Assembly (NCBI GenBank): GCA_015056865.1
Contig: SVFM01000012.1
Coordinates: 1 to 64,000 of the forward strand
DNA length: 64,000 bases
Origin: Lachnospiraceae bacterium
GTDB lineage: Bacteria; Bacillota; Clostridia; Lachnospirales; Lachnospiraceae
Direction of reading: 5' to 3'
This document shows, in pieces, positions 1 through 64,000 of this stretch (its first letter is position 1; each line of letters begins with the position of its first letter). The notes beneath the pieces were generated by a model that was given only the letters and a program-made list of their open reading frames with translations, was not told the DNA's origin and made no database searches. The translations under genes and the position numbers were made by a program.

Positions 1-127
1 CCAGTTTTTAGATTATCCGGTATTAACAGACGTGTTACGCCGCCAAAGTATTCATAGGCATGTACATGGCAGTTAATGAACGTATCTGACTTCATGTTAA
101 TACAGATTTCGGCATACACATAGCAAC
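1..127 (-). pseudogene. IS21-family IstA transposase, internal fragment (runs off the window)
   Basis: Reading 126 down to 2 on the minus strand gives an open stretch of about 42 residues beginning CYVYAE and containing HVHAYEYFGGV and IPDNLKT. These are the signatures of the catalytic core of IS21/IS5376-type IstA, including the second Asp of the DDE triad in the PDNLKT motif. The N-terminal side is cut exactly at the left end of the ISL3 element (128), and the C-terminal side leaves the window. Its strand is opposite to that of the IstA piece on the other side of ISL3, so the two are not simply one gene split by an insertion. Family assignment is from motif recognition. Confidence 0.75.
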
Positions 128-151
128 GGCTCTATAATAAATGTTGGGGTG
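128..151 (+). repeat. ISL3 left terminal inverted repeat
   Basis: This is the outer end of the ISL3 element. It shares GGCTCT and GTTGGGGTG, at the same spacing, with the reverse complement of 1550-1573. Confidence 0.85.
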
Positions 152-252
152 TATGATTGAAAAATTATACACTCCGGCATTTTTTGTTTTATAATAAAAG
201 AAAACCTCCAAGTGCCAGTCGACCAAAACTCATCACTCGGAGGTATGCATAA

Positions 253-1430
253 ATGCATAATCATTGTATCAATAAACTTCTAAATATTGAAGGGGTAATT
301 GTAAAAAAGTTGTTCATGCGGATACTTTTGTGAAAATTGATCTGGAAACCACGCAAAAAGAACATGTTTGTCCTGCTTGCGGAGCCCTTACCAAGAGGAT
401 TCATGACTACAGAATGCAGACCATTAAGGACCTTCCCTTTCAGTTAAAGCATTGTTATCTTGTTTTGAAAAAGAGAAGATATGCCTGTTCCTGCGGAAAA
501 CGGTTCTACGAGGACTATGCCTTTTTGCCAAGATATTTTCAGCGGACATCCAGATTAACAGCCTTTATCGCTGCAACTTTGCACGATACTGCTTCTGTTT
601 CATCCATTGCTGAAAGGTGTAATGTATCTGTCTCCACCGTAAATCGTATTCTGGATACCATATCCTTTCATAGACCCACTCTTTCACGCACCATTTCTAT
701 TGATGAATTCAAAGGGAATGCAGGCGGTGAAAAATATCAGTGTATTCTGGTGGATTCGGTCAAACATGCTGTACTTGACATTTTACCTTCACGCTCGCAG
801 AACTTCCTGACCTCTTACTTTCGGGATATCCCCAAAAAGGAGCGTTATAGGATCGAGTTCTTCGTCTGTGACATGTGGCGTCCGTATACAGACTTAGCTA
901 AAACATTCTTTCCAAACGCCACCATTATTATTGATAAATATCACTTTATCAGACAGACTACCTGGGCCATCGAGAACGTGCGGAAAAGGCTGCAGAAAAC
1001 AATGCCGGCAAATCTACGCAAATACTATAAAAGAAGTCGTTCCCTCATACTCACACGTTATGACAAACTCAAGGACGATAACAAAAAAGCTTGTGATCTG
1101 ATGCTTCTTTACAACGACGATCTGCGGCTTGCCCACTATCTCAAAGAATGGTTTTATCGCATCTGTCAAAACCCAAAGTATTCCCAACAGCGGAAAGAAT
1201 TCTTTGATTGGATCTCCACGGCTGAACAATCAAAGCTTCCTGAATTCGAGAAATGTGCTGAAACCTACAGACATTGGAGTAAAGAGATACTGAATGCTTT
1301 CAAATATGCCCATATCACAAATGGACCGACAGAAGGTTTCAACAATAAGATAAAGGTTCTGAAACGTACATCTTATGGTATCAGGAATTTCGAACATCTC
1401 AGAACCCGCATTTTACTTACAACACGTTAG
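253..1430 (+). CDS. ISL3-family transposase, apparently needing a -1 frameshift
   Basis: This is the DDE transposase of the ISL3 element. The main frame (GTG 330 to 1430) has the ISL3 N-terminal zinc-finger-like CPACG and CSCG motifs, a helix-turn-helix near residues 85-110, and the family's catalytic core (DSV, the DMW segment, TNGPTEGFNNKIKVLKR near the C-terminus). The normal N-terminus lies in another frame: ATG 253, 9 nt after GGAGG (239-243), encodes MHNHCINKLLNIEGVIVKK and then hits TGA at 331. At 303-309 the zero frame reads A AAA AAG, a classic -1 slippery heptamer. Slipping there joins directly to VVHADTFVKIDLE and rebuilds a full protein of about 392 residues. The alternative is a one-base deletion that killed the gene. 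Confidence 0.85.
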
Positions 1431-1549
1431 ATACATAACAATCAAAGACTGGCACGAAGGTTTTCTTTGCATGCCTGAAAAAATGATTTTTTAATCCAAA
1501 CATTAAAATGCCCCGAAACATAGTAATGGGGCGGCATCCAAAAGAATAC

Positions 1550-1573
1550 CACCCCAACTCTTGACAAAGAGCC
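1550..1573 (-). repeat. ISL3 right terminal inverted repeat
   Basis: This is the reverse complement partner of 128-151, and it ends in the sequence AAGAGCC at 1573. The IstA reading frame resumes directly after it. Confidence 0.85.
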
Positions 1574-2238
1574 TAATTCGTTATCTGGTTTATTTAGAGG
1601 AAAAGCCTTATCTTCACGAACTGCCGGCTTTACCCTATGAAATCTGCGAGTGGAAGCATGGTGTAAAAGTATATCCTGACTGCCATATCGTATTCCAGAA
1701 AAATCATTATTCTTGTCCTTTCCATTATCGTGGCAGAGAGGTAAGTGTAAAGACCACCGACACACTCCTGGAGATTTATTATAACCATGAGCGCATTGCT
1801 ACCCATCCAAAGTTCCCTGCGTATCGAACAAACGGATGGAGTACTCATAAAGAGGATATGCCCGACGAATACAACCAGCCTGAAATGGATGAAAGCCGTA
1901 TCAAACGATGGTCTGCTTCCATAGGTGAAAATACTGCTGAAGTGATCGATCGCATTTTCCGCAGTGTAAACATAAAAGAACAGGGCTATAACTCAGCCCT
2001 GTCGGTCTTACATCTGGCAAAGACGTATTCCGAAGAGCGTCTGGAAATCGCATGTGAAATCGCCCTCGCCAGTATACGGGTACCCCGTTACCATCATCTT
2101 AAAGCGATTCTTTCCGGTAATCAAGACAAAGTTTATCTTGCCGGAAAAGAAGAAGCCGAAACCCGTCAAAAGAACAGTAACGTCCGTGGATATGTCCGTG
2201 GAGCCGCTTATTATGGAGGTTATGATGATGATAAATGA
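1574..2238 (+). pseudogene. istA: IS21-family IstA transposase, C-terminal fragment
   Basis: An open frame begins at the ISL3 right end and covers about 220 residues of the IstA C-terminal region: YLVYLEEKPYLHELP, PYEICEWKHGVKV, the beta-strand-rich segment with YSCPFHYRGREVSVK, and EQGYNSALSVLHLAKTY. IstA is normally about 500 residues, so the N-terminal HTH and catalytic core are missing here. Roughly 100 residues that should separate this piece from the fragment at 1-127 are absent, and that fragment lies on the other strand. The nominal TTG start of the open frame (1561) falls inside the ISL3 repeat, so it is not a real start. The gene cannot make a working transposase. Confidence 0.85.
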
Positions 2239-2974
2239 TGAAACCCGCCGCAAACTGGAAGAACTCAGTCTGGACGAAATGATACATGCGCTGGAGATCC
2301 AGTCAAGCCAACAGAGCTGCCTTACCCTTTCCTTTGAAGAAAGATTCCAACTCCTGGTTGACTACACATATCAGGAAAAATATACGAACAAGGTAAAACG
2401 CCTTGCAAAAGTGGCAAAGTTCCGCTTCCCACAAGCAAATGTAGATGACATCTACTATACTGACCGGCATCTGGACCGTAATAAAGTCTTAAGCGTTGCC
2501 ACTTGTCAGTTTATAAGTACCTGCACAAACATCATAATTGACGGTTTTACAGGTTCAGGCAAGTCATACTTAAGCTGCGCCATTGGCAAAGCAGCTTGCC
2601 GTCAGGGATATCGGACAAGATACATTCGCATGCCGGATCTGCTGCAGATGCATGATGAAGTGGCGACTACCGTGACCGGAGTATCAAAACTGATCAAAAA
2701 ATTTGAAAGTTATACACTACTGATCCTTGATGAATGGTTAGTAGATGACCTTTCCCGCCAGCAGGAACACTTTCTATTTGAACTGATTGAACGTCGGTAT
2801 ACTGATAAGAGTACCATCTTCTGTACACAGTACCGAATCGAAGACTGGCATGCCCGCTTAGGCGGCGGCATCCATGCGGATGCAATCATAGACCGCATCG
2901 TGAATAATTCAATCAAGATTTATTCCGGTGATCTTAACATGCGCCAGATCAAATCTGTAAGTATGAACGAATAA
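2228..2974 (+). CDS. istB: IS21-family IstB helper ATPase
   Basis: IstB is the AAA+ ATPase that works with IstA in IS21 transposition and target selection. The protein has about 248 residues, close to the usual 250. It contains a Walker A motif (GFTGSGKSYL), a Walker B motif (TLLILDEW) and the TQYRIEDWHARLGGG segment typical of IstB. Three consecutive ATG codons occur at 2222, 2225 and 2228. GGAGG at 2215-2219 gives the best spacing (8 nt) to 2228. The gene overlaps the end of the istA frame, as is normal in IS21 operons. It is intact, but its partner IstA is broken, so it is probably inert unless an intact copy exists elsewhere. Confidence 0.9.
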   Translation: MINDETRRKLEELSLDEMIHALEIQSSQQSCLTLSFEERFQLLVDYTYQEKYTNKVKRLAKVAKFRFPQANVDDIYYTDRHLDRNKVLSVATCQFISTCTNIIIDGFTGSGKSYLSCAIGKAACRQGYRTRYIRMPDLLQMHDEVATTVTGVSKLIKKFESYTLLILDEWLVDDLSRQQEHFLFELIERRYTDKSTIFCTQYRIEDWHARLGGGIHADAIIDRIVNNSIKIYSGDLNMRQIKSVSMNE

Positions 2975-3152
2975 ATAACAACAGTGTTAGGTACCGCTCT
3001 GCGGAGCGGTACTGACCAGCACATTGCTGGTACGGTTACTGCGGATAGGGAGTATCTAAAAATGCGATTCGTGGTACGAATCGAGTGGAATAATCAATAC
3101 ACCGGAAAGCGTGCACTCAATGTCCGTGCAGTGTGCGTTATCTCATCGGTAT
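2975..3152. other. Non-coding stretch with three short perfect hairpins downstream of istB
   Basis: No gene is seen. Three perfect hairpins follow each other: 2991-2999 with 3004-3012 (9 bp, 4-nt loop), 3015-3020 with 3026-3031 (6 bp), and 3065-3072 with 3076-3083 (8 bp, 3-nt loop). The right end of the IS21 element should lie here, but I could not define it. The hairpins could be IS subterminal structure or part of a structured RNA or DNA element. Confidence 0.5.
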
Positions 3153-3410
3153 TTACAGTTGTTTAAGAATCGGCACTTCAATAAATGAAACATCGGTATC
3201 CGGTACAGAGGGAGCCGGCAGTTCTTTATCTCCCTGCAGTCGGTTGTAGATTTCGGTTCTGACTTTACGTTGCCAGTAATAGTATTGATCTTTTGAAATA
3301 TCGTTCTCCAACAGCCATTCTTTGAGAAGCTGACCCTGTGGACGAGTATTGGCAACTTGAACAACTTGCGCCCAATTCCCCAATCTTATATCATATGTGT
3401 ATCTATCCAT
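3153..3410 (-). pseudogene. tnpA: IS66-family accessory protein TnpA, probably 3'-truncated
   Basis: The translation beginning MDRYTYDIRLGNWAQVVQ, followed by RPQGQLLKEWLLENDISKDQYYYWQRK, matches the small IS66 accessory protein TnpA, which precedes tnpB and the transposase tnpC. The ATG at 3410 is preceded by AAGGAGG with 10-nt spacing. The frame stops after about 85 residues at 3153, shorter than the usual length of about 110-120, and no tnpB or tnpC follows. The remainder of the element has been lost, so this is a remnant. Confidence 0.7.
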
Positions 3411-3510
3411 GTTTGTGCAACCTCCTTGAAAAAGTGTTTTGAGTTTTTTACATTTTTTCAAGTTTGCCACAAATTTTATATTTTGAAAAGGCGAGGCATT
3501 TGACGCTTAC
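3153..3510 (-). mobile_element. IS66-family element remnant (left end and tnpA only)
   Basis: Read on the minus strand, 3510 down to 3491 begins GTAAGCG, the conserved IS66 terminal sequence, and runs into a tnpA gene about 80 bp further on. Nothing of tnpB or tnpC is present, so the element is truncated at or near 3153. The left boundary at 3510 is reasonably firm; the truncation point is approximate. Confidence 0.7.
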
Positions 3511-3815
3511 CAAAATTGTGGGATCTATTCAAAGATAACACTTATGCCGATGCATTCTTAAGCCGTATGACGGCTAAGGCATACCGCCTGGAATGCAACG
3601 GCAGGAATATGCGCAAAGCATAAATTTATATGTCAACTGCACCTCATGCAGTTCGAAGCGGAATGGCATGTAGTCCCTTCGGGACTGTTATGCTGTTGGG
3701 GTGGAATATACATGCCGAATTGGCGGTTTCACCGCATGAGAATATTCATGACACTCATTTTTTACAAATCTGTTATTTGTTACTTAACAGGAATGCTCCT
3801 AAGTATCAATTTAAA
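3511..3815. other. Non-coding, hairpin-rich stretch between the IS66 remnant and the RiPP island
   Basis: No gene is supported here. The stretch holds a run of short hairpins: AGCCGT/ACGGCT with an ATG loop near 3560, nested inside a longer imperfect stem formed by TGCCG-GCATTC and GAATGC-CGGCA segments; AACTGCA/TGCAGTT near 3640; AGTCCC/GGGACT with a TTC loop near 3675; and GCGGT/ACCGC with a TTC loop near 3725. The density is unusual. It could be a structured RNA or remnants of mobile-element ends. Confidence 0.45.
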
Positions 3816-4643
3816 TCAAATATGTATTATTTTTTCTTTATCTAGTGCACTATTTACAGTATCACTATCGAAATATCTTTTCAAATTATTCTTAACAGTT
3901 ATATTCCCTCCAGAATTATATGAATATATATATAAATTCTTTTTAACATCTTGTCCTTTATTACAAATGAAAAGCGCATTGTAAACCGCATCAACTAGAT
4001 ATAGATTACTTATTCCTTTTGTTTTTAATACGTCAAAAAATATCTTTGTCACATACTCATAATGTGTACATCCTAAAACAACAAACATTTTATTATAATT
4101 ATCAATAGAAGGAAATAGTTTCAATACCAATTGGTTGATTTTTTCAGGCAGTTCTTTAGAATACAATTCTTCTTCTATTAATCTTGCTAACCCTTTTAAA
4201 GGAATGCATATAATATTCTCTTCGCATATCCCACTTTCCAATAACCGTTTATGATAAAATCTTTCGCTCACTGTTAATTCGCTTGCAAAAATAAGTATTT
4301 TACTTCCTTCTTCGTAATTACTTATAATACATTCACTAGTAATTTCTATTATGTTATATACATTTTTTTTAAATAAAAGGGAAAATGATGTATTAGGATA
4401 TAATCCAGATAACGTATTACATGCAATTATAAGTTCCTCTGGTTCAAATCTTTTCGTAATATTATTCAAATAAAGTTCAAATTGATCAACTTTATCTTGG
4501 ACTGTCATATCATATTTAAATATAGGTAGCCTAACAAAAATAATATTGACAGCTTTACCACTAAACCGTTCTATGTTTTTAAAAACATTATACGCCTGTA
4601 GCAATCCTCCCCACCCCAAATCAATTGCAACTATATTGTACAT
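3816..4643 (-). CDS. Aspartate/glutamate racemase-family protein of the RiPP island
   Basis: This 275-residue protein has the features of the cofactor-independent Asp/Glu racemase (MurI-like) fold: an N-terminal AIDLGWGGLL segment (Asp8), a first catalytic Cys in IIACNTLSG (Cys75), and a second in VVLGCTHYEYV (Cys192). Family members interconvert L- and D-acidic amino acids by a two-base mechanism. Overall similarity to housekeeping MurI is weak beyond these motifs. The start ATG follows GAGGTAG and lies 7 nt after the stop of the upstream NDK-like gene, so the two are co-transcribed. In this setting it may supply or act on a D-residue for the peptide product, which is inference. It is the last gene of the island. 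Confidence 0.75.
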   Translation of the reverse strand: MYNIVAIDLGWGGLLQAYNVFKNIERFSGKAVNIIFVRLPIFKYDMTVQDKVDQFELYLNNITKRFEPEELIIACNTLSGLYPNTSFSLLFKKNVYNIIEITSECIISNYEEGSKILIFASELTVSERFYHKRLLESGICEENIICIPLKGLARLIEEELYSKELPEKINQLVLKLFPSIDNYNKMFVVLGCTHYEYVTKIFFDVLKTKGISNLYLVDAVYNALFICNKGQDVKKNLYIYSYNSGGNITVKNNLKRYFDSDTVNSALDKEKIIHI

Positions 4644-4650
4644 TAAATTT

Positions 4651-5235
4651 CTACCTCATAATAAAATACTTTTCCTCCTCTATTAGCTTTCTGGAAGGAG
4701 ATAAATAAGTAGCTAAATACTTGCATTCTCTTATTAGACTTCTTAAATCCGGGTCTGGCATATGTATATATGTAAATCTTTGAATTTGATAATAGCCTTT
4801 ATCACTTATCTTTTTATCCTCCTTATTATAATCATATTTTATATACAAAGTCTCATCCTTTTTCATAATTCTACCTATCGCATTTACATTAAGAAAATGA
4901 TATATACTTTCCACGTGTGCAACAGAATAAATATATTTTCTTAAATTGTTTTTAATCAACGAATTCCTAAGAAATAAATTATAATTAAATTTGTTAAATA
5001 TTATACATAGTGCTTTATTACCAAATAGACTCAATTCTGAAAAAAGCAAGTTCTCATAATTAAACACTCTCTCTTCACTGTCAAAATAATGAGCGTACAA
5101 TTCTCTACTCAATTGCATCCAGTTTTCTATTAGAAATACATCGCACTTACTTAAATCCAACTTTAAAAATCCTAATATTTCTTTAATGTAAATTATTCCT
5201 TCAGGTTTAATGATTAAAAAATTCCTAATCTTCAC
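4651..5235 (-). CDS. Nucleoside-diphosphate-kinase-like protein (divergent)
   Basis: This protein of about 194 residues is not an obvious family member at first sight. The N-terminus (RNFLIIKPEG, then ELYAHYF) and the later YIHMPDPDLRSLIRECKYL closely track the order of NDP kinase motifs: IKPDG, the LxxxHY helix, and the catalytic-His loop HGSDS followed by an amphipathic helix. His158 would be the phospho-accepting His, though the HGSDS loop reads HMPDP. I place the start at GTG 5235 because GGAGAAGGG precedes it by about 6 nt and the NDK-like fold begins there. The open frame extends upstream to a TTG without a ribosome site, and that extension encodes a possible membrane segment. Function is unknown; a phosphotransfer role is inferred. 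Confidence 0.55.
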   Translation of the reverse strand: MKIRNFLIIKPEGIIYIKEILGFLKLDLSKCDVFLIENWMQLSRELYAHYFDSEERVFNYENLLFSELSLFGNKALCIIFNKFNYNLFLRNSLIKNNLRKYIYSVAHVESIYHFLNVNAIGRIMKKDETLYIKYDYNKEDKKISDKGYYQIQRFTYIHMPDPDLRSLIRECKYLATYLSPSRKLIEEEKYFIMR

Positions 5236-5424
5236 GATTTCCCTTCTCCAAATAAAAACAAACTTATTCTGTTTAGTTTGTATATGTCGTTTTATTTCCT
5301 TATAAGTTACCACCATTGAACAAAAAATATAATAGGTTAAATACAACATAATAATACATATAAAATCGCCACTTAAAAAACTATAGTCTATTTTAACTCT
5401 AATATTTTTTATTAACAAACATTC

Positions 5425-6192
5425 TTATACTTGTTTTTTACAGATAATTTGATAATGATCATTTCCACAAAATCCATAGTTTTTTTCTATCCCTACAATT
5501 CTATATTGCTTATTTATAATTTTCTTTAAATATCCTAAATCAATTGGAGTATAATGAAACTCACCGGCTACTGTTTCCATTTCACCATTCCCCAAAGATA
5601 CCTTATGATATATTTGATTAATAATATATTTGTCCATTTGCCGTCTATAATAAGTATTTTTGATATATAGCCAGTCACCTTTTGACACATATGAAGAATA
5701 ATACGCTTTAATCTTCTTTTGAAACTTTATTCTATTTACAATATCTAAAATCAAGTATCCGTTTGGTTTTAAAATCTTAGAAATGTTGCTAAGCACATTT
5801 TCTAAATCGTTATAACTAGGTAGCCATTCCATGCTATTTCCGTAAACTACATCTTGCATGGGTAATATTCCATTTGCGAGTTCTTGCATATCAACCTTGC
5901 AAAAGTGATTATTAATGCTATTTCGATTTTTTTCTTTTGCCACTTTAATCATGCCATTTGAGAAATCGCTGCCATAAAACTCGCCTTTGCATTCTTTTGA
6001 AAGTCGATAAATGGTTTCACCTGTTGAACATGATATATCTAGAAACAGAGGATGGGGCAGGGCTATTTCACTCAACAGTTGAACTAAATAAGCAACTCTA
6101 TTTTCCGAGCATGGAGTACAAATATTATCATAAAATTCTGATATTTCATCCATAAAAAATTCTATTTCATTTGCTAAATACATTTTTTTCAT
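5425..6192 (-). CDS. Class I SAM-dependent methyltransferase of the RiPP island
   Basis: This 255-residue Rossmann-type methyltransferase carries motif I as LFLDISCSTGETIYRL (residues about 49-64; the usual GCGTG is CSTG here). An acidic FYGSDFS motif II follows, then a post-motif region with ILKPNGYLILDIV. Such enzymes transfer a methyl group from SAM to O, N, S or C acceptors, and the acceptor cannot be read from sequence. It lies downstream of the precursor gene and a hairpin, on the same strand as the rest of the island. The ribosome site before ATG 6192 is weak, suggesting lower expression than the precursor. AT-rich like its neighbours. Confidence 0.8.
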   Translation of the reverse strand: MKKMYLANEIEFFMDEISEFYDNICTPCSENRVAYLVQLLSEIALPHPLFLDISCSTGETIYRLSKECKGEFYGSDFSNGMIKVAKEKNRNSINNHFCKVDMQELANGILPMQDVVYGNSMEWLPSYNDLENVLSNISKILKPNGYLILDIVNRIKFQKKIKAYYSSYVSKGDWLYIKNTYYRRQMDKYIINQIYHKVSLGNGEMETVAGEFHYTPIDLGYLKKIINKQYRIVGIEKNYGFCGNDHYQIICKKQV

Positions 6193-6270
6193 ATCTTTTT
6201 GATTATTGCATAGAAATACTACTCTATACCCTCTTCTTCCTTCTTATTTATATATTTCTTTTTTACAGAT

Positions 6271-6318
6271 ATATAACCATGATGCCAGCATTCATTATAT
6301 TGGACATCATGGTTATAT
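6271..6318 (-). promoter_or_regulatory. Perfect 14-bp hairpin between precursor gene and methyltransferase gene
   Basis: ATATAACCATGATG at 6271-6284 is exactly complementary to 6305-6318, and the stem can be extended by CCA/TGG with one bulge. No run of T follows on the minus strand, so it is not a classic intrinsic terminator. It may be a partial terminator, or a stabilising or processing stem that keeps precursor mRNA in excess over the modifying enzymes, as seen in many peptide operons. Confidence 0.6.
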
Positions 6319-6362
6319 ACTCAGCTTATACAAAATGCAATCGTCCAATAGATCATATGTAA

Positions 6363-6485
6363 TTAACATACGTCGGAACAATAATTGCCGCCTAACTGAT
6401 AAGCCGCCTTTTTGTTGGATTTCTTTTCTAACTTAAGTAACTTTGTACTCTTCGGAAGAATTGCTTTTAAAAATAACTTTATCAT
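6363..6485 (-). CDS. Candidate RiPP precursor peptide (40 residues)
   Basis: This short gene is preceded by AAGGAGGTGAGAGC directly before ATG 6485, the strongest ribosome site in the island. It encodes 40 residues. The first 28 or so are rich in Lys and Leu (begins MIKLFLKAILPKSTK) and look like an amphipathic leader. Then comes AAYQLGGNYCSDVC, ending in Cys. The LGG resembles a leader-core boundary, leaving a seven-residue core NYCSDVC with two Cys, a Ser and a Tyr, suitable for YcaO (Cys/Ser or backbone) and radical SAM chemistry. It lies 68 nt downstream of the ycaO stop and upstream of the methyltransferase, the usual place for a precursor. The GG cleavage site is inference; no matching protease is present nearby. 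Confidence 0.75.
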   Translation of the reverse strand: MIKLFLKAILPKSTKLLKLEKKSNKKAAYQLGGNYCSDVC

Positions 6486-6553
6486 GCTCTCACCTCCTTA
6501 TCTTATACTCAGTAGTGTTTAACGTCCCTCTTCAAGGACAAATTTTATAAAAA

Positions 6554-8143
6554 TCAATAATATATCTTTTCCATTACTTTTTTCCATTCTATGTATTTGC
6601 ACTTTCTATTTAAAAAGCATTCGTTACAATTGGGACAACGCGGAGGTTTGAGATACTTCATCAATTTATCTATCTCTTTTTTAATATTTTTAGTACTTAT
6701 TCCTTCATAATATCTCTGTAAAATACTTTCCTCTCCACTAAGGTATGCAGAAATAATAAACAAATTTTTAAAATCTAAGTCAAAATAATGCGACAATCTA
6801 TAATTATCTGCATTAAAGCAATTTGATGGTTTCTGCAATATCATACATCGAATATCCATCGCACATTCACGATATTCATTGACTGTTTTTTTAATAGACC
6901 ATGGATTGAAATATACTTCTTTCAATTTTTCAAATAATATTCTTCTAGCAAAATCATTATCATTCAGTAAATCCACTTCTGACAAACCTGGAATGTATAC
7001 TCGATACACTTTAAAATGATCTTTTGTATACTCTTTAACGTAAATATTATATTTTTCCTTTTGGCATACTCCTATCAAGTATTGCAAACACTCACTATTT
7101 GTCTTTTTATTAACAAATGGTAATTTATCTTTTAATATCGAGTATGTATTTAGAAAAAATGTCGGTGCTACCATTCCATTATTACTTACATAACACTTCA
7201 TCCAATTAGAATTTACAAAAGAACTTCCATAAAATTCTTCGTATTCCTCATAACAACTATTTAGGGGCTTAAATTTATATTTCAATTGTCTTTTGGATAG
7301 TCCTTGAAAGAGTTCTGTGATACATCTTTGTACAGCAATCTCAAATATCGGATCAGCTCCAACGTTAATTTGATAGTTGCCTTTTTTGTCATATATCACC
7401 AAGCCTACTACCGGAAAAATTCCTAGCGAAAAATCCCTTAATTCATATGTATAACCCCAATTTTTTAACCAACCCAGTTTTTCATCCAATGATTGTCCCA
7501 CATCAATTATCGGCACTGAAAGTTTTTTAGTAATTATTGTTCTATAACAGTAACGTTCCAGCACTTCACATATCCCCTGTACCAACGCCTCTTCTGCACT
7601 ATTCCCAGCACATAATCCGTTAGTATGTGTTACATAATTAATCAAGGTGATTGGCAAATAAATTTTTTGTCCGGATATTAAATCATAAAATGGTGCTTTC
7701 TTCCGAAATTTTTCATCTTCCTTTATAGCATTCCACAAATACTCCCTCTCTTTAATATTTGGAAATAAATAGCCATCTACAATTGTATTGAACTCGCTCC
7801 AAAAAATATAAGAATCACAAATCAACTCATCATCAAAACTAAAATTATCCCGATCTTTATTGAAATAAGACGCTTTCAAAAGAAACCCAGACAAAAATCG
7901 TTCCATAAACTCTGAATATGCACTTGCTATAGCATATCTTAAATTAATACCCTTACCATTAACTCCAACTCCTGGAATATTATATAACTCAAGACGGACT
8001 GAATAAAAGTGTTTTGTTCGCAAAATCTTTACTATTCTTGTTTTAACCTTTCTTTTCTTTAATTCCTCTTTTATTACTTTTATTGTTGAAAGCGGATCCC
8101 TATCCTTTCTTGTAACATTAATATCCTGCAAGTATCTATTCAT
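6554..8143 (-). CDS. YcaO-domain enzyme with a C-terminal four-Cys motif
   Basis: YcaO enzymes use ATP to phosphorylate peptide backbone amides, giving azolines, thioamides or amidines. This 529-residue protein has the GKG...SAYSEFMER segment (residues about 63-82) and the ATP/Mg-binding block TNGLCAGNSAEEALVQGICEVLERY (about 174-198). It has no fused or neighbouring E1-like partner protein. The C-terminus lacks the proline-rich tail of azoline-forming cyclodehydratases; instead it carries Cys503-X2-Cys506-X2-Cys509-X5-Cys515, a possible metal or Fe-S site. The start follows AAAGGAG with 10-nt spacing, and the gene begins 4 nt after the stop of the PEP-synthase-like gene, so the two form one operon. 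Confidence 0.85.
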   Translation of the reverse strand: MNRYLQDINVTRKDRDPLSTIKVIKEELKKRKVKTRIVKILRTKHFYSVRLELYNIPGVGVNGKGINLRYAIASAYSEFMERFLSGFLLKASYFNKDRDNFSFDDELICDSYIFWSEFNTIVDGYLFPNIKEREYLWNAIKEDEKFRKKAPFYDLISGQKIYLPITLINYVTHTNGLCAGNSAEEALVQGICEVLERYCYRTIITKKLSVPIIDVGQSLDEKLGWLKNWGYTYELRDFSLGIFPVVGLVIYDKKGNYQINVGADPIFEIAVQRCITELFQGLSKRQLKYKFKPLNSCYEEYEEFYGSSFVNSNWMKCYVSNNGMVAPTFFLNTYSILKDKLPFVNKKTNSECLQYLIGVCQKEKYNIYVKEYTKDHFKVYRVYIPGLSEVDLLNDNDFARRILFEKLKEVYFNPWSIKKTVNEYRECAMDIRCMILQKPSNCFNADNYRLSHYFDLDFKNLFIISAYLSGEESILQRYYEGISTKNIKKEIDKLMKYLKPPRCPNCNECFLNRKCKYIEWKKVMEKIYY

Positions 8144-8147
8144 AAAA

Positions 8148-9875
8148 TCATTGCTCCTTTAGAATCCTAACAGTTCCGTTATCTCCATCGACTTCCAAAC
8201 GTCCGCCATTCCATATACATTTCATATTCTTTCCACCTATGCCCGTAACGCATGGAATTTCTAACTCCCTTGCAATAATCGCTGCATGGCATAACATTCC
8301 CCCAACCGCTGTTACCAATCCTGATGCGTTTTCTAAAATATCCAACCAATCAGGATCCGCAAACCATGCTAATAGTATATCTCCATCTATCCATTCAACT
8401 TCGCGAAAATTTTTACCCAAGAATTTAGCATTTCCCGATACACATCCCCCAGACACAGGAACTCCTACAATAACAGAGGTCTCCATTTTATATTCTTTTT
8501 GAATTTGTTCAAGTATTTGTTTAGTAATCGGTCTATATTGTAGAAAATAAATTTGATCGCCTTTTATACACCATTCTATATCTGCTATTTCTCCTATCGC
8601 ATTTTGGAACGCAATTATGGAACACGCAATTTTATCAAATACTTTTTCTCCCTCCCTCTCTGTCTTACTTGTACCTTTCCATATCAAACTTTTGGGGATA
8701 ACTTTCCCTGAAACAAGTTTAGCACCATTTCCCTCACACCATTCAAAAACACCTTCTTCTCTTTGCACCCCCATCCATACTCCCGCCTTATCTGGCTCTA
8801 TATAACTTTGAATAATAACTGCCATTTCTGGATATTTTTTTATTTCATGAATTTCTAGATACTTCTTAACTCGTTGATTATCAATCGAATCAAGGACATC
8901 TTTTACCCTCTCAGCCAAATTTTCAAAACTCACGTCCAGAAAAGAATCAAATATTCCTGCAAAAGAGTATGTTATTCCATCTTCGCAACTTGCAGAGCTT
9001 CTTACCGCATATTTCATTCTTTTATCTAGTACAGCAAATGTCTCTTGATTTATATTTCTCCCTATAGGAATTACCCAAGCAGAAGGAACATTATATCCTT
9101 CTGAATTTAACATAGCCAATCCTAGCGCTTTTCCTCCTACAAGTGAAACCAATTCTTCCCGAACTCCTGCGATATAATAGCATGACAACAAATCTAATGA
9201 AATTAACTCCAATTTAGATAGATAGTGCATCGCCCTCTTAATTAAAGTTTTTCTATGTAGTTTCATGAGATTATCTTCGTTTTCTTTTATATATTTTTTT
9301 TCTACTGCATAAAAAGGTCTAATATTTTGTAAAGAAAAACTTCTCTGTTCATCTTGCCACTTTTTCATAATCAGATATTTTTGAGCGGTATCTGAACTAA
9401 AAACCTCACTTTGTTCTATTTTTTTGTCTTGCTCTATAAAATTTCTTTGCTTAACATCCTTTGAAACATTTTCTTTATCTAAACGTTTTAATACTTCCAA
9501 ATAATTTTTACCAAAATCTCGAATTATCATTTGTTCTATTTCTTCACTAAATGCACTATTTTCGTTAAATGCTTCTAAAAGACAAAAATATGCCAAAGCA
9601 CCCAAATAACAATCCATCCTCTTGTCTTCATCAGTTTCTCTCTCTGCATTTTTTATTTTTTCAACACACAATTTCCGCATATTAATAAAGTTTTCTTCGA
9701 CAACTTCTGATGAATCTGTTGCATGCATTTTTTCAATAAACCATTCTACATCTTGTTTGAATTTGCAATCATACAATGCTTGCAATAAAAATCTAAATTT
9801 AAAAGTCTCAGCCTCATCTGAAACAAATCCATCTACGAGTTGGTAAAATTTCTTAAATTCATTTACACTAAACAT
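8148..9875 (-). CDS. PEP-synthase-like ATP-grasp/phosphohistidine-swivel enzyme
   Basis: This protein of about 575 residues has an unknown helical N-terminal domain (about 1-220), then a pyruvate-phosphate-dikinase-type ATP-grasp domain with LVGGKALGLAMLNSEGYNVP, KYAVRSSASCEDGITYSFAG and ADIEWCIKGDQIYFLQYRPIT. A C-terminal swivel domain follows, with the catalytic His in GGMLCHAAIIARELEIPCVTG (His about 530). The PEP/pyruvate-binding barrel of PEP synthase is absent, so it resembles the ATP-grasp plus swivel parts of rifampin phosphotransferase. It probably moves phosphate from ATP to His and on to an unknown acceptor. I chose ATG 9875 (MFSVNEFKKF) because AAGGAG precedes it; the frame stays open to 10013. 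Confidence 0.75.
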   Translation of the reverse strand: MFSVNEFKKFYQLVDGFVSDEAETFKFRFLLQALYDCKFKQDVEWFIEKMHATDSSEVVEENFINMRKLCVEKIKNAERETDEDKRMDCYLGALAYFCLLEAFNENSAFSEEIEQMIIRDFGKNYLEVLKRLDKENVSKDVKQRNFIEQDKKIEQSEVFSSDTAQKYLIMKKWQDEQRSFSLQNIRPFYAVEKKYIKENEDNLMKLHRKTLIKRAMHYLSKLELISLDLLSCYYIAGVREELVSLVGGKALGLAMLNSEGYNVPSAWVIPIGRNINQETFAVLDKRMKYAVRSSASCEDGITYSFAGIFDSFLDVSFENLAERVKDVLDSIDNQRVKKYLEIHEIKKYPEMAVIIQSYIEPDKAGVWMGVQREEGVFEWCEGNGAKLVSGKVIPKSLIWKGTSKTEREGEKVFDKIACSIIAFQNAIGEIADIEWCIKGDQIYFLQYRPITKQILEQIQKEYKMETSVIVGVPVSGGCVSGNAKFLGKNFREVEWIDGDILLAWFADPDWLDILENASGLVTAVGGMLCHAAIIARELEIPCVTGIGGKNMKCIWNGGRLEVDGDNGTVRILKEQ

Positions 9876-10059
9876 ATTACGCTTTCTCCTTATCATCTTT
9901 TTCACATAGGCATTTGTTGAATACGTCAACCTCTTTATTTTACTAGGTCTTCTTGTTCCATATATAATATTCTCTCCGCTTATAGCAAAATATAAGTCCC
10001 CCCAAAATCCCAATCGCTAATAGAGCGGAAAAATTATGGCTATAAAATATCATCAGAGT

Positions 10060-10632
10060 TCACTTAAAGATACCTTTTCAGACTCCTCTACTCTAACCCC
10101 GTCTTAAATGACTTTTTAAGGATCATCCAAATTTTGATCCCTCCATTTTCTTTGGATCGGCTTTTGACCGCAAGATTATATATGATTTCCTTATGAACGC
10201 CTCGGTTTTCAGAAGGTACTAATCCCTCATAATCCGAGAAATGAAAGTTCTCCTCTCAAAAATGTGGAATTTAACTAGTATAGATACCCTGCCTATCCTG
10301 AAGATTCTACTCATTCCATGAAATACTGTAACGCTACCAAAGAAAACGAACGCTCTGACCGGGTAAAACAAACCTGCTCTATAGTCTACATGAAAAACGG
10401 AAAACGGCCATGTGATTGTCCAAATCTCCATAACTATGCACAAAAGGGCCGAACCACTTATACATATGATTACATTGGATCTTCACAGGTCTCCCGTAGC
10501 CATTGTGTTGCTGGAAGAAAATCTCATAACCATGCAACTACCAAAGTAGACATTTTTCTGGCGGCAGTCATCACCATCCAACCAACTGAAATTTTTACCC
10601 ATAGAATGAACCAGCCAGACTACATACGCTAG
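10060..10632 (+). pseudogene. Decayed DDE transposase remnant inside the RiPP island
   Basis: On the plus strand, patches of a DDE transposase of the type common in Clostridia can be read: DPSIFFGSAFDRK near 10138-10180, VLIPHNPRNESSPLKNVEFN up to a stop near 10278, then YRYPAYPED, MKYCNATKENERSDRVKQTC and QKGRTTYTYD (10318-10470). The order matches the family pattern of a substrate-strand segment, a P-NPRN motif, and a K-GRTTYTYD Cys-region. Stops and frame changes interrupt it, so it is dead. The 104-codon open frame at 10318 is only the longest surviving piece. It lies between the two halves of the island and faces the other way. IS family assignment is uncertain (IS1182- or ISNCY-like). 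Confidence 0.6.
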
Positions 10633-10672
10633 GAGCATATATTAATTACCCAATTTTTTTATTTATTGATGC

Positions 10673-11830
10673 CTATTCTCTAATTACCATGCATTTTCGT
10701 GAATTATTATTCTCCATTTGTAGTACTTTCAAAAATTCGTACCTTTCTTTTTTTTTCCATAACTCATCCAAATTGTGTTCAAGTAGGTTACCAAGTTTTG
10801 ATTTTTCAATAAATGGACAACACAACAAATCACCTCGATGATTAATTGTTGCCTTTCCTATCCCTGCAGAACACTTCCACTGTTCATTTCCTAAAAAGTA
10901 ATTTCCTTTACTGGTTATTTTATAAATTTCACTATCGTCTTGTCCATCTGGAATTTCGGCATATAATATTTCAGTTTCCCCGATATCATTAACTATACTA
11001 CTCAGTTGTCTCATTAATTCTTTACGTTCACTAACCGTTACTTGCATCTTCTCATTTGCTCGTCCTTTTATAATTAAGTTTGACAGTTGTACTTGGTCCA
11101 CCCCCATTTTATGTAGATAACTAATCAATGCACCTATACAGCCTATATTTTTCTTCATTATAACTGTATTAGTTACTAATTTATACCCATGAGAAATAGC
11201 ATATTTGATGCCCTCTATACTCTTTGCAAATGTCCCTTTGCCTCTTATCTCATCATGTATTTTCTCATTTCCGTCAATGCTTACTGAAAAATGTAGCAAA
11301 TGTTTAGTTACATCTGGTAATTTATCTATAAATTCTTTTAATAGTATTCCATTTGTAAAAATCAACACACTAACGCCACTATTCATCAACATAGTAACAA
11401 TATTCTCTATCCCTTTCACAAGAAGAGCCTCTCCACCACTAATTGTTACTTCCATTATTCCTGCACTAATTATATCATTAGCCACTCTCTTGAGCAATGA
11501 ATCCTCCAAATCAGTATTCTCATGATCATTAGCATTTGTATAGCAATGTTCACATCTTAAATTGCATCTATTTGTAATTTTCCATTGTACTTTCAAAGGT
11601 GCTTTTATTTGTATGTTACTCTCATAGTATTCAGGATTAGCTATCTTTTGATTAATCTCTTTAATATACCGATTAATTTTTAGTGTGGACTTTTGATGTT
11701 TCTGCTTAAACCGAGCAATATTACTATCTTCTAATGCTTCTAACAATTCAAAAGTAAATCTATTAACCACATAATACTCTCCATCAAGATTAATAATCAA
11801 TTCATCATTAGAATTTTCACAAAACTTCAT
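10673..11830 (-). CDS. Radical SAM peptide maturase, SPASM-like, C-terminus possibly clipped
   Basis: This radical SAM enzyme has about 385 residues. The cluster motif CNLRCEHC gives Cys89, Cys93 and Cys96, followed by VTISGGEALL and the FSVSIDG segment typical of peptide-modifying SPASM proteins. The N-terminal 40 residues (ELIINLDGEYYVVNRFTFELLEALED) resemble a PqqD-like peptide-recognition fold. The C-terminal half contains WKCSAGIGKATINHRGDLLCC and GNLLEHNLDELW, but the protein ends at SRKCMVIRE, just where the last SPASM cysteines (CxxC...C) would be expected. About 40 nt beyond lies the transposase remnant, so the 3' end may have been replaced. ATG 11830 follows GAGGGGGG; the gene overlaps its upstream neighbour by 14 nt, indicating coupling. 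Confidence 0.8.
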   Translation of the reverse strand: MKFCENSNDELIINLDGEYYVVNRFTFELLEALEDSNIARFKQKHQKSTLKINRYIKEINQKIANPEYYESNIQIKAPLKVQWKITNRCNLRCEHCYTNANDHENTDLEDSLLKRVANDIISAGIMEVTISGGEALLVKGIENIVTMLMNSGVSVLIFTNGILLKEFIDKLPDVTKHLLHFSVSIDGNEKIHDEIRGKGTFAKSIEGIKYAISHGYKLVTNTVIMKKNIGCIGALISYLHKMGVDQVQLSNLIIKGRANEKMQVTVSERKELMRQLSSIVNDIGETEILYAEIPDGQDDSEIYKITSKGNYFLGNEQWKCSAGIGKATINHRGDLLCCPFIEKSKLGNLLEHNLDELWKKKERYEFLKVLQMENNNSRKCMVIRE

Positions 11831-13100
11831 TGCAACCCCCCTCATTTATTTCAATTATATTATCAACATAAAGCGCAACTAACAATTCTATCAGTTTCTC
11901 TTCATCTACAATATGGCGTTTTTTCTCTATAAACTCTTTCCCAGTCATCCTGCCATCTATTGAACTTATTATATCAAAAATTTTGTTTGAACACTTAATA
12001 ATTGGATTTGAATGCATATAATAATCTTTGCCGTTCTTGCTGATTCTTTCAAGAGTTAATACTATTCTTTTTTGACTAATTTCTTCCCACATATCATTCC
12101 ATTTTCTTTTAACCTCTTGATCACACATATGTTCCCAAAATTTTCCATCATTTTCTGCTTTACAACCTGCCTTACATTTAACAAAATCAAGACAAACTTT
12201 ACATTTTGCAGGTAGCCATTGTCCACTTTTAAACTTTTTTAATTCTTTACATCTCCATACCCGTTTAAATGAGTCACTAAATATGTTACCCAATACTATA
12301 CTGGAAGAAGGACATATTTTTACATCTCCATTTGTTTCTATTGCTGCTATCGTTTGCCCTGCACTACATCCATGAGTAAGGTATCTATACTTCTCGTCAA
12401 CTAAACATGGGGCGACACAATTACTTATCCGGATATTATACCCATCATTTTTCAACATATATACATAATTCAACATATTTTTTAAATCTGTCGGGTTTAC
12501 TTTTTTGCCTTTACCAACATAATTTAATCTTGCCACATTAAGAGAAGCTTCGTTCGCTCTACAAATTTCCGCAATATGTAGTAATTGTTCAAGACTATTA
12601 TTATGACTACACATTGTATAGTTTACAACAATATAGTTATTATGTTTAGTTAAACATTCAATTGCTTGCATGACCTTCTTATATGCTCCCTTATAATGCA
12701 TTATCTCGTCATGCGTTTTTTCATCACCATGCAAGGATATACCAACTGTATTAAAATACGGAAGAATTTTTTCATTTTCCTTAATCAACAAACCATTAGT
12801 TACTAAAATTTGAGAAAAATTATATTGATTTGCTATTTCAACCATATTCTTTATTTTCGGATGCATCAATGGCTCACCACCAGTATAAACCACATTGCTA
12901 ACCGATATCTGATTCAAATCATTCATTAGCGCGCAAAAATTCTTTTCCGTCATATAATTCAAATTACGTTCTTGAGAACAAAAGTCACAATCACAATTGC
13001 AATTATCTGTAATCTTTAAATAAACTGTCGTCGGATAAGTAAGTGTATTATAATTATATTTGAAATTTAAACTTCCTAAGTCATATGCACTTGCTCTCAT
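11817..13100 (-). CDS. Radical SAM/SPASM peptide maturase
   Basis: This 427-residue enzyme belongs to the radical SAM superfamily. CNCDCDFC supplies the CxxxCxxC cluster (Cys34, Cys38, Cys41), VVYTGGEPLMHP follows, and GISLHGDEKTHDEI is the usual third strand. A complete-looking SPASM region has HGCSAGQTIAAIETNGDVKI, GNIFSDSFKRVWR and CKVCLDFVKCKAGC, so it probably binds auxiliary Fe-S clusters. The last 90 residues (VLTLERIS... MTGKEFIEKK) look like a PqqD-like winged-helix domain. Such enzymes form thioether, C-C or other crosslinks in peptides, and the exact chemistry cannot be read here. The start codon overlaps the end of a 45-codon ORF. Confidence 0.85.
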   Translation of the reverse strand: MRASAYDLGSLNFKYNYNTLTYPTTVYLKITDNCNCDCDFCSQERNLNYMTEKNFCALMNDLNQISVSNVVYTGGEPLMHPKIKNMVEIANQYNFSQILVTNGLLIKENEKILPYFNTVGISLHGDEKTHDEIMHYKGAYKKVMQAIECLTKHNNYIVVNYTMCSHNNSLEQLLHIAEICRANEASLNVARLNYVGKGKKVNPTDLKNMLNYVYMLKNDGYNIRISNCVAPCLVDEKYRYLTHGCSAGQTIAAIETNGDVKICPSSSIVLGNIFSDSFKRVWRCKELKKFKSGQWLPAKCKVCLDFVKCKAGCKAENDGKFWEHMCDQEVKRKWNDMWEEISQKRIVLTLERISKNGKDYYMHSNPIIKCSNKIFDIISSIDGRMTGKEFIEKKRHIVDEEKLIELLVALYVDNIIEINEGGCNEVL

Positions 13101-13218
13101 TTTGAGTCCTTCCCTTCAAAATATTTTCAACTTGAATCATTCTACACTGTGTGATATTCGAACGCAATTTTTTTATCATTATTTTTTCTTTTGGCTTATT
13201 TTGTTTTATCAATTTCAT
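13081..13218 (-). CDS. Small ORF (45 codons) leading the radical SAM operon
   Basis: ATG 13218 has AAAGGAG with a 9-nt spacer. The ORF encodes a basic peptide starting MKLIKQNKPKEKIMIKKL, followed by RSNITQCRMIQVEN and ending SKCI. It overlaps the start of the radical SAM gene by 20 nt. The Lys-rich beginning is reminiscent of the precursor at 6363-6485, so it could be a second precursor. It could equally be a translated leader that couples translation into the radical SAM gene. No homology is recognised. Confidence 0.4.
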   Translation of the reverse strand: MKLIKQNKPKEKIMIKKLRSNITQCRMIQVENILKGRTQNESKCI

Positions 13219-13424
13219 ATGCATTATCTCCTTTAACACATTTCTTTCTCATTATTCTATCTTCTATAAATAGAATAAACCATCTGCTTGGTTTAGCAAC
13301 TACACAGTGTTCCACTTCTGTTTACCTTTTGATCATATATGTTGAATATGGCCAATTTTATTGACCGACTTTCTTCAGTTGACTGTACACAACTCCAGAA
13401 ACATCTGCTTTGTATTTTTCTCAG

Positions 13425-13456
13425 AAAAAATGTGGCTCCATCACGGAACCACATTT
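13425..13456 (-). terminator. Intrinsic terminator of the AgrC-like kinase gene
   Basis: TGTGGCTCC at 13431-13439 pairs with GGAACCACA at 13445-13453 (one G-U), and on the minus strand a run of six T follows. It lies just beyond the kinase stop and separates that gene from the RiPP island downstream. Confidence 0.75.
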
Positions 13457-13468
13457 TACTCTTTCTCA

Positions 13469-14227
13469 TTACTTTCTGCGGCAGGGCACCGCCAGTGTAA
13501 ATTCTATCCAGTTTTCCCCATTCTTTACCAGCTTCCGGCCCTGAATGCTCCAGCCCCGCTCATGGCAGACCTTCTTTGCCTGGTGCAGACCCAAGCCCCT
13601 TCCTCTTCCCTTGCTGCTCTTATGTGGATGAAACCAGGTCATCATTTCACTGTACTTCACCTCTTCACTTCTATTCTGCACAGCAAACAGGTACTCGTTT
13701 TCCTTCTCACTGATCAACAAAGCAATTCTATTTTGCTCGCCATCCTCTTGCCTTGCTTCCGCTGCATTATCCAGAAGCACACCCAAAACCTCTACCATTC
13801 CATGCAGCATACAATCCTTCGGTAATTCCGATACATGGACTTCTAATTCTACAGGGATCCCGTCCTCCTCCAACTCAGAAAGCTTCTGATACAAAAAGCC
13901 AGTCAGGGCGTTAGTACCCATTCTTAGCAACTTACTGTACTTATGGTCCTCTATCAGGATATGTCCATACTCCTTTTGCAGCTTTACCCATTCCTCATGA
14001 CTGCCGCATACCCTATGTAATCCTATGAGCGCACTCAGATGATTCATAAAATCATGCTGTCTAAGCTGTACCCCTTTCACCAACTCTTGATAAGGTTTAA
14101 ACGCATCCTTCTGTAACGAAAGTTCCTTCTCCAATTCCTCTATCTTTTTCCGGTCTTTTTGGTGCAATGACCTATAATAGATCAGCCCCCATATTAGACC
14201 CAGCACCAAGACTGTTGCTATCAACAT
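13469..14227 (-). CDS. AgrC-like (GHKL) sensor histidine kinase with a minimal membrane anchor
   Basis: This 252-residue protein has one N-terminal transmembrane helix (residues about 2-18), a short coiled coil (about 22-42), an H-box QLRQHDFMNHL with His58, and a GHKL ATPase with N-box LLDNAAEA (Asn154) and G-box KGRGRGLGL (about 206-213). AgrC and related kinases normally have six transmembrane helices for peptide sensing; these are absent here. No response regulator gene is adjacent. It sits just upstream of the RiPP island but is separated from it by a terminator. AGAGG precedes ATG 14227. A hairpin at about 14247-14270 lies in the upstream region. Whether it regulates the island is speculation. 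Confidence 0.8.
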   Translation of the reverse strand: MLIATVLVLGLIWGLIYYRSLHQKDRKKIEELEKELSLQKDAFKPYQELVKGVQLRQHDFMNHLSALIGLHRVCGSHEEWVKLQKEYGHILIEDHKYSKLLRMGTNALTGFLYQKLSELEEDGIPVELEVHVSELPKDCMLHGMVEVLGVLLDNAAEARQEDGEQNRIALLISEKENEYLFAVQNRSEEVKYSEMMTWFHPHKSSKGRGRGLGLHQAKKVCHERGWSIQGRKLVKNGENWIEFTLAVPCRRK

Positions 14228-14423
14228 ATTACCTCTTTCTCATAAACTGCTCCGCCATATTGTGGCGGAGTCTAAAGTTTCTGAAATATCATCTTTGAGA
14301 TAATCATAGTTAATTTTTTCCAACTACGCAATACAAATCATGAAATTTGTGGTGAATTTTGCAAAATGATATCATGGCCGTAACGATCATCTAGGCATGC
14401 TAACACACACTCTCCCATACAAA

Positions 14424-14930
14424 CTAATTAATATAATTCTTTTCCATAAAGTATTTCATGTATCTCTGTTTTTGGTTCGGAATCATTTGATCAGAATTTA
14501 TAAATTTAATGAAATCTGTTTCAGGCATCCACTTATAATCGTCTGTTTCTTTGGCTTGAAGTTTAATTGCATTCTTGTCACAATTTACTTGGCATATGAA
14601 ACAATGGAAAATACAGTGGTCATCATCATATATAAAACAGCCAATCTCAGTAAACGAATCGCATATAAGACCGGTCTCTTCGTACAACTCCCTCGCTATG
14701 CATTGATATTTGTTTTCACCTTGTAATGCAGAACCACCTGCAGTTGCTTCATAATACCCCGGGTAATTATGTTTTGATGCGGACCTTTTCATGCATAAAT
14801 AACTACCGTCTTCATGTTGCACTAACACTTCACACACCATATGGTATAAATCATCTGGAATAGCTTCGCCTCTAATTAGCTTTTTGCTTGTAAGGACTCC
14901 CGATTTTGTATAAGCATCCCATACTTCCAT
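14424..14930 (-). CDS. Nudix hydrolase
   Basis: The 168-residue protein contains a full Nudix box in GGSALQGENKYQCIARELYEETGLI (Gly-X5-Glu-X7-Arg-Glu-Leu-X-Glu-Glu-X-Gly-hydrophobic), residues about 65-89. The N-terminal part (VWDAYTKSG, HMVCEVLVQHEDG) resembles the IPP-isomerase/YfcD-like branch that acts on nucleoside diphosphate-linked substrates. The substrate is not determinable from sequence. AGAGGTG precedes ATG 14930. It is a single gene between the kinase and the aminopeptidase. Confidence 0.85.
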   Translation of the reverse strand: MEVWDAYTKSGVLTSKKLIRGEAIPDDLYHMVCEVLVQHEDGSYLCMKRSASKHNYPGYYEATAGGSALQGENKYQCIARELYEETGLICDSFTEIGCFIYDDDHCIFHCFICQVNCDKNAIKLQAKETDDYKWMPETDFIKFINSDQMIPNQKQRYMKYFMEKNYIN

Positions 14931-14957
14931 CTTGTCACCTCTTTAAGTTCTAATAAT

Positions 14958-16214
14958 TCACTGCCCATAAAACACCTTCATAATCTTTACAGCATATTCC
15001 GTGTCCTGCACCCCGGCGGTCTCCACCGCGGAATGCATGGCCAGCTGCGGCAAACCGATGTCCACCGTATTCACAGACACGTGCCCGGTTGAAATATTTC
15101 CCAGCGTGCTGCCCCCTGCAATATCCGAACGATTGGTGTAAGTTTGGCAAGGTACCCCCGCCAAATGACAGAGATGTTTCAAAAACCCTGCTGATATGGC
15201 ATCTGTGGCATATCGCTGGCTGCCGTGATATTTGAGTACAATTCCACCGTTTAAGTACGGACGGTTGGTTGGATCCGCCTTTTCCGGGTGATTGGGATGC
15301 ACCGCATGGGCATTATCTGCTGAAATCATAAAACTCTCCGCGATCATTCTGTGGTATCCAGCTCTGCTGATGTTCAGTGCCTCGCAGATCCGTGCCAGCA
15401 CATCCTCCAAAAAGGTAGAACCGGCCCCCTGCTTGGTACCGCTACCCACTTCTTCGTTGTCAAACACTGCACACACATTGATATACTCTGTGGGCTCACT
15501 CTCCGACATTGCAAGAATAGATGCATAAGCACACTGAAGATCATCCAGCTTGGGAGATACTACAAACTCCCCGGCCGCCCCCACAATTCTTCCTTTTTCC
15601 CGTACATACAAGAACAGATCGTAGCTTAAAATCTCCTTTTTCTCTACCCCTGCTGCCTTTGCAAGATATTTCATAAAAGTGCCCTTTTTTCCGGCATAGA
15701 GAGGCAACAGATCCACCTGGGGATTGTTCTCACTGGCCGTACAGCCCAGATGGGGTGCTACAGAAGGGATGATCAGCAGGTCTTTATCAACATTGACCAG
15801 TTTGGTCACTATCTTCTCTCCCTGCAAAATACTGACTCTTCCTGCCACAGACAAAGGCCGATCCATCCAGGTAGACAAAATAGGTCCCCCGTATTTCTCC
15901 GTGTTCAGCTTCACATAATGCCCCTCTATCTCCATCTCCGGATTTTCCTTTACCTTAAAGGACGGGGAATCGCTGTGGGATGCCACAAAGCGAAAGCCTC
16001 TGCTACTCCCCCGAGGAATCGCAAACGCAATGCAGGCAGAGCCGTTTCTGGTGGTAAAATACTTCCCTCCCGGTTCCAGCTGCCATTCCTCCTGCTCCAT
16101 AAGCTCTGTAAATCCGGCGGCCAGATAAATTTGACGCTGTCCTTCCACGACATGAAAACAGCTGGGACTATTCTCTATGAATTTCAACAAGTCTCTTGTG
16201 ATCCGATTTGACAT
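14958..16214 (-). CDS. apeB: M18-family aminopeptidase
   Basis: The 418-residue protein matches bacterial M18 (aspartyl) aminopeptidases. It begins with LLKFIENSPSCFHVV and has the metal-binding His in ASHSDSPSFKVK, GPILSTWMDRPLSVAGRV, PKLDDLQCAYA (metal Asp), FDNEEVGSGTKQGA (catalytic Glu pair) and a C-terminal H-VSVNTVDIGLPQLAMHSAVET. The enzyme is a cytosolic zinc exopeptidase removing acidic or neutral N-terminal residues. AAAAAGGAG precedes the ATG. The symbol is a family-level assignment. Confidence 0.9.
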   Translation of the reverse strand: MSNRITRDLLKFIENSPSCFHVVEGQRQIYLAAGFTELMEQEEWQLEPGGKYFTTRNGSACIAFAIPRGSSRGFRFVASHSDSPSFKVKENPEMEIEGHYVKLNTEKYGGPILSTWMDRPLSVAGRVSILQGEKIVTKLVNVDKDLLIIPSVAPHLGCTASENNPQVDLLPLYAGKKGTFMKYLAKAAGVEKKEILSYDLFLYVREKGRIVGAAGEFVVSPKLDDLQCAYASILAMSESEPTEYINVCAVFDNEEVGSGTKQGAGSTFLEDVLARICEALNISRAGYHRMIAESFMISADNAHAVHPNHPEKADPTNRPYLNGGIVLKYHGSQRYATDAISAGFLKHLCHLAGVPCQTYTNRSDIAGGSTLGNISTGHVSVNTVDIGLPQLAMHSAVETAGVQDTEYAVKIMKVFYGQ

Positions 16215-16347
16215 ATTGCTACACTCCTTTTTACTAATAGACGATTTTGCTTAGTATATCATAAATTTTGGCGCCCTTCCATAGGATATGTCCTTTACTT
16301 TCCCCATTTTCTGGTATAAAATGTAATTTGTTTGGAGAGTGATAGAG

Positions 16348-17076
16348 ATGAACAGAAAAAAAAGAACCACTTACTTTTTAAAAGGTATGAGAGACGGCCT
16401 TCCCATCGGTATGGGCTACATGGCGGTAGCATTTACCATGGGTATTGCCTGCAGAAATGCCGGCATGACAGTTTACCAGTCCGGTTTTATGGCTTTCTTA
16501 CTGCATGCCTCTGCCGGAGAATTTGCTGCCATTTCCCTGATCGTGGCTCAGGCCGGCATTTTAGAAATGATATTTACCCAATTTGTGATCAACCTACGAT
16601 ATATCCTTATGTCCTGTTCCCTGTCACAGCGACTGGATGCCAAAATGCCCTTCTTCCACCGCTTCCTTCTGGCCTTTGCCCTGACGGACGAGATTTTTGG
16701 CATTTCCATGAGCATGCCGGGTAAACTGGAACCCTTTTATAATTATGGTGCCCTGACTGTGGCTGTACCCGGATGGGTGGCAGGCAACGTGCTGGGCCTT
16801 TTACTGGGAAACATTCTGCCTGTTCAAGTGGTGAATGCCCTTGGCATTGCCCTCTACGGCATGTTCCTGGCAGTGATTATACCTGCTGCCAAGAAAAACC
16901 GTGTGATCCTGGGGCTGATCATCGTGACCATGCTGGCCAGCAGTCTTTTTGCGGTGCTGCCCGGCATCCGGGAGCTGTCTTCCGGTATTCGCATCATCAT
17001 TTTGACTGTGCTGATCGCAGGTGCAGCCGCGTTCCTTTACCCTATAAAGGAAGAATCGGAGGTGTCGCATGAATAA
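16348..17076 (+). CDS. azlC: AzlC-family amino acid exporter, large subunit
   Basis: This hydrophobic protein of about 242 residues has GMRDGLPIGMGYMAVAFTMGI near its start and INLRYILMSCSLSQRL, both characteristic of AzlC, the large subunit of the branched-chain amino acid exporter AzlCD. About seven membrane segments are visible. The frame opens at GTG 16339, but GGAGAG at 16334-16339 fits ATG 16348. The 3' end overlaps azlD by 8 bp, so the pair is translationally coupled. Expected role: export of branched-chain amino acids or analogues across the inner membrane. Confidence 0.9.
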   Translation: MNRKKRTTYFLKGMRDGLPIGMGYMAVAFTMGIACRNAGMTVYQSGFMAFLLHASAGEFAAISLIVAQAGILEMIFTQFVINLRYILMSCSLSQRLDAKMPFFHRFLLAFALTDEIFGISMSMPGKLEPFYNYGALTVAVPGWVAGNVLGLLLGNILPVQVVNALGIALYGMFLAVIIPAAKKNRVILGLIIVTMLASSLFAVLPGIRELSSGIRIIILTVLIAGAAAFLYPIKEESEVSHE

Positions 17077-17383
17077 CCTAAACTTTCTTTACATAGCCAT
17101 CATGGGGCTGGCCATTTATCTGGTGCGCATGCTTCCCCTGGTACTGCTGCGCAGGGAGATTAAAAATGTATATCTGCGCTCCTTTTTAAGCTACGTTCCC
17201 TATGTAACCTTGGCAGCCATGACCTTCCCCGCCATTATTACCGCTACCGGAAATATCATTTCCGGTATAGTGGGACTTGTCTGCGCTGCGATCATCGCCT
17301 ATGTGGACGGTAATCTGTTCAAGGTTTCCGTGGGTGCCTGTCTGGCTGTCTTTGTGACAGAATTTATTATGGGTCTGTTATAG
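17069..17383 (+). CDS. azlD: AzlD-family amino acid exporter, small subunit
   Basis: This 104-residue membrane protein has three or four hydrophobic segments and the AzlD pattern YLVRMLPLVLLRR, SFLSYVPYVTLAAMTFPAI. It partners AzlC encoded immediately upstream and overlapping by 8 bp. It converges on the thioesterase gene, whose stop is at 17385. Confidence 0.9.
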   Translation: MNNLNFLYIAIMGLAIYLVRMLPLVLLRREIKNVYLRSFLSYVPYVTLAAMTFPAIITATGNIISGIVGLVCAAIIAYVDGNLFKVSVGACLAVFVTEFIMGLL

Positions 17384-17384
17384 A

Positions 17385-17792
17385 TCATTTCTTAAATCCG
17401 GTGATATTGGCTACCGCCACCTGGTTGTCCAGTTCATCACTGATCAATACCTGGTAATAGCAAGTGCTCCTGCCATCCTTCAGGCAATGAGCCTCGGCAA
17501 TCAACTTTTTCCCTTTCACAGCGCCCAGATAAGCAATATCGGAGTGCAGCGACACAGTCCTGCGCTCTTTCCAGTTATTGGCCACCGCAAAAGCAAAATC
17601 CGCCAATATATAGTGCACGCCACCCATCACGCCGCCCATGGCATTCATATGTTGCTTTGTCAGCTGTACACTGCACTTTGCATAACACTCCCCAAATTCC
17701 TCTATCACGGCTCCGTTCATGGTTGCAAAATGGTCCTGGCCAAAAATGGCACGCACCTCATCTATTACTTTTTCATCCGTTACGATCTGCAT
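17385..17792 (-). CDS. PaaI-type hotdog-fold thioesterase
   Basis: The 135-residue protein shows the hotdog thioesterase arrangement: HMNAMGGVMGGVHYILADFAFAVA (the catalytic-helix region with the GG-H-D layout), HSDIAYLGAVKGKKLIAEAHCLKDGRSTCYYQV and a final VAVANITGFKK strand. Members hydrolyse acyl-CoA thioesters such as aromatic or short-chain acyl-CoAs. The substrate is not known here. It shares orientation with the MBL gene upstream, 26 nt away, so the two may be co-transcribed. Confidence 0.8.
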   Translation of the reverse strand: MQIVTDEKVIDEVRAIFGQDHFATMNGAVIEEFGECYAKCSVQLTKQHMNAMGGVMGGVHYILADFAFAVANNWKERRTVSLHSDIAYLGAVKGKKLIAEAHCLKDGRSTCYYQVLISDELDNQVAVANITGFKK

Positions 17793-17818
17793 GATTTTTC
17801 TCCCTTTATCCAGATGAT

Positions 17819-18640
17819 TTACAGTTGAATCACATCTCCGCAGTGCACATAGTGCAGCTGCTCATCCATAATACCCTTCATGATGTTAAAAGCCTCTATA
17901 CCGGTGCAGTGTCCGGTATAAAACCGGGTGGACATTCCTGCCAGTTCCCGGGCAGTGGTATGAATCTCCAAAACATCCTGCTCCGTAAGGCCCTGCTTCT
18001 TTTGCATATGAAAACCGCTGATCACCAGATCCGGCTCCCCGCCGTACAGTTCTCTGTAGCGGTCCAGAATATTTAAGATACCATTGTGTGCACAGCCTGA
18101 TATCAGGATTTTCTTCCCTTCACAAAAAAGCACCAGATACTGTTCATGAGAAAAATCATCCTGCACCACCTGTCCGCTGTCACTTCTTACTAATTCCCGA
18201 TTGCCATCCGGCCAACATCTTCTACCAGTAACACCGGTAAAAAGCGAGATCTCATCATCTATCCGACGATCTCCCTCCAACCAAGCCATTTGGGTTAGCT
18301 GCTTTGTGGCCTCCGACAATCCGATATATCGAAGGGCTCCGTCCTTTTGGTGGTAAAAATCTCCTCTTGCACCTTCCTGAGCATAAATTAGAGCATGGGT
18401 GTTGCGTTCTGCAAATGCGACCAAACCTCCCCCATGATCATAATGACCATGACTGAGTATTGCCAGATCCACCGCACCAAGATCAATTCCAAGGGCCTCT
18501 GCATTGTCTGCAAACTGTGCTGTGGCACCTGCATCTATCAGCAACTTGTGTTTAGGTGTCTCCACATAAAAGCTAAGCCCATGCTCACAAGATAGGTTTC
18601 CCGATCCCTGCATATTCTCCATTAAAGTGACAATCCTCAT
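17819..18640 (-). CDS. MBL-fold metallo-hydrolase
   Basis: The 273-residue protein has the metallo-beta-lactamase fold. LLIDAGATAQFADNAEALG is followed by the metal motif LSHGHYDHGGGL (residues about 62-73), ISGCAHNGILNI and a late TGHCTGIEAF with the last His. The layout (long insert between HxHxDH and the CAH motif) is that of the group annotated as 7,8-dihydropterin-6-methyl-aminobenzene-phosphate-synthase-like hydrolases. The substrate in this organism is unknown. It is cytoplasmic; no signal peptide is seen. Confidence 0.85.
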   Translation of the reverse strand: MRIVTLMENMQGSGNLSCEHGLSFYVETPKHKLLIDAGATAQFADNAEALGIDLGAVDLAILSHGHYDHGGGLVAFAERNTHALIYAQEGARGDFYHQKDGALRYIGLSEATKQLTQMAWLEGDRRIDDEISLFTGVTGRRCWPDGNRELVRSDSGQVVQDDFSHEQYLVLFCEGKKILISGCAHNGILNILDRYRELYGGEPDLVISGFHMQKKQGLTEQDVLEIHTTARELAGMSTRFYTGHCTGIEAFNIMKGIMDEQLHYVHCGDVIQL

Positions 18641-18721
18641 TCTGATTCCCGGCTCCCTTCAATTTTTTCACTAATTTTCAATGTATCACACTCTCCGGTA
18701 AAAATCAAATATTGTCAAAAG

Positions 18722-18765
18722 AGCTTCGCGCTCTGATCTCTCAGCCGCGCGAAGCCCTATTGATT
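18722..18765 (-). terminator. Terminator downstream of the beta-helix gene
   Basis: GCTTCGCGC pairs with GCGCGAAGC across a loop of about 15 nt, with TCTTTTG following on the minus strand. It directly follows the stop of the beta-helix enzyme gene. Confidence 0.65.
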
Positions 18766-18769
18766 TTTT

Positions 18770-21631
18770 CTATTTCACTACCACGCCTTCATCATAGAAG
18801 ATGCCTTTTTTGTCCTCCTCATAAAGGCTGCCGTCATGGAACCGGAAGGAAGAATAAGAGAAGCCCCTGTCTACAAACTCCAGTTTCATAAAGTGCATTC
18901 CCTTGGCCAGCTTGATCTCACCGATCTTGATCTGAACCAGATCCGCCAGCGTCTCGGTTCTGGGAATGGCAACCTCTTTAAATCTCAGGACATCATCAAA
19001 GTAGATATTGACCTTAGCATCGATCTCATCCTTTGAATCATCAGATACACACATATCCATGGAGTACAGACCGTCCTTTGCGATCTGGATCCTGTACTTC
19101 AGCCACTCGCCGGGCTCAGCCTCGCTCACAATATATGTTTTCTTTGCCTCCAGATATTCAAAGCAGACACCCTCGCACATACGACAGCAGTTCTGCCAGT
19201 ACTGAGGTTTGTGCTTATGCCAGCCCAGGTCTTCTTTGGTCACAAACTCACCCGCATTAATCCAGTCACCTACTCTTCTGGTGTAGAAAGATTTTTTCGG
19301 GACTGCATTAAGCCTGTCCGTGCGCCAGGTGGGTGTGCCGCCCATTTCCATCAAATGTGCATACTCTTTGGTCACACCGGACTCATCGATAATCTTCTGG
19401 GCTTCTATGGGCCAAGGCTCTCCGTTCGGAACCAGCATAGGCGGCTCATAGTCCATGGACTTCAGATCACCGGGTACTTCGTAACCATCGCAGTTTGCCC
19501 AGTAATGAGCCAGACGGCAGTTGTGGATCCAGTGATGCCCGGAAGCCGTAAAGCACTTATATCTACCTCTCGTCACGTTATCGTGGGCGTTTACAAAACC
19601 TGTTCCGGCGTCAAAATACACTCCGGTACCACCTGCATCGTCTCTGGTCTTGCCAAAGTAATTGTAAGCGATCTCACTGTTGCGAAGAGGTCCTAGGGTG
19701 TAGATATGGGAACCGTCACCCAGGGACATCATGGCATCTGTCACATTATTGTATTTCACAACCATACCACCGTTCCCGGCAGGGTCGGTAGTTCCCCAGC
19801 CCCATCCCAAAGAAATGCCGGTGTAAGATGTATTATTCATGGTGTTGTGCAGGATCTGTACACCCCCTGCATAATATACCACGATACCGGTACAGCCTGC
19901 ATACTCGCCGCCGATACGCAGGATCGCATTGTTCTCTATCAGAATGTTGGTGCAAAGGGTAAACTCATCCGGTTTATAAGGCAACTGAGGACTGCCCACC
20001 TTGATGCCTGCACCACTGCAGTCGGAGATCAGGATGCCCACGATCTTGATATTGTGCGCATCATTCCCAAAGTTCAGAGCGGAAGAACCCAGACAAGAGA
20101 TACAGCAATTGGTCACTGCCACTCTGTCCGCATGGTTAAAGTTGAACTGAGACGGAAGGATACCCGACTTTGATTTTCCATTCTCCTGCAACACCATGGC
20201 ATCTGCCTGACTGGTAAACAAGCCGTTCTCGCTCACGTAATTCCATGCGCCATAGCGGATGTCCAGATTGTCAAAGACCAGACCCCGGGCCGGAGCCTCC
20301 TTGGTTCCGCCTACATTCATCATGCCCTCAATGTTACCGATAAAGGTCTCAGCTGTCTCCATATCTTCCTGGGCATAGGGGAAATAATAAATATATCCTT
20401 CTTTTCTGTTAAAGTAAAACTCACCGGGCTCATCCAAAAGCTCGAATGCATTTTCAATATAAAATTCGTATCCTTTATTGGGACGAATACCCTGCACATC
20501 ATGGTATACATTGAAGGAATCCGGATCCATCATAAACAAGATCCTGCCGTCCTCCAAGGTCTTCATATCCTTTACCAGAAAACGCTGACGTGTCCAAATC
20601 AGGGACCAAACCAGTTCAATGTCCTCAATGTTGGTAAGATTGGTAGGGAAATTCTTTGCACTGACAATTGCCCCGTCCTTTCTTTCATAAGTAATATGTC
20701 TGGTTCCGTAATCAACCTCCAGCATTCTGGGCTTGGTCTCATCAATATAAATTTCCTCACAGGGATAAGTATACTTACTTCTGGCCCTGGTACAGGAAAT
20801 GCCGTTCACATACAGATTCCGGACAAATCTGGTTCCCTCAGGAGCCGGCGCACGCCACAGATACTCATTGTACTTCTCCCAACCGGTAATCTTCTTACCA
20901 CCGGAGATCAGGGGCTTATCCTTCGCATCCGCGCCCCGGTAGATAACATTATAAGTCTCATTTCCACCGTGCTCAGGACCAAATACCTCCACCTCTGTCA
21001 GCTCATAATAGCCGGGTGCAATCTCTACTACAATATCACCGGTCATAGCCTCTCTGGACGCAGCAACCTCTTCCTTTGCTCTCTTTAAGGTCTGGAAAGG
21101 CGCATCCTGCTGGCCGCTGGCACTGTCACAGCCGTCCGGTGCCACATAAATTGTTTTGTAAACAGAATGATCATTCTGTCCCCAATTGTCCTTATATTCA
21201 ACAGGCGTCTCTCTATCAGAAGGCTTATAGCTGTTGGGATTTTCCACCAACGCCTTCCCTACCACTACTCTCTCCAATATACAGCCGCCTCTGCCGCCCG
21301 TGGGCTTAATGGAAAGTACATGGGTGCCTTTCTCCACGTCAAATGCACGGCTGGTTCCGCCGATCCCCTTCTTGGCTTCTTCGCCCACAAGGGTAAATAC
21401 ACCCACAAGTTCACCGTCGATTCTTCCCTCCACTGTTGCGAAGGCAGGTTCATCTACCGGCTCGCCATAGATTGTGATGGCATATCTTCCGTTCTCTGTA
21501 AACTCCACCTCATAGCTGGCTGTAACACCAATATTGGTATAGACACCGGTTTCAACAACTTCCACTTCATTGATTGCTGCTTTGGCATCAATGACCGCCT
21601 CTTTACTGAGTGATACAATCTGTTTTTCCAT
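18770..21631 (-). CDS. Large right-handed beta-helix carbohydrate-active protein (GH141-like)
   Basis: This protein of about 953 residues has an N-terminal beta-sandwich (about 10-120, CBM-like, with ASYEVEFTENGRYAITIYG), and a segment starting IYVAPDGCDSASGQQDAPFQTLKRAKEEV that opens many parallel beta-helix enzymes. Next come SGGKKITGWEKYNEYLWRAP and FVRNLYVNG, which are typical of the GH141 group. A long run of beta-helix rungs follows (about 430-720, with repeated NILIENN / GIVVYYAGG patterns). A C-terminal CBM6/35-like domain has EPGEWLKYRIQIAKDGLYSMD. There is no signal peptide, so it should act in the cytoplasm on imported oligosaccharides. ATG 21631 is chosen from GGAGAGGAAGAT before it. 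The exact activity is unknown. Confidence 0.7.
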   Translation of the reverse strand: MEKQIVSLSKEAVIDAKAAINEVEVVETGVYTNIGVTASYEVEFTENGRYAITIYGEPVDEPAFATVEGRIDGELVGVFTLVGEEAKKGIGGTSRAFDVEKGTHVLSIKPTGGRGGCILERVVVGKALVENPNSYKPSDRETPVEYKDNWGQNDHSVYKTIYVAPDGCDSASGQQDAPFQTLKRAKEEVAASREAMTGDIVVEIAPGYYELTEVEVFGPEHGGNETYNVIYRGADAKDKPLISGGKKITGWEKYNEYLWRAPAPEGTRFVRNLYVNGISCTRARSKYTYPCEEIYIDETKPRMLEVDYGTRHITYERKDGAIVSAKNFPTNLTNIEDIELVWSLIWTRQRFLVKDMKTLEDGRILFMMDPDSFNVYHDVQGIRPNKGYEFYIENAFELLDEPGEFYFNRKEGYIYYFPYAQEDMETAETFIGNIEGMMNVGGTKEAPARGLVFDNLDIRYGAWNYVSENGLFTSQADAMVLQENGKSKSGILPSQFNFNHADRVAVTNCCISCLGSSALNFGNDAHNIKIVGILISDCSGAGIKVGSPQLPYKPDEFTLCTNILIENNAILRIGGEYAGCTGIVVYYAGGVQILHNTMNNTSYTGISLGWGWGTTDPAGNGGMVVKYNNVTDAMMSLGDGSHIYTLGPLRNSEIAYNYFGKTRDDAGGTGVYFDAGTGFVNAHDNVTRGRYKCFTASGHHWIHNCRLAHYWANCDGYEVPGDLKSMDYEPPMLVPNGEPWPIEAQKIIDESGVTKEYAHLMEMGGTPTWRTDRLNAVPKKSFYTRRVGDWINAGEFVTKEDLGWHKHKPQYWQNCCRMCEGVCFEYLEAKKTYIVSEAEPGEWLKYRIQIAKDGLYSMDMCVSDDSKDEIDAKVNIYFDDVLRFKEVAIPRTETLADLVQIKIGEIKLAKGMHFMKLEFVDRGFSYSSFRFHDGSLYEEDKKGIFYDEGVVVK

Positions 21632-21777
21632 ATCTTCCTCTCCTTTAATGAAAAGTCTATGTGATACAGTCTCTCCCATCATATGGGTATACTTGATTTA
21701 TAAAGCCATTTCACTCAATTGTAAATGTATATTCGCAACCAAAAGTTGTGTTTTTTTAACATGTATTTTATCCAAGA

Positions 21778-23160
21778 TTAAAGCCCCATCACACGCAGCA
21801 ACAACAGCCAAGCAAGACCATAATAAGAAACCACTGCCACCAAGTCATTGATGGTTGTGATCAAAGGCCCGGACGCCACTGCCGGGTCTATTTTTAATTT
21901 TTGAAGCAACATAGGCACTGCTGTTCCCACAAAGCTGGAGATCAGCATTGCCACCAAAAGAGACACTCCCACGCAGCCTGACACGGCAAAGGAAAACACC
22001 GGCTCATACTGTTTGATCTGCCACACGTACAGACCAATAAACAAGAAGGATACCAAACCAAGCAACAGGCCGTTGCACAGGCCGATCCGTGCCTCCTTCA
22101 ACATCAGCCGCACCTTCTCCATGGCCCCCAGACCTTCATCCATGAGCACACGGATAGTCACCGCCAGAGACTGAGTGCCCGCATTGCCGGCCATACCCAG
22201 GATCAACGATTGGAAACAGACGATCACTGCAATCTCCGCCACCACAGTTTCAAACATACCTACCACCGAAGATACGCCAATACCCAAAGCCAAAAGTATG
22301 ATCAACCAGGGAAACCTTTTCTTAATACTTTCAAATACAGTTTCATCCAGATCTTCCTGAGAGGACAGACCTGCCAACTTTGCATAGTCATCTCCCAGCT
22401 CATCATCCACCACTTCAATAAGGCCCTGGGCAGTGATGACTCCCAGAATCTGATCACTCTCATCTAGAACAGGTAAGGAATCCTCCGCATATCCCTTGAT
22501 CTTTTCCAGACAATCAGACACCTTTTCTGTGGCATGTACATGAGGGTAGGCATGACTGATCAGATCCTCCAGATCCACATGGGCCCTTGCCACGATCAAA
22601 TCCTTCAGATCCAATGCTCCATACAGACTGCCATCCTCATTGCAAACATAGATGGTATAGATATTGTCGTTATCCTCTGCCTGGGCTATCATCTCCTTCA
22701 TGGCCTCCTTGACAGAAAGGCCCTTTTGGATAGATATATAGTTGGTGGTCATCTTACTTCCGATCTCGTCCTCGTCATAAGACTGGATCAATCGGATATC
22801 ATGGCTACTCTCATCATCCAACAGGCTGACCAGCTTCTCACTGATCTCCTCATCAATATCTTCCAGGATATCAACCGCATCATCTGAGTCCATGTTCTCA
22901 ATGATCTCTGCCGCTTCTTCCAACTCCAGTTCCTCAAAGAATGGAGCTGCATCCTCCAAATAAGCAAAAATCTCCGAAACCCGCTCTGCACCAAGGGCAT
23001 CATACAAGAAATCGCGCTCCTCACTGGTCAACAATTCCAGCGCTTCCGCAATATCATTTTCATGATAGTTTTCCAACACTTCCAGGAGCACTTGTGAATT
23101 TTCTATTTCACGGACCAGCTCCACAATCTCATTTACATAATTTCTTTGCTTGATATCCAT
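21778..23160 (-). CDS. mgtE: Magnesium transporter MgtE
   Basis: This 460-residue MgtE-type Mg2+ channel has an N-terminal superhelical domain (about 1-130, acidic, ENDIAEALELL), two CBS domains (about 135-260, GSKMTTNYISIQKGLSVKEA and LPVLDESDQILGVIT), a connecting helix and five membrane helices. These include GMAGNAGTQSLAVTIR, the conserved pore-region motif. The CBS and N domains gate the channel by sensing cytosolic Mg2+. The gene is preceded by a long leader with its own promoter, a 36-codon ORF and a strong terminator-like hairpin. I did not find the usual M-box riboswitch. Confidence 0.95.
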   Translation of the reverse strand: MDIKQRNYVNEIVELVREIENSQVLLEVLENYHENDIAEALELLTSEERDFLYDALGAERVSEIFAYLEDAAPFFEELELEEAAEIIENMDSDDAVDILEDIDEEISEKLVSLLDDESSHDIRLIQSYDEDEIGSKMTTNYISIQKGLSVKEAMKEMIAQAEDNDNIYTIYVCNEDGSLYGALDLKDLIVARAHVDLEDLISHAYPHVHATEKVSDCLEKIKGYAEDSLPVLDESDQILGVITAQGLIEVVDDELGDDYAKLAGLSSQEDLDETVFESIKKRFPWLIILLALGIGVSSVVGMFETVVAEIAVIVCFQSLILGMAGNAGTQSLAVTIRVLMDEGLGAMEKVRLMLKEARIGLCNGLLLGLVSFLFIGLYVWQIKQYEPVFSFAVSGCVGVSLLVAMLISSFVGTAVPMLLQKLKIDPAVASGPLITTINDLVAVVSYYGLAWLLLLRVMGL

Positions 23161-23195
23161 TTTGCTCCTCCTCGTGTTTATAAAATATCAAAAAC

Positions 23196-23227
23196 CTTCC
23201 ATGTTCTCAGAACAAGGAAGGTTTTAC
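23196..23227 (-). terminator. Terminator/attenuator in the mgtE leader
   Basis: AAACCTTCC and GGAAGGTTT enclose an inner TGTTC/GAACA stem; on the minus strand TTTTTGATATTTT follows. It lies about 35 nt before the mgtE start and after the leader ORF. It either ends a separate small transcript or conditionally blocks mgtE. Confidence 0.8.
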
Positions 23228-23288
23228 TTCTGCAAATTTAGTATTTCGGCTTTCCTGTAAACTTATGCCGATACTGCCTCTTTGTCTC

Positions 23289-23399
23289 TCACGCCTTCTC
23301 CGATTCTAAAAACACGCCAAACACCCCCTGCTGCATACTACTTCGCGCATACAAGGGACTAGGTTTGACGATATGGATACCTAAACTCTTTTGAATCAT
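23289..23399 (-). CDS. 36-codon leader ORF upstream of mgtE
   Basis: ATG 23399 is preceded by GGGAGG with a 6-nt spacer, a near-ideal ribosome site. The peptide starts MIQKSLGIHIVKPSPLYARS and continues SMQQGVFGVFLESEKA to TGA at 23289. It sits between a good promoter (23446-23474) and the terminator-like hairpin in front of mgtE. That arrangement is what a translated attenuator would look like; Pro codons occur in KPSP. No homologue is recognised. It may instead be an independent small protein. Confidence 0.5.
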   Translation of the reverse strand: MIQKSLGIHIVKPSPLYARSSMQQGVFGVFLESEKA

Positions 23400-23445
23400 A
23401 AGGTACCTCCCGGATTGTCGTGATTTCATTGTAACAATTTATACT

Positions 23446-23474
23446 ATTTTACCACATAAAAAATGATTTGTCAC
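23446..23474 (-). promoter_or_regulatory. Promoter for the mgtE leader transcript
   Basis: On the minus strand GTGACA and TAAAAT are 17 nt apart, each one mismatch from the sigma-A consensus. It is about 40 nt upstream of the leader ORF. Confidence 0.65.
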
Positions 23475-23497
23475 TAGCATAACAAAAAGCTTCTGTT

Positions 23498-23845
23498 CTA
23501 TTCATCCCAATAATCAATCGTTTCTTGTGGAGTAGTGTCGATACCAAATAACTGCCACATAAAATCTTCCTTCTCATGATAAAGGTTTATTATTCGAATA
23601 TATTTGTCTTCAATTCTATAAAACACATAATTTTTAGACACAAATAAGTACCGATAATCAGTGTCTACATCCAACATCTTTGATACTTCCGGACCTTTCT
23701 CCTCATAATCACAGAGACCTCTGATAGCATCTGTTATGGTCTTAACTATCTTTTTGGCACTATCCGCACCAAATTCTTGCGAAATTGCCTTTTTTAACTC
23801 TCGTAGTTTATCAGCTGCATCAGGAGTATATTTTATCTTTTTCAA
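23498..23845 (-). CDS. RelE/ParE-type toxin
   Basis: This 115-residue protein is of the RelE/ParE superfamily, with KIKYTPDAADKLRELKKAI at the start, DYRYLFVSKNYVFYRIED in the central strands and IIRIINLYH-type final strand. RelE members cleave mRNA on the ribosome; ParE members poison gyrase. Sequence alone does not separate them. It overlaps the antitoxin gene by 4 nt, the normal arrangement for this class. The C-terminus (TPQETIDYWDE) extends slightly past the core fold. Confidence 0.85.
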   Translation of the reverse strand: MKKIKYTPDAADKLRELKKAISQEFGADSAKKIVKTITDAIRGLCDYEEKGPEVSKMLDVDTDYRYLFVSKNYVFYRIEDKYIRIINLYHEKEDFMWQLFGIDTTPQETIDYWDE

Positions 23846-24162
23846 TCAAGTACCCCCAGTTCCCTCTCCAAATCATCTGCGTCAATCCACCCCTCAGCAT
23901 CTGCTCGTTCCTCTGCCCGTTTCAAATCAAGCATAAGTATTGCAATTGCCTGTTCTTTCAATGCTTCCTTACTGTTTTTCGTAACAATAAAAGGGAGACC
24001 TTCAACATTTAAAGACTGTTGAATAAATGTGTTAAATGCATCGGTCAGTGTCATTCCGGTTTTTGCATAAATATCTTCAACCGTTTTCTTTATCTCTGAA
24101 TTTATTCTTACCTGAAAGGTTGAATCCTTTGGTGCCATTGCGACATTTAAATTTGTAGCCAT
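23842..24162 (-). CDS. RelB/DinJ-type antitoxin
   Basis: The 106-residue protein has an N-terminal ribbon-helix-helix (STFQVRINSEIKKTVEDIYA, GMTLTDAFNTFIQQSL) as in RelB/DinJ antitoxins. A C-terminal acidic region (DAEGWIDADDLERELGVLD) would wrap the toxin. The start is placed at ATG 24162 because GAGGAGG precedes it; the frame is open to 24201. It is encoded before and overlapping the toxin gene. It should repress its own promoter, alone or with the toxin. Confidence 0.85.
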   Translation of the reverse strand: MATNLNVAMAPKDSTFQVRINSEIKKTVEDIYAKTGMTLTDAFNTFIQQSLNVEGLPFIVTKNSKEALKEQAIAILMLDLKRAEERADAEGWIDADDLERELGVLD

Positions 24163-24244
24163 AAGACATACCTCCTCTTTTTCTCCATCATAACACAGCA
24201 ATCATCAACCGTCAACAAATCGTCAATACATTGTCATTACAAAT

Positions 24245-24523
24245 TCAGCATTTTCTGTTGTCATTCTTCATAATATATCTGCTATTATGTATTGTTTCAA
24301 CAACTTTAAACCCCAATCTCTCATACAAAGAAACCTCTTTTTTGTTTTTGACAAAAACATACAGCATAACAGGAACATCAACAGATGCACAACACTTCTT
24401 TATCACCTCAGAACCAATGCCGTGACTTTGAAACTCAGGGAACACATACAGGTCGTCTATTTCAAATTGTCCGTCACCATTTTTGTAGAAGTGATAGTAG
24501 CCTACTTTTCTAAAAACATTCCT
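24245..24523 (-). pseudogene. GNAT acetyltransferase, 5'-truncated
   Basis: The frame reads GYYHFYKNGDGQFEIDDLYV, FPEFQSHGIGSEVIKKC (the acetyl-CoA-binding Q-x-x-G-x-G loop) and YERLGFKVVE, the C-terminal two thirds of a GNAT N-acetyltransferase. It runs without a stop back to about 24523 but has no start codon or ribosome site there. It overlaps the 3' end of the alcohol dehydrogenase gene, which has replaced the N-terminal part. It looks like a remnant. Confidence 0.65.
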
Positions 24524-25673
24524 TTAGCACTTTCAGGATATCCTCATGTGTCATATATTTGTATCCGCCACCCTCGTATGCCGACTCGGCAATCTTAGAA
24601 AGCATCTCTTTTGTTGCTCCAAGTTCACGAAGTGTGAGCGGAATCCCCAGTTCTTTTGCAAAACCTTCAAGGCAAGCGATTCCTTCAAGAGCAATTTCGT
24701 CTTTTGTTTTGCCGGTGGTATCTACACCCCATACATTTTCCGCAAATCGAACAAATTTATCAATTCCTTCTTTGTAGATATACCTGTAATACGGCATTGA
24801 GATCACTGCAAGCCCAAGACCGTGAGGACAATCTGTATATGCACCAAGCTGATGTTCGATATCGTGAACCTCCCAGTCCTGCGTTTTGGAGAGTCCTGTT
24901 ACTGTATTAAGACCAAGGGTTGCACACCACATAATATTACTGCGTGCTTCGTAATCTTCCGGATTTTCAACTGCCTTTCTTGCACTCTTTATAAGAGACT
25001 TCATAACTGCTTCAATTACATAATCGGTTGTGTTGTCATCATCACCCGAAAAATACTGTTCCATAAGGTGCGACATCACATCAAACACACCACTTACCAT
25101 CTGTATTTTAGGAACAGTGTATGTGAATTCGGGATTTAGAATTGAAAATTTTGGATTAACTTCGGGGCCATATACTCTACCCGCCTTGATAGTCACTTCC
25201 TCGTTTGTGATTACACTTCCACCATTCATTTCTGATGCAGTTCCGGTCATCGTAAGAATTGAGCCAACGGGAACGATCTCATTATCAACATCTTCAAAGT
25301 CAATCCAATATCTCTGCCATGCATCTCCCTTTGCATATGCTGATACCGAAATAGCCTTAGCACAATCGATTACCGAACCGCCGCCAACTGCAAGTATGAA
25401 ATCAATCTTGTTTTCGCGAACTAGTTTCCCGCCTTTCAACACTTGTGCATAGGAGGGATTAGACTTAATTCCAGCAAGCTCGATAACATTTTTACCGCAC
25501 TCATTCAACACCCTTTTGACTTCATCGTAAAGACCAATTTTCTTGATAGAGTTCTTCCCATAGAGAAATAGGATGTTTTTGCCGTAGCTATTTAGTTCAG
25601 ATGGAAGTTTGCTCATGGCATCTTTCCCAAAATATATTTTTGTGGGGTTATGATAAGTGAAATCGTATAACAT
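24510..25673 (-). CDS. Iron-containing alcohol dehydrogenase (butanol dehydrogenase-like)
   Basis: The 387-residue protein is of the group III Fe-ADH family. MLYDFTYHNPTKIYFGKDA starts it; VGGGSVIDCAKAIS forms the nucleotide-binding GGGS loop; TMTGTASEMNGGSV and the metal ligands in FDVMSHLMEQYF, DWEVHDIEHQLGA and DCPHGLGLAV follow. The closest named relatives by pattern are NADPH-dependent YqhD/BdhA-type butanol dehydrogenases. It likely reduces aldehydes to alcohols in fermentation. It is a single gene transcribed toward the GNAT remnant. Confidence 0.9.
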   Translation of the reverse strand: MLYDFTYHNPTKIYFGKDAMSKLPSELNSYGKNILFLYGKNSIKKIGLYDEVKRVLNECGKNVIELAGIKSNPSYAQVLKGGKLVRENKIDFILAVGGGSVIDCAKAISVSAYAKGDAWQRYWIDFEDVDNEIVPVGSILTMTGTASEMNGGSVITNEEVTIKAGRVYGPEVNPKFSILNPEFTYTVPKIQMVSGVFDVMSHLMEQYFSGDDDNTTDYVIEAVMKSLIKSARKAVENPEDYEARSNIMWCATLGLNTVTGLSKTQDWEVHDIEHQLGAYTDCPHGLGLAVISMPYYRYIYKEGIDKFVRFAENVWGVDTTGKTKDEIALEGIACLEGFAKELGIPLTLRELGATKEMLSKIAESAYEGGGYKYMTHEDILKVLKECF

Positions 25674-25803
25674 TTTTATTCCTCCATGTTTACGCTGTTG
25701 ACATTCATTTATTCTATTTTACAATATCACCCCCATTCCTGCAACAATGGATATGTATCCAGCTTCTGTCAAATAATTTACTCCGCGCATAGAGGTTTTG
25801 ATT

Positions 25804-26610
25804 TTAATTCTCTTTGTCGTAATAGACATACTCCTTCAAATCATAGTCATAATAACGGCCCAGATAATCATCGTACAGCCAATGACCCCAAAGGCAAAGC
25901 TGTGACAGCGGGTGTGCTATGAGACCGTCAGCAGCACCAATATGATATATCCCGTTTTCGGTTACACCTACACCGAGCGTTTCATATTTTCCATCAAAAT
26001 TGACTCTGTAGAGTATGCCATACTTCTTGTTGACACGATAATCATAACCATTGTCGGATATCTCAACCAATTCAAAAGCCTCCAAACCACCCAGAGCTTC
26101 CAGTTTTTCTCCCATCTCACAAAACTTTTTTCGTCCGTCCGCCTCCATATTCACAAGGTCTTCTTCCTCAAAGTCATTACTTTTCAACCACTGCTGTTTT
26201 TTGGCTTCAATATCCCAATGGGAATAGGCCTTTGCGTAGTCACCTTCTATCAAGGCGGACATAAAGGCATTTCCATAAGCCAAGGCTTCTTCCTGGGAAT
26301 ACTCTGCAACTTGTTCACTCTGTTTGATTCCAACGAAGAATGCTATGGGAATTAGCAATAGAGTGGCCAAAATAGCAATCAGCCAGTGCATTCGCATTTT
26401 TTTATAACTTTTCTGGAGTTTCTTTAGGGGCTTAATGTCATCCACTTTCTTTTCCGGAGTGCCGATATCGGAGCGAAGATCCGAAAGTATAAGGCTACAG
26501 TGGGAACAATATTTCAAATGTTCCTCGATCAGCGCAGCACTTTCTTCGGAGCATACACTGTCATAATACATTGGCAGCATATCTTCTATAACTTTACAAG
26601 ACATTTTCAT
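25804..26610 (-). CDS. Anti-sigma factor with zf-HC2 domain
   Basis: This 268-residue protein starts with an anti-sigma zinc-finger motif (CKVIEDMLPMYYDSVCSEESAALIEEHLKYCSHC, with His-X3-Cys-X2-Cys). One transmembrane helix at about residues 96-116 (LIAILATLLLIPIAFFVGI) and an extracytoplasmic domain follow. It should hold the ECF sigma factor encoded immediately upstream inactive until a signal arrives. Start ATG overlaps the sigma gene stop by 4 nt. The outer domain is not recognised. Confidence 0.85.
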   Translation of the reverse strand: MKMSCKVIEDMLPMYYDSVCSEESAALIEEHLKYCSHCSLILSDLRSDIGTPEKKVDDIKPLKKLQKSYKKMRMHWLIAILATLLLIPIAFFVGIKQSEQVAEYSQEEALAYGNAFMSALIEGDYAKAYSHWDIEAKKQQWLKSNDFEEEDLVNMEADGRKKFCEMGEKLEALGGLEAFELVEISDNGYDYRVNKKYGILYRVNFDGKYETLGVGVTENGIYHIGAADGLIAHPLSQLCLWGHWLYDDYLGRYYDYDLKEYVYYDKEN

Positions 26611-27083
26611 TTCAGTTCCTCCTTAATTTTCAACCTTGCTCGATGATAAGTGACTCTGGCCCAAGTCTCAGTTTTACCAAACAGTTCTGCAATTTGCTTA
26701 AATGATAGTTCTCCGAAAGTTCGTAGGGAGAAGACTTCTTTATAGGGTTCCTCCAGCGTGTGCAAAACCTTATGGATCGCAAAGGCTGTTTCCCGATCGA
26801 AGAAACTCTCCTCTATACTTCCGTCCCCCGGGAGTAAATCTGTATTGGTGTTTGGATCCAAATGTTTGTCCTTTCGGCACATGGATATGTAGGTATTCTT
26901 CGCAATCTGACACAACCAAACAGACACTTTACATTTGCCGTCAAAGCTGTCCAGCTTTGCCAGTGCCTTGTAGAAAGTTTCTTGGGTTATTTCTTCTGCT
27001 ATAGATTCGTTCCGACAGAGTGATAAGGCATAACGGTACACCTCTCGAAAATATAGGTTATACACTTCTTGGAAATCAGTCAC
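26607..27083 (-). CDS. ECF-type RNA polymerase sigma factor
   Basis: The protein of about 158 residues has sigma-70 region 2 (LYFREVYRYALSLCRNESIAEEITQETFYKAL) and region 4 (FSLRTFGELSFKQIAELFGKTETWARVTYHRA). It is paired with a membrane anti-sigma factor. The start is set at GTG 27083 (VTDFQEVYNLYF), preceded by GGGGGTGAG. The frame is open to 27122, but that extension has no ribosome site. It likely controls a small envelope-stress or similar regulon. Confidence 0.9.
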   Translation of the reverse strand: MTDFQEVYNLYFREVYRYALSLCRNESIAEEITQETFYKALAKLDSFDGKCKVSVWLCQIAKNTYISMCRKDKHLDPNTNTDLLPGDGSIEESFFDRETAFAIHKVLHTLEEPYKEVFSLRTFGELSFKQIAELFGKTETWARVTYHRARLKIKEELK

Positions 27084-27122
27084 TTTCTCACCCCCTTCAC
27101 CTCTATGACGCAGGAAAAACAA

Positions 27123-27406
27123 TTTTGTTACAAAAATTTTTATCCTTTTATTGTATCATCAAAAAACAGCCGCTCCATCACGGAAAGGGCTATTTCGACT
27201 ACTTGACAACTTCTTATTTGTCTTCTGCACTTTGTTGTCTTTGTTTTAATATTCTATTGAGCTTTTCTATCTTCCTTTTCCAATACGGGATAAATAAAAT
27301 CAATGCAGTAATTATCGCAAGAATTTTTGCCAGAGAAACACCCTGCAAGCATAAATTCTTGCAGGGTGTTTGAAATTGCATTAAAATAGTGATTCATTTT
27401 AAGTAT
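27123..27406. other. Intergenic stretch with a terminator and a doubtful small ORF
   Basis: No convincing gene is present. On the minus strand an open frame from TTG 27348 to TAA 27214 encodes a 44-residue peptide with one hydrophobic segment (ILAIITALILFIPYW) and a basic tail (KRKIEKLNRILKQRQQ). Its start lies inside the terminator hairpin at 27339-27368 and has no ribosome site. It may be the tail of a lost membrane-protein gene. Confidence 0.35.
27339..27368 (-). terminator. Terminator of the TRAP-type permease operon
   Basis: CACCCTGCAAG and CTTGCAGGGTG form an 11-bp perfect stem with an 8-nt loop, followed by TTTCTCT on the minus strand. It lies about 40 nt after the small membrane protein gene. 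Confidence 0.75.
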
Positions 27407-27700
27407 TTAAACTTCGCTCTTGTTCTTTTGCGCCTGTTTCTTTTCAGGCGTCAGTGCCTTTTCGCCAGCAAGATACATAGCCACCAGACCCAGCAACACC
27501 ATAACAACAGCCAGGTAGATGATAACTGGAATTATATTCTTGTAGATGACGGTGCAAATAGCGGTGGCCACATCGCCACCAATAAAGAGTGCAACTACAT
27601 AGCCAAAGAAAGTTAATCCGCCGGCAAACAATGCAACCATGATACCATAACCGAAAATAGTCTTAAGCGCATTAGAAAGCTTCTTGCAAAATTCTTTCAT
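27407..27700 (-). CDS. Small membrane protein partnered with a TRAP-type permease
   Basis: The 97-residue protein has two or three membrane segments (GIMVALFAGGLTFFGYVVALF and VIIYLAVVMVLLGLVAMYLAG) and a Lys-rich C-terminus (KKQAQKNKSEV). It lies 12 nt downstream of the large permease gene. It may be the small (DctQ-like) subunit, although it is shorter than the usual 150-180 residues and not clearly homologous. No substrate-binding protein gene is adjacent. Confidence 0.6.
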   Translation of the reverse strand: MKEFCKKLSNALKTIFGYGIMVALFAGGLTFFGYVVALFIGGDVATAICTVIYKNIIPVIIYLAVVMVLLGLVAMYLAGEKALTPEKKQAQKNKSEV

Positions 27701-27712
27701 AATATTCCTCCC

Positions 27713-29077
27713 TTATAACCCGAAGATAGGCAACCAGCCCATCAGAATGATAACCTGTAAGATAAACTGAGCAGCCACCCACCACAGATTGTTCTTAAAG
27801 GTCTTACTAAAATCCGACTCAGCAATAGTCATACCTGCATACATACCCAAACCCAAAGGCGGGGTGATACCGCACATAACACCACAGATACATGGCAGCA
27901 TAGCAGCCGCCAGTAACGGATCAACACCAACATTGGCCAACAGTGTGATGAACACAGGCCCAAAGATAACCACCTGTGAGGAACCGGGTACAACCATGCC
28001 AATTACACAGGTGATGGCACAAATGGCCAATACCATTCCAAACTTACCGAAATTCCAGGTAGTCATTAACTCACCCAGCGATTCGGCAACACCCAAATCC
28101 TCGAACATAGCTCCAATCATATAACCAAATACACACACGCCGATAGCAGGAGAAATTGACTTGACACCATCTGCAAACATCTTTGCAATCTTGTTGGGAG
28201 TGATGTTTGATTTATCTCTTACAATCAGACAAGCATACAAGGAAGATATACCTGCCACAAACAACAGTACAGATTTGGATAGGTATTTAGCACCGTCAGC
28301 ACCCAGACGGGATACGAAGAAATTGTCGGAAAACGCTGCATCCAGAACAAACGGTAAAAGGATGACTAACGGCAACAACAATGCTTGCCAACCCGCCTTG
28401 AAAGTTTCCTTTAGATTGGGAAGTTCTTCCTTGCTCATGGGTTTTACCTTATAATATTTGCAGAAAGCCCACACCATAATCAGCCGTTGCGCAATAAACC
28501 ACATGGAAACACCCCATAACACGATCCACAACTGGGCTTGGGTTACATCGGCAATGCCGGCACCGGTAGCAAAGGTTGTAAACGCAGCCATTGCCGCTAC
28601 GATGTTTGATGAAGGAGGGATTAAATTACCCAAATAACTGGCATTGGACTCAATATTGGCAGCCAGTTCAGCAGGGAATCCGGTGCGCTTCATAGCAGGA
28701 ATAGTCAAAGTGCCAGTAGCCATTACATTTCCGGGACCCGAACCTGACAGTGCGCCCATAAAAGAACTAGCGATAACAGCCGTATATCCAGCACCACCTC
28801 TTACGCGTCCAATCAAGGACAAGATGACTGCAATACAGCTATCCACAATTTTTGTTTTTGTAAGCAGAATGGACAAAGCAACGAATGCAACCATTGAATA
28901 CAGCAACGAGGTGGATAAGCCCTCATTGATGTAGGTCAGGACGTTGCCCCAAGTACCCGTAACCGTCAGTAGCACGATAAAAGCCAAAAGAACAGCCTCG
29001 TAAACTGGACGTTTGAAAGCCAAGAACCATATGCAGATGACTGCCAACATGATGCCTAAGTACAGTAAAGATTCCAT
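27713..29077 (-). CDS. TRAP-transporter large permease (DctM-like)
   Basis: This 454-residue protein has about 12 membrane segments and the DctM pattern: SSFMGALSGSGPGNVMATG, TLTIPAMKRTGFPAELAAN and ASYLGNLIPPSSN in the first half, and GVMCGITPPLGLGMYAGM in the second-half repeat. TRAP permeases take up organic acids using the sodium gradient with a periplasmic or lipoprotein binding protein, which is missing here. A LysR regulator is divergently transcribed 190 bp away and probably controls it. The substrate is unknown; organic or amino acids are plausible. Confidence 0.8.
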   Translation of the reverse strand: MESLLYLGIMLAVICIWFLAFKRPVYEAVLLAFIVLLTVTGTWGNVLTYINEGLSTSLLYSMVAFVALSILLTKTKIVDSCIAVILSLIGRVRGGAGYTAVIASSFMGALSGSGPGNVMATGTLTIPAMKRTGFPAELAANIESNASYLGNLIPPSSNIVAAMAAFTTFATGAGIADVTQAQLWIVLWGVSMWFIAQRLIMVWAFCKYYKVKPMSKEELPNLKETFKAGWQALLLPLVILLPFVLDAAFSDNFFVSRLGADGAKYLSKSVLLFVAGISSLYACLIVRDKSNITPNKIAKMFADGVKSISPAIGVCVFGYMIGAMFEDLGVAESLGELMTTWNFGKFGMVLAICAITCVIGMVVPGSSQVVIFGPVFITLLANVGVDPLLAAAMLPCICGVMCGITPPLGLGMYAGMTIAESDFSKTFKNNLWWVAAQFILQVIILMGWLPIFGL

Positions 29078-29268
29078 GGTGAAAACTCCTTCTTATTACA
29101 ATTTTGGTTATAATATCTATTCCTTATGTGGAATATTGTAACAGTGTTATTCCTATATGTCAATAGATATCATAATTTTTATGTAATAAGATGTTGATTT
29201 TTATCATGTAAACATGTATTATTAATATAAAGATATATGTATTTCGTAACACGAAGGTGGTTTTGAAT

Positions 29269-30171
29269 ATGAATACAAAGCAAATACAATACGCCTTAGC
29301 CTTGTCAGAAACACTGAGTTTTTCTCAGGTAGCAGAACAACTTGGTATCACCCAGCCCGCCCTCAGCAAACAAATACAGAATATTGAAAAGGAACTGGGT
29401 GTCAAACTGTTTGACCGCAATCACAGTCCATTAACGCTGACACCTGCCGGAGAATATTTTGCCCGCAATGCTCGGGAACTGGTGTACAAAGAGGAGCAAC
29501 TACGTAAGGCTCTCAGCCAATTTAGTTCCGGTGAAAACGGACGTCTTGTCATCGGAGTAACCCCTTTTCGCAGTCTATATCTTATGCCAGAGCTGGTAAA
29601 GAAAATACGCAGCCGGTATCCAGGCGTACAAGTATCACTGCAAGAGACAACCAGCAGCCAATTACGCAAGGAGGCAGCGGAAGGCAAATATGACTTAGCT
29701 ATTGTTAATCTGCCAGTGGACACATCCTTACTGGATGTGACACCGTTAGAGCCTGATATACTAGCGCTGGCGGTCCACAATACTATGACCGGGGATCTGC
29801 CTGCCGCTAATGACGGGCAATACTTGACAGTGGATTTTAAGCAAATTCAGAATCTGCCTTTTGTAGTGCTTAGTACCGGTCAGGAGCTACGGCAACTGTT
29901 CGACGGTCTGTGCGCTGCTGCCGATGTCTATCCGCCAATTGCCGCCGAAGTGAACGGGGTTACATCTGCCTGGGCTATGGCTAGAGCAGGCGTTGGAGTC
30001 GCGTTACTCCCCCTGCAGTTCGTACGTAGTCAACATTTCGATAATAATCTATCTTTATATATTGTTAAGAGCAACCTCTATTCCCGCCAACCTGTTATTG
30101 TTACCCGTCGGGGTCAAGTACGAACGCCCTATGCTGACTTTGCGATTCGTTTATTGACCGAACGTGAATAA
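29269..30171 (+). CDS. LysR-family transcriptional regulator
   Basis: A 300-residue LysR regulator has the winged HTH at residues 1-60 (QIQYALALSETLSFSQVAEQ, GITQPALSKQIQNIEKELG) and a substrate-binding-type effector domain. ATG 29269 is preceded by GAAGGTGG. It is divergent from the TRAP-type permease gene; LysR genes usually regulate the neighbouring divergent operon in response to its substrate. The intergenic region is AT-rich with several TATAAT-like stretches. Confidence 0.9.
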   Translation: MNTKQIQYALALSETLSFSQVAEQLGITQPALSKQIQNIEKELGVKLFDRNHSPLTLTPAGEYFARNARELVYKEEQLRKALSQFSSGENGRLVIGVTPFRSLYLMPELVKKIRSRYPGVQVSLQETTSSQLRKEAAEGKYDLAIVNLPVDTSLLDVTPLEPDILALAVHNTMTGDLPAANDGQYLTVDFKQIQNLPFVVLSTGQELRQLFDGLCAAADVYPPIAAEVNGVTSAWAMARAGVGVALLPLQFVRSQHFDNNLSLYIVKSNLYSRQPVIVTRRGQVRTPYADFAIRLLTERE

Positions 30172-30178
30172 CAACGAA

Positions 30179-30208
30179 CGGCCACAAGGTTTCATCACCT
30201 TGTGGCCG
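30179..30208 (+). terminator. Hairpin at the end of the LysR gene
   Basis: CGGCCACAAGGT pairs perfectly with ACCTTGTGGCCG around a 6-nt loop just after the LysR stop. No T-run follows on the plus strand; on the minus strand TTCGTTGTTATT follows. It may work in both directions. Confidence 0.6.
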
Positions 30209-30212
30209 TCAT

Positions 30213-30333
30213 TATGATTCGAAACACCTTAATGCCGCCTGCCGCAGAACCTGCCATAGTACCTATAAACATCGCCAAGACGAATATGATCTTGGCAAGC
30301 ATGACGAACACGATAATACATGCCTTAATAGCC
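30213..30333 (-). pseudogene. TrkH/KtrB-like potassium transporter fragment
   Basis: The minus strand reads AIKACIIVFVMLAKIIFVL, then MFIGTMAGSAAGGIKVFRI. The last part matches the conserved MFIGG-AGSTGGGIKV-R segment of TrkH/KtrB potassium transporters. Only about 40 residues remain, ending at the terminator hairpin, with no start. It lies just downstream of prfA on the same strand. Confidence 0.4.
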
Positions 30334-31406
30334 TATTCGTTCATCTTTGCCAGTTTTGCTGCCTGATCCGCTGCAATACAAGCATCCAAGATATCCTCAA
30401 TATCACCGTTCATGATCTTATCCAGCTTATACAAAGTCAAGCCGATGCGATGGTCCGTCACCCGTCCCTGAGGGAAATTGTAGGTACGGATCTTCTCAGA
30501 ACGATCTCCGGTACCGATCTGGCTGCGGCGCAGTTCCGCCTCTGCATCATGGCGCTGCTGCTGCTCGATATCGTACAGCTTTGCCTTCAAAAGGGCAAAT
30601 GCCTTCGCTTTATTCTGCAGCTGGGACTTCTCAGTCTGGCTATACACCACAATACCTGTGGGGTAATGGGTCAGACGGACTGCAGAGTCCGTGGTATTAA
30701 CGCACTGTCCGCCGTTACCGGAGGCACGCATGACATCAATACGAATATCTTTGTCATCGATCACAATATCGATATTCTCGTCCACCTCAGGCATCACAGC
30801 CACACTGATGGTGGAAGTATGGATCCGTCCGCCGCTCTCCGTCTCCGGTACACGCTGCACACGATGTACACCGCTTTCATATTTCATCCGTGAATAGGCT
30901 CCCTGCCCGGTGATCATGAACTGCACTTCCTTCATGCCGCCAATACCGATTTCATCCACGTTCATTGTCTCCACTCTCCAGCGGCGTCCCTCCGCATAAT
31001 GCACATACATGCGGTAAATCTCTGCTGCAAACAGGGCGGCCTCATCACCGCCTGCGCCTGCACGTATTTCCACGATAACGTTTTTATCATCATTCGGATC
31101 TTTGGGCAGCAGCAGGATCTTCAGTTCCTGCTCCAGCTCCTCCACACGCTTTTTGCTTCCGCTAAGCTCCTCCTTGAGCATTTCACGCATTTCCTCGTCA
31201 GATTCCTCCTCCAGCATCATCAGAGAATCCTCGATGTCCTGCTTACATTTTTTATATTCCGTATAAGCCTTTACCACCGGCGTCAGATCACTCTGCTCCT
31301 TCATGAGCATGCGAAAACGAGCCTGATTCTCTGTTACTGTAGGCTCATTTAACTCATTCATGATCTCTTCATATCGGTGCAATAAATCATCCAGCTTGTC
31401 AAACAT
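30333..31406 (-). CDS. prfA: Peptide chain release factor 1
   Basis: This 357-residue RF1 recognises UAA and UAG and triggers peptide release through the GGQ motif, seen here as [18 protein letters not shown]. The N-terminal [15 protein letters not shown] helix and [20 protein letters not shown] region are as in bacterial RF1. ATG 31406 is used because the family starts there. The Gln of GGQ is the substrate of PrmC, encoded directly upstream in the same operon. Length is normal (about 357-360). Confidence 0.97.
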
Positions 31407-31414
31407 ATCTATTT

Positions 31415-32266
31415 CTATCCCTTTCTTTTCCCACACACCACTCTGTCAAGACCGGCGTAATCTTTTATCACTTCCACATCTTGAAACCCGTTTCTCACCA
31501 GAAGGTCGCTGACATCTGCTGCCTGCTCGCAGCCAATTTCAAATAAGAGCCAGCCGCCCGGCTTCAAATACTCTCCAGTCTGCCCCGCAATACAACGGTA
31601 AAAAAACAGCCCGTCCTCTCTTCCATCCAACGCCTGAAGGGGCTCATGATCCCGCACCTCCGGCATCAGCTCATCAATGACCCGGGTTGGAATATAGGGT
31701 GGATTGGAAACAATCATATCATATTTTTCAACGACTTTTTCAAACAGATCGCTCTGCAAGAGGCTAGCGGAGGTCTCCCGGGTACACTTTCCCAACACCT
31801 GTCTACAATTGCCTTCTGCAATCTCCAGTGCCTTGGCAGAAACATCCACACCGATCCCTCTGCACCCTTTCCCATAATAGAGCAGACTGATCAAAATACA
31901 GCCGCTGCCTGTACACATATCCAGAATATTCATGCCCGGCTTCAGAATTTTTAATGCCCGTTCCACCAAAATTTCTGTGTCCTGCCTAGGGATCAGCACA
32001 TGCTCATTTACCTGAAAGCTAAGACCCATAAACTCCTGCTCCCCGGTAATCTGCTGCAGAGGAATCCGCCTTGCCCGAAGTTCCAGCAGGGCCTCAAACT
32101 CCTTCACCTGCTGCTCAGCCACCTCTCTGTCCCCGTGTGCCAGCAGATCACTTCTGGTGGTCCCACACACATGCTCTAACAAGAGTTCTGCATCTAGGGC
32201 GGCATCCGGCACACCTGCTTCCTTCAGCACACTCACACCTTTTTGATAACACTCCCGATACCGCAT
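31415..32266 (-). CDS. prmC: Release factor glutamine methyltransferase
   Basis: This 283-residue SAM-dependent enzyme N5-methylates the Gln of the GGQ motif in release factors. It has an N-terminal helical domain ([29 protein letters not shown]), motif I as [16 protein letters not shown] and the catalytic NPPY in [13 protein letters not shown]. The start overlaps the stop of the DUF1385 gene (TGATG), and prfA follows 8 nt after the stop, so the three are tightly coupled. Confidence 0.97.
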
Positions 32267-33234
32267 CAGGTCAGATCCTCGTCCTGATAATCAAAGTTTT
32301 CTTTCAAAAATTCTTTCCAGTCAAACACAGCCTCCACCGATTTGATCGCTACTTCCACCATATCCTGACGGGGCTCTTTGGTGGTCAGTCTCTGCAAAAG
32401 CATACCCGGAGCAGATAAAATTTTAACGACAAAATTGTCGGTTCTGCCTGCCAGCCGGATCAACTCATAAGATATACCTGCAATGATGGGGATGAGCAAG
32501 ATACGCAAAAGCAGACGATACCCCATATGATCCACTCTGATAAAAAAGAACAGGATAATGCTGACAAACAACACAAAAAACATAAAGCTTGTACCGCACC
32601 TGCGATGCATTCTTGAACTTCTCATCACATTGCTGACAGTAAGCGGCTTTCCCTGCTCAATACAATTGATACACTTGTGCTCCGCTCCATGATACATATA
32701 TAACCGTCGTATATCCTTCATCAATGTAATCGCCAGAATATACACCACAAATATGGCAATACGGATAGCCCCCTCCAAGATCACCATCAAGGAGTCATTC
32801 AAAATATACTCCTCAAACAAGGAAGTCAAATAATAGGGCAAGGCGATAAAGAGTCCCAGTGCCAGTGCTATGGCCAGCACAGTGCTAAACAACATCAACA
32901 TCTTTTCCCCTTTTCCCGGGCCCTTTGCAGAACATACCGGCTTGTCTGCGTCCTCTTCTTTCTCCTCTTTCTCCTCATAAAAAGAGGCTGAAAAGTTCAG
33001 ACACTTGGTACCCAGACGCAGAGAATCTATAAAATTAAAGACACCTCTGATAAAGGGAATGTCCTTCAGCTTCTTGCCGTGGAGAAATCCCTGATAGTTT
33101 TCTATCTCAACCTCTATTTCACCATCCGGCTTTCTCACAGCTACCGCGTAACGCTCACCATTTTTCATCATCACGCCTTCCAATACAGCCTGTCCGCCGA
33201 TTCCCGAATATAGGTTACATTTCTTCCTTTTCAT
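32266..33234 (-). CDS. DUF1385 membrane protein
   Basis: The protein of about 322 residues begins with a conserved GIGGQAVLEGVMMKNGERYAVAVRKPDG segment, followed by FIRGVFNFIDSLRLGTK and at least four membrane helices. YHGAEHKCINCIEQG carries conserved His/Cys residues and SRMHRRCGTSFM follows. DUF1385 (YqhQ-like) proteins are near-universal in Clostridia next to prmC and rpmE; their function is not firmly known. ATG 33234 is preceded by CAGGAG. The Glu-rich insert around residues 86-95 is variable in the family. Confidence 0.85.
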   Translation of the reverse strand: MKRKKCNLYSGIGGQAVLEGVMMKNGERYAVAVRKPDGEIEVEIENYQGFLHGKKLKDIPFIRGVFNFIDSLRLGTKCLNFSASFYEEKEEKEEDADKPVCSAKGPGKGEKMLMLFSTVLAIALALGLFIALPYYLTSLFEEYILNDSLMVILEGAIRIAIFVVYILAITLMKDIRRLYMYHGAEHKCINCIEQGKPLTVSNVMRSSRMHRRCGTSFMFFVLFVSIILFFFIRVDHMGYRLLLRILLIPIIAGISYELIRLAGRTDNFVVKILSAPGMLLQRLTTKEPRQDMVEVAIKSVEAVFDWKEFLKENFDYQDEDLT

Positions 33235-33273
33235 ACTTTTCTCCTGCTTTTGCAATTTCTCCGTGATTTAAGA

Positions 33274-33302
33274 AAGGTTGAGATATATACCTCAACCTTT
33301 TC
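33274..33302 (-). terminator. Terminator of rpmE
   Basis: AAAGGTTGAG and CTCAACCTTT form a stem followed by T residues on the minus strand, between rpmE and the DUF1385 gene. Read-through or a separate promoter must serve the downstream operon. Confidence 0.7.
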
Positions 33303-33324
33303 AGACTTATTCGCAGCAATTTAC

Positions 33325-33534
33325 TTATTTCACGCCATACTTTCTGTTGAACTTATCGATACGTCCGTCAGCTCTTGCAGTCTTCTGCTGACCGGTATAG
33401 AATGAATGGCACTTGGAACATACTTCCACGTGAATTTCCTTCTTGGTAGAACCTGTCACAAATGTGTTGCCGCAGTTACAAGTTACGGTTGCCTGATAGT
33501 ACTGGGGATGGATTCCTTCTTTCATCTCTTTCAC
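33325..33534 (-). CDS. rpmE: 50S ribosomal protein L31, zinc type
   Basis: The 69-residue L31 starts [20 protein letters not shown] and keeps the Cys residues of the zinc-binding form (CNCG and [10 protein letters not shown]). It is a ribosome surface protein of the large subunit. The gene may start at MKEGIHP, three codons in, which is the family norm. It lies between rho and the DUF1385-prmC-prfA operon, the usual Clostridia order. Confidence 0.97.
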
Positions 33535-33644
33535 CTCTCTATATATTTAAGTATATTATGCATTGTTCTCATCCGCACTGCTTATGCCACCACAAACAGC
33601 GTTCTCATTATAGCATGCTTAAACCACATATGCAAGTTGTTTTT

Positions 33645-35057
33645 TTAAACAATTCGCATTTTCTTTACCATTGCAACAAAATCTCTATTATTTCTGGTCT
33701 TTGCAAACATATCTAAGATCCGATCAGCCGCTTCGTCGGCCTTCATACCATTGAGAGACTTGCGGATAATGTTGATCGCCTCCAGTTCCTCCGGATTCAA
33801 AAGCAGATCTTCTCTTCTGGTACCGGACTTTTGAATATCGATGGCAGGGAAGATGCGTTTCTCGGAGAGCTTACGATCCAGCACGATCTCCATGTTACCG
33901 GTTCCCTTAAATTCCTCATACACCACATCATCCATCTTACTTCCTGTATCCACCAAAGCAGTGGCCAGAATGGTCAAGCTGCCTCCCTCACGCATATTAC
34001 GGGCAGCACCAAAGAAACGCTTGGGCATATGCAGGGCTGCCGGATCCAGACCACCGGACAAGGTCCTGCCGCTGGGAGGCACCACCTGGTTGTAAGCCCG
34101 GGTCAGTCTGGTAATGCTGTCCAGCAAGATCACCACGTCATGACCATGCTCTACCAATCTCTTGGCCCTCTCGATCACCATCTCAGACACCCGCTTGTGA
34201 TGTTCCGGCAGTTCGTCAAAGGTAGAGTAGATCACTTCCACGTTGGGCCCCTGGATCGCCTCCTTCATATCTGTCACTTCCTCAGGGCGCTCATCAATGA
34301 GCAGGATCAGCATATGCATCTGGGGCGCATTCTTAAGGATAGATCCGGCAACTTCCTTTAACAAAGTTGTCTTACCTGCTTTGGGAGGGGATACGATCAT
34401 ACCTCTCTGTCCCTTACCCACAGGGCTGATCAGATCCATTACCCGCATGGCTACACTGCAGCCTGCAGTCTCCAAAGGAATCCTCTCATTGGGGAAGATG
34501 GGGGTCTTGTCCTCAAAGTTCTTGCGGCGCATAGCCTCTTCCACGGTATAGCCATTGATACTCTTCATGTACAGCAGGGCACTGAACTTCTCCTGCATGG
34601 TCTTGGTTCTCTTATTTCCCACCAGCACATCACCGGTCTTTAATCCAAAACGACGGATCTGGCTGGGTGCCACATAGACATCATTGTCACCGGGCATGTA
34701 ATTGGCACAGCGGATAAAACCATATCCGTCGGGCATAACTTCCAAAATACCGTTGGCCTCCTGACCACTGTCCAATTCCGGCGGAAAAGAACTTGCATCA
34801 TAAACCGCGTTCCGGTCCACAACAGGCGCCGGCCTTTGTTGTTCCTGTCTAGGTTGTTCCTGCCTGGGCTGTTCCTGCTCCGGTTTGGCATCCACAGGCT
34901 GTTCCTTTGCACTTCTTGCTGCCTTGTCCTTTTCATCCTCTGCCAGCATGGCTTCCACAACCTCACTCTTTTTCATGGTGGAAACGCCCTTTATTCCTCT
35001 TGCCTTTGCAATTTCTTTCAAATCTGCCAAAGCCAGAGATTCATACTTTTCTCTCAT
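33645..35057 (-). CDS. rho: Transcription termination factor Rho
   Basis: The 470-residue Rho hexameric RNA helicase has an N-terminal Rho_N segment ([17 protein letters not shown]), then a Gln/Pro/Glu-rich linker of about 40 residues (repeated EQPRQEQ). The RNA-binding cold-shock-like domain ([15 protein letters not shown]) and the ATPase with Walker A in [13 protein letters not shown] and [15 protein letters not shown] follow. It ends transcription at unstructured C-rich sites. ATG 35057 follows AGGAGG. The low-complexity linker is common in Firmicutes-type Rho. Confidence 0.97.
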
Positions 35058-35269
35058 ATATTCCTCCTGAATATTTATTTCTCTCAAATTTTTCTATTTC
35101 ACTACGCGGGATTTCATACAGGATACCTGTGAAATGAATTTCTGAATGTCACTGTGTATTATTATATAATAAAATTTCCAAAATAGAAAGTACTTTTTGT
35201 TTTTTCTCTATTGCAGATGCTCCAAAAATCAGATATGATATTACTGCAACGAAAATGAGGTGATTATAA

Positions 35270-36223
35270 ATGGAAAAACCTTATTATTCTCTGGACAAGT
35301 ATTTCAAAGGCATCTACGGGGAAAAATGTTATAAGATCGCTATCGATGCCGGGCTCTCCTGCCCCAATCGGGATGGGACCATCGGCTATGGCGGCTGTAC
35401 CTTTTGCAGCGCAGGCGGTAGCGGCGATTTTGCTGTTTCCAGAGCTGTGGGCTCTATTCAGGATCAGATCGATGCAGGCCTGGCTCTTTTTGGAGACAAG
35501 AAAACCGGCAATCGTTTTGTTGCCTACTATCAAGCATACACAAACACTTATGGTAAACCTTCCCTGTTAGAACAAATATACAGGGAAGGTTTGTCGCATC
35601 CTCAGATCATGGGAATCTCCATTGCCACCAGGCCGGACTGCCTTTCTTTTGAAATTTTAGATTTGCTGGACCGCCTGCGCAGAGAATACGCGCCTAAATT
35701 TATCTGGATCGAACTGGGACTTCAGACCTGCCATGAACGCACTGCCAGACTGATCAACAGGGGCTATCCCCTGTCAGTGTTTGAACAGGCCATGAGGGCG
35801 CTGCGAGAGCAATCCATTCCCACTATCGTGCACGTCATATTGGGCCTTCCCGGAGAAACCCCTGAAGATATGTATGCAACGGTTTCTTATCTGAATGCTT
35901 TTCAACCGTTTGGTATCAAACTGCAATTGCTCCATATTTTAAAAGGTACCGGGCTGGCACTGGACTATGAGCAGCACTCGCCGGATCTGCACATTATGGA
36001 GCTGCAGGAATATATCCATGTTCTGATCCATTGTCTGGAACTTCTGGATCCCGGCATCATCATACACCGACTGACCGGTGATGGCCCCAAGGATTTGCTG
36101 CTGGCTCCCCTTTGGAGCCTGAACAAGAGAAAGGTTCTGAATACTCTGCACCAAACATTAAAAGACCAAAAAACTTATCAAGGAAGGTGTTATCATTATG
36201 CAGGATCCATTGACTCTCTATAA
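35270..36223 (+). CDS. TIGR01212-family radical SAM protein (YhcC-like)
   Basis: The 317-residue protein starts PYYSLDKYFKGIYGEKCYKI and has the family's long-spaced radical SAM cysteines: CPNRDGTIGYGGCTFC (CxxxxxxxxxxxxCxxC). SIATRPDCLS and WIELGLQT follow, with VHVILGLPGET. This family (YhcC/TIGR01212) is widespread, but its substrate is not established; a tRNA or central-metabolism role has been suggested for relatives. GAGGTG precedes the ATG. It overlaps the DUF4364 gene by 26 nt. Confidence 0.9.
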   Translation: MEKPYYSLDKYFKGIYGEKCYKIAIDAGLSCPNRDGTIGYGGCTFCSAGGSGDFAVSRAVGSIQDQIDAGLALFGDKKTGNRFVAYYQAYTNTYGKPSLLEQIYREGLSHPQIMGISIATRPDCLSFEILDLLDRLRREYAPKFIWIELGLQTCHERTARLINRGYPLSVFEQAMRALREQSIPTIVHVILGLPGETPEDMYATVSYLNAFQPFGIKLQLLHILKGTGLALDYEQHSPDLHIMELQEYIHVLIHCLELLDPGIIIHRLTGDGPKDLLLAPLWSLNKRKVLNTLHQTLKDQKTYQGRCYHYAGSIDSL

Positions 36224-36710
36224 ATTGATCGTTCTATACATGCTGGACCGGGCGGACTTCCCTCTGACCAAATCCCAGATCAGCAATTTTATACTGGAAA
36301 AAGAATACACCAACTTTCTGACGCTGCAACAGGTCATTTCCGAGCTGATCGACACCGAGTTGCTTGCCGCTCAGACCATGCCCGGACGCACCCACCTTAC
36401 CATCACCGAAGAAGGCCGGGAAACCTTGAATTTTTTTGAAAACCGTATCAGTGATGCCATCAAGGCTGATATCCATGCCTACTTTAAAGAGCATGAAATG
36501 ACCATGCGAAGTGAAACTTCCGTAACCGGAAATTATTATAAATCCACCAGCGGCGAATACGAAGCCCATCTGACAGCCAAGGACCGGGGCATCACTCTGG
36601 TAGACATTACCCTGTCCGTGCCCGTGGAAGAAATGGCCGCTTCCATCTGTGACAAGTGGCAGCAAAAAAATGAAGAGATTTATCAATATCTGATTGAGAA
36701 GCTATTTTAG
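36198..36710 (+). CDS. DUF4364 family protein
   Basis: The 170-residue protein begins QDPLTLYKLIVLYMLDRADFP and SKSQISNFILEKEYTNFLT-like winged-helix segments (about 1-75), followed by an alpha/beta domain. DUF4364 proteins are Clostridia-specific and look like DNA-binding regulators of the PadR or MarR shape, without known targets. AAGGAAGGTG precedes the ATG, within the radical SAM gene, so the two genes are coupled. Confidence 0.85.
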   Translation: MQDPLTLYKLIVLYMLDRADFPLTKSQISNFILEKEYTNFLTLQQVISELIDTELLAAQTMPGRTHLTITEEGRETLNFFENRISDAIKADIHAYFKEHEMTMRSETSVTGNYYKSTSGEYEAHLTAKDRGITLVDITLSVPVEEMAASICDKWQQKNEEIYQYLIEKLF

Positions 36711-36715
36711 CGCAA

Positions 36716-36757
36716 AGAGAACCGGCCCCGGTAATGCGGCTGGTTCTCATCTTTTTA
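36716..36757. terminator. Bidirectional terminator between DUF4364 and nitrilase-GDPD genes
   Basis: GAGAACCGGCC and GCGGCTGGTTCTC form an imperfect stem followed by ATCTTTTT on the plus strand and by CTTTGCGC on the minus strand. It serves two convergent genes. Confidence 0.65.
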
Positions 36758-36770
36758 AGACTATTTCTTT

Positions 36771-38360
36771 TTACTTCAATATCTGGGATACCAGATTATA
36801 ATCATTGGTCAATATGGTATCCATCCCCATGTCCAAAAACATACGGGCCTCAGCCGGATCATCCGCCCAAAACACATTACAGATGATTCCATGGGCATGG
36901 GCCTTGTCTATCATCTCCTGATTCACATAGGGCTTAAAGAACTGCACCTTCTGTGCGCCCAGTGCAATGGCCCTGTCAACAATAGCCCAATTTCTGTTAA
37001 AATCATGCCCTACGCAAATACTGATGTCCGGGGCATACTCCTGAAACATTTGAATATCTTCATCCCGTTCCAACATGAAATAAACATGTCTGGAGCAATC
37101 ATATCTGCGTACCAAATCCACAATCTTCTTCATATCCTCCGGGTCATATAACTGGCCCTTTGGTTTTACATGCACATTCATAATGGTGTGACCGCCAAAT
37201 TTCTGCAGGATCTCCTCAAAGGTCACAATCCGAAGTCCTGCAAACTTTGCCCCAAACTTCGCCCCAAAATCCAGTTTCTTTAATTCCTCGTAGGTATGAT
37301 CATAAACCTTTCCCTCTCCATCACTAACCCGCTCCAAAGTGGCATCATGGCAGGATACGATCACACCGTCCTTTGTAGGCCAGAGATCAAACTCTATTTC
37401 CTCTGCTCCCAAAGCAATGGCTGCCCCAAAGGCGGGCATACTGTTTTCCGGTGCTATGGTGTTAAATCCTCTGTGTGCACAGATGCGGGGATATTTCATC
37501 TGATCCTCAAAGGGAACTATGGCACTGCCGCTGTTTCGATATTGCCAAGGCTTTCGCCCGTATTCAATATACTCATAGTGTGATGCCGGTAGATTCCCAT
37601 AACCGGCAGGCTTATAATATTTATCTGCAGGATCAAACTCCACCTCCGCCCTGCCAAATCGCCCTTTCATATTCTCTAAGACTTTGCCTCGGGGCGATAC
37701 CACCATACTGGCTCCGCAGATGTCCGAATCTTCAGCAAAACTTACCGAAGAGCGGATCACGTAGGAGTTGGTATTGTAGGCCAGGAAGCGGCACATGGTC
37801 TCGATGGCATCATGGGTGTCACTTCTCTGCAGTGAGCAGCCGATGATAATGTCCACCTTATTTCTGGCAATATTGGCAAAGGCCTCATAAAAATAAAAAT
37901 CATAGCAAGTCAGGAAACCATACCGCAGTCCCTCAATCTCTAATACATAGGGCTGGGAACACTCCAAGGTATACTCGACCTCCTGCTTTAACACCTCTGC
38001 CTCCAGCGGAGGCAGGTGCTTTTTGTAGTACTTGCCGATCAGTTTGCCGGTTCTGTCATAGGCATACGTGGTATTTCTATATCCGTTATCTTCTTTGCTT
38101 AGCGCATTTACAAAAACAATAGCTCTGCATCTTTTGGCCGTACTTACACATTTTTCAAGCAGGGCATCAATATATCTGTCATGATAAAAAAGCGTTTCTT
38201 CCAGAGTCTGCGTAACGCAGGGCACATCACTGTACTCCGGAAGGACGATCAGATCCAATGACTCGTCACATTGATCCAGCTGTTCCATTTTGTACGCAAA
38301 ACAGGTGTCTGACAGAGACGTGTCACGAGAATAAGGTGGTTGGATTATACAGGCTTTCAT
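36771..38360 (-). CDS. Nitrilase-superfamily amidohydrolase fused to a glycerophosphodiester phosphodiesterase
   Basis: The 529-residue protein joins two enzymes. Residues 1-270 are a carbon-nitrogen hydrolase with the Glu-Lys-Cys triad at Glu42 (LPEYSDV), Lys114 (KYYKKHLPP) and Cys152 (LTCYDFYF). Residues 290-529 are a GDPD-type phosphodiesterase with ICAHRGFNTIAPENSMPAF (His296, Glu305), EIEFDLWPTKDGVIVSCHD and the late TNDYNL. Nitrilase-type domains cleave amides; GDPD releases alcohols from glycerophosphodiesters. The fusion suggests sequential action on one compound, for example an N-acyl-ethanolamine-type glycerophospholipid headgroup, which is inference. It is divergent from a LysR gene that probably controls it. 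No signal peptide. Confidence 0.85.
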   Translation of the reverse strand: MKACIIQPPYSRDTSLSDTCFAYKMEQLDQCDESLDLIVLPEYSDVPCVTQTLEETLFYHDRYIDALLEKCVSTAKRCRAIVFVNALSKEDNGYRNTTYAYDRTGKLIGKYYKKHLPPLEAEVLKQEVEYTLECSQPYVLEIEGLRYGFLTCYDFYFYEAFANIARNKVDIIIGCSLQRSDTHDAIETMCRFLAYNTNSYVIRSSVSFAEDSDICGASMVVSPRGKVLENMKGRFGRAEVEFDPADKYYKPAGYGNLPASHYEYIEYGRKPWQYRNSGSAIVPFEDQMKYPRICAHRGFNTIAPENSMPAFGAAIALGAEEIEFDLWPTKDGVIVSCHDATLERVSDGEGKVYDHTYEELKKLDFGAKFGAKFAGLRIVTFEEILQKFGGHTIMNVHVKPKGQLYDPEDMKKIVDLVRRYDCSRHVYFMLERDEDIQMFQEYAPDISICVGHDFNRNWAIVDRAIALGAQKVQFFKPYVNQEMIDKAHAHGIICNVFWADDPAEARMFLDMGMDTILTNDYNLVSQILK

Positions 38361-38477
38361 GAGATACCTCCTAAGTTTTCTTTTATTGTAGCATACCTAA
38401 AAATAATATAAACAACCAAAATATATACTATTGCCATAACTTTTTTTATATGGTACTTTGAAAAAGGAGGTGTTTTC

Positions 38478-39335
38478 ATGAATCTATTGCAATTGAGATA
38501 TTTTTGCGATACGGCACAAAGCCAAAGTATAGCCAAAACCGCAGAAAAACATATGGTTCCTGCTTCTTGTGTGTCCGCTTCCATCAAGAGACTGGAAATT
38601 GAGCTAGGCACAAACCTGTTTGACAGATCTTCAAACAAACTAATCCTTAACGCCAAAGGAAAGTTATTTGCAAATGAACTGCAGATTGCTTTTGACCGAA
38701 TTGATGGTGCTCAAAAAAAATTGGAAACCTTGGACAAAGAAATTCCCCAGATTAGATTATTAGTGCGTGCCAGGCCCAAATGGATAGCTGAGCTGATCAT
38801 AGAATACAGAACCTTAAATCCAGAAGTTAATTTTATTGTATCCAATGATTATACTCTGAAAAATATTGACGATTATGATATTGTTATTGATGAACAACAA
38901 GACAAATATAATGGTTGGAAAAATTTTCTGCTCAGCGTGGAAATGCTTTGCATTAAAGCCGCATCCCATAGTAAATTGGGAGGAAGAGAGCTTACTTTCG
39001 AGCAATTGAAAGAAGAAGTATTTATTCTACCAAGCAGAGGCAATGGCATGCGCAACCGTTATGAGCTCCTCTGCAAGGAGAAGGGCATTACACCTAAAGT
39101 CGCTATTGAATGCAATGACCGACAGCTCTTACAGTATTACGTGCAATCGGGCATCGGGCTTACGATCGGTGCATATCGAGCTTTAAACGATAACACGCAA
39201 AATGCCATTTGTCCTCTGACTGTTGTTGATTTTAATGAGACACAAAATGTCTATGTATTCTACAAAAATTATGAAAACAAAAATCTTGCTTTAAAGGATT
39301 TTTGCGATTTTTTATATACAAAAAAATATATCTAA
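38478..39335 (+). CDS. LysR-family transcriptional regulator
   Basis: The 285-residue regulator has a LysR-type N-terminal HTH (MNLLQLRYFCDTAQSQSIAKTA with ASCVSASIKRLEIELG) and an effector-binding domain. AAAAAGGAGG precedes the ATG. It is divergent from the nitrilase-GDPD gene with 117 bp between them, so that gene is the likely target. It converges with rarA, the two stops overlapping by 4 nt. Confidence 0.9.
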   Translation: MNLLQLRYFCDTAQSQSIAKTAEKHMVPASCVSASIKRLEIELGTNLFDRSSNKLILNAKGKLFANELQIAFDRIDGAQKKLETLDKEIPQIRLLVRARPKWIAELIIEYRTLNPEVNFIVSNDYTLKNIDDYDIVIDEQQDKYNGWKNFLLSVEMLCIKAASHSKLGGRELTFEQLKEEVFILPSRGNGMRNRYELLCKEKGITPKVAIECNDRQLLQYYVQSGIGLTIGAYRALNDNTQNAICPLTVVDFNETQNVYVFYKNYENKNLALKDFCDFLYTKKYI

Positions 39336-40654
39336 CACCCCTCCTTCAGCTTTTTCATATGCTCCTTTATCTTGACCTCATAGCCGTTTCCGGAGGGTCG
39401 ATAGAACTCCCTGCCGCTTAGCTCGTAGGGCAGATACTGCTGCTCCACATAGTGGTTCGGATAATCGTGGGCGTATTTGTAACCTGTGCCTCGTCCCAGC
39501 TTGGCTGCACCCTTATAATGAGCATCCTGAAGATGTGCCGGTATGGGCAGATTGCCGGTCTCCTGTACTGCTGCAGCCGCCTCAAAAATGGCATTGTAGG
39601 CAGAATTGCTTTTGGGCGCAGTGGCCACATAGGCCGCTGCCTGAGACAAAATGATCTGAGCCTCTGGCATACCGATGCGCTCCACCGCCATAGAGGCATT
39701 GGTAGCCACCACCAGAGCCATGGGATCTGCATTGCCCACGTCCTCTGCCGCACAGATCATGATCCGTCTGGCGATGAAGGTCACACTTTCTCCTGCTGAA
39801 AGCATCCGAGCAAGGTAGTATACTGCCGCATCCGGGTCAGATCCCCGCATGCTTTTGATAAATGCAGATATGGTATCATAATGGCTGTCACCGTTTTTGT
39901 CATAGCGCATGACCCGCTTCTGAATACATTCCTGGGCCACTTCCATGGTAATGTGTATCCTGCCGTCTTCACTCTTTGGTGTAGTCATGATGCCCAGCTC
40001 TATGGCATTCAGAGCATGTCTGGCATCTCCGCCGGAAAGCTCTGCCAAAAATTCCAGAGCATCTTCCTCTATACAGGCTCCGTATATCCCCAACCCCTTA
40101 TCCGTATCATATACCGCCTTATGAAGCAGGGCCTTGATGTCCTCCTTTTCCAGGGGCTTTAACTCAAAAACGATGGAACGGGAAATGAGCGCACCATTCA
40201 CCTCAAAATAGGGATTTTCCGTGGTGGCACCGATCAGGATCACGGTGCCGTCCTCCACAAAAGGAAGCAAATAGTCCTGCTGCCCTTTGTTAAATCTATG
40301 GATCTCGTCGATAAACAAAATGGTGCGCTTATCATACATGGCCTGTAGCTGTTTCGCCTTTTCCACCACTTCCTCCATATCCTTCTTACCGGCTATGGTG
40401 GCATTGATCTGGGTAAATTCCGCACTGGTGGTATTGGCGATCACCTTGGCCAGGGTGGTCTTACCGGTGCCGGGAGGCCCGTAAAATATGATAGAACTAA
40501 GCTTGTCCGCCTTGATAGCCCGATAGAGCAGCTTATCCTTGCCGATGATGTGCTGCTGCCCTACCACCTCTTCCAGGGTGGTGGGGCGCATGCGTGCCGC
40601 CAGGGGAGATTCCTTCTCCATATTGGTACTTCTCATGTATTCAAATAAATCCAT
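39332..40654 (-). CDS. rarA: Replication-associated recombination protein A
   Basis: The 440-residue AAA+ ATPase is of the RarA/MgsA/WRNIP1 family, related to the clamp loader. It begins SPLAARMRPTTLEEVVGQQHI, has Walker [18 protein letters not shown], Walker B TILFIDEIHRFNK, sensor 1 IGATTENPYFEVN and the C-terminal HDYPNHYVEQQYLP. It acts at stalled replication forks. ATG 40654 (MDLFEYMR) is the family start; the frame is open to 40720. Confidence 0.95.
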   Translation of the reverse strand: MDLFEYMRSTNMEKESPLAARMRPTTLEEVVGQQHIIGKDKLLYRAIKADKLSSIIFYGPPGTGKTTLAKVIANTTSAEFTQINATIAGKKDMEEVVEKAKQLQAMYDKRTILFIDEIHRFNKGQQDYLLPFVEDGTVILIGATTENPYFEVNGALISRSIVFELKPLEKEDIKALLHKAVYDTDKGLGIYGACIEEDALEFLAELSGGDARHALNAIELGIMTTPKSEDGRIHITMEVAQECIQKRVMRYDKNGDSHYDTISAFIKSMRGSDPDAAVYYLARMLSAGESVTFIARRIMICAAEDVGNADPMALVVATNASMAVERIGMPEAQIILSQAAAYVATAPKSNSAYNAIFEAAAAVQETGNLPIPAHLQDAHYKGAAKLGRGTGYKYAHDYPNHYVEQQYLPYELSGREFYRPSGNGYEVKIKEHMKKLKEGC

Positions 40655-40723
40655 GTGTTTCTCACTTTCTAAAAACATTTTCTGATAATAGTATATCATT
40701 AACCTGCAGGATTTCAACAAAAG

Positions 40724-40752
40724 AATCCATTAAGTGTTTTACCTAATGGATT
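40724..40752 (-). terminator. Terminator of the toxin-antitoxin operon
   Basis: AATCCATTA (40724-40732) pairs with TAATGGATT (40744-40752); on the minus strand CTTTTGTTG follows. It lies downstream of the antitoxin gene. Confidence 0.6.
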
Positions 40753-40786
40753 TGTATATCTTGTATATGCCTTCACCCTTACGACG

Positions 40787-41812
40787 TTAATCCATAGACA
40801 GGTCCTTAGCATACCTAAAAGAAATCACGTCCCCTTGTTCAGTTTCCTTGTAAGCTCTCTCCCCATGCATACGATGCACAATCTGCTCTCTGGTATCTTT
40901 TCCGCAATTCCGGATAATGGTATCCAATATCGCTTTGTCCTCAATGGACAAAACCGCATATTCCTTGTCTGGTGTTTCCAAAAAATGATACCCGTTCCCA
41001 TCCGGAAATTCGCTTTCCTCATAGGTAATCCCCTTCAAATCGATCAATGATTTATGCGCCACAGGAACTGCCCCCATGGGAAGTGCCGTATAAACCAGTC
41101 CCATCATAGATTCTCCATATCTCTTATACGAAAGGTTATCCGCATACCACAGTAACTTCATCAGTTTCACTTTATACAAATAAAGAATCTCCGGCGAATT
41201 GGCTAAATATCTGATCACATCAACAACCTTATCCAGGTTTAATTTGGTACCTCCACACGAGTCTTTATCTCCCTCATATCTCACGTACTGTGCCAAAATA
41301 GCCTTTCGTAAGTAATCGTCCTGTTTATCTTCGTAAACATTTGCAACAACAGCATAATATTTTTTAAATGCATTCAGTGAAACCCGCTCTTTTCCTTGCA
41401 TCAACAGTTCTAAAAACCATTCCGGGTCACTGTCTATTTTTCTCAAAATATAATCATGGGCCATATCCTGCACCTGATGACTCTCGTATCTGGTTATCGT
41501 TTTTCCTCCCCACCCTAAAAGACTCGAAAGATCTTTTTGACTTATTCCATACTTAGTTCGAATACTGCTTATTTGCGTAGAAGTAAGCAGATGATTCAAC
41601 TTTCTGTATGCATCCTTCATTGCTGTGTCATTTTGAGAAATCATTTCCTCCAAAGCAATGTACTCATCTGCATTCTCACAATATTCGTATTCGGCCGTAT
41701 AATCCACTTCTACTCCTTTAAATCTAGTGTGTTCCTGCACATGAACAACTTGTACCTCATGTTCTTCCATACAACATAAGCATAACTTTTTCACCTTACT
41801 AATCACCTTCAT
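40787..41812 (-). CDS. Panacea-domain antitoxin with MqsA/YgiT-like zinc and HTH domains
   Basis: This protein of about 341 residues has three parts. A short N-terminal Cys segment (KLCLCCMEEHEVQVV, about 10-25) resembles the zinc part of MqsA. An HTH at about 90-120 (TKYGISQKDLSSLLGWGGKTITRYE) is of the YgiT/Xre kind. A C-terminal Panacea (DUF4065/SocA) domain of about 120 residues starts VVDVIRYLANSPEIL and contains LMKLLWYADNLSYKRYG. Panacea domains act as adaptable antitoxins in many toxin-antitoxin pairs. The start is placed at ATG 41812, after GAGGTG, 8 nt downstream of the toxin stop. The toxin-first order and the palindromic operator support this role. Confidence 0.75.
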   Translation of the reverse strand: MKVISKVKKLCLCCMEEHEVQVVHVQEHTRFKGVEVDYTAEYEYCENADEYIALEEMISQNDTAMKDAYRKLNHLLTSTQISSIRTKYGISQKDLSSLLGWGGKTITRYESHQVQDMAHDYILRKIDSDPEWFLELLMQGKERVSLNAFKKYYAVVANVYEDKQDDYLRKAILAQYVRYEGDKDSCGGTKLNLDKVVDVIRYLANSPEILYLYKVKLMKLLWYADNLSYKRYGESMMGLVYTALPMGAVPVAHKSLIDLKGITYEESEFPDGNGYHFLETPDKEYAVLSIEDKAILDTIIRNCGKDTREQIVHRMHGERAYKETEQGDVISFRYAKDLSMD

Positions 41813-41820
41813 AGGACACC

Positions 41821-42261
41821 TCACTTTTGATATGGAAAACTTTCTTTCGCAAAAGGCTCTACCGCATAATGAAACGACATTACAAACGCAACATGACCCA
41901 CATATCCTGTCTGCGTCAAAAGTTCCACTCGAATCTTAATATAAATTTCTTCGCTTCCATTATAGATTTTTCCAAATTCTCTCATTTCACTCTTTTTTGG
42001 AAAACGATTATCCTTTACTGTCCGCAAGTAATTCTTTACTGTTAATGTTTTTAACTCACGCCTCAATACAACCTGAGGATCTTCATCAGGAAACACATGG
42101 GCTATTGTATATTGATTGGTGTATTTTTCGTCTCTGCTTTCATCAACTTTCCTCTTGGCTTGAAAAACCAACTTGGCTCCTGTGTCAAGTGCGTATCTTA
42201 ATCTGGTCAGATACTCATTTACCTCTTCTTTTGTCTCTATTCGGAAATTTTCCAAATCCAC
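41821..42261 (-). CDS. Candidate toxin paired with the Panacea antitoxin
   Basis: This 146-residue protein lacks an obvious family. Its end (REFGKIYNGSEEIYIKIRVEL followed by HVAFVMSFHYAVEPF) has the two-strand pattern seen in MqsR/RelE-type toxins, and the N-terminal half is a charged helical segment (TRLRYALDTGAKLVFQAKRKVDES). Position argues for the toxin role: it is the first gene of a two-gene operon with an MqsA/Panacea antitoxin. The promoter is a consensus site covered by a 22-bp palindrome. MqsR itself is shorter (about 98 residues) and toxin-first, as here. Mechanism unknown. Confidence 0.55.
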   Translation of the reverse strand: MDLENFRIETKEEVNEYLTRLRYALDTGAKLVFQAKRKVDESRDEKYTNQYTIAHVFPDEDPQVVLRRELKTLTVKNYLRTVKDNRFPKKSEMREFGKIYNGSEEIYIKIRVELLTQTGYVGHVAFVMSFHYAVEPFAKESFPYQK

Positions 42262-42313
42262 TCCTTTCTTCTCTTGTTCGCCTACCTATCCCCTTTTATA
42301 TATAGCCCCTTTT

Positions 42314-42335
42314 ACAGGTATCAATTGATACCTGT
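42314..42335 (-). promoter_or_regulatory. 22-bp perfect palindromic operator of the toxin-antitoxin operon
   Basis: The half-site ACAGGTATCAA is followed directly by its exact reverse complement. It abuts the -10 box and covers the expected transcription start, so binding by the antitoxin HTH would repress the operon. Confidence 0.8.
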
Positions 42336-42363
42336 ATTATACCACGCAAATATTCCGTGTCAA
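42336..42363 (-). promoter_or_regulatory. Consensus sigma-A promoter of the toxin-antitoxin operon
   Basis: On the minus strand TTGACA and TATAAT, both perfect, are 16 nt apart. The start of transcription would fall in the palindrome at 42314-42335. Confidence 0.85.
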
Positions 42364-42399
42364 TCCTGTAATTCTAAATTCTACATCCTCCCTTTTTAT

Positions 42400-43128
42400 T
42401 CACTCAAACAATATCTCTTCCACCGTCACAAACTCATACCCTTTTTCCAACAGTTCATCCACGATCTCAAGGGCTGCCGTCACACTGGATTTGTATTGAT
42501 CGTGCATCAATATAATATCATTCTCGCTGATGTCCACAACCACATTTTGTACAATGCCGGACACATCTGTTCTGCACCAATCAAGGGGATCCACATTCCA
42601 CAATACCGGTATCATATTCAGCTCCTGTTCCAACCGTTTATCCCAGCTGCCATAAGGCGGCCTGACGTAGATCACTTCCTGATCCGTGATTTCCTCCAAG
42701 ACCTCATTGGTCCGCACCAGCTCCTCCTTAAATTCCTCCAGGTTAGAGCTTCCCAGCTGCAGATGACTGTAGGTATGGTTGCCAATCATGTGCCCTTCTT
42801 CACTCATGCGTTTTATAATGTCCGGATGCAGGAGGGCATGTTCTCCGGTAACAAAAAACGTGGCTTTTACACCACGTTTTTTCAGCCCGTCCAGAAGCTG
42901 TTCTGTATAATAGGGGTGGGGACCGTCATCGAAGGTAAGGCAGATCTTCTTCACATCCTCTGTAACCGTTTCTTCAGAAATCTGAAAAACAGTTCCTGTA
43001 GCTCCGACGTTTGCCACATCTGCCTGTACCCCACTGTAAGCACCGTTTTGCCTCACTGCCGCACTCCACAAAAGGATCAGTGCCAATATCATATCCAACA
43101 AGATCAGACCTTTTATCCGTCTGCGCAT
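42400..43128 (-). CDS. Membrane-anchored polysaccharide deacetylase
   Basis: The 242-residue protein has an N-terminal membrane anchor (IKGLILLDMILALILLW) and a NodB-type carbohydrate esterase 4 domain: ICLTFDDGPHPYYTEQLLDGL (catalytic Asp and metal Asp), MIGNHTYSHLQL (metal His pair), YVRPPYGSWDKRL and IILMHDQYKSS. It likely removes acetyl groups from peptidoglycan or a wall polymer outside the membrane. No sporulation-specific tag could be read, though PdaA/PdaB-type enzymes share this layout. Confidence 0.9.
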   Translation of the reverse strand: MRRRIKGLILLDMILALILLWSAAVRQNGAYSGVQADVANVGATGTVFQISEETVTEDVKKICLTFDDGPHPYYTEQLLDGLKKRGVKATFFVTGEHALLHPDIIKRMSEEGHMIGNHTYSHLQLGSSNLEEFKEELVRTNEVLEEITDQEVIYVRPPYGSWDKRLEQELNMIPVLWNVDPLDWCRTDVSGIVQNVVVDISENDIILMHDQYKSSVTAALEIVDELLEKGYEFVTVEEILFE

Positions 43129-43201
43129 AATTCCCTGCCTGACAGAATCTTGTTATTATTATATGCGAGCAGCAAAACCGAGATTCCCCATGGGTGAAGC
43201 A

Positions 43202-43378
43202 TCAAACAAACTGATTACGCTCTCTATCATAATGATAATCGATTGTGGCCAACCGGTTTGTCACCTCCTGAGACTCTAGATCCAGATCCTCACATAGTGC
43301 CTCCAGGTCGGAATAATAGTCCCGTAATTTTAAATTGATAAAGCTGAGCAGCATAACCGGATCCTTGGGTATCATCAT
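43202..43378 (-). CDS. DUF4250 family small protein
   Basis: A 58-residue protein begins MMIPKDPVMLLSFINLKLRD and ends DYHYDRERNQFV, matching the DUF4250 family found in Clostridia and Bacteroides. GGAGAGG lies 7 nt before ATG 43378. It is acidic and predicted helical, of unknown function. It lies 21 nt downstream of clpB on the same strand and may be co-transcribed with it. Confidence 0.85.
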   Translation of the reverse strand: MMIPKDPVMLLSFINLKLRDYYSDLEALCEDLDLESQEVTNRLATIDYHYDRERNQFV

Positions 43379-43399
43379 TTCCGCACCTCTCCTGTTCTC

Positions 43400-45988
43400 T
43401 TATTTGTCTTTTACAACCGCCTTCAGCTTTGCATCTTCCACGGTGATCAGAATCGTATCTCCTTCCTGCACCTGATCCGTCAGGATCAATCTGGCAGAAA
43501 GTGTCTCCACGTGCTTCTGAATATACCTCTTCAGCGGTCTTGCTCCGTAAATAGGATCATAGGCTTGATCCACAACGAAACCGCGTGCCTCCCGGGTCAG
43601 TTCCACAGTCAGCTCCTTATCCTTCAGGCGCCTGTTTAAATCTGCTATGATCAAGTTGATGATACCACCGATATTTTCCTTCGTCAACGGCTTGAACAAA
43701 ATGGTCTCATCCAAACGATTCAGAAATTCCGGCCTGAAGTGCCCTCTCAGTTCATTCATGACCATCTGCTCAGCTTCCGGGGCTATGGTTCCATCCGGCC
43801 TGATGCCTTCCAGCAGGTAGGTCGCGCCTATATTGGAGGTCATGATCAATATGGTGTTTTTAAAGTCCACGGTGCGTCCCTGGGAATCTGTAATCCGTCC
43901 GTCATCCAGTACCTGCAAAAGCACATTGAACACATCCGGATGGGCCTTTTCAATCTCATCAAACAGTACCACGGAGTAAGGCTTTCTTCTGACTGCTTCG
44001 GTCAATTGTCCGCCTTCTTCATAGCCCACATATCCGGGAGGTGCTCCGATCAGGCGGGATACCGAGTACTTCTCCATATATTCACTCATATCGATGCGCA
44101 CCATATTATTTTCATCGTCAAAAAGGGCTGCCGCCAGAGATTTGGCGAGCTCCGTTTTTCCTACACCGGTAGGCCCCAGAAAGAGGAAGGAGCCAATGGG
44201 CTTGCTGGGATCTTTAATGCCTGCCTTGGAGCGGATGATGGCGTCTGTCACTTTGGACACGCCTTCTTCCTGCCCGATCACACGGCGATGCAACTCCTGA
44301 TCCAGATGCAAGGTCTTGCTGCGCTCACTCTCCGTCAGCTTTGTCACCGGAATACCGGTCCATCTGGAAACGATCCGGGAAATCTCCTCCTCCGATACAC
44401 TCTCATGCACCAGAGACATATCCGCGGCCTTCATCTTCTCTTCCTCTGCCTCCAGCTGTTTTTTCAGTGCCGGAAGCTTGCCGTAGGAAAGCTCCGCAGC
44501 CTTCTCCAGGTTGCCTTCCCTTTGGGCGATCTGAATCTGACTGCCCAGTTCCTCTATCTCCTCCCGCAGCTTGGACAATCTGTCCACAGATGCTTTTTCA
44601 TTATCCCACTGGGCCTTGCGGTTATTAAATGCATCCTTCAGCTCCGCCAGGTCTCTCTGCAGATTGGCAAGACGCTCCCGACTGATCCGGTCATCCTCCT
44701 TCTTCAGGGCTGCCTCTTCGATCTCCAACTGCATGATACGGCGCTGCATTTCATCCAGCTCTGTGGGCAGAGAATCCAGCTCCGTCTTGATTAAAGCACA
44801 GGCCTCATCCACCAGATCAATGGCCTTATCCGGCAAAAAACGATCCGAAATATAACGATGGGACAAGGTAGCTGCGCTGACCAGGGCATTGTCCATGATC
44901 TTCACACCGTGATACACTTCGTAACGCTCCTTCAGACCTCGCAGGATAGATATGGTATCCTCCACCGTAGGTTCCTCCACCATAACCGGTTGGAATCTCC
45001 GTTCCAGGGCAGCATCCTTCTCAATATACTGGCGATACTCATCCAAGGTGGTGGCACCGATACAGTGCAGCTCCCCACGGGCCAGCATAGGCTTAAGCAT
45101 ATTCCCTGCATCCAAAGCACCGTCTGTCTTGCCAGCCCCTACGATGGTATGCAGCTCATCGATGAACAAAATGATCTGTCCCTGGCTCTTTTTCACCTCT
45201 TCCAGCACTGCCTTCAGACGCTCCTCAAACTCACCCCGATACTTGGCCCCTGCTACCAGGGCTCCCATATCCAGCGCGAAAATCTTCTTATCCTGCAATC
45301 CCTGGGGCACATCTCCCCGAACGATACGCTGGGCCAGTCCTTCCACTACCGCTGTCTTGCCTACACCGGGCTCTCCGATGAGCACCGGGTTATTCTTGGT
45401 CTTACGGGAGAGGATGCGGATAATATTTCTGATCTCACTGTCCCTGCCGATGACCGGGTCCAGCTTCTGACTTCTGGCCTTTTCCACCAGATCCTGCCCG
45501 TATTTCTCTAATGTATCGTAAGTGGCCTCCGGATTGTCGCTGGTCACCCGCTGGTTGCCTCTGACTGTAGAAAGAGCCTGTAAAAAACGCTCCCTGGTAA
45601 TACCATACTCCTTCCACAACTCTTTGATGGTTCTGCTGGGATGCTCAATCATGGACAAAAACAGATGCTCCACCGACACATACTCATCCCCCATACGCTT
45701 GGCCTCGTCCTCTGCGCTGATCAGAACCTTATTCAGATCCTGACCTACATAAATCTGGCCTCCCTGGACCTTCACTCTTTTGGACAAGGCTTCCCGGGCC
45801 CGATCCAAAAAGTGCTCCTTGTTGATCTCCATTTTCTCAATCAGCTTTAATATCAGACTGTCCTCTATGGTTAAAAGGCTGCAGAGCAAATGCTCCTGCT
45901 CGATCTCCTGATTGCCATATTCATAGGCCAGCTTCTGACACCCTTCCACGGCTTCCATGGATTTCTGTGTGAATTTTGAAATATTCAT
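43400..45988 (-). CDS. clpB: ATP-dependent chaperone ClpB
   Basis: The 862-residue ClpB disaggregase has an N-domain ([20 protein letters not shown]), a first AAA+ module with [15 protein letters not shown], and a long coiled-coil middle domain (about 400-540) that distinguishes ClpB from ClpA/C. A second AAA+ module has [17 protein letters not shown] and a C-terminal D2-small domain. It works with DnaK to rescue aggregated proteins. ATG 45988 follows AAGGAGG. Upstream, TTGATT and TATAGT 16 nt apart form a plausible sigma-A promoter; I saw no CIRCE element. Confidence 0.97.
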
Positions 45989-46127
45989 ATTGCATGCCTC
46001 CTTATTTGTTCTATAGATACTATAACACATAAAACATATAAATCAATAAGAAAATAGGAAAAAATTTGAAAAAAAATTATAAACTTATCATATACTGAAA
46101 CAACAGCATGCCCGAAGCGAGTTCTCT

Positions 46128-47480
46128 ATGCCTGCATTTCTCTCTCATGCCATCGACTGGCTAAACCGTCTGCTCTGGAATGGTCCTCTCCTTATTTTAT
46201 TATGTGCAACCCATCTGCTTTTTACCATCCGTCTGGGATTTCCCCAAAAGAACACCTTTCGTGCCATCAAACTTTCTGTCGCACCGGAGGCTGCCGAAAA
46301 AAACAGCAAAAATTTAAGTGGATTTGCAACTCTGGCCACTACCCTTGCGGCCACCTTAGGTACCGGCAACATTGTGGGCGTATCCACAGCCATTGCCGCC
46401 GGCGGCCCGGGAGCCCTGTTCTGGTGCTGGATCACCGGCATCCTGGGTATGGCCACTGCCTATGCGGAGTGTTTTTTAAGTGTGCATTTTCGACACAGGC
46501 GCTCTGACGGCAGTTATACTGGAGGCCCTATGTATGTACTGGAAAAAGGCCTGGGAAGTCCCAAACTGGGGAAGCTTTACGCCTGCTGCACCCTGCTGGC
46601 TGCCTTCGGTGTGGGCTGCACTACCCAGTCCAGCGCTATCGCCGACGCTCTTACCACCCTCTGGAAAATCCCGCCTCAATTGACCGGTGCTCTCATCGCT
46701 TTGATCGCTGGTGCGGTGATCCTGGGCGGCATCCATTCTATCAGTCGTTTTTGCACCAGGATCGTGCCGCTTATGGGTGGATTATACATAGCTGCCTGCT
46801 TACTGTTGCTGTTTCAGAACGCTGCTTTCCTGCCTAAGTCCATCGGCGTGATCCTGCAAACCGCCTTTGCTCCCCGGGCAGTCTCGGGAGGCCTGCTGGG
46901 AGGTTCTTTTCTGATGGCCGCCAGATACGGTATCGCCAGAGGCTTGTTTACCAATGAAGCCGGCATAGGTACTGCTGCCATTGCTGCCGGCAGCACCCGG
47001 AATGCCTCCCCCACCAGGCAAGGCCTAATCTCCATGACCGCAGTATTTTGGGACACCGTGGTCATGTGCGCTTTGACCGGGCTTGTTATTGTGTCCAACC
47101 TGCTGCGTTTTCCCGGCTCTGCCCGAGGCTTCTCCGAAGCCGGGCTTACCGGTGCTGCCTTTTTGTCCTTTCCCTTTGGCGGAAACACCTTTTTAACACT
47201 GCTCCTGATCGCCTTCGCCATTACCACCCTGATCGGCTGGTGCTATCTGGGAGAAAAAGGAGCGGAATACCTGTTTTATACCAAAGGCACCTGCTTCTAT
47301 CACGTAATATATATTATTATGATCTATATAGGCGCCATCCTTCCAATGGAATATGTGTGGGGCATCACTGACCTGATCAATGGTTTCATGGTGCTGCCCA
47401 ATATACTCACCCTGTGGTGCCTGAAAAGCATGATTGAACCTCCTTTCAGACATAAAAATACATCCCCCAAAAAGCGTTGA
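46128..47480 (+). CDS. Alanine/glycine:cation symporter family protein
   Basis: The 450-residue AGCS (AlsT/DagA) transporter has about 10-11 membrane helices. NLSGFATLATTLAATLGTGNIVGVSTAI, GGPGALFWCWITGILGMATAYAE, RFPGSARGFSEAG and FTNEAGIGTAAIAAGSTR are the diagnostic motifs. It takes up alanine or glycine with sodium or protons. The ribosome site before ATG 46128 is weak (GAAGCGAG). It is divergent from clpB. Confidence 0.93.
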   Translation: MPAFLSHAIDWLNRLLWNGPLLILLCATHLLFTIRLGFPQKNTFRAIKLSVAPEAAEKNSKNLSGFATLATTLAATLGTGNIVGVSTAIAAGGPGALFWCWITGILGMATAYAECFLSVHFRHRRSDGSYTGGPMYVLEKGLGSPKLGKLYACCTLLAAFGVGCTTQSSAIADALTTLWKIPPQLTGALIALIAGAVILGGIHSISRFCTRIVPLMGGLYIAACLLLLFQNAAFLPKSIGVILQTAFAPRAVSGGLLGGSFLMAARYGIARGLFTNEAGIGTAAIAAGSTRNASPTRQGLISMTAVFWDTVVMCALTGLVIVSNLLRFPGSARGFSEAGLTGAAFLSFPFGGNTFLTLLLIAFAITTLIGWCYLGEKGAEYLFYTKGTCFYHVIYIIMIYIGAILPMEYVWGITDLINGFMVLPNILTLWCLKSMIEPPFRHKNTSPKKR

Positions 47481-47542
47481 CTCCTCCCATACAGTCGTTC
47501 CTGTATCCTACAAAAAAAGCACGAAATCTTACAATATTTTTC

Positions 47543-47572
47543 TTGACAAAACTGCCCCTTTCCTGTTACACT
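47543..47572 (+). promoter_or_regulatory. Promoter of the cold shock gene
   Basis: TTGACA at 47543-47548 and TACACT at 47567-47572 are separated by 18 nt. It is about 135 nt upstream of the csp start, leaving a long leader. Confidence 0.65.
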
Positions 47573-47600
47573 TGCGTTGTATCTCACAAAGTCATTGATC

Positions 47601-47659
47601 TCACATATTTTTGTAAGTCTTTGCTCTGACGTGGATTTACAAAAATATGTGATTTTTTT
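47601..47659 (+). terminator. Intrinsic-terminator-like hairpin in the cold shock leader
   Basis: A perfect 16-bp stem (47601-47616 with 47637-47652) is followed by seven T residues. It lies between the csp promoter and the csp gene, so it may act as an attenuator or temperature-responsive element; alternatively it ends the symporter transcript. Confidence 0.75.
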
Positions 47660-47707
47660 GCCGGAGTCTTCAGATACAAAAACAAATTTTTCAGGAGGTA
47701 CTCGTTC

Positions 47708-47917
47708 ATGAATAACGGTACAGTAAAGTGGTTTAATGCTCAGAAAGGTTATGGTTTCATCACCAACGAAGCTACAGGCGAAGAAGTTTTCGTACATTTC
47801 TCCGCAATCAACGCTCAGGGCTTTAAGTCTCTGGAAGAAGGCCAGAAGGTTACCTTCGACACAGAAACCGACCCTCAGAACGGTAAGGTTCGTGCTGTCA
47901 ACGTAACAGTTGCTTAA
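47708..47917 (+). CDS. cspA: Cold shock protein
   Basis: The 69-residue CspA-family protein is a single OB-fold with RNP1 GYGFIT and RNP2 VFVHFSAI. It binds single-stranded RNA and melts structures that form at low temperature. CAGGAGG precedes the ATG. It has its own promoter and a roughly 130-nt leader containing a terminator-like hairpin, and a strong terminator follows at 47938-47967. Confidence 0.95.
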
Positions 47918-47937
47918 TCAACCAAATTTGAGTAACC

Positions 47938-47967
47938 CAAAGTGTCGCCTACGGGCGACACTTTTTT
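47938..47967 (+). terminator. Terminator of the cold shock gene
   Basis: AAAGTGTCGCC and GGCGACACTTT flank a short loop and are followed by a T-run, 20 nt after the stop codon. Confidence 0.85.
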
Positions 47968-48122
47968 ACGCTATAGGAACTTGCCATGGCCGGTAAGGGA
48001 AACAAAGCGGAAAACCCCTGCTATTGGTGTCAACGAAACGGAAAATATCCATTGTAAACAGATACAAAATGATGATATCAAAGATATAGGCAACAAAATA
48101 AATTATCAAAGGGGAAAAGCAA

Positions 48123-49259
48123 ATGAAAAAGATACGATTGGGTGTTGTTGGCCTTGGTCACAGAGGTCGTGAAATGTTTAAGTTGGCATCTATATTTGAT
48201 TGCGTGGAGGCAGCTGCAGCCTGTGACATCCTGCCCCGCAACTGGTATGAGAAACAGTGGCTTTCTGATGCATCTCTGGCAGAGCTTTTGCCGAACACGG
48301 TATTTTATGAGGATTATGACAAAATGCTAAAGGAGGCCGGGCTGGACGCCGTGTTGGTGGAGACCGGTGCGGATATTCACGCGGAGTTTTGCTGCAAGGC
48401 CTTGGCCAAAAATATCAACGTGCTGTCCGATATTCCCATGGTGGCCAATCTGAAAGAAGCGGAAATGCTCTGGAAGGCAGAGCAGGCATCCACTGCTATT
48501 CTTTCTACAGGCGCCAATGCCAATGAACAGAAGTTTGCGGTCCTGCTGCAGGATTTCTGGAAAAAGGGACTTCTGGGCAATCCTTATTATATGGAGGCAG
48601 AGTACATTCACTGGAGCATGCCGGGCAGTAAGGAAAGCGTCCATCTGAATGAAAACGGCGACTGGAGAAAGCTTTTGATCCCCATCCGCTACTGCACCCA
48701 CTCCTTAGGCCCCCTGCTTACTATTTTGAAGGAGGAGTTGCGCAAAGTCAGCTGTTTTGGTACCGGTATGCATGCAGATGATTATGTTACAGGAATCAAG
48801 AAGGACGACATGATGTGCACCCAGTTCCAGACGGATTCCGGTGTGGTTATCCGTCTGCTGAGAAACGGCCGCTGCCGGGCAGATATTGGCTGGCACAGTT
48901 ACCGGGTGTTTGGTACCGAAGGATATATGGAGAAAATTGATACCAGAGCAAAACATGGGCCTGTGATCCGTTACAATTCCATGAAGGAACTGGATACCTC
49001 CCTGAAGGAGATCGGCGGAGAATATATGCCTCCGGCCTATGCCAACAATCCGGCTGCAAAAGGACACGGAGGAGTGGACTATGCACTTCTGGATCACTTC
49101 TTCCAGGCCATTTTAAAGGGAGAACCGGCACCCATTTCCTTGAAAGAAGGTCTGGCTATGACCTTGCCGGGCATCTACGCGGAGGAATCTGCAAAGCGCG
49201 GAGGCGAAGTACTGCGCATGCGCTATCCCTGGGATGAGGATTGGACCACAGAAATCTAA
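48123..49259 (+). CDS. Gfo/Idh/MocA-family oxidoreductase
   Basis: The 378-residue protein has an N-terminal NAD(P)-binding Rossmann fold (IRLGVVGLGHRGREMFKLA) and a DAVLVETGADIHAEFCCKAL segment, with the usual EKP-like position reading DIPMVANLKEAE. A C-terminal alpha/beta dimerisation domain follows. Members oxidise or reduce sugars, inositols and their derivatives. It is the first gene of an operon with an M20 peptidase and an acyltransferase-like protein. AAGGGGAAAAG precedes the ATG. Confidence 0.88.
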   Translation: MKKIRLGVVGLGHRGREMFKLASIFDCVEAAAACDILPRNWYEKQWLSDASLAELLPNTVFYEDYDKMLKEAGLDAVLVETGADIHAEFCCKALAKNINVLSDIPMVANLKEAEMLWKAEQASTAILSTGANANEQKFAVLLQDFWKKGLLGNPYYMEAEYIHWSMPGSKESVHLNENGDWRKLLIPIRYCTHSLGPLLTILKEELRKVSCFGTGMHADDYVTGIKKDDMMCTQFQTDSGVVIRLLRNGRCRADIGWHSYRVFGTEGYMEKIDTRAKHGPVIRYNSMKELDTSLKEIGGEYMPPAYANNPAAKGHGGVDYALLDHFFQAILKGEPAPISLKEGLAMTLPGIYAEESAKRGGEVLRMRYPWDEDWTTEI

Positions 49260-49286
49260 AACGTGAATGCAGGGAGCAAAATCGAG

Positions 49287-50495
49287 ATGAAAAAAAAGGT
49301 ACTGGCATATATTGAAGAAAATCAGCAGGAGATACTGCACCAGCTGGCAAAGCTGGTGCAGATCGACACCCAGAATTTCCGCACCCACGGGAATGAGAAT
49401 AAGGGCCAGGACTATCTGGAGGGTATCTGTAGGGAGTTGGGACTTTCCGTTGACCGGTTTACACCGGCCAGTGTACCTGGTCTCACAGACTCGCCGGATT
49501 ACTGGGCCGGCAGGGGAGCTGATCAGCGGGAGAATCTGGTGGCTGTATTTCCCGGGCAGCAGGATGAGAACGGCATCATGCTGGCAGCCCACATGGACAC
49601 GGAAACGGTTGGCGCTCTGGCAGAGTGGTCAGTAGATCCCTTTTCCGGCCTGATCAGAGATGGCAAGCTTTACGGCAGAGGATCAGGGGATGATAAATTC
49701 GGCATTATCATGGCCTGGGCAGTTATCAAGGCCTTGCAGGCATGCGGTTTTACCCCTGACAAAAATATTCTTTTGGGCTCCTACTGTGATGAAGAAGGGG
49801 GCGGAGGAAACGGTGCCCTGGGGCTCTGTATGAAATATCCTTGTGAGACCTATGTGAATCTAGATGGTGCCGAGTTTGAAAGTGTTGCCAGCGGCGGCGG
49901 TTGTTACGCCATTGACATCTGGTCTACCAAAAAAGATTTGAGTGTGGCCTCTGTATTTGATATCTATGATGGTGTTTGCACACTGGTGGAGGAGCTTAAA
50001 GAACTGGACTGCCGGCCCGGCACTTCTGTGCGCCTCTCCGGCTTTAGCGGCGGCGAAGGCGGAGAAAAGGTGGGAAAGGTGAAATTTGCCCTATATACTG
50101 ATATGACCAAAGAAGAGGCAGCAATGGAGCTGTCTCTGATCCGGGAGCGTGTTTTGCCAAAACTGAACGAGTGGCAATTGGGCTGTAGTGAATTTTTGTT
50201 AAGGACCAGGTTCTTTCATTATGGAAAAACCCGAACAGACAGCCGGGAGGCTGAGATTATGCGGGATATTCTGCAGGAGGCAGAAGGGAAACAGCCTACC
50301 GGGGCCAGCACCGGCCTTACTGATCTTAGCATTTTCCTGCACTGGGGAAGTGACAACAGCTTTAATTTGGGTATGGAGACCGGTTCTGCACAGGGCGGTG
50401 GCCCCCATCAGGTGAACGAGCATATTGTTTGTGAAAATCTGATAAAACGTATCAAGCAGCTGGCACTATTTGTGATGAGGACAAGCAAGGTATGA
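49287..50495 (+). CDS. M20-family metallopeptidase/deacylase
   Basis: The protein of about 402 residues belongs to the ArgE/DapE/CPG2 family. LVQIDTQNF is near the start; metal ligands appear in LAAHMDTETVG and RGSGDDKFGIIMAW, and the catalytic Glu in YCDEEGGGGNG, with H-QVNEHI near the end. Such enzymes hydrolyse N-acyl amino acids or small peptides using two zinc ions. I prefer ATG 49287, after GGGAG, to the upstream GTG 49263. It overlaps the next gene by ATGA. Confidence 0.85.
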   Translation: MKKKVLAYIEENQQEILHQLAKLVQIDTQNFRTHGNENKGQDYLEGICRELGLSVDRFTPASVPGLTDSPDYWAGRGADQRENLVAVFPGQQDENGIMLAAHMDTETVGALAEWSVDPFSGLIRDGKLYGRGSGDDKFGIIMAWAVIKALQACGFTPDKNILLGSYCDEEGGGGNGALGLCMKYPCETYVNLDGAEFESVASGGGCYAIDIWSTKKDLSVASVFDIYDGVCTLVEELKELDCRPGTSVRLSGFSGGEGGEKVGKVKFALYTDMTKEEAAMELSLIRERVLPKLNEWQLGCSEFLLRTRFFHYGKTRTDSREAEIMRDILQEAEGKQPTGASTGLTDLSIFLHWGSDNSFNLGMETGSAQGGGPHQVNEHIVCENLIKRIKQLALFVMRTSKV

Positions 50496-51301
50496 GGGAA
50501 AGAAGTCAATCGGAAGTGAAAGAAATCATCCGCAAGTGGTATAAAGTACTGAAGATTCCGGAACAGTATGGCGGGGATTTTCAGGCCTATCTGGAGAATA
50601 CAACCATCCTGCCCCATATTACCCCGGAAGAATATGAGGAAGCAGGAGGGGAAGAAAATATCCTCTACTGCCTGTATTTTTGTGAAAGGTTGCAGGAACG
50701 CTACCTGGAAAAAGGGATCGACTTGAAGATTCTCTACGATACTCTGCAGGAATTATTTCTCTGGACCAGATCCTGCAGCCGGCGGAAGGGAAAACTGTGG
50801 CTGGAAAATCTCTGGTGGGTAAAGCTACATCTGACCATGAAACTGTTTCGGCTGGGCAGACTGAACTTCTGTATGGGACTGGAGCACAACCATCTGCCTC
50901 AGTGGGAGCTGCCCATGGGAACACCCATTATGGAAGTCCATATTCCCAGGGCAGATTCTTTGACCCGGGAGGATTGCAAAAAGTCTTTTGCACAGGCCAG
51001 AACGTTTTTTGCCACTTATTTTCCGGAGTTTCAATATCGATATTTTACCTGCCACTCCTGGCTGTTGGACAGTAAACTGAAAGAATTACTGCCTCAGGAT
51101 AGTAACATTATAAAATTTCAGGAGATGTTCCGGTTGGTATCGGAGACAGAGTCCCAGGAAACCCTACACTATGTATTTGGGGCAGGGACCACCAGAGAGA
51201 ATCTGTCAGAAAAAGAATGTAGTACCAGTTTGGCATCCAAAGTAAAGGAAAGGGTGCTGAACGGGGAAACTTTTCATGAGAGTTATGGAATACTGAAATA
51301 A
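50492..51301 (+). CDS. Putative acyltransferase-domain protein (DUF5596-like)
   Basis: The 269-residue protein has an N-terminal helical part ([37 protein letters not shown]) and a C-terminal GNAT-C-like part ([53 protein letters not shown]). This pattern is what Clostridia annotate as an acyltransferase-domain protein with DUF5596. No acetyl-CoA loop is obvious, so activity is unproven. It is coupled to the M20 peptidase by an ATGA overlap, so it shares that operon's role. Confidence 0.6.
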
Positions 51302-51323
51302 CCAAAACTTAGGAGGAACTATC

Positions 51324-51890
51324 ATGACTTTGATAGATTTGTTTTTTATAGCCATCGGACTTTCCATGGATGCTTTTGCGGTAGCGATCTGCAAAGGCCT
51401 TGCCCTTTGTAAGATAAATCTTAAAAAAGCTGCCATCGTAGGCCTTTGGTTTGGCGGCTTTCAGGCTCTCATGCCTGCCATCGGCTATCTGATCGGTTAC
51501 CGTTTCCGGGAAAATATCACCTTCCTGGATCACTGGATTGCCTTCATCCTCCTCGGTATCATCGGTATTAGCATGATAAAAGAAGCCATGTCCAAGGAAG
51601 ACCAGGAACCGGATGCCTCACTAAAATTTAAAGCTATGATCGTGCTGGCCATTGCCACCAGCATCGACGCTCTGGCCGTAGGTGTGAGCTTTGCCTTCAT
51701 GCCTGACGTACCTATCCTTCCCGCAGTTGCTTTCATCGGTGTCATCACCTTTATCCTATCTGCCCTGGGCGTGCGACTGGGCAGCATCTTTGGCTGTAAG
51801 TACAAGGCCAAGGCAGAACTTTGCGGTGGCATCATCCTGATTCTTATGGGAACCAAAATCCTGCTGGAGCATCTGGGAATATTAGGTTGA
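51324..51890 (+). CDS. mntP: Manganese efflux pump MntP
   Basis: This 188-residue membrane protein has six hydrophobic segments in two repeats. The repeats are marked by [18 protein letters not shown] and [16 protein letters not shown], whose Asp residues are conserved in MntP. It exports Mn2+ from the cytoplasm. TAGGAGG precedes the ATG, only 22 nt after the acyltransferase-like gene, so there is no room for a manganese (yybP-ykoY) riboswitch directly in front. Confidence 0.93.
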
Positions 51891-51902
51891 AAATGGAGCC
51901 GG

Positions 51903-52129
51903 CAAATGTGGCCATTGATTTGGGCCGGGCGGTTTCCCGGTAGCAAAAAACAGGTCTCATTCGGACACGCTTGCGCTCCGTGAAAGAACGTAATGGTCGC
52001 TAGACTCGAGGCGAATCGTTATACGCCTCGCCTGACCTCGTCAAGCGCCAACGTCTTTCAAGGGTCCATCATGGAGACCTGTTTTTTGCTACCGGGAAAC
52101 CGCCCGGCCCAAATCAATGGCCACATTTG
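51903..52129. repeat. Perfect 56-bp inverted repeat with a structured 115-bp centre
   Basis: 51903-51958 is exactly the reverse complement of 52074-52129. The arms include an internal CCGGGCGGTTTCCCGG hairpin and a run of six A. The 115-bp centre has more symmetry: CGAGGCG/CGCCTCG around 52008-52030 and TGAAAGA/TCTTTCA pairing across the loop. The whole could fold into a cruciform of over 220 nt. It lies between the convergent mntP and response regulator genes. It is far larger than a terminator and may be a MITE or another mobile repeat. Confidence 0.9.
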
Positions 52130-52140
52130 TCTGTAATATT

Positions 52141-52809
52141 TCACCCCACTTTATACCCGGTTCCCCAGACCACTTTCAAATACTCCGGCTCCTTCGGGTT
52201 CTTTTCTATTTTTTCACGAATATGTCGTATATGTACTGCTACCGTGTTGTCCGCTCCCATAGCATCCATATGCCAGATAGATTCGTAAATCTGTCCGTTG
52301 GACAGCACCCTGCCTTTCTCTTGCATAAGTAACCTTAATATCTTATATTCTATGGGAGTCAGACGTACTTCCCTGCCCTCTACCGTCACCTTTCTTTGTA
52401 CATCATTCACAACCAGGCCCTTTACTGTATAGATATTCCCGGTATTGTTACAATACGTGCTCAACTGTGTATATCTACGAATCTGGCACTTGATCCTGGC
52501 CAAAAGTTCCAAGGGATTGCAGGGATGTACCACATAATCATCTGCTCCTGCATCCAGTGCTGCTATCTTGCTCCATTCATCTGCCTTTCCGGAAAGAACA
52601 ATGATCGGCATATTGCTAAGAGAACGAATATATCGTATAAAATCTAACTCATTGTCAGTAAGAAGCAGTTTTATTGCCGATGTCTCTCGAAGTTCGATCT
52701 CTTCCAGTTCCGACACAACCAGCATATCATATCCTTCCCCTCGAAACAGTGGCTGCATCAGTTTCATGACTTCTGTAGGATTGTTGTACATCAATATATT
52801 TTTGTTCAT
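52141..52809 (-). CDS. OmpR-type winged-helix response regulator with a degenerate receiver
   Basis: This protein of about 222 residues has an N-terminal receiver-like domain (about 1-110) and a C-terminal OmpR/PhoB winged helix (RKVTVEGREVRLTPIEYKILRLL, DNTVAVHIRHIREKI, VWGTGYKVG). The receiver is atypical. The strand that should carry the phospho-Asp reads IKLLLTDNELDFIRYI with a shortened loop, and the conserved Lys of the KP motif is His (ADDYVVHPCNPLELL). No kinase gene is adjacent. It may be regulated without phosphorylation. ATG 52809 follows AGGAGG; the frame is open to 52857. Confidence 0.82.
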   Translation of the reverse strand: MNKNILMYNNPTEVMKLMQPLFRGEGYDMLVVSELEEIELRETSAIKLLLTDNELDFIRYIRSLSNMPIIVLSGKADEWSKIAALDAGADDYVVHPCNPLELLARIKCQIRRYTQLSTYCNNTGNIYTVKGLVVNDVQRKVTVEGREVRLTPIEYKILRLLMQEKGRVLSNGQIYESIWHMDAMGADNTVAVHIRHIREKIEKNPKEPEYLKVVWGTGYKVG

Positions 52810-52974
52810 AGCCTGCTGCCTCCTGTCAAAATAGCCTTTTATCAGATACGATTCCAATCCTCTTTATTTATGGAGAGATATAGAGACATAAAAAAACAAC
52901 CGCTTCCCGGTCAAAGGAATAGATTGTTTTGATAGGCACGTAACATTACCATATAAACGGTATCAAGCGATATT

Positions 52975-53469
52975 TTACTTTGTTTTTATACTCACGATAA
53001 CCCGCCAATTCTTCATCACCAGCAAAAATATTATATATCCGATCAAAATCCCTGTCATATTCAGGATAATGTCATCCACATCAAAAGCACCAAAGGAACT
53101 GACCAGCTGAAAAACTTCTATGCCAAGCACTGCAACCGCTCCCAGACCTACGCATACAAATAAATTTCCAGCCCACCTGCATATCCTGGGTAACAGATAG
53201 CCCATGGGAAGAAACGCTATCACATTCCCCACCAGATTTTCAAAACTTCCAAGTCCTCTGTTCCAGTAACGCACGTACATATCTATCGTGCGAAAGGGCT
53301 GAAGGTTGGCATGCTCTATTCCTTGTTTTATTACCTCCGGGGACCATGAATTTATGATCCACTTCATCTCCAAAAGGGACATCTTAAAAACGATCACCTT
53401 CAGCAGCAGTATCAGATACACTGCAAAGAGAATCCATAGCTGCCCCTTCGACAACCGTCTATTCTTCAT
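52975..53469 (-). CDS. VanZ-family membrane protein
   Basis: The 164-residue protein has four or five membrane segments and the VanZ pattern: NLQPFRTIDMYVRYW, NLVGNVIAFLPMGYLLPRI, LGIEVFQLVSSFGAFDVDDIILNMTG. VanZ proteins were first seen in teicoplanin resistance clusters, but most, like this one, are stand-alone and of unknown function. It lies 7 nt downstream of truA and is probably in that operon. Confidence 0.88.
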   Translation of the reverse strand: MKNRRLSKGQLWILFAVYLILLLKVIVFKMSLLEMKWIINSWSPEVIKQGIEHANLQPFRTIDMYVRYWNRGLGSFENLVGNVIAFLPMGYLLPRICRWAGNLFVCVGLGAVAVLGIEVFQLVSSFGAFDVDDIILNMTGILIGYIIFLLVMKNWRVIVSIKTK

Positions 53470-53476
53470 ACTATCC

Positions 53477-54214
53477 TCAATATCTCACTTCCACCAGCGT
53501 TAAGCCTTTTGCGGGAACCAACTCACCGGCTGCCGCCCTGCTGCCACTGTTTAATATCTCTATAATTTCTTCAGGCTTTCGCCGGCCAAGTCCTACTTCC
53601 AGCAATGTTCCGGTCAGGATTCTGACCATATGATACAAAAATCCATCCCCGGAAAAGGTCAGCAGGATCATATCGTTCTGCCTCTCTATGGAGATCTCCT
53701 CCACCGTTCTGACCGTGGACTTTTTACCCTTTTTCGCTGAAGTAAAAGCGGCAAAATCATGTTTTCCCACCAAAAAACCTGCCCCTTGGCGCATGGCTTC
53801 CACATCCAGCTTCTCCACAACAGTGTGGGCATACCTGCGCTGGAACACCTGAGGTACGGGACTGTTGATGATCCGGTAACAATAAGTCTTCCCCCGGGCA
53901 TTTAACCTGCTGTGAAAACGCTCCGAAACCTCCTTTACCGAGAGCACTCCGATATCCTCCGGCAAATATTGGTTCATGTACTCCATAATTTCCTGAGGAG
54001 TCTTTTCTGTACACATGTGAGCATTGGCTACCTGACCCAAAGCATGTACCCCTGCATCCGTCCTGCCGCTGCCCTGTACCTCCACCTTATGGCCGCACAT
54101 CCTGCTAAGCAACATTTCCAGTTTCCCCTGAATGGTGTTCTCTGAGGATTCCTGACGCTGCCACCCCTGGTATCTGGTACCTTCATACTGTAAAAGGAAT
54201 CTATAATTTTTCAT
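53477..54214 (-). CDS. truA: tRNA pseudouridine synthase A
   Basis: This 245-residue TruA converts uridines 38-40 of tRNA anticodon stems to pseudouridine. It begins KNYRFLLQYEGTRYQGWQRQ and has the catalytic Asp in GSGRTDAGVHALGQVA, RLNARGKTYCYRI and FLYHMVRILTGTLLEVG. ATG 54214 is the family start, and the gene overlaps the upstream AI-2E transporter gene by 14 nt. Confidence 0.96.
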   Translation of the reverse strand: MKNYRFLLQYEGTRYQGWQRQESSENTIQGKLEMLLSRMCGHKVEVQGSGRTDAGVHALGQVANAHMCTEKTPQEIMEYMNQYLPEDIGVLSVKEVSERFHSRLNARGKTYCYRIINSPVPQVFQRRYAHTVVEKLDVEAMRQGAGFLVGKHDFAAFTSAKKGKKSTVRTVEEISIERQNDMILLTFSGDGFLYHMVRILTGTLLEVGLGRRKPEEIIEILNSGSRAAAGELVPAKGLTLVEVRY

Positions 54215-55412
54215 TTTCCTCTTTCCGTTTCTGGGCTTCCTGTTCACATTCCTGTTTATAAAGGTGAACTTCCTCCATATCCTGCTCCCTGATCCTGCGG
54301 AAACGATTCAATCCCGCCGATAAGATCTGAAAGCTCTTTTTGATGGTATCAAATGCACCCTCCTGATACATGGTTACTACAATAATGCCGATGGGCACGG
54401 CCAGTATCATGCCGAACACACCACCTATCTTGTATCCTATGTACAAAAGCACCAACGTAGGAAGGGGCGGCATACCCATGGAATCTCCCATAATTTTGGG
54501 CTGAATGATCTGACGCACCAACTGCCCCACGCCCCAGATGATCAAAAGCCCAATGGTCATCTTATAATCTGCACTCAAGAATTTGATGATTGCCCAAGGC
54601 ACCATCACCGTGCCTGTTCCAAAAAAAGGAAAGAAATCCAAAAAGGCAATACCCAGTGCCACCAACAGCACGTAATCCACCTGCAGGATCAAAAGGCCAA
54701 TCACCAAAAGCAGATAGATCCATATCTCAATCTTAAGCTGTGCCTTAAAATATCCACCCACTGCCTTCAATATGCTGCGCTTAACCAAGCTTAAACGAAA
54801 CTGCACGGATTCCGGCACCAGCTTCCGGATGCCCTTACTCCAGATACCTCTCTCCGCCACAAAGAAGTAGGAGGAAAGCAGACACATAATGATACCGATA
54901 ATGATGGTTGGCAACTGCAGGGCAAAATTCCCCACCGCCTCCAAGGTAGGACTGCTAAGGCGCTCCAACAAATCCACCACGATATCATAGGCACTGGCAC
55001 CAATGTTGGCCAGAGTGTCTTGTACATTCTTCGGTAATTTCTCATAGATCCCAGACATATTTTGGGAAATGTCATTAAAGTCTTTCTGTAAAGATCCCCA
55101 CATTTCCGGCAGGTCTCCTACAAAGCCAACGATCTCTTCCACCAGCTTGGCACCGATCAAATAAAGACACAGCACCACCACACCAATGACAACGATCACC
55201 ACAAAAGCACTGCCCGCTTTTCTCTTGATCTTCAACTTTTCCTCAAAGAACCTAACCGGCGGCCAGGCAATGCAGGCAATGATCCATCCAATGATAAAAG
55301 GTGTAAAATAGGGGATCAGCCGCGGTACCAGAAAAATGATCAACAGTACCACGATCAAAGTGACTAAAATATTCAATATGGCCTTCACATATTTCTTGGT
55401 GGATTCTCTCAT
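54201..55412 (-). CDS. AI-2E family transporter (YtvI-like)
   Basis: The 403-residue protein has about eight membrane helices and the family's FLDFFPFFGTGTVMVPWAI and IQPKIMGDSMGMPPLPTLVLLYIGYK motifs. YtvI-type members in spore formers are linked to sporulation, while TqsA-type members export AI-2; the sequence does not decide between them. The C-terminal 40 residues are a charged tail (EEVHLYKQECEQEAQKRK). It lies 5 nt from engB and overlaps truA. Confidence 0.85.
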   Translation of the reverse strand: MRESTKKYVKAILNILVTLIVVLLIIFLVPRLIPYFTPFIIGWIIACIAWPPVRFFEEKLKIKRKAGSAFVVIVVIGVVVLCLYLIGAKLVEEIVGFVGDLPEMWGSLQKDFNDISQNMSGIYEKLPKNVQDTLANIGASAYDIVVDLLERLSSPTLEAVGNFALQLPTIIIGIIMCLLSSYFFVAERGIWSKGIRKLVPESVQFRLSLVKRSILKAVGGYFKAQLKIEIWIYLLLVIGLLILQVDYVLLVALGIAFLDFFPFFGTGTVMVPWAIIKFLSADYKMTIGLLIIWGVGQLVRQIIQPKIMGDSMGMPPLPTLVLLYIGYKIGGVFGMILAVPIGIIVVTMYQEGAFDTIKKSFQILSAGLNRFRRIREQDMEEVHLYKQECEQEAQKRKEENEKL

Positions 55413-55416
55413 ATTC

Positions 55417-56031
55417 TCACCCCTCTTCTTGCCCTAAGGCGTTACCGTCCTCCAAAAAGGTATCCAGTATCCGGTATATTTCTTCTCTCCCCTGCTTTGT
55501 CTCAGAGGAAAAAGGTATCACAACAGTATCTTTCTTCGCTTTCAAGGTTTCCTTTATCAACTTTATCTGTTTCTGTACCTGACTTCGATTGATTTTGTCC
55601 AGCTTGGTTGCAATGATAATGGGATCATATCCCTGCTGCAGGATCCAGTCATACATGATCCTGTCATTCCCGGAGGGCTCGTGACGGATATCGATCAACA
55701 AAAATACCGCCCGAAGCTGTTTGGCTTTGTGCAGATAATTCTCGATCATCTTCCCCCACTTTGCCTTGGTCTCCTCGCTGGTCTTTGCATATCCGTACCC
55801 GGGCAAATCCACAAAATAGATCTCATCATTCACATGATAAAAGTTTATGGTCTGGGTCTTACCCGGCTGTGCACTGGTGCGGGCCAATGCCTTACGATTC
55901 ATCAGCGCATTGATCAGGGAAGACTTACCCACATTGCTCTTGCCTGCAAAAGCCACCTCCGGATGCTGATTCTCCGGCAGTCTGCTGGTAATCCCGCAGA
56001 CCGTCTCCAGACACACATTTTTGATAACCAT
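55417..56031 (-). CDS. engB: Ribosome biogenesis GTP-binding protein EngB/YsxC
   Basis: The 204-residue GTPase is needed for 50S subunit assembly. It shows the P-loop [19 protein letters not shown], switch region [14 protein letters not shown]3 in [11 protein letters not shown] and G4 ATKLDKI. It follows lon by 6 nt, the standard lon-engB order in Firmicutes. Confidence 0.96.
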
Positions 56032-56037
56032 TGCACC

Positions 56038-58368
56038 CTACTCCTTTCTCAGAGCATGCTCCAATACTTCTGTCATAGTCTCCACAAACAGGATCTCCAG
56101 ACCGGACTTGATCTCCCGGGAGATTTCTTCCACGTCTTTACGATTTTCTGCAGGCACGAGCACCGTGCTGATACCCGCCTTCTTGGCAGCAAGGATCTTC
56201 TCCTTTAAGCCACCGATGGGAAGCACTCTGCCACGCAGGGTGATCTCTCCGGTCATGGCTACCCTGGCATAGACCGGTATCCCGGTGATGGCAGAAAGGA
56301 TTGCCGTGGCCATGGTAATACCTGCGGAAGGTCCGTCCTTGGGCACTGCCCCCTCCGGAATGTGGATGTGAAAATCATTTTTCTTAAAGACACTTTCTGC
56401 AATATTGTACTGCTTGCTAATGGAGCGCACATAGCTGATACCGGTAAGTGCAGACTCCTTCATCACATCCCCCATCTGACCCGTCAGTTCGATCTCTCCT
56501 TTGCCGGGCATCATATTCACTTCAATCTGAAGCGTATCGCCGCCCACACTGGTCCAAGCCAACCCTCTGACAATACCGATCTCATCCGTATCGTTGATCT
56601 TGTCGGGCATGTATTTCACCTTGCCCAGGTATTTTTCCAGATTCTTCTGGTTAATCCTTACCTTATTGACTTTTCTGGTCAACATCTCTTTTGCAGCTTT
56701 TCTGCAGATTTCACCAATCTTACGCTCCAATTCTCTGACGCCTGACTCCCTGGTATAACCATCGATCATGATCCGAAGGGCACTGTCATTGATACTAAGC
56801 TTACCGCCGTCCATGCCGTTCTTTTTATATTGTTTCTGAAGCAAATGCTCTTTGGCAATATGAAACTTTTCATTGGCCGTATAGCTGTTCACTTCAATCA
56901 GTTCCATACGATCCAAAAGGGGCTTGGGGATGGTGGTGGTAGTATTGGCGGTTGCGATAAACAACACTTCTGACAAATCCAAGGGAATCTCCACATAGTG
57001 ATCCCGGAACTTGCAGTTCTGTTCACTGTCCAGCACCTCCAAAAGAGCCGCCGAGGTATCGCCCTTGTAATCACTGCTCACCTTATCTATCTCATCCAAA
57101 AGCATGAGGGGATTTTTCACTCCGGCTTGTCTAAGCCCCCCGGCAATCCGCCCGGGCATAGCCCCCACATAGGTTCTACGATGTCCTCTGATCTCGGCCT
57201 CATCCCTGACGCCTCCCAAGCTGATGCGCACATACTTTTTCCCAAGCGCCTCCGCCACACTCCTTGCAATGGAAGTCTTGCCGGTTCCGGGTGGTCCAAC
57301 CAGACAAAGGATCGGACTATCCCCGCCCTTGGTCAGGCTGCGCACTGCCAAAAATTCCAGTATTCGTTCCTTTACCTGCTCCAATCCATAATGCTGCTCC
57401 TCCAGGATCTGCTGTGCACGGGCAAGATTGGTATTATCCTTAGACACCTTATCCCAGGGCAGTTCCAACAGCGTTTCAATATACATCCGCTCTACTGCAC
57501 TTTCAGAACTGCTGGGCATGAGGTTTTTAAATCTGCCAATCTCCTTTCGCAGCTTCTCCTTAACTTCCTTGCCGGCCTTCAGCTTCTCCACCGCTTCCTC
57601 AAACTGCTCCGCATCGGATAAGCCGCTGTTTTCACCCAGTTCCTCCCGTATGAAGGCCATCTGTTCCCGCAGCATATACTCTCTTTGATTTTTATTGATC
57701 CGGGTTTTTACCTTCTCGCTCAGTTCTTCTTTGACCTTGGCTATCTCTACTTCATTATATAAAATTCCGGCCAAAATATCATACCTCTCCTGCAAGGTCT
57801 CCGCCTCCAGGATCTGCTGTTTGGTATCAATAGCCAGAGGCATGCTGACTGTGATCTGGTCGATCAGATATTCCAAACCCTGCACACGCTGAAGTCTCCC
57901 TGCTAAGGCCTTGCCATGCTTGGGGTTCAGCTGCACATACTCCGTAAAGATATCCTTCAGTTCTCTGATCATAGCCTCTCTTTCGGTTTCTGTCACTTCT
58001 TCCTCACACTTTGGCAGTTCTGCCACATGAGCAAAGAGATAATCCGAAGGCTGCTCATCCAGAGAAAGCAGTTTGCCTCTGCATTTCCCCACGGCTACAA
58101 TCTTTAAAACACCCCCGGGCATCTTACTGACCTGTTTCACTACAGTAATGGTGCCCACTTTATACAAATCGTCCAGGCCGGGATCTTCCACCTTGAAATC
58201 TTTCTGCGTTACCGCAAAAAGGTGCTGGTCTCCCTGCATGGCCGCCTCCACGGCTAATATGGATTTCTGACAACTTAGGTCAAACTGTATGATCATGTCC
58301 GGCATGATCGTCAATCCCTTAAGCGCTACTGCCGGCATTGCCATAATCGTCTGCTGTATATTTTCCAT
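56038..58368 (-). CDS. lon: ATP-dependent protease Lon
   Basis: The 776-residue LonA protease has an N-terminal substrate-binding domain, AAA+ domain with Walker [18 protein letters not shown] and arginine-rich [25 protein letters not shown], and a C-terminal Ser-Lys protease domain with [14 protein letters not shown] (catalytic Ser) and the Lys in [15 protein letters not shown]. It degrades misfolded and regulatory proteins. ATG 58368 is preceded by GGGGAACAGG; the frame is open to 58413. Confidence 0.97.
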
Positions 58369-58406
58369 CCTGTTCCCCTCTGTCCTCATGGTTTCTTTTC
58401 TGCAAC

Positions 58407-58443
58407 AAAACACCGCTCTTATCTCTGGATAAGGGCGGCGTTT
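58407..58443 (-). terminator. Terminator between clpX and lon
   Basis: A 15-position stem (AACxCCGC...CTTATC with GATAAG...GCGGxGTT, one mismatch and one wobble) is followed by TTTTG on the minus strand. It ends the clpX transcript. Confidence 0.75.
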
Positions 58444-58449
58444 CTACAT

Positions 58450-59715
58450 TTATTTCACTTTTCCAAGCGCCGCATCACGATGCACTATAAAAGGCTCACT
58501 TTCACCCTTCACAGCTTCTCTGGTGATAATGACTTCCCCAATGGTCTCGTCCGAAGGAATTTCATACATCACATCCATCATCACATTTTCCATAATAGAA
58601 CGAAGACCTCTGGCGCCGGTCTTTCTCTCCAAAGCCTGTTCCGCTATGGCTTCCACCGCATCCGGATGCACGGTCAGTTTCACATGATCCATCTCAAACA
58701 GTCTCTGATACTGTTTCACAAGAGCACTCTTTGGCTCCTGAAGGATGCGTACCAAGGCGGCTTTATCCAGTCCCTCCAAAGATACATTGATAGGCACACG
58801 GCCCACAAACTCCGGAATAAGGCCAAACTTTACCAAGTCCTGAGGCGTTACCTCACCCAGGATCTCACCAATCTCCTTGGTGGATTTATCCACAATTTCC
58901 GCATTAAAACCAATGGCCTTCTTATCCAGTCTGGTCTCAATGATCTTCTCCAAACCATCAAATGCACCACCGCAGATAAAGAGGATATTGGAGGTATCTA
59001 CCTGGATCAGCTCCTGATGAGGATGCTTTCTTCCCCCCTGGGGCGGCACACTGGCAACCGTTCCCTCCACAATCTTTAAAAGCGCCTGCTGTACACCCTC
59101 TCCGGATACGTCACGGGTGATAGACACATTTTCGCTTTTCTTGGTAATCTTATCAATCTCATCGATATAGATGATGCCGTATTGAGCTCGCTCCACATCA
59201 TAGTCCGCCGCCTGCACCAGCTTCAGCAGGATGTTCTCCACATCCTCGCCCACATAACCGGCCTCCGTCAGCGTGGTGGCATCTGCAATGGCAAAAGGCA
59301 CATTGATGATCTTTGCCAGGGTCTGAGCCAGATAAGTCTTTCCGCATCCTGTGGGACCGATCATCAGAATATTACTCTTTTGCAGCTCCACATCCCCCGG
59401 CTTCTTTTCAGCCGTAACCCTCTTATAATGATTGTATACCGCTACGGCCAATACCTTCTTGGCAGCCTCCTGCCCGATCACATAGTCATCCAAAAACCGC
59501 TTGATTTCCACCGGTTTTAAGAGATTGATCTCCGGCTTTTCAGGCCCGGTCTCTCCATCCAGTTCAAATTCTTCTTCCAGAATATCTCCGCAAATCTCAA
59601 TACACTCATCACAAATGTATACCCCTGCAGGACCTGCGATCAACTTTCTGACCTGATCCTGGGTTTTGTTGCAGAAAGAACATCTCACATCATTTCCGGA
59701 ATTTTTACCTGCCAT
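58450..59715 (-). CDS. clpX: ClpXP ATPase subunit ClpX
   Basis: The 421-residue ClpX unfoldase has an N-terminal zinc-binding domain ([17 protein letters not shown] and ICDECIEIC), Walker [18 protein letters not shown], Walker [11 protein letters not shown] and the RALVR-type pore region. It recognises, unfolds and delivers substrates to ClpP, encoded just upstream. 29 nt separate clpP and clpX, so they form one operon. Confidence 0.97.
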
Positions 59716-59744
59716 TTTATAATGTTCCTTTCCAGCTTTCCCTC

Positions 59745-60344
59745 TTATTTTTCCTTGGATGTAGGACGGGATGTCACTACCTTATCGATCAATCCGTATT
59801 CCAGCGCTTCCTGCGCACTCTTCCAATTGTCACGCTCCGTATCTGCAGCGATCACCTCGTAGTCCTTGCCGGTATTTTCTGCCAACATCCTGTTCAGCTT
59901 CTCCCTGGTGTGCAGGATATGCTTGGCTGCGATCTCGATCTCGGTAGCCTGCCCCTGTGCACCGCCGAGGGGCTGATGGATCATGATCTCCGCATTGGGA
60001 AGGGCCATGCGCTTGCCCTTGGCACCGCCGGCCAGAAGAAAGGCTCCCATGCTGGCTGCCATACCGATGCAAATGGTGGACACGTCACATTTGATAAACT
60101 GCATGGTATCGTAGATCGCCATGCCTGCGGTCACAGAACCGCCCGGGCTGTTGATATAGAGATTGATATCCTTCTCCGGATCCTCAGCCTCCAGATATAA
60201 AAGCTGTGCAACCACCAGGCTGGCGGTCACCTCATTTACCTCTTCTCCCAGAAAAATAATTCTATCTTTTAACAATCTGGAATAAATATCATAACTTCTT
60301 TCTCCTCTGCTGGTCTGCTCGAGGACATAAGGCACTAAACTCAT
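59745..60344 (-). CDS. clpP: ClpP protease subunit
   Basis: The 199-residue serine protease has the catalytic Ser in [14 protein letters not shown], His in [14 protein letters not shown] and Asp in [12 protein letters not shown] (ERD-x-ALxxGLID pattern). It starts [19 protein letters not shown], as in mature ClpP. It forms tetradecamers that degrade proteins fed by ClpX. Located between tig and clpX. Confidence 0.97.
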
Positions 60345-60417
60345 TACAATCCCTCCATCTTACCTATTTCTGCCATCTACTAACATCATATCGTACTGTC
60401 AGTTCTTTTGCAATCTT

Positions 60418-60455
60418 AAAACAGAGGATTTCATAAAATCTTAATCCTCTGTTTT
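60418..60455 (-). terminator. Terminator of tig
   Basis: AAAACAGAGGATT (60418-60430) pairs perfectly with AATCCTCTGTTTT (60443-60455), immediately after the tig stop; the T residues of the stem end form the tail. Confidence 0.75.
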
Positions 60456-60463
60456 AGTGTTCC

Positions 60464-61783
60464 TTATTCTTTATCTTTTGCTTTGGCAGTCTTTTTCGCT
60501 GCTTCCTTGGCGTTTGCTACTACAAACTCCACTGCCTTGGTCACTGCCAGATCCTGCATGATCTGCTTCTTGCCGTTCTCGCCCAGAGTCTCTCTCACCT
60601 TATCTTCTTCCATCTGGTACATCTCGGCCATCTTCTTCACTTCTGCATCGAAGTCTTCCTCGGTAGCTTCAATATTCTCAGCCTTTACAACCGCTTCCAG
60701 AACCAATCTGGACTGAATACGGGACAGAGCCTGAGGTTTTACCTGATCCATCATCTTCGCTGCATCAAGACCGGTAAACTGGAAGTACTGATCCAGAGAC
60801 ATACCCTGCATCTGCAGTCTCTGTGCAAAATCATCTATCATCTGTCTCTGCTGTGTCTCAACCATCGCATCCGGAATGTCCATCTGGGCATCAGCGATGA
60901 TGGCTTCGATCACTGCATCTTCCTTCACTCTCTTAGCCTGCTCTTCCTTCTGCTGAGCCAGACCTTTCTTCACATCCTCTCTGTACTCAGCCAGAGTATC
61001 GAAAGCGGAAACCTCACTTGCAAACTCATCATCCAGCTCAGGCAGTTCCTTTGCCTTGATCTCCTTCACCAGGCACTTAAACACGGCTTCCTTGCCGGCC
61101 AGATCTGCTGCATGATACTCCTCAGGGAAGGTAACCTTCACCTCGGTCTCCTTGCCGATCTCTGCACCTACCAGCTGCTCTTCAAAGCCGGGGATAAAGG
61201 AACCGGAACCGATGGTCAAAGGATAATCTGTACCCTTGCCGCCCTCGAAGGCAACCTCATCCACAAAGCCTTCATAATCCAATGTCACAATATCGCCATC
61301 CAGAACAGCTCTGTCTTCCACAGTAATGGTTCTTGCACTGTTCTCCCGCTCCTTCTGGATCTGAGCGTCTACTTCCTCGTCTGTCACTTCTACGTCCTGC
61401 TTATCAACCTTCACACCCTTGTACTTGCCAAGTGTCACTTCCGGTTTCAATGCAACCTCTGCGGTAAAGATGAAAGGCTTACCTGCCTCGATCTGTGTCA
61501 CGTCAATCTTAGGGCTGGAAACGATCTCCTCCTCACACTCTGCCAGGGCTTTCTCATAAGCGGTGGGGATCAGTTCATTGGCTGCATCTTCATAAAAGAT
61601 TGCGGCGCCGTACATCTTCTCGATCATCTTGCGTGGAACTTTGCCCTTGCGGAATCCGGGAACGTTGATTTTATTTTTATTTTTCTGGTAAGCTTTCTCG
61701 ATCGCTTGCTCCAATTCCTCGGCAGAAACCTCGATTGTCAGTTTCGCCATATTTTTTTCCAGTTTTTCAATCTGCAGACTCAT
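60464..61783 (-). CDS. tig: Trigger factor
   Basis: The 439-residue ribosome-bound chaperone has the ribosome-binding signature in NVPGFRKGKVPRKMIEKMYG, a central FKBP-type peptidyl-prolyl isomerase domain (VTLDYEGFVDEVAFEGGKG) and a helical C-terminal domain ending in a Lys-rich tail. It meets nascent chains at the exit tunnel. The frame is open to 61807, but MSLQIEKLEKN (61783) is the likely start, preceded by AAAGGAGG. Sits upstream of clpP as in most bacteria. Confidence 0.95.
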   Translation of the reverse strand: MSLQIEKLEKNMAKLTIEVSAEELEQAIEKAYQKNKNKINVPGFRKGKVPRKMIEKMYGAAIFYEDAANELIPTAYEKALAECEEEIVSSPKIDVTQIEAGKPFIFTAEVALKPEVTLGKYKGVKVDKQDVEVTDEEVDAQIQKERENSARTITVEDRAVLDGDIVTLDYEGFVDEVAFEGGKGTDYPLTIGSGSFIPGFEEQLVGAEIGKETEVKVTFPEEYHAADLAGKEAVFKCLVKEIKAKELPELDDEFASEVSAFDTLAEYREDVKKGLAQQKEEQAKRVKEDAVIEAIIADAQMDIPDAMVETQQRQMIDDFAQRLQMQGMSLDQYFQFTGLDAAKMMDQVKPQALSRIQSRLVLEAVVKAENIEATEEDFDAEVKKMAEMYQMEEDKVRETLGENGKKQIMQDLAVTKAVEFVVANAKEAAKKTAKAKDKE

Positions 61784-62078
61784 TTTTTGTACTTCCTCCT
61801 TTGACAACCTCTCGTGTCATATCTTCCTCATTACTTATTATCTATCCAAATTGCGGACAGGTCACAGTCATTTTACGATTATAACACAGTTTTTTTCGTT
61901 TGTCTACATTAGAAAAACTTACCATAATATTTTCTTTTTCATGGCTTATACTAAGAACAAGATAAGTGATAACAAACGCACTTGCAGCGAAGTATTTCGA
62001 GATAAGTGGTTTGATATCCGCTTATCTTGAAAATAGAGAAAGAACATGTAAAAAGAAAAGATACGGAGGTGAATATCA

Positions 62079-62276
62079 ATGGCAAGCAGATCTAACAGAG
62101 TTGAAGTACCCGAAGCAAAAGCAGCAATGGATCGTTTCAAAACTGAGGTTGCATCTGAACTGGGTGTAAACCTGAAAGAGGGTTACAACGGTGACCTGAC
62201 TTCCAAAGAAGCTGGATCTATCGGCGGCGAAATGGTACGCAGAATGATCAAGAAGCAGGAAGAATCCATGAAATAA
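62079..62276 (+). CDS. Alpha/beta-type small acid-soluble spore protein
   Basis: The 65-residue SASP has the family pattern VPEAKAAMDRFKTEVASELGV, where GPR protease would cut during germination, and YNGDLTSKEAGSIGGEMVRRMI. SASPs coat and protect spore DNA. ACGGAGGTG precedes the ATG. Expression is expected in the forespore under sigma-G. This is the main evidence in the window that the organism forms spores. Confidence 0.95.
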   Translation: MASRSNRVEVPEAKAAMDRFKTEVASELGVNLKEGYNGDLTSKEAGSIGGEMVRRMIKKQEESMK

Positions 62277-62293
62277 AATGAGTTCCAAAAAGA

Positions 62294-62328
62294 CTGCCGC
62301 GCATGTGACCTGGCTCCATGCGCGGCAG
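62294..62328 (+). terminator. Terminator of the SASP gene
   Basis: CTGCCGCGCATG (62294-62305) pairs perfectly with CATGCGCGGCAG (62317-62328), 18 nt after the stop codon. The T-run is poor on the plus strand; on the minus strand TCTTTTTGG follows, so it may serve the convergent DJ-1 gene too. Confidence 0.75.
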
Positions 62329-62333
62329 TACTG

Positions 62334-62882
62334 TTATGCATAAATGATCGTGGCAGCCAACTCCTTTGCCTTGTCCCCCCCGCAAAAATATTCCACAATG
62401 GCCAAGCCAAAATCAACGGCACAACCCATTCCCCGGGAGGTGATCACGTGATCAGACACTTCCACAATTCTATCACTGACCCGTGCCCCCTCCAAATGGC
62501 TTTCAAACCCCGGATAAGCACAGGCGTCTCGCCCCTTTAAATATCCTCTGTGCCCCAAAATACTGGGGGCTGCACAAATCGCGGCAATTCCCTTCCCTTC
62601 CTGATAAAAACGATCTGTCTGCTCCATCAGTCCCTGATGGGCTTCCAGATTCTTCGTCCCCGGCATCCCTCCCGGCAGAACGATCATATCCAGCGCCTCA
62701 AAATCCACTTCCTCAAACAATTGATCCATGGCAACGCCAATACCGTGAGATCCCACCACCTGAAATTCTCCGGTCACAGACACCATATCCGTCTGGATCC
62801 CTGCCCTGCGGCACAGATCCACCACGGTCAGCGCCTCTATCTCTTCATATCCTGTAGCAAAAAAAACGGCAATCCTATTCAT
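62334..62882 (-). CDS. DJ-1/PfpI family protein
   Basis: This protein of about 182 residues has the DJ-1 fold: IAVFFATGYEEIEALTVVDL with the conserved Glu, VLPGGMPGTKNLEA and the nucleophile Cys in IAAICAAPSILGHRG, followed by SRGMGCAVDFGLAIVE. Bacterial members are involved in stress protection or glyoxal detoxification; the specific role is not known. ATG 62882 is selected by the family start (MNRIAVFF) and GGAGGG upstream; the frame is open to 63020. Confidence 0.9.
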   Translation of the reverse strand: MNRIAVFFATGYEEIEALTVVDLCRRAGIQTDMVSVTGEFQVVGSHGIGVAMDQLFEEVDFEALDMIVLPGGMPGTKNLEAHQGLMEQTDRFYQEGKGIAAICAAPSILGHRGYLKGRDACAYPGFESHLEGARVSDRIVEVSDHVITSRGMGCAVDFGLAIVEYFCGGDKAKELAATIIYA

Positions 62883-62991
62883 ACTTTCCCTCCACTTACA
62901 AAGTCTTTTTATTAGTATACCTTGTTTCTTTTGAAAAATAAAGTATAATGGATAGTATCTCTGAACATTCATCACAATTGGAGGAACCACC

Positions 62992-63483
62992 ATGGAAATA
63001 GAACGCAAATTTACCATCAAATATCTGCCGGAAGATCTGGAATCCTATCCCTTTCACCAAATTGAGCAGGCCTATTTAAATACGGCCCCTGTTGTCAGGA
63101 TCCGTAAGGAAGACGAAAACTATTATCTGACCTACAAGGGCAAAGGTCTGCTGGCACGGGAAGAATATAATCTGCCTTTGAACAAAGAATCTTATTATCA
63201 TTTGCGGGAAAAAGCAGATGGGATCATCATATCCAAAAGACGCTACCTTATCCCTTTAAAAAATCCCCGATTCATCCATACTGCCCCGGATGTGCCCCAG
63301 AACTATGCTCTGACCATCGAACTTGATATATTTGAAGGCCCTCTGGCTCCTCTTATTCTGGCAGAAGTGGAATTTGGCAGCAAAACGGCAGCAGAAAATT
63401 TTCTGCCGCCGGACTGGTTTGACCAGGATGTTACTTATGATCGGGCTTATCATAATGCGACTCTAAGCCGCATGGAAATTTAA
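62992..63483 (+). CDS. CYTH-domain protein
   Basis: The 163-residue protein opens with MEIERKFTIKYLPEDL, carrying the ExExK motif of CYTH triphosphate-tunnel enzymes, and continues VVRIRKEDENYYLTYKGKG and LTIELDIFEGPLAPLILAEVEF, whose alternating charged residues line the tunnel. Members hydrolyse inorganic triphosphate or nucleoside triphosphates. TGGAGG precedes the ATG. Confidence 0.9.
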   Translation: MEIERKFTIKYLPEDLESYPFHQIEQAYLNTAPVVRIRKEDENYYLTYKGKGLLAREEYNLPLNKESYYHLREKADGIIISKRRYLIPLKNPRFIHTAPDVPQNYALTIELDIFEGPLAPLILAEVEFGSKTAAENFLPPDWFDQDVTYDRAYHNATLSRMEI

Positions 63484-63525
63484 GTTCGCTGGGGTTGAAC
63501 TTAAAGGAAAAACTTCTCAAAACAA

Positions 63526-64000
63526 CTAGCCTAACTCTCTGCGCTGAGGGATCCGAATCATCACCCTGGTTCCCTCTCCCTCCTTGCTGTGGAATGTGAT
63601 ACCATAGGCATCCCCATAATAAGTCTCAATACGTTGCTGTACATTGTAGACGCCATAGCCCCCGCCGATGCTTCCCACGGCGGGTTCTTTCAACACATTT
63701 TCCACCTGCTCCGGCGTCATGCCGCTTCCATTATCCCGAATCTCAAAAACAATATCCCCTCTCACCGGCCTTGCACTGATCCAGATCATGCCGCCCTTTT
63801 CGTTTCCTCTCACACCGTGGTCCATGGCATTCTCTACAATAGGCTGCAGCAGATGCTTGATGATGGTACATCCTTTTATCTCCTCAGAAATATCAAACTC
63901 ATATTTTACATTCTCCAATCGATAAGCAAAGATCTCCAAGTCCAGGTACTCCCGGATCATGGCGATCTCTTCCTCTATGCGGATCAGCAAATGACCTCTG
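63526..64000 (-). CDS. Sensor histidine kinase (YesM/LytS-like), C-terminal part
   Basis: The reading frame enters from the right edge of the window and ends at 63526. It shows EIAMIREYLDLEIFAYR (the helix after the His-kinase domain), IKHLLQPIVENAMDHGV (N-box), IEIRDNGSGM-type D-box and GGGYGVYNVQQRIETYYG (G-box), as in YesM/LytS-type kinases of Firmicutes that sense sugars or cell wall signals. The sensor and His-box parts lie outside the window. Confidence 0.85.
   Translation of the reverse strand, partial: RGHLLIRIEEEIAMIREYLDLEIFAYRLENVKYEFDISEEIKGCTIIKHLLQPIVENAMDHGVRGNEKGGMIWISARPVRGDIVFEIRDNGSGMTPEQVENVLKEPAVGSIGGGYGVYNVQQRIETYYGDAYGITFHSKEGEGTRVMIRIPQRRELG

Follow-up and report, generated by a model that had tools for sequence, protein, structure and literature searches.

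We identified, in the genome of a gut Lachnospiraceae bacterium, a 40-codon ORF that is best explained as the precursor of a RiPP modified by a YcaO enzyme and two SPASM radical SAM enzymes, a reading that the sequence comparisons below make likely. Judged by gene content, the cluster is of the YcaO plus radical SAM RiPP kind, which is already known, and what is new is its unusually fixed nine-residue C-terminal core. The ORF lies in the window, the whole 64,000-nucleotide stretch analyzed, within a minus-strand block (~3816-13100) that encodes two radical SAM enzymes (rSAM-B and rSAM-A), a PPDK-like protein, YcaO, the peptide, a methyltransferase, an orphan protein and a glutamate-racemase-like protein (Table 1).

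Table 1. Positions of the predicted cluster features in the window and of the counterpart peptide gene at the second locus, L054
Feature	Position	Strand	Evidence or remark
Glutamate-racemase-like protein, divergent	3816..4643	-	TIGR00067 1.5e-15, 57.3 bits, cut-off 146.65; PDB 3uhf 2e-8
Orphan protein, start 5418 or 5346	4651..5418	-	No Pfam family, no PDB sequence match
SAM-dependent methyltransferase, window-specific accessory	5425..6192	-	PF13649 2.5e-12
Perfect 15-bp inverted repeat, 20-nt loop, between peptide and methyltransferase	6270..6319	-	
Conserved core GGNYCSDVC and stop TAA, 9 codons	6363..6392	-	8/9 residues as in the L054 peptide
Putative precursor peptide gene, 40 aa, MIKLFLKAILPKSTKLLKLEKKSNKKAAYQLGGNYCSDVC and stop	6363-6485	-	Translation; counterpart L054:14401-14529(+)
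Shine-Dalgarno site AAGGAGGTGA	6490..6499	-	10/10 match in upstream 20 nt
YcaO enzyme, 529 aa	6554..8143	-	PF02624 2.1e-40; PDB 4q84 8.1e-22
PPDK-like protein (ATP-binding and His-carrying mobile domain), window-specific accessory	8148..9872	-	PF01326 9.7e-27, PF00391 3.4e-19
rSAM-A, CxxxCxxC and truncated SPASM, alternative start 11845	10673..11827	-	PF04055, PF13186
rSAM-B with SPASM	11817..13100	-	PF04055, PF13186
L054 putative precursor ORF, GTG start, 42 residues, ending GGNYCSDIC	L054:14401-14529	+	AAGGAG 7 nt upstream

The first-pass annotation had proposed a short ORF with a near-perfect ribosome site between ycaO and the methyltransferase gene, and translation of the minus strand bears out this position: 68 nt separate the ORF start from the YcaO stop, and 170 nt lie between its end and the methyltransferase start (6192), with all three genes on the same strand. 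The ribosome site was also as described. Its match to AAGGAGGTGA was the best among 758 small ORFs of the 64-kb window (ATG-started, 20-70 aa, nested starts tallied apart). When the gap between the YcaO and methyltransferase genes was shuffled 20,000 times with dinucleotides preserved, an ATG ORF of 35 aa or more on the same strand turned up in 2513 of them, which makes the length of the precursor ORF by itself unremarkable, while such an ORF with a Shine-Dalgarno score of at least 9 arose in two shuffles. The pattern of the C-terminal tail occurred once in the window, even with three mismatches allowed, and in none of 100 shuffles.

A second locus, L054 (CASJPF010000021.1, a Lachnospiraceae MAG), came from a scan of an 84,980-species genome collection with a profile built from seven YcaOs, of which the best 80 loci were listed. 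Its genes are ordered ABC ATPase, two ABC-2 permeases, YcaO, a 40-codon ORF, rSAM-B, rSAM-A and peptide, and those for YcaO, the two radical SAM enzymes and the peptide run in a single direction. Among the best 80 loci listed, L054 was the sole one with radical SAM homologues better than 1e-18 (5e-68 and 4e-65), and the next-best locus reached only 1e-18 for rSAM-A and 2e-12 for rSAM-B. The set common to the window and L054 comprises the peptide, YcaO (30% identical), and the two SPASM radical SAM enzymes rSAM-B (32%; L054:11878-13119) and rSAM-A (36%; L054:13196-14344). The additional 40-codon ORF of L054 (11749-11871, plus strand) overlaps the end of the YcaO gene and extends to just before that of rSAM-B; it has no Pfam match, and no counterpart was noticed in the window.

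Comparison of the two peptides revealed that their tails, GGNYCSDVC in the window and GGNYCSDIC in L054, are identical at eight of nine residues, and that the nine codons differ by three synonymous changes in addition to the one Val/Ile replacement. None of 5000 shuffles aligned as well as the two full peptides, whereas for the leaders without the tail 850 of 5000 did, i.e., no similarity was detectable; the leaders are even of opposite charge (pI 10.4 in the window vs. 4.1 in L054). The chance expectation of the tail pattern in L054 is nil (0 in 100 shuffles, up to two mismatches), and, three overlapping copies of the window left aside, L054 alone among 131 loci had the pattern. The earlier proposal that the C-terminus would be conserved over the leader in clusters sharing the enzymes therefore held at this one second locus. 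At both loci a small precursor gene adjoins genes for peptide-modifying enzymes and the core is constrained relative to the leader, as expected of RiPPs, and the peptides, on these two loci, which are both from Lachnospiraceae, form by sequence a family of RiPP precursors whose core is constrained; L054 may be a lucky pick out of the best 80 loci listed. An ORF arising by chance, with a coincidental tail match in L054, might draw on the readiness with which shuffled gaps yield ORFs of this length and on the unrelated leaders, but it is strongly disfavoured, indeed extremely improbable, given how rarely shuffling reached the ribosome site, the absence of the tail pattern from shuffled L054, the position of the L054 peptide gene directly 3' of two homologous radical SAM genes and the synonymous codon changes in the tail. 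By these comparisons a chance or decaying ORF cannot account for the tail conservation, while a precursor with a product-fixing core can.

The L054 comparison also refined two descriptions of the peptide. The first part of the window peptide is Lys/Leu-rich, as had been described, but the acidic L054 leader indicates that this is not a family trait. Likewise, the seven residues after GG do contain two Cys, Ser, Tyr, Asn and Asp, yet the conserved block is not this seven-residue core but the nine residues GGNYCSD[V/I]C. We considered GG as a double-glycine cut site for a C39 peptidase and rejected this, given that PF03412 matched 8 of 14 control genomes but nothing in the window genome, which is 97.8% complete. 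In view of this result, and of the conservation of GG next to leaders that are not conserved, we count GG as belonging to the constrained block; it is probably not a cleavage site and is perhaps part of the product. No leader-cleaving protease or exporter for the window peptide was identified. L054 carries an ABC-2 exporter, and its permease family had no match in the window genome.

The nearest NCBIfam model to the window YcaO is NF040716 (E. coli YcaO), and the available part of PMC13063428 describes E. coli YcaO as thioamidating uL16 and places the non-acidic members of its group in RiPP contexts. Unlike the uL16-thioamidating enzyme, for which an acidic pI and an equivalog-level score are expected, the window YcaO scored 136.9 bits against a cut-off of 700, is basic (pI 8.97) and is adjoined by a precursor peptide gene. 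The YcaO tails end in EKIYY and IGLWT and so lack a PxPxP C-terminus. Azol(in)e-forming YcaO systems (LAP/TOMM) have an E1/ThiF-like partner in the cluster and a PxPxP C-terminus on YcaO. No E1/ThiF-like partner was found in the eight window proteins among the matches listed, nor did any of the eight match TfuA, the partner protein of thioamitide-type YcaO-TfuA systems; the contig breaks off where the window begins on the left, and a TfuA gene may lie beyond it. Given the basic YcaO, the lack of an E1/ThiF or TfuA partner in the window, and the descriptions in PMC13063428 and PMC10352776, we take a thioamide or amidine to be the likeliest YcaO product, ahead of a canonical azole, although we regard this assignment as roughly an even call.

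In a YcaO tree (98 rows, quick method), L054 paired with L037, a locus without the tail motif, and was not the sister of the window, which fell into the same loosely supported group as L054 and L037; branches were long. We noticed a cysteine cluster (CPNCNEC...C), a possible metal site, near the C-terminus of the window YcaO, which the YcaOs of L037 and L054 share and those of L047 and L048 share in part. Other YcaO loci had candidate precursors of their own. A candidate with a different core is found in L037 (516-635, plus strand) beside a subtilase-like gene, two ABC transporters and YcaO, a 45-residue Cys-containing candidate in a Bacteroidales YcaO cluster (L052:12587-12724, plus strand), and an ORF for a Nif11-like leader peptide at L039:7010-14521, together with two YcaOs and radical-SAM-like and methyltransferase-like genes that were named by eye.

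Both radical SAM enzymes have the sactipeptide maturase SkfB as nearest solved structure. In rSAM-A the CxxxCxxC motif (C88, C92, and C95) and three more cysteines (C319, C337, and C379) are invariant, as are the CxxxCxxC motif of rSAM-B (C34, C38, and C41) and the full set of its seven SPASM cysteines (C232, C245, C263, C300, C303, C309, and C313). The combination of SPASM/twitch radical SAM enzymes with a Cys-containing core is that of sactipeptide and ranthipeptide systems. In contrast to SkfB systems, the window core is very short and at the extreme C-terminus, a YcaO is present, and a thioether is only predicted. Sequence searches detected no RRE domain in the cluster; the N-terminus of rSAM-A appeared RRE-like by eye only, with no Pfam or PDB sequence match.

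PQQ and mycofactocin also derive from a very short, strongly conserved core that is acted on by a SPASM radical SAM enzyme, and to our knowledge neither pathway includes a YcaO. The window core differs from theirs, and the two radical SAM enzymes scored 88.6 and 82.1 bits with the mycofactocin radical SAM (MftC) model TIGR03962, below its cut-off of 265. The available part of PMC10352776 describes YcaO plus radical SAM RiPP clusters of Bacteroidales, namely ItfA/ItfB and BGC8 of Porphyromonas gulae, which likewise have a small ORF beside genes for YcaO and a radical SAM enzyme; there, YcaO ItfB is cited for a C-terminal backbone amidine, and thioethers are proposed for BGC8. As described there, BGC8 has one radical SAM enzyme, a 61-residue precursor and a C39-type transporter, whereas the window encodes two SPASM radical SAM enzymes and a fixed tail of nine residues, two of them Cys, and its genome gave no C39 peptidase match.

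The accessory genes appear specific to the window, as no homologue of the PPDK-like protein, methyltransferase, orphan or racemase-like protein was found in the best 80 loci listed. The PPDK-like protein has a GGMLCH motif at residue 524, and the racemase-like protein keeps both Cys motifs, CNT (residue 75) and GCTH (residue 191). The orphan protein had no match in plasmids or phages and matched 5 of 101 genus genomes, its own included, the other four only at E values of 0.003-0.009; a resemblance to nucleoside diphosphate kinase, suggested by eye, was not supported by Pfam or PDB sequence searches. The inverted repeat is a possible RNA-processing or attenuation hairpin; its fold has a z-score of -1.81 (8 of 200 shuffles equally stable), it was not called as an intrinsic terminator, and an Rfam search returned nothing.

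In the collections searched, the cluster was found at two loci only. A direct peptide search of 397 family genomes gave 35 at E <= 1, its own included, and the best other E value, 0.052, was at chance level. YcaO was matched in 5 of 397 family genomes at 1e-20 (the best other 33% identical) and 6 of 391 class genomes at 1e-25, its own included in both counts; no relatives emerged when genome_contigs and viral_contigs were scanned with a single YcaO sequence, and all 24 plasmid records were below 60% identity (best, 27%). The rSAM-A profile matched 1 of 38 genomes of the L054 genus, 2 of the 17 genomes behind the chosen loci (1e-30), and, at 1e-40, 1 of 138 genomes of the window genus, its own. 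In 329 family genomes, which apparently overlap largely with the 397, the core pattern with up to two mismatches matched 14 genomes, exactly only that of L054, and the reversed control pattern gave 8 matches. Of the 13 inexact hits, 9 were examined in frame and 5 for their surroundings, and near these 5 no homologue of the eight window proteins was found. In viral_contigs the core pattern gave no match, even in a looser form, and the radical SAM profiles gave none apart from four remote hits for rSAM-B in one search; no precursor peptide was found in plasmids or phages.

The block also differs in composition from DNA nearby (GC of 27-36% at 4001-13000 vs. 46-51% at 15001-20000, in 1-kb windows). 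Given that an rSAM-A homologue at 1e-40 occurs in no other genome of the genus draw, the low-GC block looks horizontally acquired. The left side of the window (330-3470 and the start) contains genes for an ISL3 transposase, the C-terminal piece of a Mu-type (IS21 IstA-like) transposase, and IstB, and the window starts at base 1 of its contig (82,811 bases), which bounds the region beyond the racemase gene. About 800 bp between the PPDK-like and rSAM-A genes (9873-10672) have no recognisable gene; this stretch is possibly a mobile-element remnant, with no similarity in the loci compared except the window's own copy.

We propose that the leader would recruit the enzymes, that YcaO would activate a core backbone amide using ATP, and that the two radical SAM/SPASM enzymes would put in cross-links through the two core Cys, for which we lean slightly towards thioethers. 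A protease encoded outside the cluster would then remove the leader and release a short product of about nine residues or fewer, which in the window the methyltransferase, PPDK-like, racemase-like, and orphan proteins may decorate. The window and L054 clusters probably make the same compound; with four window proteins lacking a homologue in L054, the product of the window may nevertheless be a different one. Since the leaders have drifted and the core has not, we regard a defined small molecule with a conserved partner, such as a metal ligand, cofactor or signal, as the probable product rather than a diversifying toxin, and a cofactor-like product is favoured over a bacteriocin-like one. More specifically, and tentatively, GGNYCSD[V/I]C could be the core from which YcaO and two SPASM radical SAM enzymes make a new small molecule of fixed structure in gut Firmicutes. 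This RiPP would be cofactor-like or metal-binding, and its window version would be tailored by a PPDK-like ligase/kinase, a methyltransferase, and a repurposed glutamate racemase.

Two other products were weighed, each of which we consider rather unlikely. The tail could give a metal-binding product, a metallophore or buffer in which a thioamide or N,S-rich donor joins the two Cys, methanobactin-like and made by different enzymes; two Cys with Tyr, Asn, and Asp within nine fixed residues of a constrained core, and the ability of YcaO enzymes to yield thioamides (available part of PMC13063428), are consistent with this, but the cluster proteins scanned included no recognisable metal regulator, receptor or importer, none of the eight matched an MbnB/MbnC-type family, and radical SAM cross-linking would use up the thiols. 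Alternatively, the product could be a peptide signal or narrow bacteriocin, as in radical SAM RiPPs with Rgg-type regulators. L054 encodes both a large HTH protein (HTH_3, 3.4e-14) and an ABC-2 exporter upstream of its enzymes, signals fit short conserved peptides, and the clusters are patchy and, in the window, IS-flanked. The window cluster lacks an adjoining matching regulator, the only sensor gene nearby being that of a GHKL-domain protein (13469-14227) of uncertain relevance, and a bacteriocin would be expected to have a more variable core.

Most RiPP precursors found by genome mining have variable cores. Here the leader has been replaced entirely and the core left unchanged between clusters whose enzymes share about one third of their residues. 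A literature search returned nothing for YCSDVC-like strings and no paper that links YcaO with glutamate racemase, radical SAM enzymes, and a precursor peptide; the cluster ties PPDK-like and racemase-like enzymes to a RiPP context, a link for which that search found no publication. The peptide offers a very small, easily synthesised substrate for probing the order in which YcaO and two radical SAM enzymes act. A core that stays fixed while the leader is swapped is the mark of a product for which the exact structure is important, as in known peptide-derived cofactors.
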